This document shows, in pieces, positions 1-64,000 of a DNA stretch of 64,000 nucleotides. Source of the stretch: Mycobacterium sp. Root265 (GTDB lineage Bacteria > Actinomycetota > Actinomycetes > Mycobacteriales > Mycobacteriaceae); contig NZ_LMJA01000031.1 in NCBI RefSeq assembly GCF_001428895.1, positions 377,975-441,974 on the forward strand, read 5' to 3'. Under the pieces are notes generated by a model that was not told where the DNA came from, made no database searches, and saw only the letters and a list, made by a program, of their open reading frames with translations. Each line of letters begins with the position of its first letter. Position 1 is the stretch's first letter. A program made the translations under genes and the position numbers.

Positions 1-552
1 GACGATGAGAAGCTGCGCTCGCAGACCATGCAGGAGGGTCGATTGATCATCGAAGGCATGGTGCGTTGCCGAGTGCCCATAGTGGCCGCCGTCAACGGAC
101 CTGCAGTCGGTTTGGGGTGCAGCCTGGCTGTCCTGAGCGACATAGTGCTGATGGCCGAGGGCAGCTTCTTGGCCGATCCACACCTGCGCATGGGATTGGT
201 CCCTGGCGACGGCGGGATGGCATGGCCGGCGCTCATCGGCCTGTCACGCGCCAAAGAGTACCTGTTTCTGGGCAGCCGAATTCCTGCCGAGGAAGCCGTC
301 CGTTTCGGGCTCGCCAGTCGCGTGGTGCCGGCTGCGACTCTGTTGGATGAGGCTCTGAGCCTGGCACATCGGCTGGCCGCGGTGCCCGCCCAGGCGCTGC
401 AGAGCACCAAGAAGGCACTGAACGGCTATTTGGAGGCCCAGCTCTACAACGCCTTCGACACGGCGCTCACAGGCGAGCTGGCCAGTATGCACTCCGACGA
501 ACATCGTCAGGCCGTGGCCGTTGCACGGGCAAAGTCGGCAGCGGCCCGCTGA
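1..552 (+). CDS. Enoyl-CoA hydratase/isomerase (crotonase) family, 5'-truncated by window edge
   Basis: The reading frame is open from base 1, so the N-terminus lies outside the window; the first internal ATG is at 28. The visible part has the second oxyanion-hole segment of crotonases (NGPAVGLGCSLA) and the following active-site stretch (LADPHLRMGLVPGDGG), where the crotonase acid/base residues normally sit. This predicts hydration or isomerisation of an enoyl-CoA thioester in the cytoplasm. The gene runs convergently into the phosphotransferase-like gene, 7 bp away, and sits beside ligase, dehydrogenase and thiolase genes that would form a beta-oxidation spiral. The exact substrate cannot be read from the sequence. 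Confidence 0.85.
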   Translation, partial: DDEKLRSQTMQEGRLIIEGMVRCRVPIVAAVNGPAVGLGCSLAVLSDIVLMAEGSFLADPHLRMGLVPGDGGMAWPALIGLSRAKEYLFLGSRIPAEEAVRFGLASRVVPAATLLDEALSLAHRLAAVPAQALQSTKKALNGYLEAQLYNAFDTALTGELASMHSDEHRQAVAVARAKSAAAR

Positions 553-559
553 CGAGCGA

Positions 560-1588
560 TCAGCCCGCCCCGCTCAGCAACTGCAGTCCCTTGGCGATGA
601 GCGGGGCCACGGCATCGTCGGCTGCGTCCTCGGTGCCGTCGAGGGTGCGGCGCCGGTACGCGATGCCCGCCGCGATGATGGCCACTTTGAAGTAACCGGC
701 CGCCAGGTGAAATTCCCAGTGCTGCAGGTCCCGTCCGGATGTCAGCGCATAGCGCTGAGCCATATCCTCGGCGCTCGGCATCCGGGGTGAGGTCCACGCA
801 GCATCGGCGCCGATCACGAGATTAAAAACCGGCTCGCGGTAAACACACATCAATGCAGCGTCAGCCAGCGGATCACCCAGCGTTGACATCTCCCAATCCA
901 CCACTGCACGAACACGATGCGGTGCGCCATTTTCCAGGATGGTGTTGTCAATCCGGTAGTCGCCGTGCACGATTGAGGTATCGCTCTGGACAGGAACAGA
1001 CTCTGCCAGCAACTGGTGCAACTTGTGTACCTCGGCGTCGCGCGAATCATCGGGATGACGTACCAGGTCCCATTGTCCTGACCACCGCCGAATCTGCCGT
1101 TGCAGGTAGCCGTCGCGTCGACCGAAGTCCCCCAGTCCGACGCTGTCGGGGTCAACGGCATGCAGCGATGCCAGCACGTCTACCAACCCGTAAGCACAAT
1201 CGCGAACTGCCGAATCGGTGTCAATGATTGCCAGTTCGGCACTGGTGCGGATCACCTGGCCCATTACATACTCCACCACAGCGAAGGGTGCGCCCAGTAC
1301 CGAGTCGTCTTCGCACAGGGTGACCGGACGTGCCACCGGTATTCCGGTGTCGGACAGCGCCTGGACCACCCGATACTCTCTGCCCATGTCGTGTGCTGAC
1401 GGTGTCACGCCCTGAAGCGGCCGTCGTCGCAGCACCCAGGTCGACTTATCGTCGAAAATCAGGAATGTCAGATTGGAACGTCCACCGGAGATCAGTTCGC
1501 TGCGCAGCGGGCCGGTCTGGGCGACACCGATGTCATCGAAGTGGCGGGCGAGTGCCTCAAGGTCCAAAGCTTCTGCAGTCGTGGTCAT
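560..1588 (-). CDS. Phosphotransferase family protein (APH/ACAD10-like kinase fold)
   Basis: This 342-residue protein has the aminoglycoside-phosphotransferase/kinase fold. It has a glycine-rich N-lobe loop (GGRSNLTF, about residues 35-42), the catalytic HGD motif at about 208-210 with Asn215, and the metal-binding DWE at about 231-233 (VVDWEMSTLGDP). Proteins of this subfamily commonly sit beside acyl-CoA dehydrogenases and are related to the N-terminal domain of human ACAD10, so a role in phosphorylating a hydroxyacyl intermediate is plausible but inferred. Antibiotic resistance is less likely given the context. The gene follows the acyl-CoA ligase with a 1-bp gap, so the two are almost certainly co-transcribed. 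Confidence 0.85.
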   Translation of the reverse strand: MTTTAEALDLEALARHFDDIGVAQTGPLRSELISGGRSNLTFLIFDDKSTWVLRRRPLQGVTPSAHDMGREYRVVQALSDTGIPVARPVTLCEDDSVLGAPFAVVEYVMGQVIRTSAELAIIDTDSAVRDCAYGLVDVLASLHAVDPDSVGLGDFGRRDGYLQRQIRRWSGQWDLVRHPDDSRDAEVHKLHQLLAESVPVQSDTSIVHGDYRIDNTILENGAPHRVRAVVDWEMSTLGDPLADAALMCVYREPVFNLVIGADAAWTSPRMPSAEDMAQRYALTSGRDLQHWEFHLAAGYFKVAIIAAGIAYRRRTLDGTEDAADDAVAPLIAKGLQLLSGAG

Positions 1589-1589
1589 C

Positions 1590-3203
1590 TCATGCCTTTC
1601 GGAGGTCAGTTTTACGCACCTTTCCAGATGCAGTGCGGGGTAGACGATCGGTCAGTCGAAGCTCTTCGGGCCATTTCGGTTTCGCCATGCCCGATGCGGC
1701 GAGGTGGTCGACGAGGGTTGCCAACGTGACGTGGTGATGCGGCGCCGGGACCACAAATGCGACGGCTCGTTCCCCCGTGCGGTCATCAGGAACGCCCACG
1801 ACCGCCACCTCGGCCACCGACGGCGCGGTCAGCAACACGTTTTCCACTTCGGCCGGTGCGATGTTAACCCCATTGCGAATGATCAAGTCTTTACGTCGGT
1901 CGGTCACTGCCAGTCGACCGTTAGCGTCGAGCACACCGACGTCCCCGCTGTCCAGCCAGCCCTCCCGGTCGAAGGCGACATTCGATTCCGCCTCTAGGTA
2001 ACCCGCACACCGATCGGGGCCACGCGTGAAGATCATTCCTTCGGTGCCCGCCGGCAACACCGCGCCGGTCCGATCGCGGATCTCGACTTCCACGCCGGCT
2101 AAGAGACGGCCATCGGTACGCGCCAGTGCACCCTTCTCGTCGGTCAGTGCGCTGGCGCTCACCGTGGGGTGTTCGGTCAGTCCATAGGATCGCAGAACCG
2201 TCAATCCGCGAGATGCCGCTTTGGTAACCAGCGTTTCGGGAACCACGGACCCCCCGAGAATCACATACCGCATGCGCTCGGCTAACTCATCGGTGAAACG
2301 GGGATGATCAATGAGCGCGGACAGAAACACCGACGCTCCCCCGCCCGGGGCCAACCCTTCAGCGTGGGCCGTGTCGAGCAAGAAGTCGACGTCAAAAGAA
2401 TCGATGAGATTGATCGGTTCGCCGCGGTGTATCGGGGCCAACAGCCCCAGGGTCATTCCAGCAGCATGGGCAACAGGAGACGCCATGATCTGCGGGGTCG
2501 CCCCACCGGGAACCATTGCCGTGAGGTGGTGTCGCACCTCTGCGCCTAGCGTGCGGTGGGTGTGCACGACGGCTTTGGCGACTCCACTGGTGCCGGACGT
2601 GAGCGCCATCAGGCACGCATCGTCCGGCGCGCGCCGCACTGCCCCTGCCGACGGCGCTGCCAGAAGTTCTTCGAAGGCGACCAGCTTCTCGCCAGAAACT
2701 TCGTCCGGGCGCAGGACGCCACACGTCACCACGGAACCTACCGTCGGCATGTCTTTCAGCGACCCGCGGACCTCGTCGAGATAATCCCGTCCGCGATGCG
2801 ATACACACGTGACAATTGTGATGGCCTGCACCGTGCAGGCAGCGTGAACGAGATCTTTGCGTCCGTAGAACGATGCGATGGGAACGACGACCGCCCCGGC
2901 AATCACAGAGCCCACGAAAGCGACCAGCGTCTCCCACCCGTTGGGCAACCACAGCACTACCGGATCGCCCGGGCGGACACCGCGAGCAATCAATCCCGCG
3001 GCGAACCGCCTCGCCGCATCGTCCAGCGTCGCAAAAGTTTCGCTGCGCCGGACACGGTTGTTCCACAGTGTGATTCGCTGCCGCGGGCGTCGCCGCAGAC
3101 CGGCCATGAGGATGTCGCCGAGAGTCAGATTGTCCCATAGACCCTCGCGTAGGTACCGGCGCCGCAGACCGGGCGGTATCGGTGAGCTAGCAACAGTCCG
3201 CAT
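1590..3203 (-). CDS. AMP-forming acyl-CoA synthetase/ligase
   Basis: This 537-residue adenylate-forming enzyme would activate a carboxylic acid to its CoA thioester via an acyl-AMP. Visible landmarks are the P-loop-like TSGTSGVAKAVVHTHR, the YGLTEH motif, the hinge region GWLDSGDVGVLD followed by DRRKDLIIRNGVNIAPAEVE, and the C-terminal catalytic lysine motif PRTASGKVRK. The length is normal for the family. It lies downstream of the SDR and thiolase genes on the same strand after a 104-bp gap and would be the entry step of this local beta-oxidation set. Chain length and substrate are not determinable by reading. Confidence 0.9.
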   Translation of the reverse strand: MRTVASSPIPPGLRRRYLREGLWDNLTLGDILMAGLRRRPRQRITLWNNRVRRSETFATLDDAARRFAAGLIARGVRPGDPVVLWLPNGWETLVAFVGSVIAGAVVVPIASFYGRKDLVHAACTVQAITIVTCVSHRGRDYLDEVRGSLKDMPTVGSVVTCGVLRPDEVSGEKLVAFEELLAAPSAGAVRRAPDDACLMALTSGTSGVAKAVVHTHRTLGAEVRHHLTAMVPGGATPQIMASPVAHAAGMTLGLLAPIHRGEPINLIDSFDVDFLLDTAHAEGLAPGGGASVFLSALIDHPRFTDELAERMRYVILGGSVVPETLVTKAASRGLTVLRSYGLTEHPTVSASALTDEKGALARTDGRLLAGVEVEIRDRTGAVLPAGTEGMIFTRGPDRCAGYLEAESNVAFDREGWLDSGDVGVLDANGRLAVTDRRKDLIIRNGVNIAPAEVENVLLTAPSVAEVAVVGVPDDRTGERAVAFVVPAPHHHVTLATLVDHLAASGMAKPKWPEELRLTDRLPRTASGKVRKTDLRKA

Positions 3204-3307
3204 CAGCCCTCCGATCTACCCTCTACCCGTTCAGTACGTTGTCGGCCGCCCTCCGATATGCCTGGCCAGCGGCCGGACCCGGCCACACACGGCTCTGTTG
3301 CCGTGTC

Positions 3308-4081
3308 TTACTTCGGTGCGAAGCGTTGCGCCCCGTCCAGCCGGAGGACCTCGCCGTTGACGTACCGATTGCCGAGAAGAAAGACCGCCGCGTCGGCAAA
3401 CTCTTCCGGGGATCCCAGGCGCTTCGGGAAGGGAACGCTGACGGCGAATTTGGCCAGAGCTTCTTCCCCCACAGACTCCATAATCGGCGTCTTCATGGTG
3501 CCCGGTGCGATCGAATTGACCCGCACACCAACGGCGCTGAGGTCACGAGCCGCGGCCAGAGTCAGCCCTACTACACCCGCTTTGGCCACAGCGTATGCGG
3601 CCTGCCCGATCTGTCCCTCGTAGGCGGCGATCGATGACGTCAGCACGACTGCGCCGCGTTCGCCATCCGGCTCGGGCTCAGCCGAGGCGATCGCTGCCGC
3701 CGACAGCCGCAGCAGATTGAACGTCCCGTTGAGATACACATCGATAGTGGACCGGTAGGCGTCGAAATCGGCGGCTGCTCCGTCGCGGCCGACGATTCTC
3801 TGGGCCACGCCTGGGCCGCCGTGGGCTACCACTGCATAGCGCAGCGGTGCCAGCTCGATGGCCGCGGCGATCGCGGCCTCGATGCTGTCGGCATCGGTGA
3901 CATCGGTGGGTGCGAAAACCGCTCGCTCTCCGAGCTCGGACACCAGCGATTGACCGCGATCCTCGGCCAGGTCGCAGATCACGACAGCCAGTCCTTCTGC
4001 GTGCAGCCGGCGCGCGGTGGCGGCACCCAAGCCCCCAACCCCACCGCTGACCAACACCGATGATCGTGTGTTCACTCCCAT
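3308..4081 (-). CDS. SDR family oxidoreductase
   Basis: This is a 257-residue classical short-chain dehydrogenase. The N-terminal nucleotide-binding motif is SGGVGGLG (about 12-19) and the catalytic Ser/Tyr/Lys set is visible as LTSSIAAYEG then YAVAKAG. The C-terminus (VNGEVLRLDGAQ) resembles 3-hydroxyacyl-CoA dehydrogenases of the SDR type rather than sugar dehydrogenases. In this cluster its probable job is NAD(P)-dependent oxidation of a 3-hydroxyacyl-CoA before thiolysis. It lies 30 bp downstream of the thiolase gene, so they share a transcript. The substrate is inferred only from context. Confidence 0.87.
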   Translation of the reverse strand: MGVNTRSSVLVSGGVGGLGAATARRLHAEGLAVVICDLAEDRGQSLVSELGERAVFAPTDVTDADSIEAAIAAAIELAPLRYAVVAHGGPGVAQRIVGRDGAAADFDAYRSTIDVYLNGTFNLLRLSAAAIASAEPEPDGERGAVVLTSSIAAYEGQIGQAAYAVAKAGVVGLTLAAARDLSAVGVRVNSIAPGTMKTPIMESVGEEALAKFAVSVPFPKRLGSPEEFADAAVFLLGNRYVNGEVLRLDGAQRFAPK

Positions 4082-4111
4082 TGCAGCCAGATTCCTTTCA
4101 TATCGGCGCGG

Positions 4112-5284
4112 CTACGAAAGGCGTTCGTAGATGGTCGCGTTGGCGGTGCCGCCGCCTTCGCACATGGTTTGCAAACCGAACCGGCCGCCGGTCCGCTGCA
4201 AATGGTGGATCAGTGTGGTGGCTAGGCGGGCGCCTGAGCACCCCAGAGGGTGACCAAGCGCGATAGCACCGCCGACGGGGTTGAGCTTGTCGAGCGGGGC
4301 ACCGACTGCGGCTTGCCAGGCCAGTGGAACCGAAGCGAAGGCCTCGTTGACCTCAAAGGCGTCGATGTCCTCAATCGACAGCCCCGAGCGCTTCAGTGCC
4401 AGCGCAGTAGCAGGTATCGGCCCAGTCAGCATCTTCACCGGATCATCGCCCGTGACGACCGCGGTGTGCACGCGCGCCAGCGGATCCAACCCCAAGCTGG
4501 CTGCCCGTTCAGAAGTCGTCACGATGACACCGGCCGCGCCGTCGGAGATTTGTGAGCTGTTGCCGGCGCTGATCTTGCCGTCAGCCAGGAACGGTGTCTT
4601 GAGCTTGCCCAAAGACTCCAAATTCGACTCGCGCCGCACCCCCTCATCGGCGACGATGTGCGAATCCTGAGCCGGCACAGCGACGATCTCATCATCGAAT
4701 GCACCCTCGTCTTGTGCCTTGGCGGCGCGCTCGTGCGACAGCAACGCGTACTCGTCGAGTTGGCCGCGGGTGAAGCCGTACTCCTTGGCGATCAGTTCTG
4801 CACCCGCGCCTTGGTTGAAGCGGCCGTTGAATCCCGGACCGGTCAGCGCCGAGGCATAGCGGTCGACAGCGCTTCCGCCCATCTCCCCGGTGCCTTCGAC
4901 GTAGGCCGCGGTCATCGGCACCCCCGACATCATTTCCACTCCGCCGGCGATCACGACGTCGGCCTGTCCGGAGATCACAGCTGCCGCTGCCGTTGAAATA
5001 GCCTGCTGAGAAGATCCGCACTGACGGTCGAGAGTAAATCCGGGAATGCTTTCCGGCCAACCGGCCGCCAGCACTGCCATCCTGCCGACATTGCCGGACT
5101 GCTGTCCGATGCTTATCACGTTGCCCCAGTGCACGTCGTCGACGACGAGTGGATCGATCCCACTGCGGCTGGCAAGTTCACGCAGGATCACCGCCGAGAG
5201 ATCGACGGCATGGACATCCTTGAGGCCGCCGTTGCGGCGACCGATAGGGGTCCTGGCAGCTGCCACGATGACCGCATCACGCAT
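4112..5284 (-). CDS. Thiolase family protein (acetyl-CoA acyltransferase)
   Basis: This 390-residue thiolase has the nucleophilic cysteine in DRQCGSSQQA (about Cys89), the GHPLGCSGAR box with the catalytic His (about 345), and the C-terminal CEGGGTANATIYE with the second cysteine (about 375). Length and motifs fit a degradative thiolase that splits 3-ketoacyl-CoA into a shortened acyl-CoA and acetyl-CoA or propionyl-CoA. It is the first gene of the minus-strand unit thiolase-SDR-ligase-kinase. It diverges from the acyl-CoA dehydrogenase gene across 133 bp containing a clear palindrome. Confidence 0.92.
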   Translation of the reverse strand: MRDAVIVAAARTPIGRRNGGLKDVHAVDLSAVILRELASRSGIDPLVVDDVHWGNVISIGQQSGNVGRMAVLAAGWPESIPGFTLDRQCGSSQQAISTAAAAVISGQADVVIAGGVEMMSGVPMTAAYVEGTGEMGGSAVDRYASALTGPGFNGRFNQGAGAELIAKEYGFTRGQLDEYALLSHERAAKAQDEGAFDDEIVAVPAQDSHIVADEGVRRESNLESLGKLKTPFLADGKISAGNSSQISDGAAGVIVTTSERAASLGLDPLARVHTAVVTGDDPVKMLTGPIPATALALKRSGLSIEDIDAFEVNEAFASVPLAWQAAVGAPLDKLNPVGGAIALGHPLGCSGARLATTLIHHLQRTGGRFGLQTMCEGGGTANATIYERLS

Positions 5285-5343
5285 CTACTTCTCCTTGTGC
5301 TCATATCGCGAGAACGCGCGTTCAGACGATTGCGTACAGGCCG

Positions 5344-5359
5344 ACTATACACGTATAGT
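5344..5359. promoter_or_regulatory. Palindromic operator candidate between divergent beta-oxidation operons
   Basis: The sequence ACTATAC-AC-GTATAGT is a perfect 7-bp inverted repeat with a 2-bp spacer. It lies 59 bp before the acyl-CoA dehydrogenase start and 59 bp before the divergent thiolase start, midway in the promoter region. Size and location suit a dimeric TetR- or GntR-type repressor controlling both operons. It does not match the KstR or KstR2 consensus as I know them, and no regulator gene is adjacent in the window. Confidence 0.6.
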
Positions 5360-5417
5360 TTGGTGACATTCAGCGGATTTCCCGCAAGGACAAGGACGTC
5401 GAAAGAGAAGTGCCTTC

Positions 5418-6566
5418 ATGCGACGCGACATCTTCGAACCTGAGCACGACGACTTCCGGGCTACAGCCCGATCGTTTTATGAGGCGGTATGCGTCCCGCA
5501 CACCGACGAGTGGGAGCAGCGGGGTTACGTCGACAGAGATGCGTGGTTGGAAGCCGGCAAACTCGGCTTGATCGGCTGGGAACTGCCCGAGCAGTATGGC
5601 GGCGCAGCGATCCACGACTTCCGGTTCAACGCGATCATGACCGAGGAGTTCCACGCGACAGGAGCAGTCGGTATTGGGTTAGGAGTTCAGAACGACATCG
5701 TCGCCGGCTACATGAACAACCTGACCACCGACGAACAGAAGGATCGCTGGCTGCCCAGATACATCACCGGCGAGCTGATCAGCGCTATCGCGATGAGCGA
5801 ACCCGGAGCGGGATCTGATCTGGCAAAGATCTCGACGTCCGCGCGACGCGATGGCGACGACTTCATCGTCAACGGATCCAAGACCTTCATTTCCAACGGA
5901 TTGCTCGCCGATCTTGTCATCGTCGTCTGTCGCACCGACCCCGAAGCCTCTGCGCCGCACAAAGGCATCAGCCTGCTCGTGGTCGAAGCCGGCATGGAGG
6001 GTTTCACTCGCGGCCGCAAGCTCGACAAAATCGGCCAAAAGTCTGCTGATACAGCAGAACTCATATTTGACGAGGTTCGGGTGCCCGCTGCGAACCTGCT
6101 CGGGCAGCTCAATAGAGGCTTCTACCATCTGATGACCAACTTGCCCGCGGAACGTCTGGGTATCGCCATCCACGCTGCGGCGCAGGCGCGCCGAGCTCTG
6201 CACCTGTCCATCGAATACGCTCGCGACCGTATGGCATTCGGCCAGCCCATCGGTACCTTCCAGGTTAATCGCCACGCTCTCGCCCAGATGGCCACCGAGG
6301 TCGATGTCCTCCAGACCTACGTGGACAAAGCCATCATGGCCGTCAATGCCGGCGATCTCACCGCCGACGAAGCAGCAGGTGCCAAATGGTGGGCCACCGA
6401 GACACAATGGCGGATCGTCGACCGCTGCCTGCAGCTGCACGGCGGATACGGCTATGTCAACGAATACGAGATCGCCCGCCTGTGGCGAGATGCCCGTGTG
6501 CAGCGAATCTACGGCGGCACCAACGAGATCATGCTCGACATCGTCGGCCGCGGAATGGGCTTCTAG
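5418..6566 (+). CDS. Acyl-CoA dehydrogenase
   Basis: This 382-residue FAD-dependent acyl-CoA dehydrogenase has SEPGAGSDL in the FAD/substrate region, the AFGQPIGTFQ and LQLHGGYGY signatures and the C-terminal IYGGTNEI. The Glu of the medium-chain YEGT motif is Gly here. As in LCAD and isovaleryl-CoA dehydrogenases, the catalytic base is probably the Glu in PAERLGI (about Glu245). It would perform the first oxidation of the acyl-CoA made by the neighbouring ligase, passing electrons to ETF. It is the first gene of the plus-strand unit that continues into crotonase and SDR genes. Confidence 0.92.
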   Translation: MRRDIFEPEHDDFRATARSFYEAVCVPHTDEWEQRGYVDRDAWLEAGKLGLIGWELPEQYGGAAIHDFRFNAIMTEEFHATGAVGIGLGVQNDIVAGYMNNLTTDEQKDRWLPRYITGELISAIAMSEPGAGSDLAKISTSARRDGDDFIVNGSKTFISNGLLADLVIVVCRTDPEASAPHKGISLLVVEAGMEGFTRGRKLDKIGQKSADTAELIFDEVRVPAANLLGQLNRGFYHLMTNLPAERLGIAIHAAAQARRALHLSIEYARDRMAFGQPIGTFQVNRHALAQMATEVDVLQTYVDKAIMAVNAGDLTADEAAGAKWWATETQWRIVDRCLQLHGGYGYVNEYEIARLWRDARVQRIYGGTNEIMLDIVGRGMGF

Positions 6567-6596
6567 CTCGGATCACGTCGACGGGGTGAGCATTCA

Positions 6597-6902
6597 ATGA
6601 CGATCGACATCGGCTCGAACCTTGCGTGGGCACTGGCAGACCAATGCAGACCCGCGATGCGCCAAGGCGAGCGAAATATGTTGTTCGCCATGCTCGGAGC
6701 GGGCGACTACGACGCAGCGATCTCTGTTTCGATCGCGGTTATCCGGCGCCGTGATATCGATCTGCAAGCCGATCTACAGAAGCGCCTCAGGGCCTGGCAA
6801 ACCCGGTCAGCCGATGTTGCAGCTTCGCACCCAATTCCACGGTTCGAGCCAAGACGGCGCCCGACGACCGCACCCACGAACAAGGCTCTGCAAGGAGATC
6901 TC
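6597..6902 (+). other. In-frame coding segment ahead of the crotonase gene (102 codons, no stop)
   Basis: An ATG at 6597, preceded by a GGGGTGAG ribosome-binding-like stretch, opens 102 codons that run without a stop into the crotonase ATG at 6903. The translation is a compact helical-looking segment (QGERNMLFAMLGAGDYDAAI, then IDLQADLQKRLRAW) followed by a Pro/Arg-rich linker, and it resembles real protein rather than noise. It may be an N-terminal domain fused to the crotonase, or a remnant of a small gene that lost its stop. I do not recognise the domain. Confidence 0.4.
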
Positions 6903-7694
6903 ATGCCCGCCAAGGACAGCCCACCGGAAGATTTTTCGAGTGACGTCCTCACCGAACGACGCGGCAGGGTCCTCATCATCACGATCAACAGACCTCACGC
7001 CAAGAACGCCGTCAACGGCGCAGTCAGCCGCGGCATCGCCGACGCCATGGACGAACTGGACGGTGATCCGCTTCTTTCGGTGGGCATACTCACGGGCGCA
7101 GGTGGAACCTTCTGCGCAGGAATGGATCTCAAGGCCTTCTCCAGAGGAGAAGAGATAGCCATACCCGGCCGGGGCATGGGCTTCACTCAGAACCCACCAG
7201 CTAAACCCGTCATCGCCGCGGTCGAAGGCTACGCCCTCGCAGGCGGCACCGAGATGGCGCTCGCGACAGACCTCATAGTCGCTTCGACCGAGGCCCAGTT
7301 CGGTGTCCCCGAGGTCAAACGCGGTCTGGTTGCTGGTGGCGGCGCCCTTTTGCGATTGCCTCGTCGTATCCCGTACCAGATAGCCGTCGAGCTGGCGCTA
7401 ACCGGGAAAAGCCTGGATGCGGCACGCGCTCATGAACTTGGCCTCGTCAACCACCTGGCTCAACCCGGCACTGCGTTAGCGGTGGCACTCGATCTGGCTG
7501 CGGAGATCACGGCGAACGGGCCGCTCGCGATCGTGGCTACAAAGAAGATCATCTCCGAATCCGATAGCTGGTCTCCCGCCGAGTCGTGGCAGCGACAAGA
7601 GGAGATCTGTATCCCGGTTTTCGCATCCAACGATGCGCGCGAAGGTGCCCAAGCGTTCGCCGAGAAACGTCCACCCTCCTGGACCGGGAGTTAG
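6903..7694 (+). CDS. Enoyl-CoA hydratase/isomerase (crotonase) family protein
   Basis: This 263-residue crotonase has the oxyanion-hole segments GAGGTFCAGMDLKAF and GYALAGGTEMALATD, and the active-site GVPEVKRGLVAGGG with the conserved Glu. The ATG at 6903 was chosen because of the strong AAGGAGATCTC ribosome-binding site just upstream and because it gives the usual family length. An in-frame start at 6597 would add 102 residues. It is predicted to hydrate the enoyl-CoA made by the dehydrogenase 336 bp upstream. The SDR gene follows after 6 bp, so the genes are co-expressed. Confidence 0.87.
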   Translation: MPAKDSPPEDFSSDVLTERRGRVLIITINRPHAKNAVNGAVSRGIADAMDELDGDPLLSVGILTGAGGTFCAGMDLKAFSRGEEIAIPGRGMGFTQNPPAKPVIAAVEGYALAGGTEMALATDLIVASTEAQFGVPEVKRGLVAGGGALLRLPRRIPYQIAVELALTGKSLDAARAHELGLVNHLAQPGTALAVALDLAAEITANGPLAIVATKKIISESDSWSPAESWQRQEEICIPVFASNDAREGAQAFAEKRPPSWTGS

Positions 7695-7700
7695 ACGCCG

Positions 7701-8465
7701 ATGTCAGTGCTCGACGGTTTCCGCCTCGACGATCGTGTAGCGGTAGTTACCGGCGCTTCCTCGGGATTAGGCGTTGCCTTCGCCACCGCCTTGGCAGAGG
7801 CCGGCGCGGATGTCGTGCTCGCTGCGCGACGTACCACCGAGCTGGGCGCGGTGGCCGAGGAAATCGGCAAAAGTACTGGTCGACAGGCATTAGCGGTCAC
7901 AGTCGATATCGCCGACCCTGAGCAGTGCACAAGACTTATCAATGCTGCGGTCGAACAGTTGGGCCGAGTCGACATACTCGTCAACAACGCGGGCGTCGGA
8001 ACCGCTGTATCCGCAATGAAGGAAACACCCGAACAGTTCCGCTCCGTGATCGATACCAACCTCAACGGCACGTACTGGTTGTGCCAAGCTGCCGCGCGCC
8101 AAATGGGCGCCGGGGCGACCATAATCAATATTGCAAGCGTCCTGGGGATCACGACCGCGGGATTACCCCAGGCCGCATACTCAGCGAGTAAGGCGGCTGT
8201 CATCGGACTAACCCGCGATCTTGCGCAACAGTGGGCAGCGCGCCGAGGAATCCGCGTCAACGCCATCGCACCCGGGTACGTCGAGACGGAGATGACGTCA
8301 GTTTATGACGAGTCCAAACTGGAGAATTTTGCGCAGCGCACGGTGATTAAGCGGCTCGGCACACCGAACGAGATTGCTGCGACACTAGTGTGGCTTGCTT
8401 CAGATGCCGCGAGTTACGTACATGGACAGACGATATGTGTAGACGGTGGATTCACCATCACCTGA
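7701..8465 (+). CDS. SDR family oxidoreductase (FabG-like)
   Basis: This 254-residue short-chain dehydrogenase has TGASSGLG at the N-terminus, the NNAGVG motif, the catalytic YSASKAA and a FabG-like C-terminus (YVHGQTICVDGGFTIT). It probably oxidises a 3-hydroxyacyl-CoA, or reduces the corresponding ketone, as part of the local acyl-CoA pathway. It is the second SDR in the cluster. It ends the plus-strand operon and converges on the cysteine-rich gene across 64 bp containing only a weak CTCCG/CGGAG inverted repeat. Confidence 0.87.
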   Translation: MSVLDGFRLDDRVAVVTGASSGLGVAFATALAEAGADVVLAARRTTELGAVAEEIGKSTGRQALAVTVDIADPEQCTRLINAAVEQLGRVDILVNNAGVGTAVSAMKETPEQFRSVIDTNLNGTYWLCQAAARQMGAGATIINIASVLGITTAGLPQAAYSASKAAVIGLTRDLAQQWAARRGIRVNAIAPGYVETEMTSVYDESKLENFAQRTVIKRLGTPNEIAATLVWLASDAASYVHGQTICVDGGFTIT

Positions 8466-8529
8466 CCGAATTCTCTATGTCGGCTGTGTCTACCCCGGAG
8501 CTCCGCTGCTGTGCACGGAGAGCCCGAGC

Positions 8530-9666
8530 CTAAGCGCCGTCGAGCCCTTTCAGCTCCTCGCGGATGCGCTCGGCTTCACGCTCAGCCTGCATAAGCCTCG
8601 CCTGCATGCGTTCCCGCGGTGACCTCTGCTTGCGCGGTCGCGGCGGAGGCGGAACTAACCACCCCAGAGGTTCAAAGGCGACAATCTTCCGCACGACCGG
8701 ACATAGATCGCAATCTCGGTATCTTCCCAACGCGGGCCAACCGGCTTCAAGCATCTTGTCTACGAACTGATCTCTGCAATCCTCGTCCTCGTAGCGCGCC
8801 CTCAACTCGGCCAGGCGCTCCGGGGTGACCCGCTGCCGGATTTCTTCCGGCTTCCAGTTGACGTCCCGCAATCCGACACTGACGGGGTGACCGCAGGTCA
8901 ACGTCGCGTCCCAATCATGGATCCAACCAGGCTCCTTGCGTCGACGTCGATCCCACCACTCTTGGCCGAGATCGACGCAATAGTCTGGGCAGTCGACCGG
9001 ATCCGCTTCCACGTACCGGCGTGTAAAGCCGTCCCATGAGGCAAAGTCGCGCAGCGGAAATGACACATTCTCGTGCTCACCCGAACACCGGTACTGCCCT
9101 GGCGGCAACCTCCGTCCCGTAGACACGTCTGTGTCTGAGTGGTCAAGAAGGATTTGCGGGTCGTCGCTTCTACTGAGCCGCTCCCTCGTGCAGCCACAAT
9201 CAAACGCGACTCGCCACCGAAAGATATCCTCGGCCTCGCCGTACCAGACGCTCCACATCGGGTTCTCCGCGACCTTCGCCTGCCATTCGGCTAACACCTC
9301 CTCGTTCGGGCGTGACTGGCCGGCGATTTCTCTGCGGACCAAGCCGTTCGGCGGCCGAGCAGTAGCGGAACGCCGCGTGCGCGTCTGCCGGTCACGGGCG
9401 CGCCCCTCGGCGAAGGCGTCGGCTACGACCCGACCCTGCTCAGGGGTCACCGGGCCGGCCTCAACGATGTTCTGGTGGAGTCGCTCTTGGGAGTCGCACG
9501 CACTCTTTGCGAGGTCGATCGTGTCGTAGATGCGGTCTCCACGGAAGTGCCGTGGGGCGCTCATCACCCGGAACGCGTGACGCTTCGGACGGTCCGGCGC
9601 TGCGACCTTCTGCAGCGCGTAGACCCCCGACACCCAGTAGTCAGGCTGTTCCATTGTCCAGTCCAT
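8530..9666 (-). CDS. Uncharacterised cysteine-rich protein with C-terminal coiled coil
   Basis: I do not recognise this 378-residue protein. It carries two similar Cys/His modules: CGC at 157-159 with C194 and H197, and CGH at 257-259 with C319-x2-C322. A further C226-x3-C230 pair lies between them. These look like zinc-binding units. The C-terminus (about 350-376) is a charged, Arg/Glu-rich likely coiled coil preceded by a polyproline stretch. There is no signal peptide or membrane segment. The start is supported by GGAGG 4 bp before the ATG. It lies on the island, divergent from a small XRE regulator across 141 bp containing a palindrome, so it may be controlled by that regulator. Function unknown. 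Confidence 0.7.
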   Translation of the reverse strand: MDWTMEQPDYWVSGVYALQKVAAPDRPKRHAFRVMSAPRHFRGDRIYDTIDLAKSACDSQERLHQNIVEAGPVTPEQGRVVADAFAEGRARDRQTRTRRSATARPPNGLVRREIAGQSRPNEEVLAEWQAKVAENPMWSVWYGEAEDIFRWRVAFDCGCTRERLSRSDDPQILLDHSDTDVSTGRRLPPGQYRCSGEHENVSFPLRDFASWDGFTRRYVEADPVDCPDYCVDLGQEWWDRRRRKEPGWIHDWDATLTCGHPVSVGLRDVNWKPEEIRQRVTPERLAELRARYEDEDCRDQFVDKMLEAGWPALGRYRDCDLCPVVRKIVAFEPLGWLVPPPPRPRKQRSPRERMQARLMQAEREAERIREELKGLDGA

Positions 9667-9753
9667 GCACCCTCCAGTGCGGCCTTACTACTCGCGTCCA
9701 GTCCACTCATCCGTTCCGTCACCAGCACGGGGCGGCAACGAGGTACCCGGATG

Positions 9754-9771
9754 CTACTTATAAGTATGTAG
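9754..9771. promoter_or_regulatory. Palindromic operator candidate for the XRE regulator
   Basis: The sequence TACTTATAAGTA (9755-9766) is a perfect 12-bp palindrome, nested in a looser CTAC...GTAG pair (9754-9771). It stands out as AT-rich in the GC-rich gap between the divergent cysteine-rich gene and the XRE gene, 42 bp before the ATG of the latter. The arrangement is typical of an autoregulated Cro/C-protein-type controller. Confidence 0.55.
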
Positions 9772-9807
9772 ACCTTCAAGTAGCGGCGCGGAAACGTGGG
9801 CGCCGTT

Positions 9808-10026
9808 ATGGAGGGTCAGCTTCAACAGGTCGTGGGCCGCAACCTACGCCGGCACCGCCTGGAGCAGGGCTACAGCCAGGAAGCGTTCGCGGAGCGGATG
9901 GGTGTCCACCGAACGTACTTCAGCTCAGTCGAGCGCGGCGAGCGCAATCTAACTCTTCAAACACTGGAGAAGATCGCGGAGTTTCTGGGGGTTGATCCCC
10001 GGACGTTGCTGGACGAGCGCAAATAG
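9808..10026 (+). CDS. Small XRE-family helix-turn-helix regulator
   Basis: This protein is about 72 residues from ATG 9808, or 76 if the in-frame GTG at 9796 is used. It consists of little more than one Cro/CI-type HTH domain: RNLRRHRLEQGYSQEAFAER, then GVHRTYFSSVERGERNLTL and a C-terminal helix ending LGVDPRTLLDERK. Single-domain proteins of this size and sequence style resemble the controller (C) proteins of restriction-modification and other defence islands. It lies between the cysteine-rich gene and the qat operon and likely represses or activates from the adjacent palindrome. Targets are inferred. Confidence 0.85.
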   Translation: MEGQLQQVVGRNLRRHRLEQGYSQEAFAERMGVHRTYFSSVERGERNLTLQTLEKIAEFLGVDPRTLLDERK

Positions 10027-10231
10027 ACGCACCGACGATGCCCTAATCCGACGTGCTCCGTACGCCCAGCTTCTCCGGTTTGTTGGGACTCGACCCAGAC
10101 TTAGCCAATCGGCTTAATAGTTCCCGGATCTCCGCCGACATCATCGACATCGACAGCGATCCCGCCGAGTCGGACTACTCCGGGGACACGCAAGACTGCC
10201 TACACACAGGGGTCCGCTGCACTCGAGTGGG

Positions 10232-10981
10232 TCAACTCGCCGCCCCACTGCCGGTTGCTAACAGCCGCTGAAAGTTCTGCTGAATCCGCGAATCCACCTC
10301 GGAGCGATCAACATTCCAAATATTCGAAAGAGGGCCGTAGGCCGCGCCCACCTCCCAGGGATGCAACGGACCGGCTTTTCCCCGGGCAAATGGGCCGTCG
10401 GATTCAGTCACTATCCGGTCCCATGGCATTCGAGCGACCAGTCGACGTCCGTTGCTGGTGGCGACCATCGCGGGTCCAACGCTGAACCAACAACCCAGCT
10501 CAATCGCAGCCTCTAGATCCCTAACACCACCGGTGTACCAGTGCAACACAGGAGTGCCCAACCCAGGGAACTGCCGAATCGCATCGATGACCTCGTGACC
10601 CGCGTGCCTGCTGTGCACAGACAGAAGGCGCCCACCGACATCCGCACATCGTCGAAGTACGTGGCGAAAAACTTCAAGCTGTTTCGACTGAGTCGCTGCG
10701 AATCGACTGCTACCGTCTAGTCCAACTTCGCCCACGTACTGAGTCGATGCAATCAAGTCGTCAAACAGCGACAGCTCATGAGATCTCAGGTGAGCCAGTT
10801 CTGGATGCAGTCCGAGCGCCGTACGGATCATCGACTTGCCAGCACCCAGCGCACGTGTCCCAGCGAAAGCGGAGGGTGTCGTGGTGACCGAAAGGGTTGC
10901 GACGCTGAAGCTTTGCGTGTGTTCAACGACCTCAGATGGGTTATCGTACAAATCCAGATGGCAGTGGAAGTCGACCATCAT
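10232..10981 (-). CDS. qatD: QatD: TatD-family metal-dependent nuclease of the Qat defence system
   Basis: This 249-residue TatD-like TIM-barrel hydrolase retains the metal ligands: DFHCHLD (His6, His8), GEVGLD (Glu85), SVHSRHAG (His123), LHWYTGG (His147) and ESDGPF (Asp195). TatD enzymes are Mg-dependent DNases. The gene overlaps the end of qatC by one base (TGATG) and is the last of four genes whose order and families match the QatABCD anti-phage system described by Gao and colleagues in 2020. It is divergent from housekeeping TatD proteins in length and composition, so the defence assignment rests on the operon. The effector role is known family information, not seen here. Confidence 0.88.
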   Translation of the reverse strand: MMVDFHCHLDLYDNPSEVVEHTQSFSVATLSVTTTPSAFAGTRALGAGKSMIRTALGLHPELAHLRSHELSLFDDLIASTQYVGEVGLDGSSRFAATQSKQLEVFRHVLRRCADVGGRLLSVHSRHAGHEVIDAIRQFPGLGTPVLHWYTGGVRDLEAAIELGCWFSVGPAMVATSNGRRLVARMPWDRIVTESDGPFARGKAGPLHPWEVGAAYGPLSNIWNVDRSEVDSRIQQNFQRLLATGSGAAS

Positions 10982-12270
10982 CAGCCGACGCCATAGCTGT
11001 CGTGTAGCGCTCCTAGTTCACCCATGGCACGCGACAGCATATCTCGGGTCGGCGCCTTGTCGTCGCTCGGCACCGAGCTAAGTGCGGTTCCAAGCCATCG
11101 CGCTAACCCCTCGTCGGCTATCACTAGGCGCGCAACTGCCAACGACCGCACATCATCAAAGCCCGCGCAATGTTCAGTTTGAGCGCCAAGGTTCTCAAAA
11201 ACGTAACCAGTCAAATCTGGCTCCGGCCAACGCAAAAAGGCAGCACGTCGCACCTGACACGGAATACATCTGCCACAGTGAGTGTATCCGTACCGCTGGT
11301 ATCGGCCGCAGCTGGTGCTCCTGCGCGCGAGTTGCCGGAGAAGCTCCTGATTCGCGCAGTTAGCAAGCATCTCGCCTTTGGTCTGGAACTTGTATGGGTT
11401 AGATAGTCTCACCCTGATATCCATGGCATCAAAAACCTGTTGCAACAAGCGGAAATACAGCGGATGCGCAGTCCGGGTACTGAGACTCCCCACTCTCATC
11501 GGTGTCATTGCCGGATTGATTGCAATGAAGCCATTCTCATTCACAAAAAGCTCAACAGTTCGCCCTTCAGCTGTCGCAGCAAGGGTGGACGCCACTAGCA
11601 CCCCGTACGCAATGAACACGAGCGATCGTGAACGCTGCGAGGCCTCATCTACAGCCTGGCCGGTTCGTGCGTTGTGGTTCAGCTGGATATGTTCTGAAAC
11701 CCCCACCTCGGCCGCAAACTCCTCCTGAGCGCGTCGGTCTCCCCGCACTGTCTGGCTTACTAAATAGGGTCGGCGACCATCTGACACTAGGTCGATTGCG
11801 CCAATGAGGCTATCTAATCCACCCGAAAGCATTGCAACGCAATCATTTTCTGGCACTACCGGGTGCTTGGCGGGTTGACTATGAGGAGTCCCCTTGCTAA
11901 AACGCAAAGTCCATATGTCCGTTGTAAGAAACGACAATGCCGCCTCTAATGCAGGGGCATTCGCAGACCATCTCGCAGGGTCTGACACCGGTATTTCTAG
12001 CGTCAACTCCCGCGTCCAGCCGTCCGGGCTGTGCGCTCGTAAACTCGCCGCGTCCACAAGAATTGCCGACATCGCAATTGACAGAAAGTCCCAGGCGATC
12101 GTAGACGGGGCGAGCTGCTTGCGCCTGATTGAACTGAGAACGGCTCCGCCTACCGACATTTCAATGCCGCTACTCGGCTGACCATAGAGCGAGAAGGGCA
12201 CGTATTCATCCGCTCGCCTGACACCGCCATCGGCGGCTGGCTCCAGATCGATAATCGCACGAAACTTCAT
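10981..12270 (-). CDS. qatC: QatC: QueC-like ATP-pyrophosphatase of the Qat defence system
   Basis: This 429-residue protein has the PP-loop motif SGGLDS (149-154) and a C-terminal four-cysteine zinc site (C321-x10-C332-x2-C335-x2-C338). Both are features of QueC, the 7-cyano-7-deazaguanine synthase. An extra N-terminal domain of about 140 residues distinguishes it from housekeeping QueC (roughly 230 residues) and fits QatC. It may modify a protein or nucleotide with a deazaguanine-like chemistry; the substrate is not known to me. It overlaps qatB by 4 bp and qatD by 1 bp, showing translational coupling. Confidence 0.9.
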   Translation of the reverse strand: MKFRAIIDLEPAADGGVRRADEYVPFSLYGQPSSGIEMSVGGAVLSSIRRKQLAPSTIAWDFLSIAMSAILVDAASLRAHSPDGWTRELTLEIPVSDPARWSANAPALEAALSFLTTDIWTLRFSKGTPHSQPAKHPVVPENDCVAMLSGGLDSLIGAIDLVSDGRRPYLVSQTVRGDRRAQEEFAAEVGVSEHIQLNHNARTGQAVDEASQRSRSLVFIAYGVLVASTLAATAEGRTVELFVNENGFIAINPAMTPMRVGSLSTRTAHPLYFRLLQQVFDAMDIRVRLSNPYKFQTKGEMLANCANQELLRQLARRSTSCGRYQRYGYTHCGRCIPCQVRRAAFLRWPEPDLTGYVFENLGAQTEHCAGFDDVRSLAVARLVIADEGLARWLGTALSSVPSDDKAPTRDMLSRAMGELGALHDSYGVG

Positions 12271-13100
12271 AGAGCGTAGCTTTCGAACACTGTGAAAGTA
12301 TCAGCGAGCGCTTGACGCACGGTGCCCCCTACCGATCGACTAGTCAAACTAAGGCCTTGCTCGCGAAGCCGGCGAAATGACTGAGCTACAACCTCACGGA
12401 TGTAGCTTCGCACCTGTTTAAGTCTCGCTAGTCCCGTTACTTTGTCAGGCGCTCTAGACAAAATATGCTTGCCGACGTCTAGACAAAATCTCCTGAAGAC
12501 ATCCTCGGCGGTGTATCGCTCAACTGCGAACTCCCGTTGCTGGTCCGTCAACGAGAGCAGATCTGCCTCAGGATATTGGTGGAGCAAGTCGGACAACGCT
12601 GTTCGCACTGCCTCTCGCGATGATTCCGCGTCGAGGGTTCCGTCGTGCGGACGAACAGCCTCGACGACAGCGTCCATAATCTCGTCTGCTGACCTCCCGG
12701 CCAATAGATCGATGCCTAGAGCTTGAGCAGCCGACTCCGGGTTGAGCGCGCGGGAGAGGGCAGACGCTGTTGACCCCGTCCGCCCCATTCGACGGGTTAG
12801 CGTAGACGCTCCGGCGTAGCCCTGGGACACATAGGAAGCCACTCCCGACCGAAGTCGCTCAGTGTCCCCAGTTCGAGAGAAGTGCCCCAGACTTGTTCGT
12901 GCAGAGGCAAATCTCCTCGGAGGCGCAACTGGTACGCCATAGTTCGGCTCACTGCCGGCAACGTCGTCAGAGGTTTCGCCAGAATCCTCCTCAACACTAT
13001 CGGAGTCAGCGGACTCCGCGCTTCCGTCCAGCGGCGATGCCCAAGGTGGCACGAGCGCGGTGCCAGAGTTCGGCCCGCTGCTGCTTTGCGAAGTCCCCAA
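12267..13100 (-). CDS. qatB: QatB: Qat defence-system structural/adaptor protein
   Basis: This 277-residue protein begins MGTSQSSSGPNSGTALVPPW. That Ser/Gly/Pro-rich opening is characteristic of QatB proteins. An acidic disordered stretch (about 28-50) follows, then an Ala/Leu-rich helical body. It has no catalytic motif, signal peptide or membrane segment. It starts 3 bp after the qatA stop and overlaps qatC by 4 bp. QatB is thought to be the partner or target of QatC in the system; that is family knowledge, not visible in the sequence. Confidence 0.85.
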   Translation of the reverse strand: MGTSQSSSGPNSGTALVPPWASPLDGSAESADSDSVEEDSGETSDDVAGSEPNYGVPVAPPRRFASARTSLGHFSRTGDTERLRSGVASYVSQGYAGASTLTRRMGRTGSTASALSRALNPESAAQALGIDLLAGRSADEIMDAVVEAVRPHDGTLDAESSREAVRTALSDLLHQYPEADLLSLTDQQREFAVERYTAEDVFRRFCLDVGKHILSRAPDKVTGLARLKQVRSYIREVVAQSFRRLREQGLSLTSRSVGGTVRQALADTFTVFESYAL

Positions 13101-13103
13101 CTC

Positions 13104-14966
13104 TTAGTCCATCTTCATTGCGGCAGCCACTGGAGCAGATACGTTGTTACTGGACCAAGCTTTGAACAGATCCTTTGCCCAGGGTTCATCGGCGATTTTG
13201 GGCACAATGTCAGGTTGGATCTGAGATGCTGGCCGATCGCCGAGGAAACCTGAAAGCCGTTTCGCGATACCATCGTTTGCGCGTGCCAGCACAAGCAATG
13301 CCTCCAGGATCGCCGGTGTTCCCCATACCTCCTCACGACGGGCCTGATCGAGCAGACGGCCCATGATGGTGTTCAGTTCGACCGCCGCTAGCTGTGTTAC
13401 GTCGTCCGTGAGTTGACTTGCAACTTCTGGCGAATCGAGTAGCGCCGACAGAATCTCGGAAGCCCGGGACGAAAGACCATCCTCAGGTGTAATGACAGGG
13501 AGGTGTTCGCGGCTTACATATAGCGCGCCACGTAAATCGAGATCTCCGAGTGCTGGCCGGAGGTTCAACCAGTCTCGTACGAAATCGTTATCCCAAAGAC
13601 CATCTAGATCGAACGGCTTATCGGCAGGTCGGTTCTCCCAGGTCGCAATGACAGACGGTCGACCGCCGGGGTCTTTGATTATCGCGGTCGCCAGCTCGGC
13701 GTACAGCCCATCGGGGGCAAGACGTTCGAACAGCATCAACTTGGCGAGAACTGCCTCATCAACACTGACGCCTTGTGTGCGCGATACCGTCATCCGGATC
13801 GAGAGCGCGTTGAGAAATCTCTTGATCAATCGGGGGTTGCCAGCGATCCCGCTGCCATTCGTCATGATTGGGCCCAATCGGTCTGCAGTATCCAGCTGTA
13901 GCACAAGGTCCGCCGGCAACTCGATGTTCAGCGACTCCACGAACATGCGATCGATTCGTTTGCCCTGCCAGCTCTCTCGCAGGCGCGTTATTATTGCCTC
14001 GCGAATGGCTTCTTTGTTATCTGCCGACAGGCTACTTGCGTGTACGAAAAGCAAAAACATATACGCTCGTACTTCTTGAGTTCCCAGCTGCGGAACTCTT
14101 ATAGGTATTTGAATAAGCTTATCGAAATAGTTGATAACAAGCGATTCATCGGGATTATCAAAATGTCTTCGTACTGCGTGTTTAATCATCTGGTCATCGG
14201 CTGCAATGACGAATGCGGTGCCTTCGAGGAATAGAAAGAGTCGAATCGCTTCGAGCGTTGAGACTGCAGTCTCAGGCATGCATCGATCCAAATCGTCGAT
14301 CAGGACAACTAGCGTTACGCCTAGTTCCTCCAACGCTTTCTCGAAGGAATACCGAAGTTCGGCGATCTTCTCCCGTGCGGACTCTCCGCGCTGTTGCGCA
14401 CGTGGCTTCACAAGACCTTTTGCGGTATCGATACCCTGCTCTACCAGTGCTTGACCATCTTCAATTACCTCGGAGTCAGCGCCAGAATCTCGTACACGCT
14501 TAATGAGGTTCGCGGCCTGGCCCAGCATTCCCACTGGAGGGAGTCCGAGTGCCAGGGCGACGGCGGATCCCGCGGTTAAACTTGCTGCCCTGAACCAGTC
14601 GATGCTCTTCAAGAAGTCTTGCGTCTTTTGGATGCCCGTTTTGCGGTCAACCGCAAGTTCAGCTAACTTCACCGCGATCGACTCCATGAGGGCTGCACGC
14701 GCATCGTCGTATCCCTGATAGAGCCACGCATTGAAATCGACAAATATGTACTTTTCTCGGTCTTCAGCATCATCAGCACTCGGCGCCTGCCGGCTCGCTA
14801 GTGCCTGTTTAGTCAGCTTAATCATTGAAGACTTACCCGCGCCCCACGGACCTGATACGCCGATCGATAGCGGCTTTCCGTCGGCCTGTACGATTAATTC
14901 TGCGACTGACTCCGCGACGCCACTGAAGTTGACATAGTCAATTTCAGTTTCATTATCTAGCCACAC
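13104..14966 (-). CDS. qatA: QatA: KAP-family P-loop NTPase of the Qat defence system
   Basis: This is a 620-residue KAP NTPase. Its opening (TEIDYVNFSG) is followed by Walker A GPWGAGKS (about 39-46), a hydrophobic stretch at about 140-165 that could be a membrane insertion as in other KAP proteins, and Walker B LVVLIDDLDRC (about residues 217-227). I chose GTG at 14966 because GGAGG lies 8 bp upstream and the family conservation begins there; a TTG at 15053 in the same frame would add 29 unconserved residues. It is the first gene of qatA-qatB-qatC-qatD. The gene is visibly AT-rich: bases 14101-14160 are about one-third G+C, a sign of horizontal acquisition. Confidence 0.9.
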   Translation of the reverse strand: MWLDNETEIDYVNFSGVAESVAELIVQADGKPLSIGVSGPWGAGKSSMIKLTKQALASRQAPSADDAEDREKYIFVDFNAWLYQGYDDARAALMESIAVKLAELAVDRKTGIQKTQDFLKSIDWFRAASLTAGSAVALALGLPPVGMLGQAANLIKRVRDSGADSEVIEDGQALVEQGIDTAKGLVKPRAQQRGESAREKIAELRYSFEKALEELGVTLVVLIDDLDRCMPETAVSTLEAIRLFLFLEGTAFVIAADDQMIKHAVRRHFDNPDESLVINYFDKLIQIPIRVPQLGTQEVRAYMFLLFVHASSLSADNKEAIREAIITRLRESWQGKRIDRMFVESLNIELPADLVLQLDTADRLGPIMTNGSGIAGNPRLIKRFLNALSIRMTVSRTQGVSVDEAVLAKLMLFERLAPDGLYAELATAIIKDPGGRPSVIATWENRPADKPFDLDGLWDNDFVRDWLNLRPALGDLDLRGALYVSREHLPVITPEDGLSSRASEILSALLDSPEVASQLTDDVTQLAAVELNTIMGRLLDQARREEVWGTPAILEALLVLARANDGIAKRLSGFLGDRPASQIQPDIVPKIADEPWAKDLFKAWSSNNVSAPVAAAMKMD

Positions 14967-15715
14967 CGCAAGCGCCTCCGAATAGTTCGAGTGCAATAAG
15001 AGTTTCCGGGCAACAAAGTCATTAGGCGCGACGACCCCGCGGCACCTATGCAAATCGCCGAGAGCCTACCGATCATCCGGGCTTTCGGTATCAGGTTTGT
15101 TCTGACGTAAGACGTTCGACGGACAAGTCGGTCGGTAGGCGACCCACCGGATCAGCGCCTGGTCTCGCCTACACGGCCAACTGTCGCGCACCTCGACGAT
15201 TGCCACCAATAGACGGTCAGTTCGCGGCGCCGTCGGCCGCACAGTCCCGCGCGTGCAAACCTTCAAACCCCTGGTTGGTCGCGGCGAGTTGCCCGACGAG
15301 GTCCGGCGACCAGGGATCCGGCCGACAACCCTCCTCGAATGCGGGTCTGCGGCCACCGGAACGAGCGCGGACTACACGCCAAGTGGTGGCGCAGTGACCA
15401 GTTGAATGTCTATGAGCGGGCGCGGCATCGTCCCAACACATCGGTGGCGACTAGGGCGGTTGTCCGCTGAACCAATCGATTCCCAGTAGGACACCGCGGG
15501 CCATGAGTAGAGTAGGTCCGCCCTCGCTATTACTCCGCCGGCGGGCACCGCGGCAGGTAGATCTCAGACGAGCACCAGGCGTCCGCTTTCGGTGTCACGG
15601 TGTTGTCACAACGTGCGCAGACCTTCGCCTACAACGTCGGACGCTACTGGACACATCAGCCCAGGTAACAGCAGTCTACGAACACCGACGGAAGCTAGGG
15701 GACGCCTCGAATCGA
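14967..15715. other. Intergenic region upstream of qatA, up to the att site
   Basis: This stretch of about 750 bp contains the qat promoter region and then DNA in which I see no gene with a convincing product. Several short reading frames on both strands lack recognisable motifs and good ribosome-binding sites. No integrase, excisionase or transposase remnant is recognisable. It is the island's terminal segment next to the tRNA scar. Confidence 0.5.
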
Positions 15716-15760
15716 CTTCCCAAGCTGAATACGCGGGTTCGATTCCCGTCATCGGCTCCA
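15716..15760 (+). repeat. attachment-site scar: 3' half of tRNA-Gly(CCC)
   Basis: The segment reads as the 3' part of a tRNA: anticodon loop TTCCCAA (anticodon CCC), stem GCTGA, T-arm GCGGG-TTCGATT-CCCGT, 3' acceptor strand CATCGGC, then T-CCA ending at 15760. The 5' acceptor strand GCCGATG and a D-arm are absent upstream. The anticodon-stem complement is wrong (TCGAC instead of TCAGC), so the tRNA identity stops at about 15716. This is the pattern left at the distal end of an element integrated into the 3' end of a tRNA gene. Polarity says the element lies to the left. Confidence 0.8.
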
Positions 15761-15791
15761 TATTGACCAGCGCGTAGGTGCGGGCCAGAAC

Positions 15792-15797
15792 GGGTAT
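15792..15797 (+). promoter_or_regulatory. Weak SigF-like -10 element before the LLM operon
   Basis: GGGTAT lies 9 bp before the ATG at 15807 and would give a leaderless or near-leaderless transcript. No good GTTT -35 is present 15-17 bp upstream, so this is only suggestive. Confidence 0.2.
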
Positions 15798-15806
15798 GCA
15801 CGCTCG

Positions 15807-16781
15807 ATGGCGGTCATCGGATTCCACTGTTCCCACGAGCAGATCAGTCCGGCCCAGTTGCTCAAGGACGTCCAGCACGCGGAGCGCGCAGGTTTCATGG
15901 CCGGCATGTCCTCGGACCACTTCAGCCCGTGGAGCACCCGCCAGGGCGAGTCGGGCTTCGCCTGGTCGTTTCTCGGCGCGGCCCTGGCCACCACGCAACT
16001 GCCCTTCGGCGTCGTCAACGCCCCCGGGCAGCGCTACCACCCGGCGATCATCGCCCAGGCCATCGCCACGCTGGCGCAAATGTTCCCCGGCCGCTTCTGG
16101 GCGGCCCTCGGATCCGGGGAGGCCTCGAATGAACGTGTCACCGGAGAAGTGTGGCCGCGCAAGGAATTACGCGACGAACGCCTCGTCGAATGCGTGCAGG
16201 TGATCCGGCGGCTGCTGCAGGGTGAGGAGGTCAGCCACGAGGGGCTCGTGCACGTCAACCGTGCGCAGCTCTGGACGCTGCCGGACACCGTCCCCGACCT
16301 CGTCGGCCCGGCCGTCACCCCGCAGACCGCGGCCCGGCACGCCGCCTGGGCCGACGGCCTGATCACCGTCAACCAGCCGAAGGACACTCTGCAGAAGATC
16401 CTGGACTCCTACCGCGAGGCCGGGGGCCGGGGTCCCGCGCGTCTGCAGGTCCACCTCAGCTGGGCTCCCACCGAGGAGCAGGCCGTCGCCATCGCGCACG
16501 ACCAGTGGCGCAACAACGTCTTCGCCCCGCCGGTGTCCTGGGACCTCGAGACCGTGGAGGCGTTCGACGTCATCGGGGAAACCGTGTCCACCGACCAGGT
16601 GAGGAAGTCGGTGAACGTGTCCAGCGACCTGGCTCAGCACGCGGACTGGCTCGCACAGTACGTCGACCAAGGGTGGGACGAGTTGTATCTGCACTTCGTG
16701 GGCCAGCAGCAGGCCGGCTTCATCGACGCGTTCGGCCAGCACGTGCTGCCGCAGCTGTCCGCGACTCGGCAGCCCGCATGA
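15807..16781 (+). CDS. LLM-class flavin/F420-dependent oxidoreductase (TIGR03885-like)
   Basis: This 324-residue TIM-barrel luciferase-like monooxygenase family protein has the typical N-terminal IGFHCSHEQISP, the SSDHFSPW stretch and the central FWAALGSGE/N cofactor region. Members next to an alpha-amylase-type gene form the TIGR03885 group; whether the cofactor is F420 or FMN cannot be decided from sequence. No ribosome-binding site is evident, compatible with a leaderless mRNA. It is the first gene of an operon; its stop overlaps the GH13 start by 4 bp. It begins only 46 bp from the tRNA-Gly scar, so its promoter lies at or beside the integration site. Confidence 0.85.
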   Translation: MAVIGFHCSHEQISPAQLLKDVQHAERAGFMAGMSSDHFSPWSTRQGESGFAWSFLGAALATTQLPFGVVNAPGQRYHPAIIAQAIATLAQMFPGRFWAALGSGEASNERVTGEVWPRKELRDERLVECVQVIRRLLQGEEVSHEGLVHVNRAQLWTLPDTVPDLVGPAVTPQTAARHAAWADGLITVNQPKDTLQKILDSYREAGGRGPARLQVHLSWAPTEEQAVAIAHDQWRNNVFAPPVSWDLETVEAFDVIGETVSTDQVRKSVNVSSDLAQHADWLAQYVDQGWDELYLHFVGQQQAGFIDAFGQHVLPQLSATRQPA

Positions 16782-18457
16782 GATCGGCAGACTCGGGCGA
16801 CCTGTGGTGGAAGAACGCCGTCTTCTACTGCGCCGACATCGAGACCTTCTACGACTGGAACGGCGACGGCACCGGCGACATCCGCGGGATGACCGACCGC
16901 CTCGAGTACCTCAACGACCTCGGCGTGACGTGTCTGTGGCTCATGCCGTTCTACCCCACCGCCCGCAAGGATGACGGCTACGACATCACCGATTTCTACG
17001 GTGTGGACCCGCGTCTGGGAACCCTCGGCGACTTCGTCGAGTTGGTGCGCACCGCGAAGGCGAAGGGCATCCGTGTCATCGTCGACTTCGTCATGAACCA
17101 CACCTCGGACGCGCACCCGTGGTTCAAGTCGGCACGGCGCAGCAAGGACGACCCGTACCGCGACTACTACGTGTGGAGCGCAACCGAACCGAAGTCGAGC
17201 CCCAAGGACGTCGTCTTCCCCGACCAGGAAGACAGCATCTGGGAACTCGACCCCAAGACCGGCGAGTGGTACCTGCACCACTTCTACAAGCACCAACCCG
17301 ACCTCAACATCGACAATCCCAAAGTGCAGGAAGAAATCTCACGCACCCTCGGGTTCTGGCTCGAGCTCGGCGTGTCGGGGTTCCGGGTCGATGCCGTCCC
17401 GTTCCTGTTCGCGAACGACACGGTGCCCGGGCAGAAAGCCACTTTCGACCCCTTCCAGTACCTCGGCGACATCCGCAACTTCATCACCCGCAGGCTGGGT
17501 GACGCCGTTCTGCTCGGCGAGGTGAACCTGCCATACAAGGATCAGAAGAAGTTCTTCGGCGGCCCCGACGGTGACGGGCTCAACATGCAGTTCGATTTCA
17601 TCGGTATGCAGCAGATCTACCTGTCCATGGCCCGCGGCGACGCCCGACCCATCGCCAAGGCCCTACGTCAGCGACCCACGCTGGACCCGACCAGCCAGTG
17701 GGCGAACTTCATCCGCAATCACGACGAGCTCACCCTCGACAAGCTCAGCGACAGTGAGCGACAAGAGGTTTTCGACGCCTTCGGGCCCGACCCCGACATG
17801 CAACTCTACGACCGAGGGCTGCGCAGGCGGCTGCCGGCGATGCTCGGCGGCGACGAGCGCCGGATGAAAATGGCGTACTCCCTCGCGTTCTCCCTGCCGG
17901 GAACTCCCGTGCTGTTCTACGGCGAGGAGATCGGGATGGCGGAAAACCCGGACATTCCAGGACGACTCGCGGTCCGCAGTCCGATGCAGTGGACCGGCGG
18001 ACCCAATGGCGGCTTCTCCAGCGGATCGAAACGCCGGCTCACCCGCCCGCTCCCGGACGGCCTGTACGGACCCGAACGCGTCAACGCCGCCGATCAGCGC
18101 CGCGATCACGGCTCCTTCTGGTGGTTCATGCGCAATCTCATCTACACCTACCGCGAGCAGCCAGAGATCGGCTGGTCGACGGTGGAGATCCTCAAGCAGC
18201 CCAACCGGGCGGTCCTGGCGCACGTGTGCCGGGAAGAGTCCGGGTGGTCGATGGTCGCGCTACACAACTTCGGAGCCGAAGGCTGCATCGTCGCTCTCGA
18301 ACTCGCTGACACCGCACCGGGATCCGTGCTCGTCGACCTGCTCGACGGTCTCACCGAGACCGAGCTCGACAAATCCGGCCGGGTCGAGTTGGACCTCGCC
18401 CCGTACGGCTATCGCTGGCTGCGCGTTCTGGGCCCCGAGGAGGAACCGATCATATGA
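16778..18457 (+). CDS. GH13 alpha-amylase family protein (trehalose-synthase-like)
   Basis: This 559-residue GH13 enzyme has a TreS-like barrel: DDGYDITDFYGVDPRLGT, DFVMNHTSD, the nucleophile Asp in GFRVDAVPFLF, the acid/base Glu in LLGEVNLP and the transition-state Asp in IRNHDEL. It resembles trehalose synthase but has no fused maltokinase domain. Its exact reaction (maltose/trehalose isomerisation or alpha-glucan hydrolysis) is uncertain. The ATG at 16778 overlaps the preceding stop (ATGA) and starts at the first conserved residues; longer in-frame starts lie inside the LLM gene. The stop overlaps the hemerythrin start by 4 bp. Confidence 0.9.
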   Translation: MRSADSGDLWWKNAVFYCADIETFYDWNGDGTGDIRGMTDRLEYLNDLGVTCLWLMPFYPTARKDDGYDITDFYGVDPRLGTLGDFVELVRTAKAKGIRVIVDFVMNHTSDAHPWFKSARRSKDDPYRDYYVWSATEPKSSPKDVVFPDQEDSIWELDPKTGEWYLHHFYKHQPDLNIDNPKVQEEISRTLGFWLELGVSGFRVDAVPFLFANDTVPGQKATFDPFQYLGDIRNFITRRLGDAVLLGEVNLPYKDQKKFFGGPDGDGLNMQFDFIGMQQIYLSMARGDARPIAKALRQRPTLDPTSQWANFIRNHDELTLDKLSDSERQEVFDAFGPDPDMQLYDRGLRRRLPAMLGGDERRMKMAYSLAFSLPGTPVLFYGEEIGMAENPDIPGRLAVRSPMQWTGGPNGGFSSGSKRRLTRPLPDGLYGPERVNAADQRRDHGSFWWFMRNLIYTYREQPEIGWSTVEILKQPNRAVLAHVCREESGWSMVALHNFGAEGCIVALELADTAPGSVLVDLLDGLTETELDKSGRVELDLAPYGYRWLRVLGPEEEPII

Positions 18458-19035
18458 CCTCAGACATCACCGATCTGATCCGGGAGGACCACGACTGGTT
18501 CCGGGAGCAGTTCGCCAAACTGGACGACCTACACGCACAGGAATCGTCGGATTCCAGAGCACTGCAGCAGGTGTGGCGCCCGCTTGCGGACAAGTTGGAC
18601 GTGCACGCCTATATCGAGGAGAAGATCTTCTATCCGCGACTGCTGGAGCGCGGCGCCGACGATCCCGAAGAGGAGACCTTGGACGCCATCGGTGATCACA
18701 ACGACATCCGCGACGGCGTCCGGGACGCGGACGCGGCGTCGGTCGGTTCGGCTGCCTGGTGGGCAGCCGTCGGTCGGACGCGCGAGGCCAACGACGAACA
18801 CATGGGTGAGGAAGAGCGCGACGGGTTGGCAGACTTCCGATCGAACGCACCTGCTGATCTGCGCAACGAACTGGGCCGCGAGTACCGGAAGTTCATGGCC
18901 CAGCATCCCACCCCCAAAGGCCTGCTCATCGTCGATCGCGACCCGCAGAGCTACGTCGACGACGTCGAGGCCAAGGCCGAGCAGCGGCCCAAGGACGGTT
19001 CGCTCGGAATCGGCAGTCTGAAGGGACAACCATGA
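18454..19035 (+). CDS. Hemerythrin HHE domain protein
   Basis: This 193-residue four-helix-bundle protein has the metal-ligand pattern of HHE hemerythrins: IREDHDWFREQF, VHAYIEEKIFYPRL, DHNDIRD and NDEHMGEEE. It would hold a non-haem diiron site and sense or scavenge O2, NO or peroxide. The C-terminus (about 150-193) is charged and probably disordered. It is translationally coupled to the GH13 gene by an ATGA overlap and followed 13 bp later by a DUF2252 gene. Mycobacterial HHE proteins have been linked to oxidative-stress responses. Confidence 0.9.
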   Translation: MTSDITDLIREDHDWFREQFAKLDDLHAQESSDSRALQQVWRPLADKLDVHAYIEEKIFYPRLLERGADDPEEETLDAIGDHNDIRDGVRDADAASVGSAAWWAAVGRTREANDEHMGEEERDGLADFRSNAPADLRNELGREYRKFMAQHPTPKGLLIVDRDPQSYVDDVEAKAEQRPKDGSLGIGSLKGQP

Positions 19036-19048
19036 ACACAGGCGCCCG

Positions 19049-20374
19049 ATGACCGAGACGGTCACGGACGGCGACGACCGGGAGTCCTTCATCGTCGAGA
19101 CACTCGTCGACGCCTTCAGCGATCTGATGGAGGCGGACCCGGACGCCTTCCGGACCAAGTTCCGCAAGATGGCCGCCGACCCGTTCGCGTTCTTCCGCGG
19201 GAGCGCCTGCCTGTTCTACGCCGACGTGTTCGCCCTGGAGGACAGGTGGGCCGACGAACGCACCAGCCGGGTCTGGATCCAGGGTGATCTGCATGCCGAG
19301 AACTTCGGCACGTACATGGACGGCGCCGGGGTCCTCATCTTCGACGTCAACGATTTCGACGAGGCCTACGTCGGCCACTTCACCTGGGACCTGCAGCGCT
19401 TCGCCGCAAGTGTGGCGTTGATGTGCTGGCAGAAGGCGCTTTCGGACGAGACGATCACGATGCTGATCGAGACGTTCGCGCGCGCATACCTGAACCAGGT
19501 TCGCTGGTTCGTCGAGATCGAGGACGATTCCGCGTTCTCCCTCAACCTCGAGACGGCCCGCGGCGCGGTGCTGTCCGCGTTGCAGTCGGCCCGCCTCTCG
19601 ACCCGCGCCGGGATGCTCGACCGCATGACCGTCGTCGACGAATGGGACCGTCGCTTCCGCGAGCTACCCGGCGTCGTGCGACTCGACGACCAGGAACGCG
19701 AGAAGGTGGTGGCGGCCTTCGAGAGGTACCTCGAGACGATCCCCGAGACCCAGCGCTTCCGTGGGATCGTCTATGACGTCAAGGATGTCATCGCCAAGAC
19801 CGGCTTCGGTATCGGCAGCGCGGGCCTGCCCGCCTACACGGTGCTGATCGAGGGATTCAACCAGGCGCTCGACAACGACGCCGTGCTCTCGATGAAGCAG
19901 GGCAATGTGGCGGCGCCGAGCCGGGTGATCGACGACAAGGAAGTCCACGACTACTTCACGCATCACGGCCACCGAACGGTGGTCTCGCAGCGCGCTTTAC
20001 AGGCACACGCCGATCCCTTGCTCGGCTACACCGACATCGACGGGGTCGGTTTCGTGGTCAGCGAGATCTCGCCCTATGAGGCCGATCTGGACTGGAGCGA
20101 GCTGACCGAGCCGGACGAACTCGCCGAGGTCATCGAGCAACTCGGTCAGGCGGTCGCCAAGGTGCACTGCGTCAGCGACACGGACAGCGACCAGTCGCTG
20201 GTCGACTTTCAGACCGAGGAGGCCATCGTCACCGCGATCGGTGACAACGAGGCCGACTTCGTCGCCGACATCGTCGCGTTCGGACTCGAGTACGCGGCCA
20301 GGGTTCGCGACGACCACCGGCACTTCGTCGAAGCGTTTCGCGAGGGGCGGATTCCGGGCGTCACCGCCACCTGA
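19049..20374 (+). CDS. DUF2252 family protein (kinase-like fold)
   Basis: This 441-residue member of DUF2252 has the diagnostic region around residues 50-125: GSACLFYADVF, then WIQGDLHAENFGTY and FDVNDFDEA. That region mirrors the HGDxxxxN and D-x-D elements of aminoglycoside-phosphotransferase-type kinases. The biochemical substrate is unknown for the family. It is the fourth gene of the LLM/GH13/hemerythrin operon. The position of the ATG right after the hemerythrin stop supports co-transcription. Confidence 0.87.
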   Translation: MTETVTDGDDRESFIVETLVDAFSDLMEADPDAFRTKFRKMAADPFAFFRGSACLFYADVFALEDRWADERTSRVWIQGDLHAENFGTYMDGAGVLIFDVNDFDEAYVGHFTWDLQRFAASVALMCWQKALSDETITMLIETFARAYLNQVRWFVEIEDDSAFSLNLETARGAVLSALQSARLSTRAGMLDRMTVVDEWDRRFRELPGVVRLDDQEREKVVAAFERYLETIPETQRFRGIVYDVKDVIAKTGFGIGSAGLPAYTVLIEGFNQALDNDAVLSMKQGNVAAPSRVIDDKEVHDYFTHHGHRTVVSQRALQAHADPLLGYTDIDGVGFVVSEISPYEADLDWSELTEPDELAEVIEQLGQAVAKVHCVSDTDSDQSLVDFQTEEAIVTAIGDNEADFVADIVAFGLEYAARVRDDHRHFVEAFREGRIPGVTAT

Positions 20375-20432
20375 CCGCTCGGACTACGCTGCTCCACGAA
20401 TCACTGCGCCGGTACATCACCTAGGAGGCACC

Positions 20433-21440
20433 GTGGCATCTGAAGAGACCAACACGACTCGCGCCCTCGTCGCCGATTCGTCCGGACCTGAAACGGTCCT
20501 GGCCGTCCGTTCGCTCCCCCTATCCGAACTCGGCGACGGCGACGTCCTGATCGCCGTGTCGTGGTCGAGCGTGAACTTCAAGGATGCGCTCGCCACGAGC
20601 AAGGACGGCAAGGTTGCCCGCATCGACCCGCTCATCCCCGGAATCGACCTGGCCGGCACGATCGTCGACCCGGGCACTTCCGGTCTCGACGAGGGCGCCG
20701 AGGTGCTGGTACACGGCTACGACCTGGGAGTCGCCCATCACGGCGGCTACAGCGAGTATGCGCGCGTCCCGGCCGACTGGGTCGTCGCGCTGCCCGACGG
20801 CCTGAGCCTGCGCGAGGCAATGATCGTGGGCACCGCGGGATTCACCGCCGCACTCAGCGTGATCGCACTCGAAGAACACGGACTCACCACCAGTGACGAG
20901 GGCCCCGTCCTGGTCACCGGAGCCACCGGTGGCGTGGGCAGCGTGGCCGTGTCGATCCTGGCCGCCCGGGGCCACTCCGTCACCGCGGTGACCGGCAAGG
21001 CAGAGGCCGCCGACTGGCTGCGCACCCTGGGCGCCACTGAGGTGGTGGACCGGTCGGCGGTGGGTGATCCGAAGCGGCCGCTGCAGAAGGAAGCTTGGAT
21101 CGCCGCAGTGGACAGCGTCGGCGGTGAAACCCTCGCAGCGGTGCTGGCCTCGCTGCGGTACGGGTCCGCGGTGGCCGCGTCGGGTAACACCGGTGGAATA
21201 GCGTTGCCCACCACGGTTTTTCCGTTCATCCTGCGCGGTGTCTCGCTGCTGGGGATTGATTCGGTGCAGTGCCCGATCGACCGTCGCCGCGACGTGTGGG
21301 CTCGGCTCGGCCGCGACCTGCGTCCCCCGCTGCTCGACGAGCTGGCCGCCGATGAGGTCGCGCTCACCGATGTACCCACCGCTTTGGAGCGTATCCGTGC
21401 CGGGGGCAACCGGGGACGCACCCTGGTCCGGGTGCGCTAG
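20433..21440 (+). CDS. Acrylyl-CoA reductase AcuI/YhdH-type zinc-free quinone oxidoreductase
   Basis: This 335-residue medium-chain dehydrogenase/reductase lacks the structural zinc site. It has [14 protein letters not shown] at the N-terminus, the NADPH-binding [16 protein letters not shown], and an AcuI/YhdH-like C-terminus ([20 protein letters not shown]). GTG at 20433 is preceded by AGGAGG and begins at the conserved N-terminus. AcuI reduces acrylyl-CoA to propionyl-CoA; family members also reduce quinones or other enoyl compounds, so the substrate is uncertain. It converges with the ABC operon, overlapping the oppF-like stop by 4 bp. Confidence 0.87.
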
Positions 21441-22444
21441 CCGGCAGCCACCGTCTCCAGATTGCGCGGGTGGTGGCAGGCCGCCGCGTGCGCCTGCTCC
21501 CGTTCGATCATGTCCGGCTCCTCGGCCGTACACACGTCGGTGGCCCAGCGGCACCGGGTGTGGAAGCGGCACCCCGACGGTGGGTCGATCGGGCTGGGCA
21601 CGTCGCCTTCCAGGATCACCCGCTCGCGGGCGGCGTTGCGCCGTGGATCCGGTATCGGGACCGCGGACAGCAGCGCATTCGAGTACGGGTGAAATGGCTT
21701 GTCGTACAGCTCGTTCGCCGCAGCGGTCTCGACGATCTTTCCGAGGTACATCACCGCCACCCGGTCCGAGACGTGCCGCACCACCCCGAGGTCGTGGGCG
21801 ACGAACAGATACGACAACCCGAATTCCTGCTGGAGATCTTCGAAGAGGTTGATGATCTGCGCCTGCACCGAGACGTCCAAAGCCGATACCGGCTCGTCGG
21901 CGATGATTAACTTGGGCCGCAACGCCAATGCTCTGGCGATCCCGATCCGCTGCCGCTGCCCGCCGGAAAACTCATGCGGGAAGCGGTTGTAGTGCTCGGC
22001 CTGCAGGCCCACCCGGTCCAGCAGGTCCTGCACCTGGCGCTTCACCTCGCCGCCGCTGGCCAGCCCGTGCAGCTCGAGGGGGTCCCCAACGATCTGCCCG
22101 ATCCGCTTGCGCGGATTGAGTGACGCGTACGGGTCCTGGAACACCATCTGGATGTCGCGCCGGATCGGGCGCAGATCCCGGCGGGACCGCCCCACCAGCT
22201 CCTGCCCTTGGAACCGCACCGATCCCGAGGTGGGCGCCAGCAACTGCAGGATCAGCCGGCACAGGGTCGACTTCCCGCACCCGGACTCACCGACCAGACC
22301 CAGGGTCTCCCCCTCGTGCAGGGTCAGGCTGACGCCGTCCACGGCACGCACCCGAGCCACCTCACGCTCGATGACCGCGCCCGCCTTGATCGGGAAATGC
22401 TTGACCAGGTCGGTCACCTCCAGTAGCGGCTCACCGGCGCTCAT
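21437..22444 (-). CDS. Peptide ABC importer ATP-binding protein (OppF/DppF-like)
   Basis: This 335-residue ATPase has Walker [10 protein letters not shown], signature [15 protein letters not shown], Walker [13 protein letters not shown], and the C-terminal oligopeptide/dipeptide domain with cysteine-containing [14 protein letters not shown], which often coordinates an Fe-S cluster in OppF/DppF. It powers import with its partner encoded just upstream (ATGA overlap). It is the last gene of a five-gene operon. Confidence 0.92.
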
Positions 22445-23469
22445 GAGCTCACCGCCTTACGCAGACCGATCCGGCCGTCCACGTCACGCAGCGTCGACTT
22501 CTGCACCGGGTCCAGCCAGCACCGGTCCAGGTGGCCGACCGCCGCTCGCGTCTCCAAGGGCGGTAGCTGCGTGCAGTTGTCGAACGCATGCGGGCAACGC
22601 GGCGCGAAACGGCATCCCGGCGGCAGCGACAGCAGCGACGGCGGAGCTCCCCCGATCTGCGGCAACCGCGAATGCTGCGGTGCGTCCAGCGGCGTCAGCG
22701 AACCGAAAAGGCCCCAGGTGTAGGGATGTTGCGGATCGTAGAAGATGTCCTCGACGCTGGCGTCTTCGACCACCTGCCCCGCGTACATCACCAGCACCCG
22801 GTCGGCGACCTCGGCGACCACCCCGAGATCGTGGGTGATCAGCACCACCGCCAGATCCCGCTCGGCGTTGAGATCGGCCAGCAGCCGCAGGATCTGGGCC
22901 TGAATCGTGACGTCCAGGGCGGTGGTGGGCTCATCGGCGATCAACACTTCGGGCTCCAGGGACAATGCCATGGCAATCATCACCCGCTGGCGCATACCGC
23001 CGGAGAACTCGTGCGGGTAGTCGCGCACGCGCCGCTCCGGATTGGGAATACCCACTGTGCGCAGCAGCTCGACCGCGCGGTCACGCGCTTCACCCCGGGA
23101 GACGTCGCGGTGCGCGCGGATCATCTCGGTGATCTGATCACCCACCCGATAGACCGGATTCAGCGAGGTCATCGGATCCTGGAACACCATCGCGATGTGT
23201 TCGCCTCGCACACCCTGCAATTCACGGTCGTCGAGTTGGGTCAGATCCCTGCCGTCGAATCGCACCGCGCCGCCGATGGTCGCGTTCGGCGCGCGGGTCA
23301 GCCCGATCACGGTCTGCGCGGTCACGCTCTTGCCGGATCCCGATTCGCCCACGATGGCCAGCACCTCCCCGGCGGACAGGTCGAACGAGACGCCGTCGAC
23401 GGCACCGACCACACCGTCCTGGGTGGTGAAACTGACACGCAGATTGTCGACTTCGAGCAAGGGACTCAT
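22441..23469 (-). CDS. Peptide ABC importer ATP-binding protein (OppD/DppD-like)
   Basis: This 342-residue ATPase starts [14 protein letters not shown]. It has Walker [10 protein letters not shown], signature [15 protein letters not shown], Walker [13 protein letters not shown] and a C-terminal oligopeptide-transporter domain with [14 protein letters not shown]. The ATG at 23469 overlaps the permease stop (ATGA); upstream in-frame codons belong to the permease region. It pairs with the OppF-like ATPase as a heterodimer on the cytoplasmic face. Confidence 0.92.
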
Positions 23470-24428
23470 ACCGGTGCTGCCTCTCCGAGCCGGATCCGTG
23501 GATCCAGGAATGCGTACGCCACGTCGACCAGGGTGTTGAACAGCACGATGAAGAACGCGCCGAACATCGTCACCCCGATCAACGGCGGCAGGTCCAGTGA
23601 CCCGATCGCTTGTCCCGCATACAGTCCGACGCCGTTGAGGTTGAACACCGTCTCGGTGAGGATCGCGCCACCGCCGACAACGGCGCCGAAGTCCAGCCCG
23701 AACAGGGTGACGATCGGGATCATCGAGTTGCGCAGCACATGTTTGATGCGCACCTGCCGTTCGCTGATGCCCTTGGCCCGCGCGGTACGCACATGGTCGT
23801 CGTTCATCACGTCGAGCATGTTGGACCGCAGCACGCGGCTGTAGAACCCGACGTAGAGCACCGCCAACGTCAGCCACGGCAGGATCAGGTGATACGCCCA
23901 GTCCAGCGGATCCTTGGTGAGGGGTACGTAACTACTGGTGGGGAACAGCTCGGCCTTGAAGCTCAAGTAGTACAACAGGATTGCCGCCAACCAGAACACC
24001 GGCATCGAGATGCCCACCAACGACAGGATGGTCAGCGCCCGGTCGGTGAACTTTCCGGCATGCACGGCGCTGAGATACCCGAACCAGATCGCCAGCGCCA
24101 TCCACAGCACCGCAGCACCGATGCACAGCGACAGCGTGGCGGGCAGGCCCTTCCAAATCTGTTCGACGACGTTCTGCGAGCTGGCATAGGAGGTCAGCTG
24201 GCCGGTGAAGATCTGCTTCATCATCGTCAGGTACTGCACGTACACCGGTTGATCGAGCCCCAGATCGGCACTCACCCTGGCGATCAGCTCCGGGTCGGCG
24301 TTCTTACCCGCGATGCGCGCCGCCGGATCGGAGTTGGGTATCACATTGAAGATCAGGAACACCAGCACCGAGATGGCGAACAGCACGCCGACCATGCCGA
24401 TCAGCCGTCGGACCACGAAACGCAGCAT
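23466..24428 (-). CDS. Peptide ABC importer permease (OppB/DppB-like)
   Basis: This 320-residue membrane protein starts MLRFVVRRLIGMVGVLFAIS with the hallmark first helix of DppB-type permeases. About six transmembrane segments follow, with the EAA-like cytoplasmic loop (DHVRTARAKGISERQV) that contacts the ATPases. It starts 1 bp after the preceding permease stop. In-frame codons further upstream lie within the other permease gene and were not used. Confidence 0.92.
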   Translation of the reverse strand: MLRFVVRRLIGMVGVLFAISVLVFLIFNVIPNSDPAARIAGKNADPELIARVSADLGLDQPVYVQYLTMMKQIFTGQLTSYASSQNVVEQIWKGLPATLSLCIGAAVLWMALAIWFGYLSAVHAGKFTDRALTILSLVGISMPVFWLAAILLYYLSFKAELFPTSSYVPLTKDPLDWAYHLILPWLTLAVLYVGFYSRVLRSNMLDVMNDDHVRTARAKGISERQVRIKHVLRNSMIPIVTLFGLDFGAVVGGGAILTETVFNLNGVGLYAGQAIGSLDLPPLIGVTMFGAFFIVLFNTLVDVAYAFLDPRIRLGEAAPV

Positions 24429-24429
24429 G

Positions 24430-25467
24430 TCAGTGCTCCAACCGGATCTTGGCGCGCGGATCCAGCGCGTCCCGCAAACCATCGCCGAACACGTTGAGCG
24501 ACAACACCGTCAGCACGATCATCAAACCGGGCACGATCGTCAGGTGCGGCGCGGTGTAGATGGTCTGGTAACCGTCGGCGATCATGGTGCCCCAGGAAGC
24601 ATTCGGGGCCCGCACGCCCGCACCCAGGAACGACAGCGCCGACTCCAGCAGCATGTTGTTGGCGATGTTGAGGGTGAAGAACACGATGATGGTGGACACG
24701 ATGTTGGGCAGCAGCTCACTGACCATGATCCGCACCGGCCCCTTGCCCTGCGCCACCGCCGCCTCCACGAACTCCTTCTCCCGCAACGCCAGGATCTCGC
24801 CGCGGATCGGCCGGGCCATATAGGGCACATAGACCAGCCCGATGATCAGGATCGGGATCCACAACGAGTCACCGGCCACCTGCAGCGCGCCGATCTTCAA
24901 CCCGCCCAAGGCAAGTGCGGTGCCCAGCGCGATGCCCAGCAGCAGTACCGGAAACGCCCACACCACGTCCATCACCCGCGACAGCGTGGCGTCGATCCAC
25001 CCGCGGTAGAAGCCGCACAGCAGCCCGACCAGGACGGCGAGCACCGTGGTGATGGCCGCAGCCGCGACACCGATGTAGATGGAGGTCCGGCCGCCGTACA
25101 TCAGGCGCACCATCACATCGCGGCCGTTCTGGTCCGCGCCCAGCAGATACCGGCCGTGCAGGCCCGGCCCGATCGGGGTGCCGTCGGGTGAGACGACGTC
25201 GGTCTCCTGGCCGTCGATCATCACCACGTCGGTGATGTGGTTCTCGTTGGGCCCGGTGTGCGCCACATGCTCGGCCCACAGCGGGGCCGCCAGGCAGAAC
25301 AGCACGATCACGATGAACAGCACTCCGAAGGCGAGGCTGACTTTGTTGCGCCGCAGCCGAAGCCACGCCAGATACCAAGGGCTTCGGCCCTGGATCTGGG
25401 CCGCGGGAACCCCCACCGGAAGTGCGGGGTCCCCGGGTCCTTCGACCGCGTCGATCGGGGTGGCCAT
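24430..25467 (-). CDS. Peptide ABC importer permease (OppC/DppC-like)
   Basis: This 345-residue permease has a polar N-terminal extension of about 45 residues before the first helix (FGVLFIVIVLFCLAAP), a periplasmic loop (about 75-130) and the conserved EAA-type loop (ALREKEFVEAAVAQGKGPVR). It is placed before the DppB-like gene, giving the order A-C-B-D-F instead of the usual A-B-C-D-F. It begins 2 bp after the substrate-binding protein stop. Together the five genes encode a complete importer for peptides or similar solutes. Confidence 0.92.
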   Translation of the reverse strand: MATPIDAVEGPGDPALPVGVPAAQIQGRSPWYLAWLRLRRNKVSLAFGVLFIVIVLFCLAAPLWAEHVAHTGPNENHITDVVMIDGQETDVVSPDGTPIGPGLHGRYLLGADQNGRDVMVRLMYGGRTSIYIGVAAAAITTVLAVLVGLLCGFYRGWIDATLSRVMDVVWAFPVLLLGIALGTALALGGLKIGALQVAGDSLWIPILIIGLVYVPYMARPIRGEILALREKEFVEAAVAQGKGPVRIMVSELLPNIVSTIIVFFTLNIANNMLLESALSFLGAGVRAPNASWGTMIADGYQTIYTAPHLTIVPGLMIVLTVLSLNVFGDGLRDALDPRAKIRLEH

Positions 25468-25469
25468 AC

Positions 25470-27128
25470 CTACTTCAGTGCCAGCGCCGACCAGTCCTGA
25501 TTGAACAGGAGGTGGCTGTAGGCCTTGTCGAAGTCCATCCGGTCGGAGACGAAGGTGGCGAACTCCTCGTTCCCGTACGGCGCCCACGCCGCCTGCTCCA
25601 TGTAGGCCTTGTCCAGTGCCGCGTACTGCGCCTCGGTGTCACCGTCGGTGAGCAGTTTGGTGCGCAACTCGTTCATCTTGGCGTCCAACTCCGGAAAGGA
25701 CGCCCGGGAGAAGTTGTTGCCATTGGTGGGCAGGATCGACTCGCTGTTCAGCAGCGGGCGGAAGAAGTCATCCGGGTGCGGGAAATCCTGGAACCAGTCC
25801 GCGAACCCGGTATCGAGATCCGGGGTGCTCTGGTTGCCGATCGTCGCCCAATACACGTCGCCGGCGATCACTTTCAGTGTGGCGTTGAAGCCCAACTGGG
25901 TCAGCACGTCGTGGTAGTACTCGCCGATGCGCTTGCGATCCGGCTCATCGTCGGTCCACACGGTGATATCGCGGTCCGTCGGATTGGCCTCGGCGATCAG
26001 CTGTTTCGCCTTCTCCATATCGGGTCCCGGGTAGAGCTTGTACTCCTCGTAGCCGGGCATCCCCGGCGGGAGGATCTGCTGTGTCGGGTGCAGCCGCCCG
26101 CCGAACACCCGGTTGAGCGCTTCGGGGTCGACCGCGTAGTTGATGGCCTGCCGGACCTTGATGTCGTTGAACGGGGCGGTCTTGTTGTTCATCCAGAAGT
26201 AGTAGGTGTTGATCGATTCCTCGAGCCGGAACCGGTCACCGAACTTGGCCTTCACCTCCGCCAGCCGATCGGCGTCGGGCGGGTCCACCATGAAATCGAT
26301 GGTGTTCTGCTCGACACCGGTGACCTGCGCGGTATTGCTCTTGTTCTGCGTGACGGTGATCTTGTCGACGCTGGCATCGGCCACTTCGTCGGCGCCGGCA
26401 TCCTTGACCGTCTGGAAGTTCGGGTTGCGTTCCAGCGTCATGGTCTGCGGCGCTTCGACTTTGGTGATCATGAACGGACCACTGGACGGCGGCGGGTTGT
26501 TCGTCGCGTCATCGGACAGCGGGGTGCTGGGCGGAACGGGCGCCACGAAGGTCAGCCCGAGCAGATTTTCGAACGTGCCGTTTGCTTCGTTCAGTGTGAT
26601 GGTGATGTCGCCGGTGTTGTCATCGGTGACGATGCCGCTGATCGTGTCGGCCTTACCGTCGGCGTAGTCGCCGGCACCGGCGATCGCCTGATAGAACACC
26701 GAGCCACCCGAATCCGCCTTGAACAGTCGCTGGATGGCGTAGGTGAAGTCCGAGGCCTTGATGGGTGTGCCGTCGGAGTACTTCATGTTCGACCGCAGCT
26801 TCAGCTTGTAGGTCTTGCCGTCCGGCGAGACCTCCGGCATGGCTTCGGCCAGCCCGGGCACCACCTCGGTGCCGTCCTTGCCCTTGGCGTGCTTGTACGT
26901 CAACAGCGGGGTGTAGGTGTTGTACAGCACCTCCCACCCTTCGACGGTGTACGACAGCTGGGGGTCGACGTAATCCGGGAACGACGTCATCGAGATGTTG
27001 ATGTCACCCCCGCCGCCTGAGGCGTCGGAGCCTTCGTCGCCGCCACACGCGGCGACGCCGAAGACGGCGACAACGGAGATACAGGACACGACAGTCGTCT
27101 TGCGCAGGGCTGTGCGCAGCTTGCTCAT
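25470..27128 (-). CDS. ABC importer substrate-binding lipoprotein (DppA/OppA-like, SBP family 5)
   Basis: This 552-residue lipoprotein has a basic N-terminus, a hydrophobic stretch and a lipobox VAAC (about residues 25-28), followed by a Gly/Ser/Asp-rich linker. The mature part has the family-5 solute-binding fold with recognisable LAEAMPEVSPDGKTYKLKLR and VRQAINYAVD. It is expected to be anchored to the outer leaflet of the plasma membrane and deliver peptides to the permease pair. It is the first gene of the operon; the 183-bp gap upstream contains inverted repeats that could be regulatory. Confidence 0.92.
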   Translation of the reverse strand: MSKLRTALRKTTVVSCISVVAVFGVAACGGDEGSDASGGGGDINISMTSFPDYVDPQLSYTVEGWEVLYNTYTPLLTYKHAKGKDGTEVVPGLAEAMPEVSPDGKTYKLKLRSNMKYSDGTPIKASDFTYAIQRLFKADSGGSVFYQAIAGAGDYADGKADTISGIVTDDNTGDITITLNEANGTFENLLGLTFVAPVPPSTPLSDDATNNPPPSSGPFMITKVEAPQTMTLERNPNFQTVKDAGADEVADASVDKITVTQNKSNTAQVTGVEQNTIDFMVDPPDADRLAEVKAKFGDRFRLEESINTYYFWMNNKTAPFNDIKVRQAINYAVDPEALNRVFGGRLHPTQQILPPGMPGYEEYKLYPGPDMEKAKQLIAEANPTDRDITVWTDDEPDRKRIGEYYHDVLTQLGFNATLKVIAGDVYWATIGNQSTPDLDTGFADWFQDFPHPDDFFRPLLNSESILPTNGNNFSRASFPELDAKMNELRTKLLTDGDTEAQYAALDKAYMEQAAWAPYGNEEFATFVSDRMDFDKAYSHLLFNQDWSALALK

Positions 27129-27265
27129 CTGGCTCCCTAGGTTCGCGGCTCGGGCGAGTCCCGTCCACGTTTACGCTTCTTAAGCGATCCGGGTAGCCAT
27201 CTTGGCCGGAAATCTATGATTCCGCAGTCCGAAGAGCGTAAATTTTCTGGTCTCCCAGGGAACTG

Positions 27266-27282
27266 ACAGGAAACATTCCTGT
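27266..27282. promoter_or_regulatory. Inverted repeat upstream of the ABC operon
   Basis: ACAGGAA-ACA-TTCCTGT is a perfect 7-bp inverted repeat with a 3-bp spacer, 138 bp before the substrate-binding protein start and 30 bp after the stop of the upstream lipase-like gene. It may be an operator, or a short terminator hairpin for the upstream gene. A second, shorter repeat CGCTT-CTTA-region-AAGCG lies at 27174-27186, closer to the start codon. Confidence 0.35.
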
Positions 27283-27311
27283 AATTGTCGTCTGCGCAAG
27301 CGATCGGAGCG

Positions 27312-28970
27312 TCAGGGCGTGATCAGGATTCCGTCGTCGGACGCCGCCTTGAGCAACTGCTGGATGGTCAGCTCGCCGTAACCGGTGTGGACGGTGCCCC
27401 GCCGCGTCCCCAACCAGGGCACCACGCCGGGGGTCGGATCGACGTCGAGGTGGTAGGCCTGCACCCCCATCAGGTGGTACTGGAAGAAATTGCCGAGGAA
27501 GTCGACCGCGAAGACGAGGCTGCCGATGAGGCTCTTGCCCCACATGGCGGCCGCGTTGCGCATCGGGTTCATGGCCTCGGCATCACCGATGAGCACGATC
27601 GGACCGTAGTGCGGCTTGCTGCCACCGCCGGGCACGTAGGGCGGGAAGAACGGTTGCAGCGCAGGAAGATCGGTGGCCATGAACGCGGCGGGACTGCCGT
27701 ACTGCGCGACGTTGACGAAGTTCGAGTCGGCGCCGTTGCCCGCGATCTTGGTGTTGAGGCCGGGCGACTCGAATCCGATCCCGGCCAGACCGGTGCGCTG
27801 CGCCACGAACTGCGCCTCCCAGCCACCCAGCGAATGGCCTGTGACGAAGACATCGTCGGCCGCGTAGCCCTGCAGGGCGGCCTCGTCCTGGACGCGGCGC
27901 GCGAAGCGCAGCGCATCATAGAACGCCAACGGCGTTGTGCCGGTGAGGATCACCTGCATGTCGGCGGCGATCTGGGTCAGCGTGATGAGTGGGTTGATCA
28001 GCAGGTTCGTGCCGCCGGTGGTGCCCTGGTAGGCGATCACGACCTGTCCCTGCGGAGTCACCCAGGCCTTGCCGGACATGCCGGAGAAGATGTTGGTCGA
28101 CTGGAGCTGGAATCCGTTGACGGTGAAAGGCACCATGCCGCCGGGCGTGGTGCCCCAGCCGTAAGCGGCCGTCGATGCGTTGAGGAACTGGGCCACGGTC
28201 GGCGTCGGCCGGTCGGTGGGACCGGTGTAGGTCATGGTGGGCAGCACCGGCTGCACCGCCGGTGTCCGGTGCAGCCCGCCGAGGCGTTCCAGTTCACGGA
28301 AGGCCGCGAACAGCAGATCATTGATCGGCGCGATGTTGAACGGGCTGCGTGGGCCACTCGCTCCAGCGGTGAAGTCGAGGAACTGCAGTACCGCGTTGAT
28401 GACGCGGCCGGGCAGCTCGAGCACGGTCGCGATCGGCGACAGCGGTCTCGGCGGCGCGGGTGTGGTCACCTCGACGGCGGCGGCAAGGGTGCCGAGCACT
28501 GTGGGCGCCGCGGTCTTGGCCGTCACTGCAGGTTCCGCCAAGTGTGGCGGCGCGTCCTGGACCGTCAGCACCGCGACCGACACCGCACTGTTGCTCGCGG
28601 CGCGTGCGGTCCGCACGGACCGCTCGACCCGGCGGGTGGTGAGCGGCTCGTCGCGGTCCAGTCTGGCCTCGGCGCCGGCGCGCTTCGGGGTGGTCCTGGG
28701 TTCTTTGACCGACAAGCCCGGCTTGTCGTCGGTCGGGTTCTCGGTGGTGTCCCCGGATTCCGGTTTGTCCGGGTCGGCCTGTTTCGTGGGCTCGTCGGAC
28801 GGATCCGGTGTGCTCGTCGAACCCGAGTCGTTGGACGTCGATGACGTCGACCCGGTGTCGTCAGCCCACGCCACCGCCGGCGCGGGCGCGACCACGAGAC
28901 CCGCGCTGAGCAGCATCGCCGCCACACCGAACCGCAACGACCTGCCCGTGACGCGCTCCTCAGACTGCAC
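27312..28970 (-). CDS. Secreted alpha/beta-hydrolase, lipase-like, with Ser/Thr/Pro-rich N-terminal region
   Basis: From GTG 28970 (preceded by a G-rich AGGGGG site) the product is 552 residues; an ATG at 28997 would add nine. It has a signal peptide (about 10-37, ending AVAWADD) and a Ser/Thr/Asp/Pro-rich disordered segment to about residue 100. The large catalytic domain contains the nucleophile elbow GHSLGG, Ser at about 380. The arrangement resembles mycobacterial secreted lipases or esterases of the lipase-3-like type. The substrate is unknown. It is a single-gene unit followed by the ABC operon. Confidence 0.75.
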   Translation of the reverse strand: MQSEERVTGRSLRFGVAAMLLSAGLVVAPAPAVAWADDTGSTSSTSNDSGSTSTPDPSDEPTKQADPDKPESGDTTENPTDDKPGLSVKEPRTTPKRAGAEARLDRDEPLTTRRVERSVRTARAASNSAVSVAVLTVQDAPPHLAEPAVTAKTAAPTVLGTLAAAVEVTTPAPPRPLSPIATVLELPGRVINAVLQFLDFTAGASGPRSPFNIAPINDLLFAAFRELERLGGLHRTPAVQPVLPTMTYTGPTDRPTPTVAQFLNASTAAYGWGTTPGGMVPFTVNGFQLQSTNIFSGMSGKAWVTPQGQVVIAYQGTTGGTNLLINPLITLTQIAADMQVILTGTTPLAFYDALRFARRVQDEAALQGYAADDVFVTGHSLGGWEAQFVAQRTGLAGIGFESPGLNTKIAGNGADSNFVNVAQYGSPAAFMATDLPALQPFFPPYVPGGGSKPHYGPIVLIGDAEAMNPMRNAAAMWGKSLIGSLVFAVDFLGNFFQYHLMGVQAYHLDVDPTPGVVPWLGTRRGTVHTGYGELTIQQLLKAASDDGILITP

Positions 28971-29064
28971 CGCCGACCCCCTACGCCCTGACAACATGCG
29001 ATGTCATGTGGAGGCTAGGCCACCGCGCACTGCGGCACGGCCGTTTCGGCAAGGGACCGGCAGA

Positions 29065-30885
29065 TCAGCCGTTCAGTGCGCGGTCCAGGTTTATGGCGGC
29101 GCTGATGAGCGCCAGATGGGTGAACGCCTGCGGGAAGTTGCCGACCTGGTCGCCGGTCGCCGAGACCTGCTCGGCGTAGAGGCCGACGTGGTTGGCGTAG
29201 GTGAACATCTTTTCCAGCGCCAGCTGGGCGTCGGCGAGTCTGCCTGCGCGGGTGAGCGCCTCGACGTACCAGAAGGAGCAGATCGAGAACGTGCCCTCCT
29301 TCCCGTCGAGTCCGTCGGTCCCCGGTTCGTACCGGAATACCAGGCTGTCGGTGACCAGATGCTTCTCGACGGCCCGCAACGTCGACAGAAACCGCGGATC
29401 GGCCGGCGACAGGAACTTCACCATCGGCATCAGCAACACCCCGGCGTCCAGATCCTCGCCGCCCTCCACCCGGGTGAAGGCTTCCAACTCGGGATTCCAG
29501 GACTTCGTCATGATGCGTTCGTAGATGTCGTCGCGGGCCTTGCCCCAGGCGACCAGGTCCCCGGGCAGTCCGCGGGCCCGGGCGATGCGGATCGACCGCT
29601 CGATTGCCACCCAGCACATCAACCGCGATGTCGTATACGGCATGGCCTCGTCGCGGACCTCCCACATACCCGCGTCGGATCGGTCCCAGTTCTCGGCGAC
29701 CCAGTCCACGATGTCGCAGACATCCATCCACGCATCGTGGCTGATACCCGGGCCGTACTTGTTGAACAGGTAGACCGAGTCGATGATCTCGCCGTAGATG
29801 TCGAGCTGTAGCTGCGTGGCGGCCGCGTTGCCGACCCGGACCGGCCTGGACCCGCGGTGCCCCGACAGGTGGTCGAGTTCGTACTCCTCGGGCAGATTGC
29901 CGTCGATGTCGTAGAGCACCCGGAGCGGACCGAGACGCTTGTCGTCCTTGCCGTCGCGCTGCCCCATCCGCTCGGACAGCCAACGGGTGAATTCCCTTGC
30001 TTCATTGAGGAATCCGAGGCGCAGCAAGGCGTACATGCTGAATCCGGCATCGCGGATCCAGACGTAGCGGTAGTCCCAGTTGCGGCTGCCCCCGATCGGG
30101 GCGGGCAGGCTGGTGGTCGGCGCGGCGATGATCGCACCGGTGGGCTCGTGGGTGAGCAGCTTGAGTGTGATGGCCGAGCGGTGCACAGTCTCGCGCCAGC
30201 GCCCGGTGTAGGTCGACGAGGAAATCCAGTCCCGCCAGAATGCCGTCGTCGCGTCCAGCAGCGCGTCGGTGCGGTCCATCGAGTCGGCCGTGACCTCGTC
30301 GCCGTCGGCGAGCATCTCCAGGATGAACGACGCCGTGTCGCCGGTTTTCAGCTCGAATTCTGCTGTCACGAGGGTGTTCTCGTCGTCCTCACTGATCGCC
30401 AGGTCGGTCGAGGCGATCAGTCCGAGCCGCACACCGTCACCGGTGACCAGGACCCCCTCCCCTGAGCGCTCCGCGGTGCACGACTGGCGGGCGTAATCAG
30501 GTCGCGCGTCGAGGCGCATCTGCAGCCGCAGACAGCCTCGCACCCCGCTGACCCGCCGTACCAGCCGCTGACGGTGCTCCGGCTCGTCGGGCGAGAGCAC
30601 CGGCATGAAGTCGTGGACCTCCACCACGCCGTCGTCGGTGAGGAACCGGGTGATCAGCACCGCGGTGTCCGGGTAGTAGAACTGCTGAGTGCGGGTGACC
30701 TCGGTGGTGGGTGTCAATTGCCAACTGCCGCCGCGGTCTTGATCCAGGATCGACCCGAACACACTGGGAGAGTCGAATCTCGGTGCGCAGAACCAGTCGA
30801 TGGTGCCATCGGTGCCGACGAGCGCGCAGGTGCGTAGATCGCCGATCAACCCGTGCTGCGAGATCGCGAGCGGGCGCTCACTCAT
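29065..30885 (-). CDS. GH15 family glycoside hydrolase (trehalase/glucoamylase-type)
   Basis: This 606-residue protein starts [20 protein letters not shown] and [15 protein letters not shown], typical of the mycobacterial GH15 trehalase group (orthologue of the M. tuberculosis trehalase Rv2402 is likely). An N-terminal beta-sandwich is followed by an (alpha/alpha)6 barrel with [20 protein letters not shown]. It has no signal peptide, so it acts in the cytoplasm. It overlaps the zwf stop by 8 bp, so glucose released from trehalose could feed the neighbouring glucose-6-phosphate dehydrogenase after phosphorylation; that link is inferred. Confidence 0.88.
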
Positions 30886-32278
30886 CGGGCAGCCACCAGT
30901 CGGTGAGCGCCAGCGCCTCGTCCGGCCCCCATGACCCTTTGGCGTAGGTCTTCACCGCCGGCGGCGCGTCGAGCACCGGCTGGCACACCTGCCAGAGCCG
31001 ATCGACTTCGTCGGAACGGGTGAACAGTGTCTGGTCACCGCGGATGACGTCCAGCAGTAGCCGCTCGTAGGCCTCCAGCGGAACGTCTTCGGTCACCGTC
31101 TCGCCGAGGTCGAAGGTCAGGTCGACCGGCATCAAGTCGAGGTCCGGACCGGGCCGCTTGGCCAGCAGGTGCGCGCCGACCCCCGGTTCGTCGGTCAGTT
31201 CCAGGACCAGCCTGTTCGGGCCGTGGTCGTCGCCGGTGAACGGGCCCGCCTCCGGCGCCCGGAACGTCAGCGTGACGGTGCGGCGGGTATCGCCCATGGT
31301 CTTGCCGGTCCGTAGATAAAACGGCATGTCCTGCCAGCGCGGTGTGTCGACAAAGGCCTCCAGCGCCACGAAGGTCTCGACGGCCGAATCCTCGTCGACA
31401 TCGTCCTCGTCGCGGTAGCCGTCGTACTGACCGAACACCACCCGGTCGGGATCGAAGGGGCGCAGCGCCGCGAACACCTCGGCCTTCGCGTCCCGCAACG
31501 ACACCGCGTCGACGCGCTGCGGGGGCTCCATCGCGATGAAGCCGAGCACCTGGCACAGGTGGGTGGTGATCATGTCGCGGAAGCAGCCCGTCGATTCGTA
31601 GAAGCTGCCGCGGCCCTCGATGCTGAGTTCCTCGGGCACGTCGATCTGCACCGACTCCAGGTGCTCACGGTTCCAGGAGGGCTCGATGAGCCCGTTGGCG
31701 AACCGCAGCGCCAGGATGTTCTGCACCGCTTCCTTTCCCAGGAAGTGGTCGATGCGGTACACCCGGTCCTCATCGGCGATCTGCTTGAGCGCCGCGTCCA
31801 GATCACGCGAGGACGCCAGGTCGGTGCCGAACGGTTTCTCGACCACGATGCGCGCGTCCTCGGCCAACCCCTCATGGCCGAGCATGCCGATCATGGACTG
31901 CATCGCCTGGGGCGGCACCGACAGATAGATCACCACCCGTGCGTCGTCACCCAGCTTCTCCCGCGCCTCCCGTACCGCGGCCGCCAGATCGGCGCCATCG
32001 TCGGCATCGGAGACCTGGAAGCTGATGCGGGACAACAGGTCCGACAACACGCCATCGTCCAGCCCGTCGACCGAGTCGCGCAGGGCCGCGCCGATGGTGT
32101 CGCGGAACTCGTCGTCGCTGCCGGGCGAATGCCGGCCCGATCCGATCACGGCGTAATCGCCTGGCAGCCTCTCTGTCGCCGCCAGGCGGTACAGACCGGG
32201 AAACAGCTTTCGCTGGGCGAGATCGCCGGTGGCGCCGAACACGACGAAGACATGTGGGTTCGGTTCACGGCGGGGCAC
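30878..32278 (-). CDS. zwf: Glucose-6-phosphate 1-dehydrogenase
   Basis: This 466-residue enzyme oxidises glucose 6-phosphate to 6-phosphogluconolactone with NADP as the entry to the pentose-phosphate pathway. It has the nucleotide-binding [17 protein letters not shown] and the active-site [20 protein letters not shown] with its catalytic His. It is the upstream gene of a two-gene unit with the GH15 enzyme. It is shorter than many Zwf proteins (about 480-510) but retains both domains. A mycobacterial genome often carries more than one zwf, so this may not be the only copy. Confidence 0.93.
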
Positions 32279-32400
32279 CGGGGGTTAATGCCCGGTGGGT
32301 GCCCTCCGCTAAACACCGAGGTTGGGGAACTCACGCCTCGCTGCAGTTCTGGTAAGGCGCACCACACCAAGATCACAGCACTTTCAGCAACAACTGTCGA

Positions 32401-33807
32401 TCAGGTCACTTTGGTGCCGGCCGGCCTCCACAGCAGCGCGCCGACCAGCAGACCGGCGAACGGCACCGCGGCCAGGATGGTGCTCAGGGTGGCGCTGCCA
32501 CCGGTGACGAGGGTGAAGTTGGACAGCACGAGCCACAGAGAGGCGAGCAGACCCAGCACGGCCAGCACGGGAGCGATCCGGGTGTGCCACACCCGGGCGC
32601 CGCCGAGATCGCGGTTCTTCAGGAAGAAGACCAGCACCGCCACCGATGTGGTGAGCATCAGGAGCACCATACCGACCGTGGCGACACCCGCCATCGAGCC
32701 GAAAACGCCGACCAGCGGGTCGATTCCGAGGACCGCCAGGATAGCGACGATGACGGCGGCCGTCACGGTCTGCACCACCGAGGAGAATGCCGGTGACTCA
32801 TGGCTGTCGTGCACCGCGCCGAGGCGGGCAGGCAACAGACCCTTGCGTGACAGCACGAACTGGTACCGGGCGATCACGTTGTGGAAGGACAGCACACAGG
32901 CGAAAAGACTTGTCAGCAAAAGGATGTTGACGATGTCGCGGCCGATGCGGCCGAGCGCGCCGTCGGTGGTGTCCAGCAGCATGTTGCCCTCACCGTCGAG
33001 CGTCTGCTGCGCGGTGGCCGCCACCAGGTCGGGACCGATCGCCACCACGAAGGCCCACACGGTCAGCGTGTAGAAGGCGCCGATGAGGATGACCGCCGCG
33101 TAGGTGGCCCGCGGGATCGTCCGTTCGGGGTCGCGGGCCTCGTCGCGGAAGACCGCGGTCGCCTCGAAGCCGATGAACCCGGTGAGCGCGAACAGGATGG
33201 CGATGCCGATGGCGCCCTGGCTGAACACATCCGGGGTGAAGGAGGCAAAGGTGATGCCGGCCGGACCGGGGTCGGCGACGATGGCCAGATCCAGGATCAC
33301 CACGATGCCGATCTCCAGGGCCAGTGCCACACCGAGCACCTTCGCGCTCAGTCCGATGTGCCGGTAGCCCAGGACCGCGACGACCGCCAGCACTGCGAAG
33401 GAGTAGACCGGCCACGGGATGACCGGACCGTCATAGAACGCGACCGTGTCACTGATGGCCCAGCCGATGTAGCCGTAGATGCCGACCTGAATTGCGGTGT
33501 AGGCGATCAGCGCCACCACCGCGATCCCCTTGCCCATCCGCTCGCCGAGACCGACTGTCACATAGGAGAAGAAGGCCCCCGCCTCGGGGACGTGCGGTGT
33601 CATCGTCACGAAACCTACGCTGAAGACCAATAGCACCAGTGAGGCGATCAGGAAGCCGACCGGTGCGCCGGCGCCGTTGCCCAGGCCCATCGCCAGTGGC
33701 ATGTTGCCGCCGATGACAGTCAGCGGGGCGGCCGCCGCGACGACCATGAAGACGATGCCGACGGGTCCGAGGCGCCCGGAAAGGCGACGACTTTCGGTGC
33801 TGGTCAT
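32401..33807 (-). CDS. APC-superfamily amino acid permease
   Basis: This 468-residue integral membrane protein has about 12 hydrophobic segments. It shows the APC signature in the first helices (GIVFMVVAAAAPLTVIGGN) and a conserved FIGFEATAVFRDEARDPERTIP stretch. It likely imports an amino acid, amine or peptide-like compound. Its ATG overlaps the stop of the P1 peptidase gene (ATGA), indicating a coupled transport-and-cleavage pair under the divergent TetR regulator. The substrate is unknown. Confidence 0.9.
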   Translation of the reverse strand: MTSTESRRLSGRLGPVGIVFMVVAAAAPLTVIGGNMPLAMGLGNGAGAPVGFLIASLVLLVFSVGFVTMTPHVPEAGAFFSYVTVGLGERMGKGIAVVALIAYTAIQVGIYGYIGWAISDTVAFYDGPVIPWPVYSFAVLAVVAVLGYRHIGLSAKVLGVALALEIGIVVILDLAIVADPGPAGITFASFTPDVFSQGAIGIAILFALTGFIGFEATAVFRDEARDPERTIPRATYAAVILIGAFYTLTVWAFVVAIGPDLVAATAQQTLDGEGNMLLDTTDGALGRIGRDIVNILLLTSLFACVLSFHNVIARYQFVLSRKGLLPARLGAVHDSHESPAFSSVVQTVTAAVIVAILAVLGIDPLVGVFGSMAGVATVGMVLLMLTTSVAVLVFFLKNRDLGGARVWHTRIAPVLAVLGLLASLWLVLSNFTLVTGGSATLSTILAAVPFAGLLVGALLWRPAGTKVT

Positions 33808-34862
33808 GAGTTCTCCTGAAGGGCCGACGTGAGCTGGTCGTGGTCGATGGCGTGCACGGTGTATCCCCGGTAGCCGGTGACCGTTTCGGCGGCCACCATG
33901 GCGTTGACGATCGCTTCTTCGGTGGCCTCGATGGTCAGATCGAACAGCACATCCATCAACTGTGGGCCGACCATGCGCAGCGGGATCTCCGGCGCGATCT
34001 CGGCCACGTCCTCGCTGACGCCGTAGGGCGGGATGCCGCGGTTGCCGGTGGCGAATGCGAGCATCAGGTCACCGCTGTACTGTTCGCCGGTGCCGCCGAG
34101 CCGGCCGACGGCCAGCGCCGCGCGCTGGGCCAGGCGTTGACATTGATGCGGCAGCAGTGGTGCGTCGGTGGCGACGATGACGATGATCGACCCTGATCCC
34201 GGCGCGTACCCCGGCGGAAAGGCCGGCAGCGGGACAGTGGGCTGCGTGATGGACGTTCCGTTGATCCGAAGCCGTTCGCGGCGGCCGTGATTGGCCTGTA
34301 CCAGCACACCCACGGTGTAGCCGAGCACCCGCGATGCGGTGCCGATACCACCCTTGAACTGATGGCAGATCATCCCGGTGCCGCCACCGACATTGCCTTC
34401 GGCGACGGGGCCACCCGAGGCCGAAGCCAGGGCCTCGCGGACATGTTCGGGCCGGACGTGAAAACCGTTGATGTCGTTGAGGAAGCCGTCATAGGTCTCG
34501 CCCACCACCGGCAACGACCAGTAGACGCCGTCACCGCGCACACGCACCTGCTCGGCCACCAGGCTGTCGCGCACCACCCCGACGCTGTGGGTGTTGGTGA
34601 GCCCGACGGCGGTGGTGAGCTCGCCGGATTCGCGGATCCATTCCAGTCCGGTCAACTCACCGCTGCCGTTGAGCACGTGCGAGCCCGCGAAGACCGGTTC
34701 GGTCCAGATGTCGTCGTGCGGGACGACGACGGTCACGCCGGTGTTGACGTCGCCGGTTTGCAGCGTGGTGTGGCCGACGCGCACACCCGGCACATCGGTG
34801 ATGGCGTTGTGGGGTCCGGTGGGGTGCTGTCCGATGACCACGCCGAGATCTCTGGCACGCAT
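33804..34862 (-). CDS. P1 family peptidase (DmpA-like Ntn hydrolase)
   Basis: This 352-residue protein matches DmpA-type aminopeptidases (N-terminal-nucleophile fold, self-processing). The conserved N-terminal TDVPGVRVGHTTLQTGDVNT and central GNVGGGTGMICHQFKGGIG are clear. The expected autocleavage site is within PGSGSIIVIVATDAP, with the nucleophile at about Ser225. Family members hydrolyse D-amino-acid or beta-peptide amides. It is the first gene of the unit with the APC permease and diverges from a TetR gene across 93 bp with a palindrome. Confidence 0.9.
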   Translation of the reverse strand: MRARDLGVVIGQHPTGPHNAITDVPGVRVGHTTLQTGDVNTGVTVVVPHDDIWTEPVFAGSHVLNGSGELTGLEWIRESGELTTAVGLTNTHSVGVVRDSLVAEQVRVRGDGVYWSLPVVGETYDGFLNDINGFHVRPEHVREALASASGGPVAEGNVGGGTGMICHQFKGGIGTASRVLGYTVGVLVQANHGRRERLRINGTSITQPTVPLPAFPPGYAPGSGSIIVIVATDAPLLPHQCQRLAQRAALAVGRLGGTGEQYSGDLMLAFATGNRGIPPYGVSEDVAEIAPEIPLRMVGPQLMDVLFDLTIEATEEAIVNAMVAAETVTGYRGYTVHAIDHDQLTSALQENS

Positions 34863-34886
34863 TGGTTTCTTTTCGTTCAGGAGTTA

Positions 34887-34903
34887 TTTTCCTATTTGGA
34901 AAA
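34887..34903. promoter_or_regulatory. TetR operator candidate
   Basis: TTTTCC-TATTT-GGAAAA is a perfect 6-bp inverted repeat with a 5-bp spacer, centred between the divergent P1 peptidase (start 34862) and TetR (start 34956) genes. It is AT-rich in a GC-rich background, as expected for an operator overlapping both promoters. Confidence 0.55.
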
Positions 34904-34955
34904 GAACTATGCGCCCGCGTGCGCCTCCGCGCAACAGAAACGGCAAAATAGGGTG

Positions 34956-35567
34956 ATGGCGCGACCGAACCGGCAAGAAGAGCGACGTGGCGAGATCCTG
35001 GACGCCGCCATCGCCGTCATCGAACGCCACGATCTGGCCACGCTCAAACTCGCGGATGTGGCCGCCGAGCTCGGCCTCACCACCAATGCGCTGCGGTATT
35101 ACTTCAAGGACATGACCGATCTGCTGTCTGAACTCGCGCTCCGCTCCGATGTCCGGTTCTACGACGAGCGCCTGCAGATCGGCTCGCAGACCGATGACCC
35201 GGCGACCCAGCTCGCGTTGACCATCGCGGCCGGCCTGCCATCCGGACCCGAAGACGCCGAGTGGCGCGCCATCTGGCGGGCCGTGCTGGCCGCCGGTTTC
35301 GAACTCGATCAGCGCCGCGATGTGCAGGCCATCTACCACCGACAGGTCGATCTCTACAGTGACCTGCTCACGGCGGGCGCGCAGGCCGGCGCGTTCCAGC
35401 TGAACTCCCCCGCCCGCGACATCGCCATGACGTTGATGTCGATGGAGGACTACTTCGGCTATCGCATCGTGGCCCGCGACCCAGCGCTGGACCGCCGCAC
35501 CGCCCTACGGTTGATGCGCGAGTACGCCCGGCTGGCCACCGAGGCCAACCTTCCCGACACCCTGTGA
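34956..35567 (+). CDS. TetR family transcriptional regulator
   Basis: This 203-residue regulator has an N-terminal TetR HTH (about 8-55: RRGEILDAAIAVIERHDLAT, then ELGLTTNALRYYFKDMTDLL) and a ligand-binding C-terminal domain. I chose ATG at 34956; much longer in-frame starts run antisense through the peptidase gene and are not credible. It probably represses the divergent peptidase/permease unit via the palindrome at 34887-34903, with a transported amide or amine as inducer; both are inferred from layout. Confidence 0.9.
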   Translation: MARPNRQEERRGEILDAAIAVIERHDLATLKLADVAAELGLTTNALRYYFKDMTDLLSELALRSDVRFYDERLQIGSQTDDPATQLALTIAAGLPSGPEDAEWRAIWRAVLAAGFELDQRRDVQAIYHRQVDLYSDLLTAGAQAGAFQLNSPARDIAMTLMSMEDYFGYRIVARDPALDRRTALRLMREYARLATEANLPDTL

Positions 35568-36416
35568 TCAGCCGGTACTGAGCGCAGGATCGGGCAGCCG
35601 ATGGGGCCTGCCGTCCGGGTCGCGGGCGATCAACCCGAGCGACTGAAAAGCCTGCAGCCATCCTTCCATCGGCCACCATCCCCACTTCTGTTGGAACACC
35701 GCAGCATTGCGCAGAATGTCCTCGAGGTGTTCGACCGGCGGATCCGACACCGGGTGGTACTGATGGAAGGCATCCGCACCGCCGATCCACTTGAGGAAGA
35801 CACCCCGGGCCGCCGCCCGCTGCGCAAAATCGGTGTCCTCCCCGCCGTAACCGCGGTACTCCTCCGAAAAACCGCCGATTCGGTGCCAGGTGGGTGACGT
35901 CACGGCGAAGGACAACGACCAGAACAGCCGGTAATCGGCACCGACCACGATCTGGCGGCCGGGAGGAGCCGGGCGGCCCGGATGTGGACTGGCCAGTTCG
36001 TGCAGTCGGGTCATCGGATAACCGTCCGCCCCGGGTGGCGGCAGGTAGGTCACCGGCCCGCACAGCAGTGCGCCGGCATGTTCGGGATGTTCGGCGGCCT
36101 CGTGGTAACACGACACGAGGTCGCGCCCGGGTATGCAATCCACATCGAGGAAGACGAGCAGATCCGCCCCTTCCTTCAGCGCGGTGGCCGCCCCGAGGTT
36201 GCGCGCGTGAGCGATCGGCAGCGCGTCGTCCGCGGCCGGGCAATTCACCAGGACAGTGGGCACGTCCGCCTCGCCGAGGATATTCGAGACGTCCGGATCA
36301 TCAAGGGCGACAATCACATGCAGGTCGGTGTGTCGCCCATTGCCCAGGAGTCCGATGCGTTGATTGCGTAGGTGCCCGGACCTGCCGCGGACGGTCGTGA
36401 TGACGGCGGTTCTCAT
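35568..36416 (-). CDS. Family 2-type glycosyltransferase
   Basis: This 282-residue GT-A glycosyltransferase has the nucleotide-sugar site: a DDPD segment near residue 40 and a LLVFLDVDCIPG stretch (DxD metal motif, about 90-100). The C-terminal half contains GGFSEEYRGYGGEDTDFAQR, a galactosyltransferase-type ED motif. The ATG at 36416 shares one base with the preceding stop (TGATG); a GTG at 36419 is also possible. It is the last gene of a four-gene glycosyltransferase operon. Its acceptor and sugar are unknown. Confidence 0.87.
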   Translation of the reverse strand: MRTAVITTVRGRSGHLRNQRIGLLGNGRHTDLHVIVALDDPDVSNILGEADVPTVLVNCPAADDALPIAHARNLGAATALKEGADLLVFLDVDCIPGRDLVSCYHEAAEHPEHAGALLCGPVTYLPPPGADGYPMTRLHELASPHPGRPAPPGRQIVVGADYRLFWSLSFAVTSPTWHRIGGFSEEYRGYGGEDTDFAQRAAARGVFLKWIGGADAFHQYHPVSDPPVEHLEDILRNAAVFQQKWGWWPMEGWLQAFQSLGLIARDPDGRPHRLPDPALSTG

Positions 36417-37420
36417 CACACGGACCTACCCCGGCATCGCAGCGCCGTATCCTCGATCGCTTTCGCCGCGCGACCCGCCGCGCCTTCGGTCTCCCACAAC
36501 TTCCACCGTTCGGTGTCCATCGATCTGGCCCGGTCCAGCAGCGCGGGCCAGGCATGGCGCTGTGGCCAGCGGGACGCCACCACGGCGAGGTGGTGGCGAT
36601 GCAGCACTTCCGCGGTCGTTCGTTGTTCGTCGAACGGTCGGGTCTGCGGGATCACGATCGTGGGCCGGGACGCCGCAGCGACATCGGCGATACAGTTCTG
36701 CCCTGCGTGCGTGACCACCACATCCGCCGCGCTCAGTTGCGGCCACGGATCCGCCGTCCAGTCACCGGGCTTCGCCCCCAACGACATCCAGGTCACGGAG
36801 TCACGACCTGCGTCGGCGTCCGCCTCGCTCTCGCGCACGCACATTCCGTCGGCACCGGAGAGCACCACGACCCGCGTGCCGGCATGCTCGTCTTCGCATC
36901 GCGGGCGTCCATCGAAGCGGCTGATCCCGCCCACGAAGGCCGTCTTGTTCTCATGTGGCCGCAACCACGACGGCACCCGGAGGTCCTTCGGCCATGCCGC
37001 GATGATCTGATCGGCCATCCGGTGCACCAACCGATGCGGCGCATCGATGCGGTTGCCCGGCAGCGCCGTCACCACCACCGGAACTCCGAGCAACCGCACG
37101 AACACCGCCACCTCGACCGACACGTCGACGACGAAGACCTCGGGCTGGGCGTCGCGCACCCACTGCACGATGGCACCCATACGGTCGCCGTACCCGGTGT
37201 CCAGGTGCGGGGCCCAGTGCAGGGCGCCGTTGGCGGTCGGGTTATGGGCACGAGCGACGGCGTAGTCGTCACGCGGTAGCTCGACAAGGGAGGTGAACGG
37301 ATGCGGTTCCGGTACCGGCCGGCTGGTCAACACGGTGACCGGATGGTTCAGATGTGCCCCGATGCTCATCGCTCGCGCGAGGTGCCCGAAGCCGTGATGG
37401 TGCACGTAGTAGCCGATCAT
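36416..37420 (-). CDS. GT-B glycosyltransferase (MurG/UGT-like)
   Basis: This 334-residue glycosyltransferase opens MIGYYVHHHGFGHLARAMSI, a MurG/GT28-like N-terminal motif. Its C-terminal nucleotide-binding half has LSAADVVVTHAGQNCIADVA then RPTIVIPQTRPFDEQ. It would transfer a sugar from a nucleotide donor. It has no signal or membrane anchor. Its first 152 bp overlap the reading frame of the preceding glycosyltransferase, an unusual overlap discussed in the findings. Its stop overlaps the next gene's start by one to four bases. Confidence 0.87.
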   Translation of the reverse strand: MIGYYVHHHGFGHLARAMSIGAHLNHPVTVLTSRPVPEPHPFTSLVELPRDDYAVARAHNPTANGALHWAPHLDTGYGDRMGAIVQWVRDAQPEVFVVDVSVEVAVFVRLLGVPVVVTALPGNRIDAPHRLVHRMADQIIAAWPKDLRVPSWLRPHENKTAFVGGISRFDGRPRCEDEHAGTRVVVLSGADGMCVRESEADADAGRDSVTWMSLGAKPGDWTADPWPQLSAADVVVTHAGQNCIADVAAASRPTIVIPQTRPFDEQRTTAEVLHRHHLAVVASRWPQRHAWPALLDRARSMDTERWKLWETEGAAGRAAKAIEDTALRCRGRSV

Positions 37421-38507
37421 CGTCCTTGCCCCCGTGCTCTGTGATCATGTGCCGATACAAGGTCAGATAGTTGTCCAACATGGCCTCTGCCGAACAGTGG
37501 TCTTTGGCGTGCCGGCGGACCGCAAACCGGTCCAGCGCAAGAACTTCCGGGATGGCTGCGGCCATCGATTCCACATCGCCGGGTGCCACCAACCGCCCGG
37601 CGCACGGATCGAGAAGTTCAGGTATTCCGCCCCGGGCAAAAGCCACCACCGGCGTCCCGCAGGACATCGCCTCGGCCACCACCAGTCCGTACGGCTCATC
37701 CCAGGCCGGGGTGACCAGCGCCGCCGACGATGCGCCGACCAACTGCGCCAATTCACCATGGGTGAGATGTCCGGCGTAGCGGATCCGGTGATCGAGCATC
37801 GGCTCGACGGACTGGGCGAAGTAGACCGGGTCGGACACCGGCCCGGCCAGCACCAGGGGCACCCGGGCGCGGTGCGCCGCCGCGATGGCCAGATGCGGCC
37901 CCTTCTCCGGTGTGATCCGCCCGAACCACACCAACTCGTCGCCGCCCGGCCCGAGCGTCCAGTGCGTGGTGTCTATCCCGTTGGGAACGACCTCGACATC
38001 GCGCGCAATGTGCGCCCATGAATGCGCGGTGTGCCGGCTGACGGCCGCCAATCGGGTGCCCTCCCCCGACGTCGCCGTCAGCGCGGATTCGAGCCACGGC
38101 GTCGGCGGTGTGTGCACGGTGGTCAGCATCGGCACGTCCAGCATCGGGGCCATCGCCACCGGCAGGTGGTGCAGGCTGTGGTTGTGCACGACGTCGAAGC
38201 ACTCGGCGCCGGTCTGTGCGAGTTCGAGCATCACACTCAGGTACGCGTGGTGGTCGGCCATGAATGCCTCAGCGGGCATGGACGTGTCGCGTTTCGCCGC
38301 GTCCGACAGAGCCAGTCGGCGCACCGTCAACGCATGCCATTCCGGGGCAGTGTCCGACCCGTTGTCGGCGAACAGCGAGACGCTGTGCCCACGTGCGGCC
38401 AGGGCCCGCGCCAGATGCCAGACGTGCGATTCCAGCCCCCCGGCAAAGGGCTGCTTGATCGGGAAGCGGTTGGAGGCGATCAGCGCGATCCGCAGCCGGC
38501 AGGTCAT
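37269..38507 (-). CDS. Family 4 (group 1) glycosyltransferase, C-terminus possibly frame-altered
   Basis: This 412-residue GT-B enzyme opens with IALIASNRFPIKQPFAGGLE and SHVWHLARALAARGH. The C-terminal domain has ELVWFGRITPEKGPHLAIAA and the retaining-GT EX7E-type region PYGLVVAEAMSCGTPVVAFA. The frame continues about 51 codons into the next gene, and that tail (from about residue 362) is Arg/Pro/Ser-rich and looks non-native. One extra G in the G5 tract at 37429-37433 would end the protein in an ATGA overlap at 37420, matching the other junctions in this operon. Confidence 0.82.
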   Translation of the reverse strand: MTCRLRIALIASNRFPIKQPFAGGLESHVWHLARALAARGHSVSLFADNGSDTAPEWHALTVRRLALSDAAKRDTSMPAEAFMADHHAYLSVMLELAQTGAECFDVVHNHSLHHLPVAMAPMLDVPMLTTVHTPPTPWLESALTATSGEGTRLAAVSRHTAHSWAHIARDVEVVPNGIDTTHWTLGPGGDELVWFGRITPEKGPHLAIAAAHRARVPLVLAGPVSDPVYFAQSVEPMLDHRIRYAGHLTHGELAQLVGASSAALVTPAWDEPYGLVVAEAMSCGTPVVAFARGGIPELLDPCAGRLVAPGDVESMAAAIPEVLALDRFAVRRHAKDHCSAEAMLDNYLTLYRHMITEHGGKDDDRLLRAPSRLRAPRASDEHRGTSEPSGHRVDQPAGTGTASVHLPCRATA

Positions 38508-39598
38508 GACGCCGCTTCGTCATAGAGCCGGGCATGCTCGGCGGACAGGGCCACCCGTTCGCGGTACCGGTCCGCCCAGCTCGCGCGCGGCGCGGATATC
38601 CCTGCACTCCACCGTCTATGGGTTGCGCTCACCGCACGATGCAGCGAGTTCTCGTCGAAGGTGCCCTCGGTCAACTCGAACACTTCGCACTGGCGTTGCT
38701 CGCGGTAGAACCCGCAGCTGGGGGCGATGACTTCGGTGCCGAGGTCGTGGCAGGCTTCCAGCCAACCCGAGTGTGAGCCGAACCGGTACGGCAGCACCGA
38801 GACGTTGAGCGACGCGAGGTAGTCCCAGAGCTCAGCATCGGTGAAGTACGGGTGAACCGCGACCCGCACCCGTTCGTTGCGTTGGTATTCCAGCAGGGTG
38901 CGGCCCACGTCGGGAGCGAACCAGTGATTGTCCTGCTCGAAGATCTCATCGTGGACGTCGATCTGCAGGACGGCACCGGGCAGCGCTGTCACCGATTCGA
39001 CAAGGGTATCCAGAATCGCCAACGGGTCCATGTTCGCCCGCAGACTCTTCACGTGGACACCGACGACGAACTGTTCGCTGCGCGAACGGGGGCGCTCGAT
39101 CCACTGGCTGCCCAGCACATGCGGGTGCGGGAGTACGTGGGGCCTGCGGCCCCACCGGTCCTCGACCGCCCGCGCGGCGCCCTCGGTCAGAGTGATCAGT
39201 GTGTGGGCGGCAGCGACCAGGACATCCTGCTGGTCTTCGTGAGCCGAGGGATCGGGATGGTGGGGATTGCGTAAGTCGTGCACGGTGTAGATCAACGGCT
39301 TCTGGTGCCGCTCAAGTTGCTCCACGACGTCGACAAGATCCTGGGTGGTCACTGCATCGAACCCGAAGTGGATGTGGAACGCGTCGAAGTCATCGTGATG
39401 GTGGGCGATCCATCCCGACTCCAGCATGAGCGGCGGCCACCACCCACCGGGCACCTTTCGACCATCGGTAGGCACCGGATCATTCAGGCGCACAACAGGT
39501 TCCAGCTCTCCCGGGTGGGACAGATGCTGCACGTAAACGTGCGAAGCGGGTACAGAGGCAATGCGCAAGGCGAACTCCTCGGTGCATGGCATCGTCAT
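38504..39598 (-). CDS. Glycosyltransferase (GT-B type), first gene of SigF-type operon
   Basis: This 364-residue protein has a GT-B layout: N-terminal FHIHFGFDAVTTQDLVDVVE and PLIYTVHDLRNPHH, a central linker, and a C-terminal domain with NVSVLPYRFGSHSGWLEACH, typical of donor-binding loops. Conservation with standard GT4 enzymes is partial, so family assignment is tentative. It overlaps the next glycosyltransferase by 4 bp and is preceded by a strong SigF-like promoter on the minus strand. Confidence 0.8.
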   Translation of the reverse strand: MTMPCTEEFALRIASVPASHVYVQHLSHPGELEPVVRLNDPVPTDGRKVPGGWWPPLMLESGWIAHHHDDFDAFHIHFGFDAVTTQDLVDVVEQLERHQKPLIYTVHDLRNPHHPDPSAHEDQQDVLVAAAHTLITLTEGAARAVEDRWGRRPHVLPHPHVLGSQWIERPRSRSEQFVVGVHVKSLRANMDPLAILDTLVESVTALPGAVLQIDVHDEIFEQDNHWFAPDVGRTLLEYQRNERVRVAVHPYFTDAELWDYLASLNVSVLPYRFGSHSGWLEACHDLGTEVIAPSCGFYREQRQCEVFELTEGTFDENSLHRAVSATHRRWSAGISAPRASWADRYRERVALSAEHARLYDEAAS

Positions 39599-39673
39599 GG
39601 TCGATGGCAGAGATGACCCGGTTCAGTCACGGGTCGGCGTTCCCACCCTTCTTGAGGACGCTGCGCGATCGGA

Positions 39674-39698
39674 ATACCCCTGCGAATCGAAAAGAAAC
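39674..39698 (-). promoter_or_regulatory. SigF-like promoter for the glycosyltransferase operon
   Basis: On the minus strand GTTT (39698-39695) is followed by a 15-base spacer and GGGTAT (39679-39674). This matches the mycobacterial SigF consensus GGTTT-N15-17-GGGTA closely. It lies 76 bp before the first glycosyltransferase start, giving a short leader. Confidence 0.6.
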
Positions 39699-39713
39699 AC
39701 ACCACACGCTCGA

Positions 39714-39738
39714 GGTTTAGCGCGCAGACGGGCAGGTA
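39714..39738 (+). promoter_or_regulatory. SigF-like promoter for the holin-like/DUF3618/DUF4235 operon
   Basis: GGTTT (39714-39718), a 15-base spacer and AGGTA (39734-39738) match the SigF pattern with one mismatch in the -10. It faces right and lies 57 bp before the ATG at 39795, back-to-back with the minus-strand SigF-like promoter. Confidence 0.55.
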
Positions 39739-39794
39739 ATGCAATGGCCGTATGGGGCGGTGTTCCGCCGAGTGTCCAGCGATGGGATCTTCGC

Positions 39795-40208
39795 ATGACA
39801 AACCTTGAGACGAAGCCCGCCGAACAGGCTTCGATACCCGAATTGATAGACCGCCTGACCACCCAGACCTCACGTCTGGTGCGCGACGAAATCCAGTTGG
39901 CGCAAAAAGAGTTTCAGTTGGCCGCCAAACGCACCGGAATCGGCGCCGGTCTGTTCAGCACTGCGGGCCTGCTCGCTTTCACCGGCCTGTTGGCGGTGGT
40001 GACTGCCGCCATCGCGGCACTGGCGCTGGTGTTGCCGGTCTGGGCCGCCGCGGCCATCGTCGCCGTCGTGCTGCTGGCTGCCGCCGGTATCGCCGCGGTC
40101 ATCGGCAAGAAGCAGGTCGAGCAGGCTCCTGTGGCCGCCCAGGAAGTGGTCGCCAGCGTGACCGAGGACGTCAACACCGTGAAAGAAGCCCGCCATGCCC
40201 GGAACTGA
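39795..40208 (+). CDS. Actinobacterial phage-holin-3-family (DUF1469-type) membrane protein
   Basis: This 137-residue protein has a polar helical N-terminus (IPELIDRLTTQTSRLVRDEI), two hydrophobic hairpin segments (about 45-75 and 78-100) and a charged C-terminus. This is the usual architecture of the DUF1469/phage-holin-3-6 family in actinobacteria; the name does not imply phage origin. The ATG at 39795 was taken because longer in-frame starts include the promoter region. It overlaps the DUF3618 gene by 14 bp. A membrane-stress role is likely given the SigF-like promoter. Confidence 0.85.
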   Translation: MTNLETKPAEQASIPELIDRLTTQTSRLVRDEIQLAQKEFQLAAKRTGIGAGLFSTAGLLAFTGLLAVVTAAIAALALVLPVWAAAAIVAVVLLAAAGIAAVIGKKQVEQAPVAAQEVVASVTEDVNTVKEARHARN

Positions 40209-40533
40209 CGATCACCCGGAGCCGGCCCAAGGAGCGAGTGTGGAAGAGATCACCGAGGACATCGAACGCACCCGACACGAAGTGGGCGAGACGGTTTCAG
40301 CATTGACCGACAAGCTCGACGTGAAGGGGCGGGCGCAGGACAAGGTGGCGGAGACCAAGGCTCGCGTCGCCGACGTGGCCGAGACCGCCCGCCACGATGT
40401 CGTCAGTGCCGTCACCGACGACAAGGGGGCGGTCAAACGCGGCCTGCCCGCCGCCGCCACCGTGGTGGCCACTGCCGCCGTCCTACTCGGAATCATCGTG
40501 TGGCGTCGCCGCCGACAAGGAGGAAAGCGATGA
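40195..40533 (+). CDS. DUF3618 domain-containing membrane protein
   Basis: This 112-residue protein has a conserved helical opening (EEITEDIERTRHEVGETVSA, then LTDKLDVKGRAQDKV), typical of DUF3618, and a single C-terminal transmembrane helix (about 85-104) ending in a basic RRRRQGGKR tail. This suggests a bitopic protein with most of it on one side of the membrane. Function unknown. DUF3618, holin-like and DUF4235 genes often travel together in mycobacteria. Confidence 0.85.
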   Translation: MPGTDDHPEPAQGASVEEITEDIERTRHEVGETVSALTDKLDVKGRAQDKVAETKARVADVAETARHDVVSAVTDDKGAVKRGLPAAATVVATAAVLLGIIVWRRRRQGGKR

Positions 40534-40823
40534 CCACCTACAAGTCGAGCCTGACGGCGAAGCTGATGTACCGACCGGTCGGGCTTGCCAGTTCACTCGC
40601 CGGCGGACTGGTCGCGGGCGCGATCTTCAAGCAGATCTGGAAGCGCGCCTCCGACGGCGACCATCCGGATCCACCGAATGCCCTGGACCGCAACTACTCC
40701 TTCAAGGAAGTCGTGATCGCGGCCGCATTGCAGGGGTTGATCTTCTCCGTCGTCAAGACCGTGATCGACCGACAGGGCGCCAAAGCCTTCGCCCGTTGGA
40801 CCGGTGAATGGCCAGGAGAGTAG
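40530..40823 (+). CDS. DUF4235 domain-containing membrane protein
   Basis: This 97-residue protein has two hydrophobic segments (about residues 16-32 and 67-82). The conserved core is LMYRPVGLASSLAGGLVAGA then FKQIWKR, and later FKEVVIAAALQGLIFSVVKT. ATG 40530 overlaps the previous stop (ATGA) and has AAGGAGG 5 bp upstream; the in-frame ATG-like codon at 40500 is inside DUF3618. It is the third gene of the operon. Function unknown. Confidence 0.85.
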   Translation: MTTYKSSLTAKLMYRPVGLASSLAGGLVAGAIFKQIWKRASDGDHPDPPNALDRNYSFKEVVIAAALQGLIFSVVKTVIDRQGAKAFARWTGEWPGE

Positions 40824-40825
40824 AC

Positions 40826-40849
40826 GTTTCCGCTGGGTAGCGGCGGGTA
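40826..40849 (+). promoter_or_regulatory. SigF-like promoter before the heme-oxygenase-like gene
   Basis: GTTT (40826-40829), exactly 15 bases, then GGGTA (40845-40849). The transcription start would fall within a few bases of the GTG at 40861, giving a leaderless or near-leaderless mRNA and supporting that start codon. Confidence 0.55.
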
Positions 40850-40860
40850 TACCTCACTGC

Positions 40861-41880
40861 GTGACTCTTGCTTCTCTCAGCGTGGAACCCCGACTACCTG
40901 ATCCGCGCGGCCCGCTGTCGCTGGCCGTGACGGAGTTGCTCGCCGAGCGGGCGCCCGTCAACCGACTCACCCAGGTGGAGGCGTCCATCAGTGACGCCGA
41001 CCCGTTGGGGCTCGATCTCCAACTCGCGCTGTACATCTGCTATGAACTGCACTACCGCGGCTTCGACACCGTCGATCCGGGCTGGGAGTGGAATGCCGGT
41101 CTGCTGCACCTGCGCGGACGCCTGGAGAACACGTTCCTGGCCGAAGTCCGCAGCCGGGTCGGCGAGATCGGCGCCGACGAGACTGCCGTGGCCGAGATGG
41201 ACAAGCTGTCGATCGAACCCGCCGACGGCGAAGGTCTGTCGTACTACCTGCGCGATACCGGCACCTGGGGTCAGATGCGGGAGTACTTCGTGCACCGCTC
41301 GCTCTACCACCTCAAAGAGGGCGACCCGCACGCGTGGGCGATACCGCGGCTGATCGGGCAGGCCAAGGCCGCCTTCGTGGCGGTCGAATACGACGAGTTC
41401 GGCGCCGGGAGGGGCGCGCGCCTGCATCAGCAGTTGTTCGCTGACCTGCTGGATGCCGCCGACCTGGATTCGAGCTACCTCGGCTATATCGATCATGTCC
41501 CCGCCGAGGCGCTGGCCGCGGTGAACCTGATGTCGCTGTTCGGCTTGCACCGCAAGCTGCGCGGAGCCGCGGTCGGGCACTTCGCCTCCACCGAAATCAC
41601 CTCACCTCCGGGTTCACAGCGGCTGGTGGACGCGCTGCGCCGGATGAACGCACCGCAGCCCTGCATCGGCTTCTACGCCGAACATGTCGAGGCCGACGCG
41701 GTGCACGAGCAGGTGGTCCGCACCGACGTCGTCGGCGATATGGTCGCCCGCGAACCGCACCTCGACGGCGATGTCGTGTTCGGGATCCGAGCGCATGCTT
41801 TCGTCGAGGACCTGCTCGCCGACCACATGATGCAGTGCTGGTCGGCGGGCGAAAGCTCCTTGCGCCGACCACTTGACTGA
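40861..41880 (+). CDS. Iron-containing redox enzyme family protein (heme-oxygenase-like diiron fold)
   Basis: This 339-residue protein belongs to the heme-oxygenase-like diiron oxidase superfamily. Likely metal ligands are Glu176 and His189 in the motif EYDEFGAGRGARLHQQLF, with further His/Asp in the C-terminal helix (GIRAHAFVEDLLADHM). An upstream in-frame ATG at 40804 would place the promoter inside the gene, so GTG 40861 is preferred. The family includes N-oxygenases and fatty-acid-cleaving oxidases; the reaction here is unknown. It lies next to a SigF-type stress operon. Confidence 0.82.
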   Translation: MTLASLSVEPRLPDPRGPLSLAVTELLAERAPVNRLTQVEASISDADPLGLDLQLALYICYELHYRGFDTVDPGWEWNAGLLHLRGRLENTFLAEVRSRVGEIGADETAVAEMDKLSIEPADGEGLSYYLRDTGTWGQMREYFVHRSLYHLKEGDPHAWAIPRLIGQAKAAFVAVEYDEFGAGRGARLHQQLFADLLDAADLDSSYLGYIDHVPAEALAAVNLMSLFGLHRKLRGAAVGHFASTEITSPPGSQRLVDALRRMNAPQPCIGFYAEHVEADAVHEQVVRTDVVGDMVAREPHLDGDVVFGIRAHAFVEDLLADHMMQCWSAGESSLRRPLD

Positions 41881-42013
41881 TTCAGACACTTCGTTGCCTG
41901 GATACGCTTGCGCCGTTTGACCTTCCAGTGCCACCGGTAGCGCTGCGCCCCCCGACCACGGCTAGTATTCGGTCCATTGTCGGGTCGGGGTGCACAGCTA
42001 TTCGGAGGTGAAG

Positions 42014-42403
42014 ATGGCGGGCGAACACGAATCGGTCGTCGGCAGTCCCAAAGCGGCCCCCGGCTGCACCGTGGAAGAACGCACCGTCGGTGACGTTGTC
42101 GTCGTCGCCATTACCGGCACACTCGACGTGCTTTCCGCCCCGGACCTGGAAACCCGAGTCAAAGCGACTGCCACGGGTTCCCCCGCCGGCGTCATCGTCG
42201 ACCTCAGTGCGGTGGACTTCCTGGGATCTTCGGGGATGGGGGTGCTGGTCACCGCGCATTCGGATTTGACGCCCGCGATCCGGTTCGCGCTCGTCGCCGA
42301 CGGCCCGGCCACCAGCCGTCCGCTCAAACTGATCGGGATCGCCGACATCATCGACGTCTTCCCCACCCTTGACGAGGCCCTGACCGCGCTGTCCGCTGAT
42401 TGA
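42014..42403 (+). CDS. STAS-domain anti-sigma factor antagonist
   Basis: This 129-residue single-STAS protein has the phosphorylatable serine region IVDLSAVDFLGSSGMGVLV (about 64-82). It would bind an RsbW-type anti-sigma kinase when unphosphorylated and so free a sigma factor. ATG 42014 has GGAGGTGAAG upstream; a GTG at 41990 would add eight residues. No kinase gene is adjacent, so its partner is encoded elsewhere. Its location among SigF-like promoters makes SigF control a reasonable guess. Confidence 0.87.
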   Translation: MAGEHESVVGSPKAAPGCTVEERTVGDVVVVAITGTLDVLSAPDLETRVKATATGSPAGVIVDLSAVDFLGSSGMGVLVTAHSDLTPAIRFALVADGPATSRPLKLIGIADIIDVFPTLDEALTALSAD

Positions 42404-42435
42404 CGCTCACCGCGAGCCGCTGCTGTAAGCGGCTG

Positions 42436-43152
42436 CTAGGGACGGTCGGGCCCGGCCGAGACGATCTTTTCGGCCACGTCGACCAGTTTGATGTTCATGT
42501 CCTGGGAGAGATGCCGCAGGGCGTCGAACGCTGCGACACCATCGATGTCGAACCGTTCCATCAGCATGCCCTTGGCCTGTCCGATCAGGTCACGGCTACC
42601 CAGGGCTGTCTGGAACTGCCTTTCGCGATGCAACGAGTTCCAGACCAATGTCGTGTGCGCCGCGAAGACCCGGGCCAGCTCGGCTGAGTCCTCGTCGAAG
42701 GATCCGGCAGCCTCTGCCTGGAAGTTCAGCGCGGCGATCCCAGCGGCCGGTGTATCGAGCTGCACCGACAACACCGACCGCACCGGGGTTCGCTTGGTGA
42801 CTTCGCTGCAGTAGGCCGGCCAGCGCTGCTCGGCCACCAGGTCGTCGATCAACATGGTGTGGTTTTCCCACGCCGCCGACAGACACGGCCCCTCATTCAG
42901 CTCGCCCTGCAGGTCGTCGAGCATTCTGGGGAAATCGTGGGTCGCGCCCACCGAGGTCACCTGACCGTGCTCGTCGACGAGGGTGATGCCTGCATATCGG
43001 GCCCCGGGGATGGACGCCACCGTCGCTTCGTTCAGCTCCCGCAGCGCCTGTTCGACGTCGGTCTCACCCCGCTGCTGGAAAATGACGGCGCGTTGCATCG
43101 CGTCGTAGAACCGACGTCGTTCGCCAGTCGGATCACCGTCAATCAGAGTCAC
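42436..43152 (-). CDS. GAF-ANTAR domain transcription antitermination regulator
   Basis: This 238-residue protein has a GAF sensor domain (about 20-165: GPCLSAAWENHTMLIDDLVA) and a C-terminal ANTAR domain (about 175-235: DLIGQAKGMLMERFDIDGVA then AFDALRHLSQDMN). ANTAR domains bind tandem RNA hairpins to prevent termination; the GAF domain would sense a small ligand or redox signal. No histidine-kinase partner is next to it. It is convergent with the STAS gene. Confidence 0.9.
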   Translation of the reverse strand: MTLIDGDPTGERRRFYDAMQRAVIFQQRGETDVEQALRELNEATVASIPGARYAGITLVDEHGQVTSVGATHDFPRMLDDLQGELNEGPCLSAAWENHTMLIDDLVAEQRWPAYCSEVTKRTPVRSVLSVQLDTPAAGIAALNFQAEAAGSFDEDSAELARVFAAHTTLVWNSLHRERQFQTALGSRDLIGQAKGMLMERFDIDGVAAFDALRHLSQDMNIKLVDVAEKIVSAGPDRP

Positions 43153-43335
43153 AATCGATCATTGTGACCAGCACGTACAGCTTCAGCAACTAAGACGACC
43201 CTAACGAAATCTCTGTCCGGAATCCGAACCACCCACCGGGACCACCGGACAGTTCGTGCGGTGGCATCCGCCGCCGCCACCGGGCCTTACCCGGCTCTTT
43301 GCACGGATGTTCGAGAGGTAGAGCAGAATGCCGTC

Positions 43336-44019
43336 ATGACGTTCTTGGAGAAGCGAGACCTGGCCGCGAGGATGGCCGAGTTGGCTCGCACCCTCGCCGG
43401 CCCACGCAACCTCGATGAAGTGCTCTCCGGGGTCGCCTCCGCGGCATTGGAACTCATCCCCGGGGTCGACGCCGCCGGGGTCCTGCTCATCGGTAAGGAA
43501 CACACCTTCGAGACGGTGCCGAAAGACGCAGGCTTGACCAATGAGCTGCACCGCCTACAGATGCAGTTCGACGAGGGCCCCTGTGTGCAAGCGGCGCTGG
43601 GCGATCTGATCGTGCGTACCGATGATTTCCGCGAAGAAACGCGCTGGCCCCAGTACGCGCCGGCATGCGTGAAGATCGGCGTCCTCAGCGGCCTGTCGTT
43701 CAAGCTCTACACCTCGGACCGCACCGCGGGCGCGCTGAACCTGTTCGGATTTCAGCCGAACATCTGGCGCGGGGAAGCCGAGACCATCGGCGCGATTCTC
43801 GCAGCCCACGCAGCGGCCGCCATCCTTGCCAGCCAGGAAGGACAGCAGCTGGAGGCGGCCCTGTCCACCCGGGACCGCATCGGCCAGGCCAAGGGAATCG
43901 TCATGGAGCGCTACAAGGTCGACGACGTGCAGGCTTTCGAGATGCTCCGCCAGATATCGCAGGACAGCAACACCAAGCTGGTCGACGTCGCTCAACGGGT
44001 GATCGACACCCGCGACTGA
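43336..44019 (+). CDS. GAF-ANTAR domain transcription antitermination regulator (second copy)
   Basis: This 227-residue paralogue of the adjacent divergent gene has a GAF domain (about 20-165) and ANTAR helices (DRIGQAKGIVMERYKVDDVQ then AFEMLRQISQDSNTK). ATG 43336 begins at the conserved N-terminus; longer in-frame starts add unconserved sequence. The two genes diverge from a 183-bp gap. A pair of similar RNA-binding regulators side by side suggests a local duplication with different inputs. Confidence 0.9.
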   Translation: MTFLEKRDLAARMAELARTLAGPRNLDEVLSGVASAALELIPGVDAAGVLLIGKEHTFETVPKDAGLTNELHRLQMQFDEGPCVQAALGDLIVRTDDFREETRWPQYAPACVKIGVLSGLSFKLYTSDRTAGALNLFGFQPNIWRGEAETIGAILAAHAAAAILASQEGQQLEAALSTRDRIGQAKGIVMERYKVDDVQAFEMLRQISQDSNTKLVDVAQRVIDTRD

Positions 44020-44025
44020 GCTGCG

Positions 44026-44259
44026 TCAGGCGGATTGCGGCGTCGCGCGACTCGGCTTGGCGCCCTTGGCCCGGATTTGTCGTCGGTGGCTGGTGTCGCA
44101 CAGCGGGAAATTCTTGCTGCGCCCGCAGGCGCAGATCGCCACCATGAAGCGATCGGACTCCACACAGGTGCCGTCCGGCATCTCGATGCTGACCGGCCCT
44201 TCCACCATGACCGGTCCCCGCCGCACCACCCGCACCGAACGACGTTCGCCGTCGGTCAT
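44026..44259 (-). CDS. CDGSH iron-sulfur domain protein
   Basis: This 77-residue protein has the CDGSH-type 2Fe-2S motif CACGRSKNFPLCDTSH (C-x-C-x2-S-x3-P-x-C-D-x2-H). ATG 44259 overlaps the stop of the upstream methyltransferase (ATGA); longer in-frame starts lie inside that gene. Such small mycobacterial proteins are cytoplasmic redox or Fe-S carriers of unknown partner. The gene is co-transcribed with the methyltransferase. Confidence 0.87.
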   Translation of the reverse strand: MTDGERRSVRVVRRGPVMVEGPVSIEMPDGTCVESDRFMVAICACGRSKNFPLCDTSHRRQIRAKGAKPSRATPQSA

Positions 44260-44954
44260 GGTTTGTCGGCTCGAATCACCAGGAGTTCCTCTTCGCGTCG
44301 GCCCGGTTGCAGCAGCCCGGTGTCTTCGAGCCACTGCGCACGCGAGTGCATCACCGGTCCGAACGGGATCCATTCCCAGGCAACGATATCGGCGTCCAGG
44401 CCGGCGGCCGAGAGCGACTCCAGCGTCTTACGGGGGTCGGCGAACTCCGATTGCACCAACAGCAAGCTGCCGCCGTCAGCCAGCAGGTCAGGCGCCGCTT
44501 CGCACAGCGGGTCCAGGACCATCCGCCCGTCGGAGCCGGCATCCCACGCCCGAGCGGGTCCGACATCTGCGGGTAGTTCCTGATGATCGGGATCATGGGG
44601 AACGTAGGGCGGGTTGCACACCACCAGATCGAACGGGCCGAACTCCGCCGCCCGCGCCCACGAGCCCAGGTGGACATCAACCGCGGCATCATGCATGCGT
44701 GCGTTGGCCCGAGCACACCGAACTGCTTTGGGGCAGATGTCGAAAGCAGCCACCGTCGACGCGCCCTGGGCTGCGGCATTGATGGCGACGACACCGCTAC
44801 CCGTGCACAGGTCGGCCACCTTGCTACCGAGCGCCAACGCGGTCTTGTCCATGACGTTGATGAGAAGTTGCGAGTCCTCGCGCGGTGCGTACACGCCGTC
44901 GGGCACCACGCCGATGAAGCGTGAGTCGGGTTCAAAAGGATATGCGGTGGTCAC
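44256..44954 (-). CDS. HemK2/MTQ2-type class I methyltransferase
   Basis: This 232-residue SAM-dependent methyltransferase has the SAM-binding VADLCTGSGVVAINAAAQGA and the substrate motif NPPY (VVCNPPYVPHD) that marks glutamine or adenine N-methylation. Its short size and the position of NPPY fit the HemK2/MTQ2 group, which methylates the GGQ of release factors in other organisms; whether this one does is inference. It is the first gene of a pair with the CDGSH protein. Confidence 0.87.
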   Translation of the reverse strand: MTTAYPFEPDSRFIGVVPDGVYAPREDSQLLINVMDKTALALGSKVADLCTGSGVVAINAAAQGASTVAAFDICPKAVRCARANARMHDAAVDVHLGSWARAAEFGPFDLVVCNPPYVPHDPDHQELPADVGPARAWDAGSDGRMVLDPLCEAAPDLLADGGSLLLVQSEFADPRKTLESLSAAGLDADIVAWEWIPFGPVMHSRAQWLEDTGLLQPGRREEELLVIRADKP

Positions 44955-45181
44955 ACTTACCTCTTCAGGGAAAATCCACGGGCCAGCAACTGTTCAACGG
45001 GCCACCATTGCCGCGCTTGGATGCCCGCATTGACCTCCGATCAAACAAGAGCACCGCGTAGACCTCGCAAGATGGACAGTTTGCGCGGGTCGGCTCCCCA
45101 CCTGTATGCCGAAAATCCGTTGCGGACGTCCCGCGCGCTGTCACCCGGGTATGGCACGACAACGCCGCCTCCCTCGGGGTG

Positions 45182-45334
45182 ACCCGCTCATTGCCCTGCT
45201 CGGCGGCCTGCGTCACCGAGGAACTGCGCCGCGACCGGCCCGACACCATGCTGTCGTTCTCGATGGCCCGGTCGCAGTGGGAGACCGTGCGGCGCACCGA
45301 TATCGAGCTCACCGGGACCGAGGCGGTCCGCTAG
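45182..45334 (+). pseudogene. Possible gene remnant
   Basis: A reading frame ending at the TAG at 45332 translates as protein-like sequence (TEELRRDRPDTMLSFSMARS then QWETVRRTDIELTGTEAVR). It has no good start and changes character upstream, suggesting the tail of a decayed gene. I do not recognise the family. It may be chance. Confidence 0.2.
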
Positions 45335-45503
45335 TTCCTTGCCATGTGAGCCACGTGGCGAAGTTTTGGCAGATGTTGCCAGTTGTCGCGAAGCGTCAAG
45401 CTGCGCTCGCCTCGCCGATTACTAGGACATTTCGTACTGATATTGAAGGTCAGCAAATACGATCTTGAAAAGCCTTTTCCGGTCGTGATTTGCTATAAGC
45501 GTG

Positions 45504-45525
45504 CAATTTGCGCGACTGCAAATTG
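45504..45525. promoter_or_regulatory. Inverted repeat, operator candidate
   Basis: CAATTTGC-GCGACT-GCAAATTG is a perfect 8-bp inverted repeat with a 6-bp spacer, about 290 bp upstream of the secreted GH gene. The half-site ATTTGC resembles RamB/PrpR-type half-sites, but the spacing is different. Confidence 0.4.
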
Positions 45526-45540
45526 TTTAACGTGCTGCAT

Positions 45541-45557
45541 TCGTCAGAAATTGACGA
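45541..45557. promoter_or_regulatory. Inverted repeat, operator candidate
   Basis: TCGTCA-GAAAT-TGACGA is a perfect 6-bp inverted repeat with a 5-bp spacer, 15 bp after the preceding repeat and in the same AT-rich region. It may bind a dimeric regulator of the downstream secreted GH gene. Confidence 0.4.
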
Positions 45558-45811
45558 TCTAGAAATATGATTGGCGAGGGTGAGCCGATTCACGCAATTT
45601 CACACGGTAATTGACCCGGACAGCAATTCACGATTAGCCTGTGACCAGGCAATTCATGCGTTATTGAGTCCATCAAACCATTCTCTATTCGCCATTCTTT
45701 TCAACTGCCCTGATTGGATCATTTGCGGCCCGGGTATTGCTCGAGTTGTCCGCGGTGTGAACCGCATCACAACAACTATTCCGGGGTTTGCGGAAGTTTG
45801 GAGATGACATC

Positions 45812-47734
45812 ATGTGGGGCCCTAGGCAGCGATCAGCAAAACCGATTTGCTCAGTCGCGGCACCGTTGTTCGCGTTCACGCTCGTCGGTGCAGCAGTGCA
45901 CGTGGGTGCCGCGGCACCGCTGAGCATGTCGCCGCAACAGGACGCGATCCGGCAGGTATCGGCGGCTGTGTCACTGGCTGCGGCCATCGACACCTCATCC
46001 AACGCCGTTGGCATCGCCGAATCCGAGCTGTACTTCATGACCCCGGAAGAGGTCGGCGTCGCCCTCGACACCATGCAGTCCATGGGTGTCACCCAGTTCC
46101 GCATGTTCATCCCCTGGCGTGCGGTGGAAGCTTCCCCGGATACCTACAACTGGGCCGACGTGGACAAGGTCATCGACGCAGCCGAGGAGCGCGGCATGGC
46201 CGTTCTGGGCGCGGTCACGAGCACCCCGACCTGGGCATCAGATGTCCAGGACTCCGCATACGGCGCACCGCGCGACCCCGAGGACTTCGGCGACTTCATG
46301 GGCGAACTGGCCAGCCGCTACGGCGCCGGCGACGGCGATCCCGAATCCGCACGCATTTCCGCATACGAAATCTGGAACGAGCCACAGAGTTTCGTCTTCT
46401 GGTCACCGAAGCCCGACCCCGCCGCCTATACCGAACTGCTGAAGGCCGGCTACACCGCGATCAAGGAAGTCGACCCGACCGGCACCGTGGTCGGCGGCGT
46501 GGTCACCGCCGGACTGACCTGGGGCGACGTCAACATCAGCCCGGTCGAGTTCGTCCAGACAATGTATGAAAGCGGCGCGGCGGGGTACTTCGACGCGCTG
46601 TCCTATCACCCGTACAACTACGACTGGAAGTTCGGCGACGGCGCCGGCAACGCGATCTCGGCGGTGGGCCAGCTGGAGGCCATGCAGGCGCTCATGGAGC
46701 AGTACGGCGACGGCGAGAAAGAGGTGTGGACAAGCGAATACGGTCTGCCGACCTCGTATGTCTCGGAGGCTCAGCAGGCCGAGTTCATCGACGATTTCAT
46801 GGATACCTGGTCCGAACACGAGGGCACGGGTCCCATGTTCATCTACTCGCTGATCGACCGGAACAGCGCGTCGACCGATGTTGAGGACACCTGGGGTCTG
46901 TTCCGTGACGACTACACCCCGAAGCAGGCAGCGGCGATCGTGCAGGCCTGGATTGAGGAGAACGGTCCGCTTCCGTCCGATGGCCTTCCGCCGATCGACG
47001 AGATCCCCGATATCGGGATCCCGACGGTACCGACCGATCCGGTGGCCGAGGAGCCGGTTACCCCGACACCGGCTGACCCGGTGGCCGAGGCAGTGGCGAA
47101 TTGGCAGAAGGCGCTGGCCGAAGCCGCGGCGAACTGGGCGGCGGCATGGGGTCAGGCCACCACCACCGCGCCGGCCACGACGACGGTGTCGGCTCGGACC
47201 GCGGCAGCACCCGAAGAAGCACCGGCTGAACCTGCCGATCTGACCGAGTCCGACGCCGAGGCCGAGGCCGAGGTTGGAGAGCCCGCCAGCGCAACGGATC
47301 CCGCACTGGAGAGCACAGACTCGTCCCGCGCAGCGTTGATCGAAGCCACGCAGGCCGAGCCCGAATCCGACACTGCGGAGACCGAGACAGCGGCCCCGAC
47401 CGCGACCGCGACCGATGAGCCCGACGCGTCCGCGTCGACCGATACGGAAGAGTCCGACACCACCGCGTCCGATACCACGGAGTCCGCTGCTACCGAGTCG
47501 GAAACCTCCGAAAGTGGTTCGGCGACCGCCGGATCGACCGCCACTCAGTCGAGCGCAGGCTCGGCATCGTCGAGTTCGGAATCCGGAGAAGCCGAGTCCG
47601 GGTCGGCTTCTGCGAGCGACAGCTCGTCCAGCAGCACGGCGAGCGACAGCTCGTCCAGCGGTTCTTCGGACAGCGACGGCTCGTCCAACGGTTCTTCGGA
47701 CAGCGACAGCTCGTCCAGTAGCTCGGGCGAATAA
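45812..47734 (+). CDS. Secreted clan GH-A glycoside hydrolase (GH39/PslG-like) with long acidic Ser/Thr-rich tail
   Basis: This 640-residue exported protein has a signal peptide (about 1-35, PICSVAAPLFAFTLVGAAVH region) and a TIM-barrel domain (about 55-385). The acid/base Glu lies in EIWNEP (Glu190) and the nucleophile Glu in TSEYGLPT (Glu309), a GH-A pattern similar to exopolysaccharide-cleaving PslG/GH39. The last 240 residues are low-complexity: a Pro/Ala segment, then Thr/Glu/Asp and finally Ser/Asp repeats. They are likely surface-exposed and possibly O-mannosylated. ATG 45812 has GGAG upstream; a TTG at 45788 is less likely. The polysaccharide target is unknown. Confidence 0.82.
   Translation: MWGPRQRSAKPICSVAAPLFAFTLVGAAVHVGAAAPLSMSPQQDAIRQVSAAVSLAAAIDTSSNAVGIAESELYFMTPEEVGVALDTMQSMGVTQFRMFIPWRAVEASPDTYNWADVDKVIDAAEERGMAVLGAVTSTPTWASDVQDSAYGAPRDPEDFGDFMGELASRYGAGDGDPESARISAYEIWNEPQSFVFWSPKPDPAAYTELLKAGYTAIKEVDPTGTVVGGVVTAGLTWGDVNISPVEFVQTMYESGAAGYFDALSYHPYNYDWKFGDGAGNAISAVGQLEAMQALMEQYGDGEKEVWTSEYGLPTSYVSEAQQAEFIDDFMDTWSEHEGTGPMFIYSLIDRNSASTDVEDTWGLFRDDYTPKQAAAIVQAWIEENGPLPSDGLPPIDEIPDIGIPTVPTDPVAEEPVTPTPADPVAEAVANWQKALAEAAANWAAAWGQATTTAPATTTVSARTAAAPEEAPAEPADLTESDAEAEAEVGEPASATDPALESTDSSRAALIEATQAEPESDTAETETAAPTATATDEPDASASTDTEESDTTASDTTESAATESETSESGSATAGSTATQSSAGSASSSSESGEAESGSASASDSSSSSTASDSSSSGSSDSDGSSNGSSDSDSSSSSSGE
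47611..47726 (+). repeat. Tandem 30-bp repeats coding Ser/Asp-rich tail
   Basis: Near-identical 30-bp units with the core CGACAGCTCGTCCAGCGG are repeated about three times at the 3' end of the GH gene and encode SDSSSSGSSD-like peptides. They could expand or contract by slippage or recombination. Confidence 0.6.
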
Positions 47735-47736
47735 CC

Positions 47737-47787
47737 AGACAAGTCAGCCGGGGCAGGATGTCCGCCTGCCCCGGCTGACTCTTGTCT
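47737..47787 (+). terminator. Strong intrinsic-type hairpin after the GH gene
   Basis: Arms of about 21-22 bases beginning AGACAAGTCAGCC and ending GGCTGACTCTTGTCT pair almost perfectly (one bulged base) around a 7-base loop, starting 3 bp after the stop codon. There is no clear U-tract, as is common in mycobacterial terminators. Confidence 0.75.
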
Positions 47788-48011
47788 CCGCTAACTGCTT
47801 GCCAGCGCAAGCAGGGTGGCAAAGAGCGTACTTCCGCGCGAGATACGCACTGTCCGCAAATCATGGCGCGGTTCCTCTCCCGACCACCTGGGATACCCGT
47901 CAAATTTCGGCCGTTTGACCACGTCATTGCCTATTTCAGGATGCCTGGTTGGGCTAGTCTCTGAACTGGCTGAGCTTCCGCCGGCCGCTTTCACGACCGT
48001 CGGGAGTCGTC

Positions 48012-49907
48012 ATGAGGAAGCCAGCTCGTCGCAGCGTTCAGCGGCGAACGATCGTCACCGTCTCCGCGGCCGTGGTACTCGCCACGGTGTGCGCAACCAC
48101 CGAACAACGGCCACCGATCAGCCTGCGCGCGGCGTCCTATGCCGTCGACATGGTCGCCGCCATCGAAGAGACACCCACCACCATCGGCCTGGCCGATTCG
48201 AACCTGGTCCGCCTCGACGACGAGGACCTCATCAACAAGCAACTCGACATGATGCAAGCGCTGGGTGTCCAGAACGTCCGCATCGGCATCTCCTGGATCT
48301 CGACGCAGCTCACCGAGGATGGCAACTTCTTCTGGGGTGCCACGGATTACGTCATCAACGAAGCGCACCGGCGCGGCATGGGTGTGCTCGGCGTCCTTCA
48401 TGAGACTCCGGCGTGGGCGGGCAGCCCGCCGCTGTCGGGGGTACCGAATCTTGATGCGTTCGGCCGATTCGCCGGCGCGGTCGCCGAGCGATACGAGGGC
48501 AAGGTCTCCGCGCTCGAAGTCTGGAATGAACCGAACGGCCGGTTCTTCCTCAACCCCGTCGACCCCGCCGCTTACACCAGCATGGTCAAAGCCGCCTACA
48601 CAGCCATCAAGGCATTCGACGATCCCGACGACCCGGACGATGACATCACCGTCGTCGCCGGCGTGCTGGGATCCGGCCGCACCGTCGGCAACGACTTCAC
48701 CATGAACCCCATCGATTTCCTGCAGGGCATGTACGACGCCGACGCACACGGCTTTTTCGATGCGTTCTCTTTCCACCCCTACCACTACGACATCCCGTTC
48801 TCCGAGGGTGCAACACAATCGGACTCCCCGATTCTGCAGCTGCGCGCGATCAGGGAACTGATGGAGCAGTACGGCGACGGTGATCTCAAGGTGTGGGCCA
48901 GCGAATACGGCCTTCCCACAACGCCGTTCGACCCGACCCATCCGCTGCTGTACAACTCGCCGGAAAAGCAGGCCGAGTTCCTCGCGGACTTCCTGGCGAG
49001 CTGGCAGCGCGAGGACGGTACCGGACCGATCTTCATCTACTCCACCCGAGACATCAACACCGGCAGCACAAGCGATCAGGACAACTTCGGCATCTGGTAC
49101 ACCGACTGGTCCGAGAAGCCTGCGGTACAGGTCATCCGAGACTTCCTCGAAGATCTCGAACCCGACAACCCCATCTGGGACGCGATCCGCCAGGTCGTCA
49201 GCCGCGTGGTCGAGATCACCGGCGAGGTGATCAACGGCGTGGTGGATGCCATCGTGTGGGGCGTGGAGGCATTCATCGATGCAACGGTGTGGGTGGTGAA
49301 GACGATTGCCGAGGTGACCGTCAACGTCGTCGAGGGCATCGTCGACATCACGTCCAAGGTCGTGCACGGTATCGCCGACGCCATCGTCAACTCGGTGAAC
49401 TGGGTGGTCGAGAAGGTCAAGAGCTGCCTGGGAATCGAGAGCACCGCGCCGGCGCAGAACCGGATGATGGCTGCTGCAACAGTTTTGACGGTCGACGACC
49501 CCGCGAAGGAAGAGGACACCCCGGCGGTCCCGGAGAATCCCGCCGACCCGGAAGTGGTCGAGCCCACCGCCGGCGACGCTGAAGTCGTCACCACCGAGGG
49601 TGTCGACACTCAGCCTGTCGACGCCGATATCGTCGAACCCGACGCCACCGTCGAGCCTGAGGTTGCCGAACCCGAAGTGACCGAAACCGAGGTCCCCGTG
49701 ACCGCCGAACCCGAGGCCACCGAGACCGAGGCACCCGCTCCCCCGTCCGACGACGTGACCGAAGAGCCGGACGCGGAGGAAGCCGAGCAGGAGCCCGCCG
49801 AGGAGGCCGAGACCGCGCCACCGGTCACCGCCCGTACGACGACCACGACGCGGACCGCCAAGACGGCAAAGGCACCGAAGACCGCAGCGTCCAGCGGGGT
49901 GAAGTAA
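48012..49907 (+). CDS. Secreted clan GH-A glycoside hydrolase paralogue with helical and Glu/Thr/Pro-rich tail
   Basis: This 631-residue paralogue of the preceding secreted GH has an N-terminal signal or anchor (about 12-30). The barrel carries acid/base Glu173 in VWNEPNGRFF and nucleophile Glu298 in ASEYGLPT. After the barrel (to about 375) come Val/Ile-rich amphipathic helical repeats (about 385-475, for example VVDAIVWGVEAFIDATVWVV) and an acidic Glu/Thr/Pro tail. Start ATG has GGGAG upstream. It probably acts on the same cell-surface or environmental glycan as its neighbour, but the post-barrel region differs. Confidence 0.82.
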   Translation: MRKPARRSVQRRTIVTVSAAVVLATVCATTEQRPPISLRAASYAVDMVAAIEETPTTIGLADSNLVRLDDEDLINKQLDMMQALGVQNVRIGISWISTQLTEDGNFFWGATDYVINEAHRRGMGVLGVLHETPAWAGSPPLSGVPNLDAFGRFAGAVAERYEGKVSALEVWNEPNGRFFLNPVDPAAYTSMVKAAYTAIKAFDDPDDPDDDITVVAGVLGSGRTVGNDFTMNPIDFLQGMYDADAHGFFDAFSFHPYHYDIPFSEGATQSDSPILQLRAIRELMEQYGDGDLKVWASEYGLPTTPFDPTHPLLYNSPEKQAEFLADFLASWQREDGTGPIFIYSTRDINTGSTSDQDNFGIWYTDWSEKPAVQVIRDFLEDLEPDNPIWDAIRQVVSRVVEITGEVINGVVDAIVWGVEAFIDATVWVVKTIAEVTVNVVEGIVDITSKVVHGIADAIVNSVNWVVEKVKSCLGIESTAPAQNRMMAAATVLTVDDPAKEEDTPAVPENPADPEVVEPTAGDAEVVTTEGVDTQPVDADIVEPDATVEPEVAEPEVTETEVPVTAEPEATETEAPAPPSDDVTEEPDAEEAEQEPAEEAETAPPVTARTTTTTRTAKTAKAPKTAASSGVK

Positions 49908-49913
49908 CCCGCC

Positions 49914-50792
49914 TCAGAACACCCGGATCCAGTCGACCAGCATCTCGGCCGGGTAGTTGCCGCCGGCGGGCTCGCGCCCGCCGGAGCCACCGACCGCGAT
50001 GTTGAAGATCGGCGCCATGGTGTAGCCGGGATCGTTGAAAGGCCACGGGTTCAGCGAGTTCGCCGGCACCGTGAAGTAGGGCTCCATGCCCGGCTGGTAG
50101 TCCTTCCAGAAGTACAGGCCGGTCGGCTGCCAGGTCATGCGCCAGGTGTGCCAATTGCCGTCGACCGGATGTTTGTCGGTCGCCATCGCGGTGCCGTCGA
50201 GCAGAGCGTGCACGGTGGTGCCCGACGGCCAGTCCCGGTTGCCGTACCACTCCACCAGGTCGATCTCACCGCCGCGAACCGGGTCGTCGTTCAGCAGCCA
50301 GAACGCCGGCCATGCGCCGTCGGTCAGGCAGTTGAGTTTGATGCGGGCTTCCCAGGTGGTGCCGATTCCGCCGCGCCAATTGCCGATGATCTTCGCGCTG
50401 GCGTACTTCTCCTGGATGTTCGCGCCCTCGCCGCGGGTGGCGCGGATGACGAGGTTGCCGTTGCCGTCCTGGAAGACATGCTCCTGATCGGTGACGTAGC
50501 GGCCCATGTTGTAGGGCTTGTCCCATTCGACGGGGTTCCTGATGGTCTCCCGGACGGGCACGATGAACCATGCGGCCGGGTCCGGAGGCGATCCCGCAGG
50601 ACCGTTGAACTCGTCCTGGAACAGCATTGCCGGCGCGGCCGCCGCGGGCGCCGGAGCGCCGGGGCCGGGCACCGGTCCGGGCGGGAAATCCCCCGGGATG
50701 GGTTCGGCGTGGGCCGCCGGGGAGGGTAGTGCGGCGGCGGCCGCACCCAGTCCCAGCATCATCAAGGCACTGCGTCGATCAAAATCAGGCAC
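49914..50792 (-). CDS. Secreted GH16 family glycoside hydrolase (endo-beta-glucanase type)
   Basis: This 292-residue protein has a twin-arginine-like signal (DRRSALMMLGLG, about 5-16; cleavage near AHAE), a Pro/Ala linker (about 31-55) and a GH16 beta-jelly-roll. The catalytic motif EIDLVE (Glu176, Asp178, Glu181) is complete, so an active beta-1,3- or beta-1,3/1,4-glucanase or galactan hydrolase is expected. It is convergent with the preceding GH gene (6-bp gap) and diverges from a secreted protein gene. Confidence 0.9.
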   Translation of the reverse strand: MPDFDRRSALMMLGLGAAAAALPSPAAHAEPIPGDFPPGPVPGPGAPAPAAAAPAMLFQDEFNGPAGSPPDPAAWFIVPVRETIRNPVEWDKPYNMGRYVTDQEHVFQDGNGNLVIRATRGEGANIQEKYASAKIIGNWRGGIGTTWEARIKLNCLTDGAWPAFWLLNDDPVRGGEIDLVEWYGNRDWPSGTTVHALLDGTAMATDKHPVDGNWHTWRMTWQPTGLYFWKDYQPGMEPYFTVPANSLNPWPFNDPGYTMAPIFNIAVGGSGGREPAGGNYPAEMLVDWIRVF

Positions 50793-50947
50793 AGCCGAAC
50801 CATAAACGAGAAAGGGCGGGTTTCGCGCGCAACCACGCGAACAGCGAACCCCGCGGACGGCGAAAAGGGAGGCCCCACTTTCACCGCAGGCTCGGCTAGC
50901 GTTTGCGTCGGCAAACTAACGGATCCGACGCGGGAGTCATAAAAGGC

Positions 50948-52114
50948 ATGGCCAACAAGGTATTTCGACAGACCCTCACCGCGGGCGTTGTTCTTGCCAG
51001 TGCCGGTGCCATCGCGCTGACCCCGGTGACCGTGACTCCGGAGATTCGCGCCGTCGTCGACACCCCGCGCGTCGTCACCACCGACGTGATGCCGGCCGGG
51101 CTGGTCCAGGACCTGCAGCTCATCGGTAACGGCGCCCGGGCCGCGGTGGAGCAGAGCGTGGACGCGCTCACCCGCAAGATCCCCGATCTGTGGTGGACGG
51201 TGCACGAGCAGTGGCCCGACGCCGACCTGCTCCACTGGAACTACGCCCTGGTCACCGATATCTTCCTGGCGCCCATCACACCGCTGCTCATCGGCCCGCT
51301 CAACGACGCGGTGGCCGAGGCCGTGGCGCGCAATTTCCCGGTCCTGGGCGATCAGATCCGCCAGATCCCCGACTTTGTCGAGTATGCGTTCGTTCGGCTG
51401 ATCGGGCCGGTCCTCAGTGCCATCGGCGGTGCCGGGGTGGCGCACTCGGAGATCTTCTACTCGATGACGACGCTGCGCATCGAGCCCTTCATCGAGGCCA
51501 TCGTCAGGGCGCCGTTCCACGTGATCGACGGCCTGCTCTTCGGCGGCTACGGCGACCTCGGCCCGATCCTGCCCGGCCGTGAGGGGCACTACATCCCGGC
51601 GCCGGGTCTGTTCACGCCGTGGGGCAAACCGCCGCGGGTCCGCGCCATCAAGACGCCGAACGACATCGTCACCACGGTCCCCGATGCCAACACGAACCTG
51701 GTCAGCCTGTCCACCGGTCGCGTCGAGAGTGCCAACGAGGCGGACACCGCCGTCATCGAACCCACCACCGACACCGTCATCAAAAGCCCGGTGGAGGCCG
51801 CCGTCGAGCCGGTGATCGAGACTGTCGAGCCCGAGACGGTCGTGGAGACACCGGAACCCACCGAAACGGCCACCCCCGCCGCCGACGACACAGACATCAC
51901 CGAAACCGAAGGCGAAACCGTCACCGACGAGACGGCGACCACCAAGCCGGTCAAGCCCGCGAAGGTCGATCCCGCCGCCGGAATCCGGCAGGGCATCAAG
52001 GACTTCCGTGACAACGTCGGCCGCACCGTCAAGAAGCTCACCGGGGGCGGGTCGACGTCCCGCTCGGACTCGCAAGCCGGTGGCGGCAAGGGCGAATCCA
52101 CCGCGTCGGAGTAA
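50948..52114 (+). CDS. Uncharacterised secreted protein with Thr/Glu/Pro-rich C-terminal region
   Basis: This 388-residue protein has a signal peptide (about 1-25: FRQTLTAGVVLASAGAIALT), a helical body to about residue 215 and an acidic, disordered Thr/Glu/Val-rich stretch (about 265-340) ending in a Lys/Gly/Ser tail. I do not recognise the fold; similar exported proteins recur in mycobacteria. The tail composition matches those of the two neighbouring GH proteins, suggesting a shared surface location. ATG 50948 follows the longer in-frame region and fits the signal peptide. Confidence 0.72.
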   Translation: MANKVFRQTLTAGVVLASAGAIALTPVTVTPEIRAVVDTPRVVTTDVMPAGLVQDLQLIGNGARAAVEQSVDALTRKIPDLWWTVHEQWPDADLLHWNYALVTDIFLAPITPLLIGPLNDAVAEAVARNFPVLGDQIRQIPDFVEYAFVRLIGPVLSAIGGAGVAHSEIFYSMTTLRIEPFIEAIVRAPFHVIDGLLFGGYGDLGPILPGREGHYIPAPGLFTPWGKPPRVRAIKTPNDIVTTVPDANTNLVSLSTGRVESANEADTAVIEPTTDTVIKSPVEAAVEPVIETVEPETVVETPEPTETATPAADDTDITETEGETVTDETATTKPVKPAKVDPAAGIRQGIKDFRDNVGRTVKKLTGGGSTSRSDSQAGGGKGESTASE

Positions 52115-52264
52115 CTCAGCATCCACTGTGGGCCTCATGCACAGGATCGAGGTGGTCTGCGTGCACGGGGCCCACAGTCGCCTCGACCTGGCCCGCTGCG
52201 TCGGTCTGCTGACCGGTAAAGTGCCAGGTGCAGCTGGTCTGCCACGAACGTGCGTTCTGCGTTT

Positions 52265-52462
52265 GCGGCATCGAGCAATGCGGTCGGCGACGACCGCATC
52301 GTGAGAGGGAACCCGGTGAGAATCCGGGACTGTCCCGCAGCGGTAAGCAGGAACGACCGCCGTCATAGGCACTGGTGCGCAGCTCACGCTGACGCCGGGA
52401 AGCGACGGCCAGTAGGAACACCTCAACGGTGTGCGCCTGTGAGTCCGAAGACCTGCCAGCTG
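52265..52462 (+). promoter_or_regulatory. Cobalamin (B12) riboswitch upstream of metE
   Basis: The leader contains the core features of a cobalamin riboswitch: GAGAGGGAACCCGGTGAGAA then CCGGGACTGTCCCGCAGCGG near 52301-52342, and a B12-box-like GAGTCCGAAGACCTGCC near 52441-52457. It is followed by a 150-bp expression platform. B12 would turn off the cobalamin-independent methionine synthase when MetH can be used. This regulation is known for mycobacterial metE. Confidence 0.9.
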
Positions 52463-52611
52463 TGCTGGGCGCGCCGCGCCCGGCGGCGCATCGCCTCGAG
52501 GACTGGGCGTATGGCCGGTGTGGTCATCGTGCGCACGGAATGCTCACGGTGGTTTCTTCGGTTGTACGTACCTATGGGCGATGGGCTTCCCATCTTGTCG
52601 AAGGACGTACC

Positions 52612-54891
52612 GTGTCACCACAATCTGCTGCACCGTTCACCGCCACCACCCTGGGATCGCCACGGGTCGGCCCCAACCGCGAGCTGAAACGCGCCACCGA
52701 GGGCTATTGGGCCGGCCGGATCAACCGCGCCAAGCTGGAAGCAACCGCCTCGGGCCTGCGGCACGGCACGCGGTCCGCGCTGGCCTCCGCCGGTCTGGAC
52801 TCCATCCCGGTCAACACGTTCTCCTATTACGACCAGGTGCTGGACACCGCGGCCATGCTGGGTGCGCTGCCGCCCCGCGTCGCCGGAATCGAAGACGAAC
52901 TGGATCGCTACTTCGCCGCCGCGCGTGGCACCGGCGACATTGCGCCGCTGGAGATGACGAAGTGGTTCGACACCAACTACCACTACATCGTCCCCGAGAT
53001 CTCCGCTCAGACGTCGTTCTCGCTGAACCCGTCGAAGGTGCTCGGTGAGCTCAAAGAAGCTCTTGCCCAGGGCATCCCGGCCCGTCCGGTGATCATCGGA
53101 CCGATCACCTTCCTGGCGCTGTCCAAGGCGGTCGACGGGGCCGGCGCGCCGATCGAGCGCATCGGCGAACTGCTGCCGCTGTACCGGGATCTGCTCGCGC
53201 GCCTGGCCGCCGCGGGTGCTCAGTGGGTCCAGATCGACGAGCCGGTGCTGGTCACCGACATCGTGGCGGACCCCGCAGGTCTGGCCGAGCGGGTGTACTC
53301 CGATCTCGCTGTCGCAGAACAGCGTCCGGCGATCTTCGTGGCCACCTACTTCGGTGCACTGGACAACGTGCTGCCTGCGCTGGCCCGCACACGGGTCGAA
53401 GCCATCGGTGTCGATCTGGTGGCCGGCGGCGACCAGGCCGTGGTCTCGGTGCCCGAACTCGCCGACAAGCTGCTCGTCGCGGGCATCGTGGACGGCCGCA
53501 ACATCTGGGCGACGGACCTGGATGCCACGCTGGGGCGGCTGACCGCCCTGCTGGGTCAGGCTGGCGCAGTCGCCGTTTCCACGTCGTGCTCAACGCTGCA
53601 CGTGCCCTACTCCCTGGATCCCGAAACCGAACTCGGTGCGGCACTGCGGAGTTGGCTGGCGTTCGGCGCCGAGAAGGTGACCGAGGTCGCGACGCTGGCC
53701 ACTGCGCTGCGGGACGGCCGGGATGCGGTGGCGGACGTGATCGCCGCGTCGACCCGGGCCGCGGCCTCGCGGAAGACAGATCCTCGGCTGTACAACGCGA
53801 AGGTCCGTGCCCAGCTGGACACGGTGCTGGCGTCCGGAACCACGCGTGGCCCGGCCGCAGACCGGCGGCGCAGCCAGGATGAGCGGCTGAACCTGCCGGC
53901 GCTGGCCACCACCACCATCGGTTCCTACCCGCAGACCACCGAGATCCGTAAGGCCCGCGCGGCTTTGCGGTCCGGCGAGATCGATCAGGCCGGCTACGAC
54001 GAGCAGATGAAGGCCGAGATCGCCGAGGTCATCCGGTTGCAGGAAGAGATCGGGCTGGACGTGCTGGTGCACGGCGAGCCCGAGCGCAACGACATGGTGC
54101 AGTATTTCGCCGAACTGTTGGATGGCTTCTTCGCCACCCAGAACGGTTGGGTGCAGTCCTACGGCACCCGTTGCGTACGTCCTCCGATCCTGTACGGCGA
54201 CGTCGTGCGGCCCGAGCCGATGACGGTCGACTGGGCCACCTACGCCCAGTCGCTCACCACCAAGCCGGTGAAGGGCATGTTGACCGGGCCGGTGACCATC
54301 CTGGCCTGGTCGTTCGTGCGTGATGATCAGCCGTTGGCGGACACCGCCAATCAGATCGCGCTGGCCATCCGCGAGGAGACTGTCGATCTGCAGGCGGCGG
54401 GGATTGCGATCATCCAGGTCGACGAGCCGGCGCTGCGGGAGCTGTTACCGCTGCGGTCCAAGGAGAAGCAGGCGTACCTGGAGTGGGCGGTCGGTGCGTT
54501 CCGGCTCTCCACCTCGGGTGTCGACGACAGCACCCAGATCCACACCCACCTCTGCTATTCGGAGTTCGGTGAGGTGATCGGCGCGATCGCCGACCTGGAT
54601 GCCGATGTCACCTCCATCGAGGCGGCGCGCTCGCACATGGAGGTGCTCGACGACCTCAACGCGATCGGGTTCTCCAACAGCGTGGGTCCGGGTGTCTACG
54701 ACATCCATTCCCCGCGGGTCCCCGGCACCGACGAGATGGCCGAGTCGTTGCGGGCCGCGCTGCGGGCCGTGCCGGCCGAGCGGTTGTGGGTCAATCCCGA
54801 CTGCGGCCTGAAGACCCGTAAAACCGACGAGGTGACGGCGTCGCTGCGAAACCTGGTGCAGGCCGCCGCGTTGGTGCGCACCGAGCACTGA
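52612..54891 (+). CDS. metE: Cobalamin-independent methionine synthase (5-methyltetrahydropteroyltriglutamate--homocysteine methyltransferase)
   Basis: This 759-residue enzyme transfers the methyl of methyl-tetrahydrofolate triglutamate to homocysteine. It has the N-terminal repeat half, the KWFDTNYHY segment, and the catalytic C-terminal zinc ligands in HTHLCYSEF and PDCGLKTR. The GTG at 52612 gives exactly the length expected for mycobacterial MetE; longer in-frame starts run through the riboswitch. It is the only gene in the unit and is followed by a strong terminator hairpin. Confidence 0.95.
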
Positions 54892-54898
54892 GATAGCG

Positions 54899-54933
54899 CT
54901 GTGGCCCGGATCCCCACGGGATCCGGGCCACAG
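54899..54933 (+). terminator. Perfect 16-bp hairpin after metE
   Basis: CTGTGGCCCGGATCCC and its exact reverse complement flank a 3-base loop (CAC), 7 bp after the metE stop, between metE and the convergent whiB gene. It probably acts as a bidirectional terminator; there is no U-tract. Confidence 0.75.
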
Positions 54934-54942
54934 TCTCCTCGC

Positions 54943-55206
54943 TCATGCGCCGCGACGTTGATCGGCAATCACGAACAGCCTGGCGCGGTCGGTTTCCGAC
55001 ATTCCTCCCCAGATTCCGAAGTCCGCACCGCTGTCGATCGCAAACCTCGCGCATTCCCACCTGACCGGGCACTTTCCACAGATCTCCCGGGCAACCGCCA
55101 ACCGTCGGCGCCGGGACCGCACCTGTTCACCGTCGGGATGGAAGAACAGGTCGGGATCCGTGTCACGGCATCGAGCCTGATGTCGCCAATCCTCGGGTCT
55201 GATCAC
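54943..55206 (-). CDS. WhiB family iron-sulfur transcriptional regulator
   Basis: This 87-residue WhiB protein has four cysteines (C13, C43-x2-C46-x5-C52) for a 4Fe-4S cluster, then the GIWGGMSE turn and a basic C-terminus with QRR. Its GTG start overlaps the prpC stop by 3 bases (GTGA), so it is translationally coupled to the methylcitrate operon, which is unusual. It is closest in layout to WhiB1/WhiB4-like proteins, but I would not assign a number. A redox or NO input is expected for the family. Confidence 0.9.
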   Translation of the reverse strand: MIRPEDWRHQARCRDTDPDLFFHPDGEQVRSRRRRLAVAREICGKCPVRWECARFAIDSGADFGIWGGMSETDRARLFVIADQRRGA

Positions 55207-56360
55207 CTCAGCGCGCGCTGCGGATGCCCGCTGTAGTCGCTCAACGGCCGGATGAGCGCGTTGGAGGCGGCCTGCTCGATGATGTGCGCGGTCCAGCCGG
55301 TGATGCGGCTCATCACGAAGATCGGGGTGAAGCTCGGAATGTCGAAGCCCATCAGGTGATATGCGGGCCCGGTCGGAAAATCCAGATTCGGTTTGATGCC
55401 GGTCGCCGCCTGCATGTCCTTCTCCAGCACGTCGTAGATGTCCAGCCAGCGGCGCCCGTCTCTGGCCGCCGCGACGGATTCCAGCGCCGCTTTCATGGTG
55501 GGGACCCGGGAGTCACCGTGGCGGTAGACGCGGTGGCCGAAGCCCATCACCTTCTCTTTGCGGGAAAGCTTGTCGTGCAGCCAGGCCGACGCATTGTCGG
55601 CGCGTCCGATCTCCATCATGTCGTGCATGACGGCCTCGTTGGCGCCGCCGTGCAGAGAGCCCTTCAGCGCACCGATGGCGGCGGTGACCGCACTGTAGAT
55701 ATCGGATTGGGTCGAGGTCACCACGCGGGCCGCGAAGGTGGACGCGTTGAAGCTGTGCTCGGCGTACAGCACCATCGACTGCTCGAAGGCCTCGACGATC
55801 ACGGGGTCCGGCACCCAGCCCTTCCCTGTCGCTCCGCTCGCCCCGTCGCCGAAGCACATGGCCAGAAAGTTCTCCGAGTAGCCCAGGTGGCTGTGCGGCG
55901 CGATCGGGTCGAGCCCGCGGCGGCGGCGCATATCGGCGGCCACGATGGTGGGCAGCACGGCGAACATCCGTAATGCCTTGGCGTAGTTTGCCGGAACCGA
56001 GCTGTCGTCCTCATCGGGGTCCTCGGCACCCAGATAGCTGATCGCCGTGCGTACCACGTCCATCGGATGGCAGTTCTCCGGCAGCTTGGTCAGCAGCGAC
56101 AACAACGACCGGTTGAGTCGCCGCGAGGAGCGTTCACGCTGATTGAACAGCGCGAGCTCCTGATCTCCTGGGAGCTCGCCGTGCCACAGCAGGTAGGCGA
56201 CCTGCTCGAAGCTGCACTTCGCGGCCAGGTCTTGCACCGGGTAGCCGCGGTAGGTCAGCGTGTTGGTCTCGGGGACCACCTTGGAGATCGCGGTGGTGTC
56301 CACGACGACGCCGGCCAGCCCCTTGTAGATCTTCGGCGTGTCTTCGATGGCGCTGGTCAT
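55203..56360 (-). CDS. prpC: 2-methylcitrate synthase
   Basis: This 385-residue member of the citrate synthase family has the two catalytic histidines in GSLHGGANEAVM and MGFGHRVYRHGD and the Asp region in NLDFPTGPAYHLMG. The shorter length and its operon with prpB and prpD identify it as the methylcitrate synthase condensing propionyl-CoA with oxaloacetate. Its start overlaps the prpB stop by 4 bp. Propionyl-CoA from odd-chain lipids, cholesterol or the nearby AcuI-like route would feed it. Confidence 0.92.
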   Translation of the reverse strand: MTSAIEDTPKIYKGLAGVVVDTTAISKVVPETNTLTYRGYPVQDLAAKCSFEQVAYLLWHGELPGDQELALFNQRERSSRRLNRSLLSLLTKLPENCHPMDVVRTAISYLGAEDPDEDDSSVPANYAKALRMFAVLPTIVAADMRRRRGLDPIAPHSHLGYSENFLAMCFGDGASGATGKGWVPDPVIVEAFEQSMVLYAEHSFNASTFAARVVTSTQSDIYSAVTAAIGALKGSLHGGANEAVMHDMMEIGRADNASAWLHDKLSRKEKVMGFGHRVYRHGDSRVPTMKAALESVAAARDGRRWLDIYDVLEKDMQAATGIKPNLDFPTGPAYHLMGFDIPSFTPIFVMSRITGWTAHIIEQAASNALIRPLSDYSGHPQRALR

Positions 56361-57274
56361 GTCGATGCTCCCTGAATGCTGAAGTTGAAGATGTCTGAAT
56401 CGAATTCGTTGTATTCGGCGTAGCGCAGCAGTTCGTAGAGCCTGCTGCGGTGCTGCATCTGGTCGAGCAGTCCGGCTTGTGTTCCCGCCGAATCGATCTC
56501 ACGCAGACCGACCTCGACAGCGTGCATCGCCAGTCGCAGAGTGGTCACCGGATAGATGACCACGTTGTAGCCGATATCGGACAGCTGACTCGCGGTGAGT
56601 AACTCCGACTTGCCGAACTCGGTCATGTTGGCCAGCAGCGGGGTGTCCACCGCGTCGCGGAACCGCTCGAATTCGGCTGGGGCGTGCAGCGCTTCGGTGA
56701 AGATGAGGTCGGCGCCCGCATCGGCGTAGGCCTTGGCTCGATCGATGGCCGCCGGGATTCCCTCGATACCCGCGGAGTCGGTGCGCGCGCAGATGACGAA
56801 GTTCGGGTCCCTGCGGGCCGCGACAGCCGCCCGCACACGCTTGACCATCTCGGAGGTCTCGACGACGGCCTTGCCGTCGAGATGCCCGCAGCGTTTGGGG
56901 TTGACCTGGTCCTCGAGGTGCAGGCCGGCCAGCCCGGCATCCTCGAGAACGGTGACCGTGCGGGCCGCGCTCATCGGCTCACCGAATCCGGTGTCGGCGT
57001 CGATGAGCGTCGGCAGATCCGTTGCCGCAGCCATCTGGGCACCCCGGCCGGTGACCTCGGTCAGCGTCGTCAACCCGATATCGGGTAGACCGAGATCGGC
57101 GGACAGCACCGCTCCGGAGACGTACACCCCGTCGAACCCGATGTCGGCGACCAGCTTGGCGACCAACGGGGAGAAGGCTCCTGGGAAGCGTTGTAGGCGT
57201 CCGGACTTCAGCGCGCTGCGGAACCTGATCCGTTTGTCGGCAGCGGAGATAGCGGAACCGAGCAGGCCCGTCAC
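56357..57274 (-). CDS. prpB: Methylisocitrate lyase
   Basis: This 305-residue PEP-mutase/ICL family enzyme has the active-site KRCGH box (catalytic Cys) and [11 protein letters not shown] for metal and substrate binding. It would cleave 2-methylisocitrate to succinate and pyruvate. It overlaps prpD by 4 bp and prpC by 4 bp. A dedicated PrpB here is notable because M. tuberculosis uses its isocitrate lyases for this step; other mycobacteria carry prpB. Confidence 0.92.
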
Positions 57275-58776
57275 CGGAATATCCCCGACGGAATCGTGGG
57301 CGCCTTGTCCAGCACGCGCGGATCGACGCGGATGTTCAGCACTCCGAGTCCCCCGGGCTTGATTCCGGCAACTGCGTCGACGGCGCTCAGAAAGCGTTGT
57401 TGCTCTTCGGATTCCACCACACCCTCGGCGAGGTCGCTGAACTTGCCGACATACTGTTCGCGCGCGAACGGGCGGGCACCCAGCGGGTGCGCATCGGCCA
57501 CGGCGAGCTCGTCGACGATGGTCTCACCGCTCTTGAGCGTGACGACGGCCTTGGCGCCGAACGCCTTCTCCGCCGGATCGGTGCTGTGATAGCGCCGGGT
57601 CCACTCGGGGTCTTCGACGGTGGAGATCTTGCTCCACAGCTCGATCGTGTCGGGCCGGTGTGCGCGCTCGGGGGCGTAGGACCGCTCGTGGTGCCAGACA
57701 CCGTCCTGCAGGGCTACGGCGAAGATGTACATCACCGAATGGTCGAGCGTCTCGCGGGAGGCACCCGGATCGAACTTCTGCGGGTCGTTGGATCCGGTGC
57801 CGATCACCACATGGGTGTGGTGGCTGGTGTGCAGCACCGCCGAGGCGATCTGATCGAGATCGCCGATGCGATCCCGCATGCGGCGGGCCAGGTCGATGGG
57901 CGCCTGGCTCTGGTACTCCGCGGAATGCTCTTTCGTATAGGTGTCCAGGATGGCGCGCTTGGACTCGCCCGGCGCGGGCAGCGGCACCGGGTAGCTGCGC
58001 TCGGGGCCGCCGAGCATCCAGGCGATGACGCCGTCCTCGCCCTCCCATATGGGTGAAGGGGAGCCCTCGCCGCGCATGGCACGGTCCACGGCCTCGATGG
58101 CGACCTTGCCGGCCCATGCCGGCGCGAACGCCTTCCAGCTGGAGATGGATCCCTTGCGGGACTGCCGGGTCGCGGTGCACAGGTGCAGTGCCTGACCGAT
58201 CGCGGCATAAATGGTCTCGGTGTCCAGTCGCAGCATGGTGCCAAGGCCGGCGGCGACCGCCGGACCCAGGTGCGCAACGTGGTCGATTTTGTTCTCGTGC
58301 AGGCAGATACCTTTGACCAGGTCGACCTGGATCTCGTAGGCGGTGGCCAGCCCGCGGATGAGGTCGGATCCGCGCACACCGAGCTGCTGGCCGACTGCCA
58401 CGAGTGCCGGGATGTTGTCGCCTGGGTGCGAGTACTCGGCGGCCAGGAAGGTGTCGTGGAAGTCGAGTTCACGCACCGCGACACCGTTGGCCCATGCGGC
58501 CCATTCCGCGGACACCTTGCCGTCGACTCCGAACACCGAGGCGCCATGACGGTTGGGGTGGGCCAGTGCCTGCGCCCGGGCCACCGTGACGGGGCGACGG
58601 ATCACCGAGGCGGCCGACACCGCGGCGTTGTCGATGAGGCGGTTGATGACCATGTCCTCGGTCTCCGGCGCGACCTCGACGGGGTCTGCGGCCACCTCGG
58701 CGATCTTCCAGGCGAGGTGCTCGGTGCGGGGAAAGTCTTCGGCGCTGCGTCGTGTCCGGACGTCATGGATCTGCAT
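57271..58776 (-). CDS. prpD: 2-methylcitrate dehydratase
   Basis: This 501-residue PrpD/MmgE-family enzyme starts [20 protein letters not shown]. It carries the all-alpha N-terminal domain with [20 protein letters not shown] and the [20 protein letters not shown] stretch. It dehydrates 2-methylcitrate to 2-methylaconitate. The start at 58776 gives the usual length (about 500); a longer in-frame start overlaps the regulator promoter. It is the first gene of prpD-prpB-prpC-whiB, divergent from prpR. Confidence 0.93.
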
Positions 58777-58806
58777 ATTCCGCACGGTACGCAGGCGGCG
58801 ATATCG

Positions 58807-58862
58807 TGCGAAAGTACCTGTAAATGCGTAATTGTGCGTCCTTGGCCGGCACATTTTGCGAA
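58807..58862. promoter_or_regulatory. PrpR-binding candidate sites between prpD and prpR
   Basis: TTTGCGAA at 58855-58862 resembles the RamB/PrpR half-palindrome TTTGCAAA with one change. A related TGCGAAA lies at 58807-58813, 48 bp away and in the same orientation. They lie in the 121-bp divergent promoter, the expected place for PrpR to activate prpDBC and control itself. Confidence 0.45.
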
Positions 58863-58897
58863 TGTTGTGTAAGACGCCTGTTATAGGGTTACACCCG

Positions 58898-60322
58898 GTG
58901 GCGAAGACCTTCGCGGGAGCCCGGCTACGGCGGCTCAGAGATGAACGAGGCCTGACTCAGGTCGCACTGGCCCGCGCTCTCGGCCTGTCCACCAGTTACG
59001 TCAATCAGCTGGAGAACGACCAGCGCCCGATCACCGTTTCGGTACTCCTCGCCCTCGCCGATCGCTTCGACCTACCGACCCACTACTTCGCCCCGGATTC
59101 CGACGCCCGGCTGCTGTCGGATCTGCGGGAGATCCTCGCCGACGGGCCCGCCACCATCGCCCAGATCGAAGAACTGGTGGCCCGGATGCCGGAGGTCGGC
59201 CAGACCGTCGTCAGCATGCACCGGCGACTGCACGACGCGACGTCCGAACTCGAAACCGTGCACGGGCGCGCCAACCTCGACGCGCAAGCCGGGACCCAGC
59301 AGCCGATGCCGTTCGAAGAGGTCCGCGACTTCTTCTACGACCGGCGCAACTACATCGACGCGCTCGACCGGGCCGCCGAGGAGCTGTTCACCCGACACCG
59401 TCTGCAACTGGGTGGTGTGGATGCCCAGTTGGCCACGCTGCTGGCCGACGAATTCGGGATCACGGTCATCGTCGACGACGGAGACAGGCTGGGTTCAGAC
59501 GTGAAGCGGCGCTTCCACGCCGAGACGAACACGCTGTATCTCGCGCGCTGGCTGCTACCCGGACAACGTGCGTTTCAGCTCGCCACCCAACTCGCGCTGC
59601 TACTGCATTCGGAGCTGATCTCGGCGATCGTCGCCACCGACGACCAGCTCAGCAACGAGGCACGGGACGTGGCCCGCATCGGGCTGGCGAACTACTTCGC
59701 CGGTGCACTGCTGTTGCCCTACCGGATCTTCCTGTCCGCCGCCGAGGAGCTGCGCTACGACATCGACCGACTGGCACGGCGATTCGAGCTGGGTTTCGAA
59801 ACGGTCTGTCACCGGCTGTCGACCCTGCAACGTCCCGACGCCCGCGGCGTGCCGTTCATCTTCGTCCGCACGGACAGCGCGGGGAACATCTCGAAGCGTC
59901 AGTCGGCCACCGCTTTTCACTTCTCCCGGGTGGGCGGCAACTGCCCGCTGTGGGTGGTGCATCATGCGTTCGCGCGCCCCGGCGAGTTCCTGACCCAGGT
60001 GGCGCAAATGCCGGACGGCCGCAATTACTTCTGGCTGGCCAAGACCTCGGTGTCCACACCCAGCCGGTATCTGGGCACCCCGAAGAGCTTTGCGATCGGC
60101 CTGGGTTGCGACCTGGCCTACGCCGACAAATTGGTCTACTCGGTGGGCATCGACCTCACCGATGCCGACGCAGCCGTGCCGATCGGGGCCGGCTGTCGCA
60201 TCTGCGACCGGCCGGTCTGCCCACAACGGGCGTTTCCGTATGTGGGCCGACCCGTTCAGGTCGATCCGCATACCAGCAGCAACCTGCCGTACCCGCCGGC
60301 CACGCGTAGCTTCGAACCGTGA
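58898..60322 (+). CDS. prpR: PrpR: short-chain-fatty-acyl-responsive regulator (XRE/4Fe-4S type)
   Basis: This 474-residue protein has an N-terminal XRE HTH (about 6-62: [38 protein letters not shown]), a central domain of the ImmA/IrrE (DUF955) type and a C-terminal cysteine cluster [15 protein letters not shown] that in mycobacterial PrpR binds a 4Fe-4S cluster and acyl-CoA. GTG 58898 begins the conserved sequence and gives a length near M. tuberculosis PrpR (about 486). It activates the prp operon when propionyl-CoA builds up. It overlaps the next gene by 4 bp. Confidence 0.9.
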
Positions 60323-61272
60323 CCGCGGCACTGCAGACCGTCGTGGTCGGCTCCGGGATCAGCGGGCTGACCACGGCCATCTCTCTGCTGGAGGCCGGCC
60401 ACCGGGTGCGGATGGTGGCCGCAGACCGCGCCATGTCCACCACCTCGGCCGTGGCGGCGGCGGTGTGGTTCCCCACCCACGTCGCCCCGTGGGAACGCGT
60501 ATCGGGCTGGGGCGCGCACACCTTCGAGGTGCTCGCCGAGCAGGCGGCGGCGCACGCCCCGGGGATGGTGATGCGCGAGTCGCTCAGCCTCTATCGAACA
60601 CCGCCGGGCGAACCCGGGTGGACAGCCGCCGTCGGCGATGTCCGGCCGGCCCGGCCGGACGAACTGCCTGAGGGCTACCCCTACGGCTTGCGCTACGCGG
60701 TGCCGCTGGCGGAGATGCCCCACTACCTGCCATGGCTGGAGGCCCGGGTCCGCACCCTCGGTGCCCAGGTCACCCAGCGGCAGCTGGGGTCACTGGACGA
60801 GGTGGGCGACGGGGCCGACGTGGTGATCAACTGTGCCGGCCTCGGCGCGGGCGAATTGGTCGACGACCCGTCGGTGTATCCGGTGCGGGGGCAGGTCGTG
60901 CGGGTCAGCAATCCCGGTCTGACGATGTCGGTTCGCGACGAGGAGCATCCGGGTGGCCGCGCCTACGTGCACCCGCGGACCGAGGACTGCATTCTGGGCG
61001 GCACCCTCGATGAGGGGCAATGGGACACCACGGCCGACCCGGCCGTCGGCGCGGCGATCCTGGCACGGTGCGCCGAGCTGGTGCCCGCGCTACGCGACGC
61101 TCGAGTACACGAGCAGGTCGTCGGACTGCGGCCCGGGCGCCCGGCCGTCCGGCTCGAGGAAGGCGAGCGGTTGCGATCCGGCGCACGAGTGGTGCACAAC
61201 TATGGGCACGGCGGTTCGGGGATCACCTTGTGCTGGGGCTGCGCGCGCGAGGTCACCGCGCTCGTGGGCTGA
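60319..61272 (+). CDS. FAD-dependent D-amino-acid oxidase
   Basis: This 317-residue flavoprotein has the N-terminal FAD-binding VVVGSGISGLTTAISLLEAG and the D-amino-acid-oxidase C-terminal signature VVHNYGHGGSGITLCWG. It oxidises D-amino acids to 2-keto acids with release of H2O2 and ammonia. Its GTG start overlaps the prpR stop by 4 bp (GTGA), so regulator and oxidase are co-translated. The metabolic link to propionate is unclear. A D-amino-acid-directed role beside a DD-peptidase-like gene is a possible connection. Confidence 0.9.
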   Translation: MTAALQTVVVGSGISGLTTAISLLEAGHRVRMVAADRAMSTTSAVAAAVWFPTHVAPWERVSGWGAHTFEVLAEQAAAHAPGMVMRESLSLYRTPPGEPGWTAAVGDVRPARPDELPEGYPYGLRYAVPLAEMPHYLPWLEARVRTLGAQVTQRQLGSLDEVGDGADVVINCAGLGAGELVDDPSVYPVRGQVVRVSNPGLTMSVRDEEHPGGRAYVHPRTEDCILGGTLDEGQWDTTADPAVGAAILARCAELVPALRDARVHEQVVGLRPGRPAVRLEEGERLRSGARVVHNYGHGGSGITLCWGCAREVTALVG

Positions 61273-61284
61273 CCCTCCCGGGAA

Positions 61285-61977
61285 TCAGCGGAAGTACTGC
61301 TCGTCACCCGACGGATAACCGCCGCCGGTGGTGGTGACATGCACGTGGTCGTAGTGGCCGTAACCGCCGGAGCCCGCCGCACCGCTCGGGGTGTAGTAGG
61401 TGCCCCGCCAGATGGCGTCCTGCATGCCGAAACGGGCGGCGTTCTTGGTGACGTAGGCGACGATCTGGTTGCCCAGCGCGACACCCTCCGCGCTTCCGGG
61501 GTTCGGGATCATCACGTCCAACGCCAGACCGTTGGGATGCCAGCGCAGCGCATCCGCGCGCACGCCGCCGATACTGCGGATTTCCGGGAACACCGCGCTG
61601 ATGGCACGGGCGGCCAGAATCGTCTTGATCTGCAGACCGTGCTCGGGAGCCACGCCCTTGGGCAGCAGCAGTGATCGGGTGTCCGCGCGCCACCTCGACG
61701 CCGAGACGAGTTGCGCGGAGGCGACCTCAGGGGCGGCGGCCACGATGGCGGACGGGCTCCAGCCGAAGGATGCCGGCGCGGCCACGACCTCGACGCCCAA
61801 CGGGGCGGCCTCGGCGGCGGTGACCACGGCCGGAGCAGCGACTCGTGCCCCGGGATCAGGGGCCGTACCAGGCTGGATATCGCCGCCGATGGAGAAGAGC
61901 ACGGCCGCCGGCGCCACGATGGCGGCGAGCGCGGCAGTCGACCGCAGTCGGCCGTGAGCCATTCCTTGTCGCCGCAT
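61285..61977 (-). CDS. Secreted DD-peptidase/hedgehog-fold-like protein
   Basis: This 230-residue exported protein has a signal peptide (about 8-35), an Ala/Pro-rich linker (about 36-85) and a C-terminal domain (about 110-230). The C-terminal zinc-ligand pattern is H-P-N-G-L-A-L-D and later GHYDHVHV, as in D-Ala-D-Ala metallopeptidase/hedgehog folds common in mycobacterial secreted proteins. It may bind or cleave peptidoglycan peptides. It is convergent with the D-amino-acid oxidase across 12 bp. Confidence 0.72.
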   Translation of the reverse strand: MRRQGMAHGRLRSTAALAAIVAPAAVLFSIGGDIQPGTAPDPGARVAAPAVVTAAEAAPLGVEVVAAPASFGWSPSAIVAAAPEVASAQLVSASRWRADTRSLLLPKGVAPEHGLQIKTILAARAISAVFPEIRSIGGVRADALRWHPNGLALDVMIPNPGSAEGVALGNQIVAYVTKNAARFGMQDAIWRGTYYTPSGAAGSGGYGHYDHVHVTTTGGGYPSGDEQYFR

Positions 61978-62146
61978 TCACCACACCTTCGAGCTCGCCG
62001 ACTTCGACTTCAGCAACCGCCGAGACCCGGCCGTTTGCTTGTCGTTACCTATCCGTGACTTAACCCGGGTGACTATAACCCGGCGTGTCGCAGCAGCTCA
62101 ACTCTTTGTGAGATTGGTATGAGCAGGTGAAGTGGCAGGTCCCGGC

Positions 62147-63988
62147 CTACGGGGCCGCCGGAGCGGCCGGGTTGGGCACCTGGACAGGTATCGGCGGCAG
62201 CAAAGGAATGTTGATGTACGTCGTCGTCATCGCCGGTGCCTGAGACACCGTGGTGACCTCCGCGGTGGTGGTCGGCAACGTGCTCGGCGCCGTCGTCGTG
62301 GTGGTCGTCGGCACCGTCGTGGTCGTGGTCGTGGTCGTCGTGGTGGACGGCGTCGTGGTGGTCGTCGTGGTGGTCGTGGTCGTCGTGGTGGTGGTCGTCG
62401 TGGTTGTTGTCGGCGGCGTCGTCGTGGTCGTGTGCGTCGTCGGCGCCACCGGCTGCGGTGCGACGGGCTCCGGTGGCGGCGGCGGTGCGGGCGGCGCCTC
62501 GGTCACGGTGAGGACGGGCGGCGGCGTCTCGATCACCGGCGGCTGCTCAACAGGAGGTGGGGTGTACACCCCCGACACCGGCGCGGTCGACGGGGTTGGT
62601 GTGTCGGTTTCCGAGACACCGGTCAACGCGATCGCCACGCCGCCGAGCGCGACGACGGCCAGGATTCCCGCGGCGGCGAAAACCGCCATCGGCAGCCGTG
62701 GCACGCCCCGGGACTCGTCCTCGTATTGGGCCGGAACATGTTGGGAGACAATGCGGGTGGATTCATCCCCGATGTACGGGTTCGCCGCACTGACCTCGGG
62801 GTAGTCGTCGGGGCCGGTGTAGGGCACCGGCTCGCCGCCGCCGTCGTCATCCTGCGACCACGCCAGCGCCCGGAACGTCGAGGACCCGGACTGGTCCGGG
62901 ATCACGATGGGCGGTGCCAGGCTGGTGGGGGCGTCGGCACCGAGTGCCGGAGCCATCCCGGTCTGCGCGCCGGCCTCGGCCGCACCGGCCGCGAACAGCG
63001 CCGCCCCGACGGCCGCGTCCAGTGCAGGCTGCGGGGTGCTGACCACCGGGATCTGGGTGTGCGCGGACAGCTGCCGGGTGATCAGCGGAATACTGGCACC
63101 GCCACCCGCGGTGGCGATCACGGATACATCGTTCCAGCCGATCCTGTTGCGCTGCAACAGATTGTCCAGCTCATCGAGAACCTGCTGCAGCGGCTCGGCG
63201 AGCAACGCCTCCAGCTCGGCGCGCGTCACCCGCACCACCGACCGGTATCCGGGCAGTGCCACCGGGATCTCGGTGGCCGTCGCCGCGGACAACCGCTCCT
63301 TGGCCTGCCTGCACTCCTCACGCAATGCACCGAGCAGCCCGACCGCGGCGGTGGCGCCCGGGTCGGTGTCCTCGATGCCGGACAGCACGTGGGTCAGCAG
63401 CGCCTGGTCGATCAGGTCACCGGAGAATTCGGCCACCCGGGTCGTCTCGTCGAGCGGCTCGAAGGCCGCGCCGGAATCGGCGAGAGTGATGCTGGTGCCA
63501 CCACCGCCCAGATCCACCAGCACCACCGGACCGCCGGCGCTCAGGCCCGGATTGATGTGCAGCGAGGTCAACGCGGCGACGGCATCGGAGACCAGCCTCG
63601 GCGGTGTCCCGTTCGGGGAGAGCACCGGGTTGGTCCGCAGCGTCGCCCGCAGCGCCCGCAGCGTCGCAGCGTTCCAGTGCGCGGGAACCGCGACGGCTGT
63701 CTGCGCCGAAGCGGTGCCGCCCACGACACCGACCATCGCCTCCAGCGCCTCGGCCAACAGGTCGTCGGCCGGATAGGACGATCCGTCCGAGGCCACCAGC
63801 GGCACCGGATCCCCCACGCGGTCAACGAATCCGGTCAGCACCTGTCCGGGCTGACCGGATGGCGCACCGACTTCCGGCGCGCCCTGCACCGGAAGTGTCA
63901 GAACAGCGCGCCGAGTCACGGGCAGGTCGCCGACACGTGCCGCGACCAGGTTGGTCGTCCCGATGGACAACCCCAACGGGTCGGTCAT
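62147..63988 (-). CDS. Membrane-anchored Hsp70-like protein with extracytoplasmic polythreonine tail
   Basis: This 613-residue protein starts MTDPLGLSIGTTNLVAARVG (ATG 63988; an ATG at 64000 would add four residues). The N-terminal half is an Hsp70/actin-type ATPase (GLSIGTTN phosphate-1 motif, VVLVDLGGGGTSITL phosphate-2 motif, VIATAGGGASIPLI adenosine motif). It lacks an Hsp70 substrate-binding domain. After an acidic region comes one transmembrane helix (about 434-456), then a Pro/Thr-rich tail with long Thr runs outside the membrane. This layout suggests an ATP-driven cytoplasmic module linked to a cell-wall-spanning tail. Substrate unknown. Confidence 0.85.
   Translation of the reverse strand: MTDPLGLSIGTTNLVAARVGDLPVTRRAVLTLPVQGAPEVGAPSGQPGQVLTGFVDRVGDPVPLVASDGSSYPADDLLAEALEAMVGVVGGTASAQTAVAVPAHWNAATLRALRATLRTNPVLSPNGTPPRLVSDAVAALTSLHINPGLSAGGPVVLVDLGGGGTSITLADSGAAFEPLDETTRVAEFSGDLIDQALLTHVLSGIEDTDPGATAAVGLLGALREECRQAKERLSAATATEIPVALPGYRSVVRVTRAELEALLAEPLQQVLDELDNLLQRNRIGWNDVSVIATAGGGASIPLITRQLSAHTQIPVVSTPQPALDAAVGAALFAAGAAEAGAQTGMAPALGADAPTSLAPPIVIPDQSGSSTFRALAWSQDDDGGGEPVPYTGPDDYPEVSAANPYIGDESTRIVSQHVPAQYEDESRGVPRLPMAVFAAAGILAVVALGGVAIALTGVSETDTPTPSTAPVSGVYTPPPVEQPPVIETPPPVLTVTEAPPAPPPPPEPVAPQPVAPTTHTTTTTPPTTTTTTTTTTTTTTTTTTTTPSTTTTTTTTTTVPTTTTTTAPSTLPTTTAEVTTVSQAPAMTTTYINIPLLPPIPVQVPNPAAPAAP
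62282..62442 (-). repeat. Polythreonine (ACC/ACG) low-complexity coding repeat
   Basis: The 3' part of the Hsp70-like gene consists of long runs of Thr codons (ACC, ACG, ACT), about 45 Thr in 53 codons with interspersed Pro and Val. It is prone to slippage and is a probable O-mannosylation target in the exported tail. Confidence 0.8.
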
Positions 63989-64000
63989 TGGGCCCACCAT

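Follow-up and report, generated by a model that had tools for sequence, protein, structure and literature searches.

An intact QatABCD operon on a tRNA-Gly(CCC) island of a Mycobacterium in which the CDG pathway appears to be missing

The window studied here (the whole stretch of 64,000 nucleotides from Mycobacterium sp. Root265) contains, on the minus strand at 10232-14966, an unbroken qatA-B-C-D run of four open reading frames without frameshift or stop (Table 1). QatABCD was reportedly first described by Gao et al. in 2020. The original prediction of a complete operon in this order is borne out by the Qat-profile search that it proposed: the PADLOC models match all four products (E-values of 2.4e-145 for QatA, 1.3e-38 for QatB, 2.2e-94 for QatC, and 3.8e-86 for QatD). 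With the NCBIfam equivalog models, QatB (140 bits, cut-off 100), QatC (312.2 bits, cut-off 280), and QatD (308.5 bits, cut-off 230) pass, and QatA, at 440.8 bits, falls under the equivalog cut-off of 600, its match to Pfam KAP_NTPase having an E-value of 4.4e-61. The four genes had been said to overlap; this is true of qatB and qatC (4 nt) and of qatC and qatD (1 nt), but qatA and qatB lie 3 nt apart. The GTG start of qatA at 14966, as originally proposed, is preferred to the TTG at 15053 of the ORF list on the basis of an alignment with six relatives. The protein encoded downstream of qatD has no match in PADLOC, Pfam, or NCBIfam at E<=0.1 or in PHROGs at E<=0.001.

Table 1. Features in and around the qat operon (positions in the window)
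Feature	Position	Strand	Description
378-aa protein	8530..9666	(-)	downstream of qatD
XRE-type HTH regulator, small	9799..10026	(+)	convergent with the qat operon; Pfam HTH_3 4.4e-17; matches PHROGs regulators
qatD	10232..10981	(-)	predicted TatD-family metal-dependent nuclease
qatC	10981..12270	(-)	predicted QueC-like ATP-dependent enzyme; SGGLDS, T265/T267, four-Cys zinc site
qatB	12267..13100	(-)	TTG start; probable protein substrate of QatC
qatA	13104..14966	(-)	KAP-family P-loop NTPase, 620 aa, GTG start
attR-like right end	15716..15760	(+)	45-nt identical copy of the tRNA-Gly(CCC) 3' part

The catalytic motifs that had been predicted are all present. QatA has a Walker A (GPWGAGKS) and a Walker B motif (VVLIDDLDRC). 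QatB begins with MGTSQSSSGPNSGTALVPPWA, followed by a low-complexity tail that is probably disordered; its MGTS is invariant in six of six aligned sequences, and a phmmer match to the QatB chain 9zee_A (E 3.6e-13), in which the alignment begins at residue 1, suggests a helical domain. Solved structures exist for QatC as well as for QatB, and the QatC of the window matches chains 9zee_B (4e-50) and 9vlk_A (8.8e-49). Its SGGxDS motif (S149-S154, here SGGLDS), T265, T267, and C321/C332/C335/C338 are kept in eight of eight aligned sequences (the variable x aside), the two threonines aligning with T278/T280 of 9zee_B. In QatD, the positions H6, H8, E85, H123, H147, and D195, which we take to be the TatD metal ligands, are invariant in seven of seven aligned sequences.

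The alternative named in the original prediction, that QatC and QatD are housekeeping QueC and TatD, is rejected on equivalog scores: QatC has 312 bits on the QatC model versus 18 on that of QueC, and QatD has 308.5 bits on its own model versus 100.6 on TIGR00010 (cut-off 206). For QatC, two further comparisons agree. In a quick tree, it groups among Qat proteins, far from the canonical QueC of a relative in the genus (G037, L089:2495-3253), with which it has the PP-loop and the four-Cys motif in common but from which it is distant in a pairwise BLAST (E = 0.004). The E. coli QatC cannot stand in for QueC, according to the excerpts of PMC13329287.

The operon lies at the right end of an island of about 71.7 kb, bounded by two copies of a 45-nt segment from the 3' part of tRNA-Gly(CCC). 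The repeat was found as an exact 38-nt pattern that has two same-strand occurrences in the genome and can be extended to 45 nt. The tRNA-Gly island of the original prediction stands, but the intact tRNA is outside the window, at C28:321925-321998, 71.7 kb to the left of the 15716-15760 copy; an intact tRNA within the window was rejected, since ARAGORN finds no tRNA there and only the 3' copy is present. An integrase gene lies close to the other end of the island, its product being 44-45% identical to mycobacteriophage integrases among the best matches listed; together, these features make this an integrative island in tRNA-Gly(CCC). An empty site was sought at seven loci (L107-L113) with orthologue-like matches to the right-flank gene, and no tRNA-Gly was present within their flanks of about 1.5 kb; at one of these loci, in G002, there is a tRNA-Thr. 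Megablast against plasmids matched 20 kb of the island to 14 records and window positions 1-15700 to 13 records; in the 10 listed of each, the matches are short stretches (no more than 14% of the query), for the most part acyl-CoA and thiolase-type genes. Judged from its sequence, the operon is an intact, horizontally acquired QatABCD with a predicted anti-phage role, and a fresh case of an already known system. Its gene order is that of the qat operon on plasmid pCP1 of Deinococcus radiodurans, with identities of 50% (QatC), 44% (QatB), 49% (QatD), and 49% (QatA), the latter operon differing in being plasmid-borne and adjoining an Eco29kI-family endonuclease gene.

In the literature, QatC is taken to act on the N-terminal glycine of QatB, and 7-carboxy-7-deazaguanine (CDG), the donor used by its relative Cap9, is considered a possible donor for this modification. 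The excerpts of PMC13279940 treat the identity of the attached group as an open question; they give QatBC as the core of the system and defence as requiring Gly2 of QatB, the ATP site, and two threonines. The same excerpts state that Cap9 and QueC hold the deazaguanine by a Tyr/Asp pair, and that defence is lost when the QatC threonines are replaced by either Tyr/Asp or Ala. An alignment based on the positions in PMC13279940 places Thr/Thr in the QatC of the window where Cap9-like enzymes have their Tyr/Asp deazaguanine pocket. Cap9, from type IV CBASS, resembles QatC in its QueC fold, its dependence on ATP, and its action with the N-terminal glycine of a partner; it differs in that it keeps Tyr/Asp and uses CDG, whereas QatC has Thr/Thr together with N- and C-terminal extensions (excerpts of PMC13279940 and PMC13329287). 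The P. aeruginosa and E. coli QatABCD of PMC13279940 have the same gene order, four families, MGTS tail, SGGxDS, T-x-T, and four zinc cysteines as the window, from which they are distant in sequence (the phmmer values above); in its excerpts, the P. aeruginosa system restricts phages including lambda and T4 when placed in E. coli.

Unlike the P. aeruginosa and E. coli Qat hosts, the host of the window has no matches to the CDG pathway. Of the checks proposed in the original prediction, that for an endogenous QueC was the most informative: in this genome, scored 100% complete, no QueC is found at E<=1e-3 with PF06508 and TIGR00364, profile search gives no QueD, and the sole match to the QueE model is partial and unconvincing (21 bits), TGT being present. 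The CDG pathway thus appears to be missing.

This is not peculiar to the host of the window: QueD is absent in 26 of the 59 QatC-bearing genomes searched, which comprise those of 49 of 66 loci plus all ten QatC genomes of the genus. The other 17 loci (L026, L049, L052, L053, L058, L059, L061, and L064-L073) were left out because no complete operon was seen, and L059, in which all four genes were seen later, was kept out of the tally. Five of the 59 have an incomplete operon and were excluded (G199, in which no QatD was found, G014, G079, G043, and G045; G079 has a QatA-like gene in a wider stretch but no QatB match). Completeness was judged by eye, and a re-check gave a match to each of the four Qat proteins in all 54 remaining genomes, qatA being examined in part in those of the genus other than the window's own. 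Among these 54, QueD is present in 32 and absent in 22, and QueD, QueE, and QueC are all absent in 19, of which 12 have TGT and 7 do not; five of the latter are isolates (Agrococcus baldri, Agromyces sp. ISL-38, Mycobacterium palustre, Microbacterium gorillae, and Streptomyces sp. CNH099). QueE was scored as present at >=33 bits, a threshold chosen here; matches of <=28 bits, which span the central part of the profile, are read as other radical-SAM proteins. The search for QueC and TGT covered the 26 QueD-negative genomes and G037; QueC matches of some kind came from 11 of these 27, with 4 above the cut-off and 7 at <=37 bits over the PP-loop. These absences rest on profile searches in genomes that are for the most part drafts, and are weaker in the 20 of the 54 counted as metagenome assemblies, one of which (G242) is 1.1 Mb. 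The QueD search may overlook some pathways, since it gave no match in G200, in which QueE and QueC are found, or in G210 and G217, in which QueC is found. Nevertheless, the searches do detect the pathway in the genus where it is present, as shown by G037, with adjacent queC, queE, and queD.

Among the 198 genomes of the genus, QatC is present in 10, QueD in 32, and both in G037 alone; QueD thus occurs in 1 of the 10 QatC genomes versus 31 of the 188 others (Fisher p = 1.0). This lack of association alone leaves room for CDG use where CDG is present. Elsewhere in the phylum, QueD is absent in the hosts of three of four new loci (with a GTS-tailed QatB, a T-x-T QatC, and QatD), the pathway search in these three covering QueD. 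On a quick tree of 65 QatC rows, all from hosts searched for QueD and 30 of them QueD-negative, the QueD label requires 13 changes, at least 9 of which are forced by starred branches; Qat has therefore crossed repeatedly between QueD-positive and QueD-negative hosts. The QueD-negative label is also strongly clustered (shuffled mean of 21.9 changes, 0 of 500 as low as 13), so QueD-negative hosts are not independent cases. Between two such hosts, G141 and G521, qatC has a dN/dS of 0.24 (dS 1.75), a sequence-based indication of purifying selection.

One explanation is that the operon is a decaying, functionless relic of the island. It would fit the rare GTG and TTG start codons, a G+C content that is low relative to the right flank, and the QatA score under its NCBIfam cut-off. 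We nonetheless consider it most improbable: the four genes are unbroken and keep their essential residues, and a comparison with G187 gives a pS of 0.79 and a pN of 0.38 for qatC (dN/dS being saturated for qatC and qatB) and, for qatD, a dN/dS of 0.23 at a dS of 2.3, where silent sites are saturated or nearly so. Another is that QatC uses CDG just as Cap9 does, Qat being silent in QueD-less hosts or fed there by scavenged CDG. The fold, ATP site, and Gly2 requirement common to QatC and Cap9 (excerpts of PMC13279940), the carboxydeazaguanylation of QatB proposed in those of PMC13329287, and the 32 complete-operon genomes with QueD all favour CDG; of the 19 pathway-less ones, 12 have TGT, a hint that some 7-deazaguanine is salvaged, and a host might conceivably take up a precursor. 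This explanation has to face the Thr/Thr of QatC and the loss of defence on replacing it with Tyr/Asp, the 7 genomes from which TGT is also absent, and operons that remain unbroken and under purifying selection. We know of no salvage route to CDG itself. On balance, it is unlikely.

A phage might also supply the CDG, so that, in QueD-less actinobacteria, only a phage producing 7-deazaguanines for its own DNA would arm Qat. Phages infecting Mycobacterium, Arthrobacter, and Microbacterium do include some with QueD-like genes. The excerpts of PMC6884629 report that phage Rosebush encodes FolE, QueD, QueE, and QueC and carries dPreQ0, and that M. smegmatis is without a preQ0 pathway; in those of PMC11772480, phage Vic9 has a similar gene set. 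However, QueD matches at E<=1e-3 occur in only 28 of 50,697 phage records (a single bacterial QueD query, which is insensitive). The restriction of lambda, T4, and others by P. aeruginosa Qat in E. coli also counts against this idea; to our knowledge, none of these phages carries genes for CDG, which E. coli itself always contains. We give the phage supply very little credence.

We therefore return to a donor other than CDG. The SGGLDS site of QatC would spend ATP to activate a carboxylate donor, which QatC would join to the N-terminal glycine of QatB exposed by removal of Met from MGTS..., a modification that may arm QatB; the QatB-QatC pair would form the core, with QatA (KAP NTPase) and QatD (TatD nuclease) broadening the phage range. 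Since no CDG pathway is apparent in the host of the window, the donor there is probably not host-made CDG, and the same probably holds in general. The presence of intact Qat operons in hosts with and without the pathway most likely means that the donor differs from that of Cap9 and is more widely available. We lean towards QatC being an N-terminal acyl ligase whose donor is an ordinary metabolite, found in hosts without 7-deazaguanine metabolism, rather than CDG. With somewhat greater confidence, we favour the joint explanation of an intact, acquired Qat on a tRNA-Gly(CCC) island, in which the operon, its motifs, the island ends, and the absence of QueD and QueC matches are joined to a reaction that we infer, the acylation of QatB by QatC with a non-CDG donor.

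A partial literature search found no published statement of Qat in hosts without the CDG pathway, although the papers on E. coli QatBC and Cap9 could contain one; the strings Actinobacter, Actinomycet, and Mycobacter do not occur in the main text of PMC13329287, nor do QueD or QueE in PMC13279940, as far as the available text of each goes. Conserved complete Qat operons without QueD, QueE, or QueC matches, several of them in genomes without TGT, argue against CDG, the simplest answer, and a host apparently unable to make the suspected CDG renders the question of the donor readily testable. In the bolder sub-case, were it true, pathway-less actinobacteria would obtain the donor from deazaguanine-making phages, and Qat would sense those phages. 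If the preferred explanation, with a donor other than CDG, is true, the QueC fold would have evolved towards a distinct type of protein modification in immunity.

A complete qatABCD operon, as the original prediction held, lies on the minus strand at 10232-14966, with all four reading frames unbroken and each PADLOC model covered over most of its length by the corresponding product. The four genes had been described as overlapping, which is so for qatB/qatC (4 nt) and qatC/qatD (1 nt) but not for qatA and qatB, which are 3 nt apart. QatB, QatC, and QatD exceed the curated cut-offs of the NCBIfam equivalogs, whereas QatA falls below its own (440.8 bits versus 600). Pfam assigns QatA to KAP_NTPase, QatC to QueC (26.3 bits, cut-off 22), and QatD to TatD_DNase; QatB has no Pfam match.

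Coordinates of the qat genes, of the features of the tRNA-Gly island, and of the QatC-like pairs (L, retrieved loci; C28, the contig carrying the window)
Feature	Location	Strand	Remarks
qatA	13104-14966	-	GTG start; PADLOC 2.4e-145
qatB	12267-13100	-	TTG start; PADLOC 1.3e-38
qatC	10981-12270	-	PADLOC 2.2e-94
qatD	10232-10981	-	PADLOC 3.8e-86
tRNA-Gly piece (38 nt), left copy	C28:321954-321991	same as right copy	genome pattern search
tRNA-Gly piece (38 nt), right copy	C28:393690-393727 (window 15716-15753)	same as left copy	genome pattern search
Integrase	C28:326012-327199		Pfam Phage_integrase 1.3e-19; PHROGs integrase 1.7e-54
Endonuclease-effector-/SAVED_HNH-like protein 1, near island's left end	L093:3809-5455		PADLOC
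Endonuclease-effector-/SAVED_HNH-like protein 2, near island's left end	L093:10164-10952		PADLOC
GTS-tailed small protein + QatC-like pair	L052:4121-6128
GTS-tailed small protein + QatC-like pair	L058:4042-6206
GTS-tailed small protein + QatC-like pair	L064:4057-6164
GTS-tailed small protein + QatC-like pair	L082		3.8-kb stretch
GTS-tailed small protein + QatC-like pair	L101		genome G420; wider stretch L126

Both Walker motifs (A and B) are kept in QatA, and QatD has H6, H8, E85, H123, H147, and D195, which we take to be the TatD metal ligands, in all seven sequences aligned. QatB begins with MGTSQSSSGPNSG...LVPPWA, in which MGTS is invariant (6/6 aligned). An alignment of QatC with seven plasmid-borne relatives revealed the conservation of SGGxDS, of T265 and T267 within STRTAHP, and of C321, C332, C335, and C338; the two threonines align with T278 and T280 of chain 9zee_B, the residue numbers being counted by hand. 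Among the 54 genomes with complete operons, the tail following the QatB start residue begins with GTS in 52 and with GTK in two (L057 and L063), while QatC has SGGxDS in all 54 and T-x-T in 53, the exception being STRSTHP (L062). According to the available text of PMC13279940, QatC function requires the ATP site and two threonines, QatB function requires Gly2, and the QatB-QatC complex is enough against lambda. The available text of PMC13329287 presents the deazaguanylation of QatB as a proposal and describes the route to 7-carboxy-7-deazaguanine (CDG) as going from the FolE product via QueD and QueE.

The location of the operon on a tRNA-Gly island was borne out. A search tolerating up to three mismatches found exactly two copies of the tRNA-Gly piece in the genome, on the same strand; their identity spans 45 nt, and the left one is part of an intact tRNA-Gly(CCC), with the integrase 4 kb inward. 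Given this repeat at both ends and the integrase near the left end, Qat lies at the right-hand end of an element some 71.7 kb long (C28:321925, or L093:1426, to window 15760). The G+C content is 0.55-0.58 across the qat genes versus 0.64-0.68 immediately to the right. In the parts examined, the cargo includes a DUF3987 protein and, in the window, lipid-degradation genes; the two proteins near the left end match the endonuclease-effector and SAVED_HNH models over their N-terminal 110-150 residues or so, the remainder being unmatched. The lipid-degradation genes are separated from qat by the gene for a 378-aa protein without a family match in PADLOC, Pfam, NCBIfam, or PHROGs (8530-9666). A search in relatives for the unoccupied attachment site demonstrated none.

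The original prediction had raised the question of an endogenous QueC, and none was found elsewhere in the genome with either PF06508 or TIGR00364. Since the PF06508 search missed the genome's own QatC, which hmmscan detects, the argument is carried by the TIGR00364 search together with the missing QueD, for which a genome profile search found no match. The sole QueE match scores 21 bits, covers part of a 410-aa frame, and is read as another, putative radical-SAM protein. TGT is present (G000:C30:109243-110388), which, with neither QueD nor QueC matched, suggests queuosine-precursor salvage.

Across the 59 QatC-bearing genomes, QueD is present in 33 and absent from 26, and the QueE model has some match in 42, a good part of these being weak and partial. 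In the 26 QueD-negative genomes plus G037, QueC exceeded the cut-off in four (G037, G200, G210, and G217) and TGT was found in 19. QueD is absent from 22 of the 54 complete-operon genomes (10/28 isolates, 5/6 of the genus, and 7/20 metagenome assemblies); QueD, QueE, and QueC are all absent from 19 (seven, five, and seven, respectively), seven of which also lack TGT (five isolates, two metagenome assemblies, and none of the genus). A quick tree with 65 rows requires 13 changes of the QueD-negative label, at least nine of them forced by supported branches, compared with a mean of 21.9 after shuffling (0/500 as low); given this clustering by lineage, there are several cases rather than 30. In G037, a relative from the genus, queC, queE, and queD adjoin in a row (L089:687-3253) with a fourth gene that looks like a FolE2/QueF-type gene, the Qat locus lying elsewhere on the same contig. 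The neighboring queC, queE, and queD show that the searches can recover the pathway from genomes of this genus.

QatC was found in 10 of 198 genus genomes and in 12 of 396 phylum genomes, some of the latter matches being weak. A quick maximum-likelihood tree with 84 rows places the QatC of the window in a supported set of 11 that includes Sphingomonas, Paracoccus, Deinococcus, Thalassospira, Acidobacteriota, and others, and, from its own genus, only G187. The remaining genus genomes are scattered over about four other places, so Qat seems, from the tree, to have entered the genus several times. A divergent locus in another genome (G045:C1:2862000-2880000, L129), in which the QatA and QatC matches are each split over more than one frame, is apparently interrupted.

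In five QatC-like loci (L052, L058, L064, L082, and L101), a small gene starting with [M/V]GTS immediately precedes qatC; in L100, such a start lies within the preceding frame. No QatA or QatD match was found in L052, L058, L064, the 3.8-kb L082, or the wider 16-kb regions that contain L101 and L100 (L126 and L127, respectively). Judging from their sequences, these pairs are possibly natural, minimal two-gene QatBC systems, which would fit the published sufficiency of QatBC against some phages. Neither partner nor GTS-type tail was found in other QatC-like loci (e.g., L061 and L065-L073).

What, then, is the donor that QatC uses? Against a donor other than host-made CDG count the presence of QueD in 32 of the 54 complete-operon genomes, the lineage clustering of the QueD-negative hosts, and the occurrence of QueC without a QueD match in G200, G210, and G217; the last of these means that some QueD absences may be false or reflect salvage. 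In the genus, QueD occurs in 32/198 genomes, some matches being weak, and in one of the 10 with QatC (p = 1.0 for association); in ten additional phylum genomes with a QatC match, it occurs in five, and in one of the four with a GTS-tailed QatB, a T-x-T QatC, and QatD. The absent association alone does not exclude CDG. Another possibility is that phages supply CDG in QueD-less actinobacteria: QueD-like genes matched in 28 of 50,697 phage records, four of them Mycobacterium phages, and the available portions of PMC6884629 and PMC11772480 also speak for it, although we consider it very improbable. Between two QueD-negative hosts, qatC has a dN/dS of 0.24 (dS 1.75). Unbroken, selected operons in hosts without a detected pathway argue against CDG, a conclusion in line with the replacement of the deazaguanine pocket in QatC. 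On these two grounds, a donor other than host-made CDG is favored: it is probable in the window's organism and, as a general statement on QatC, somewhat less surely the better reading.
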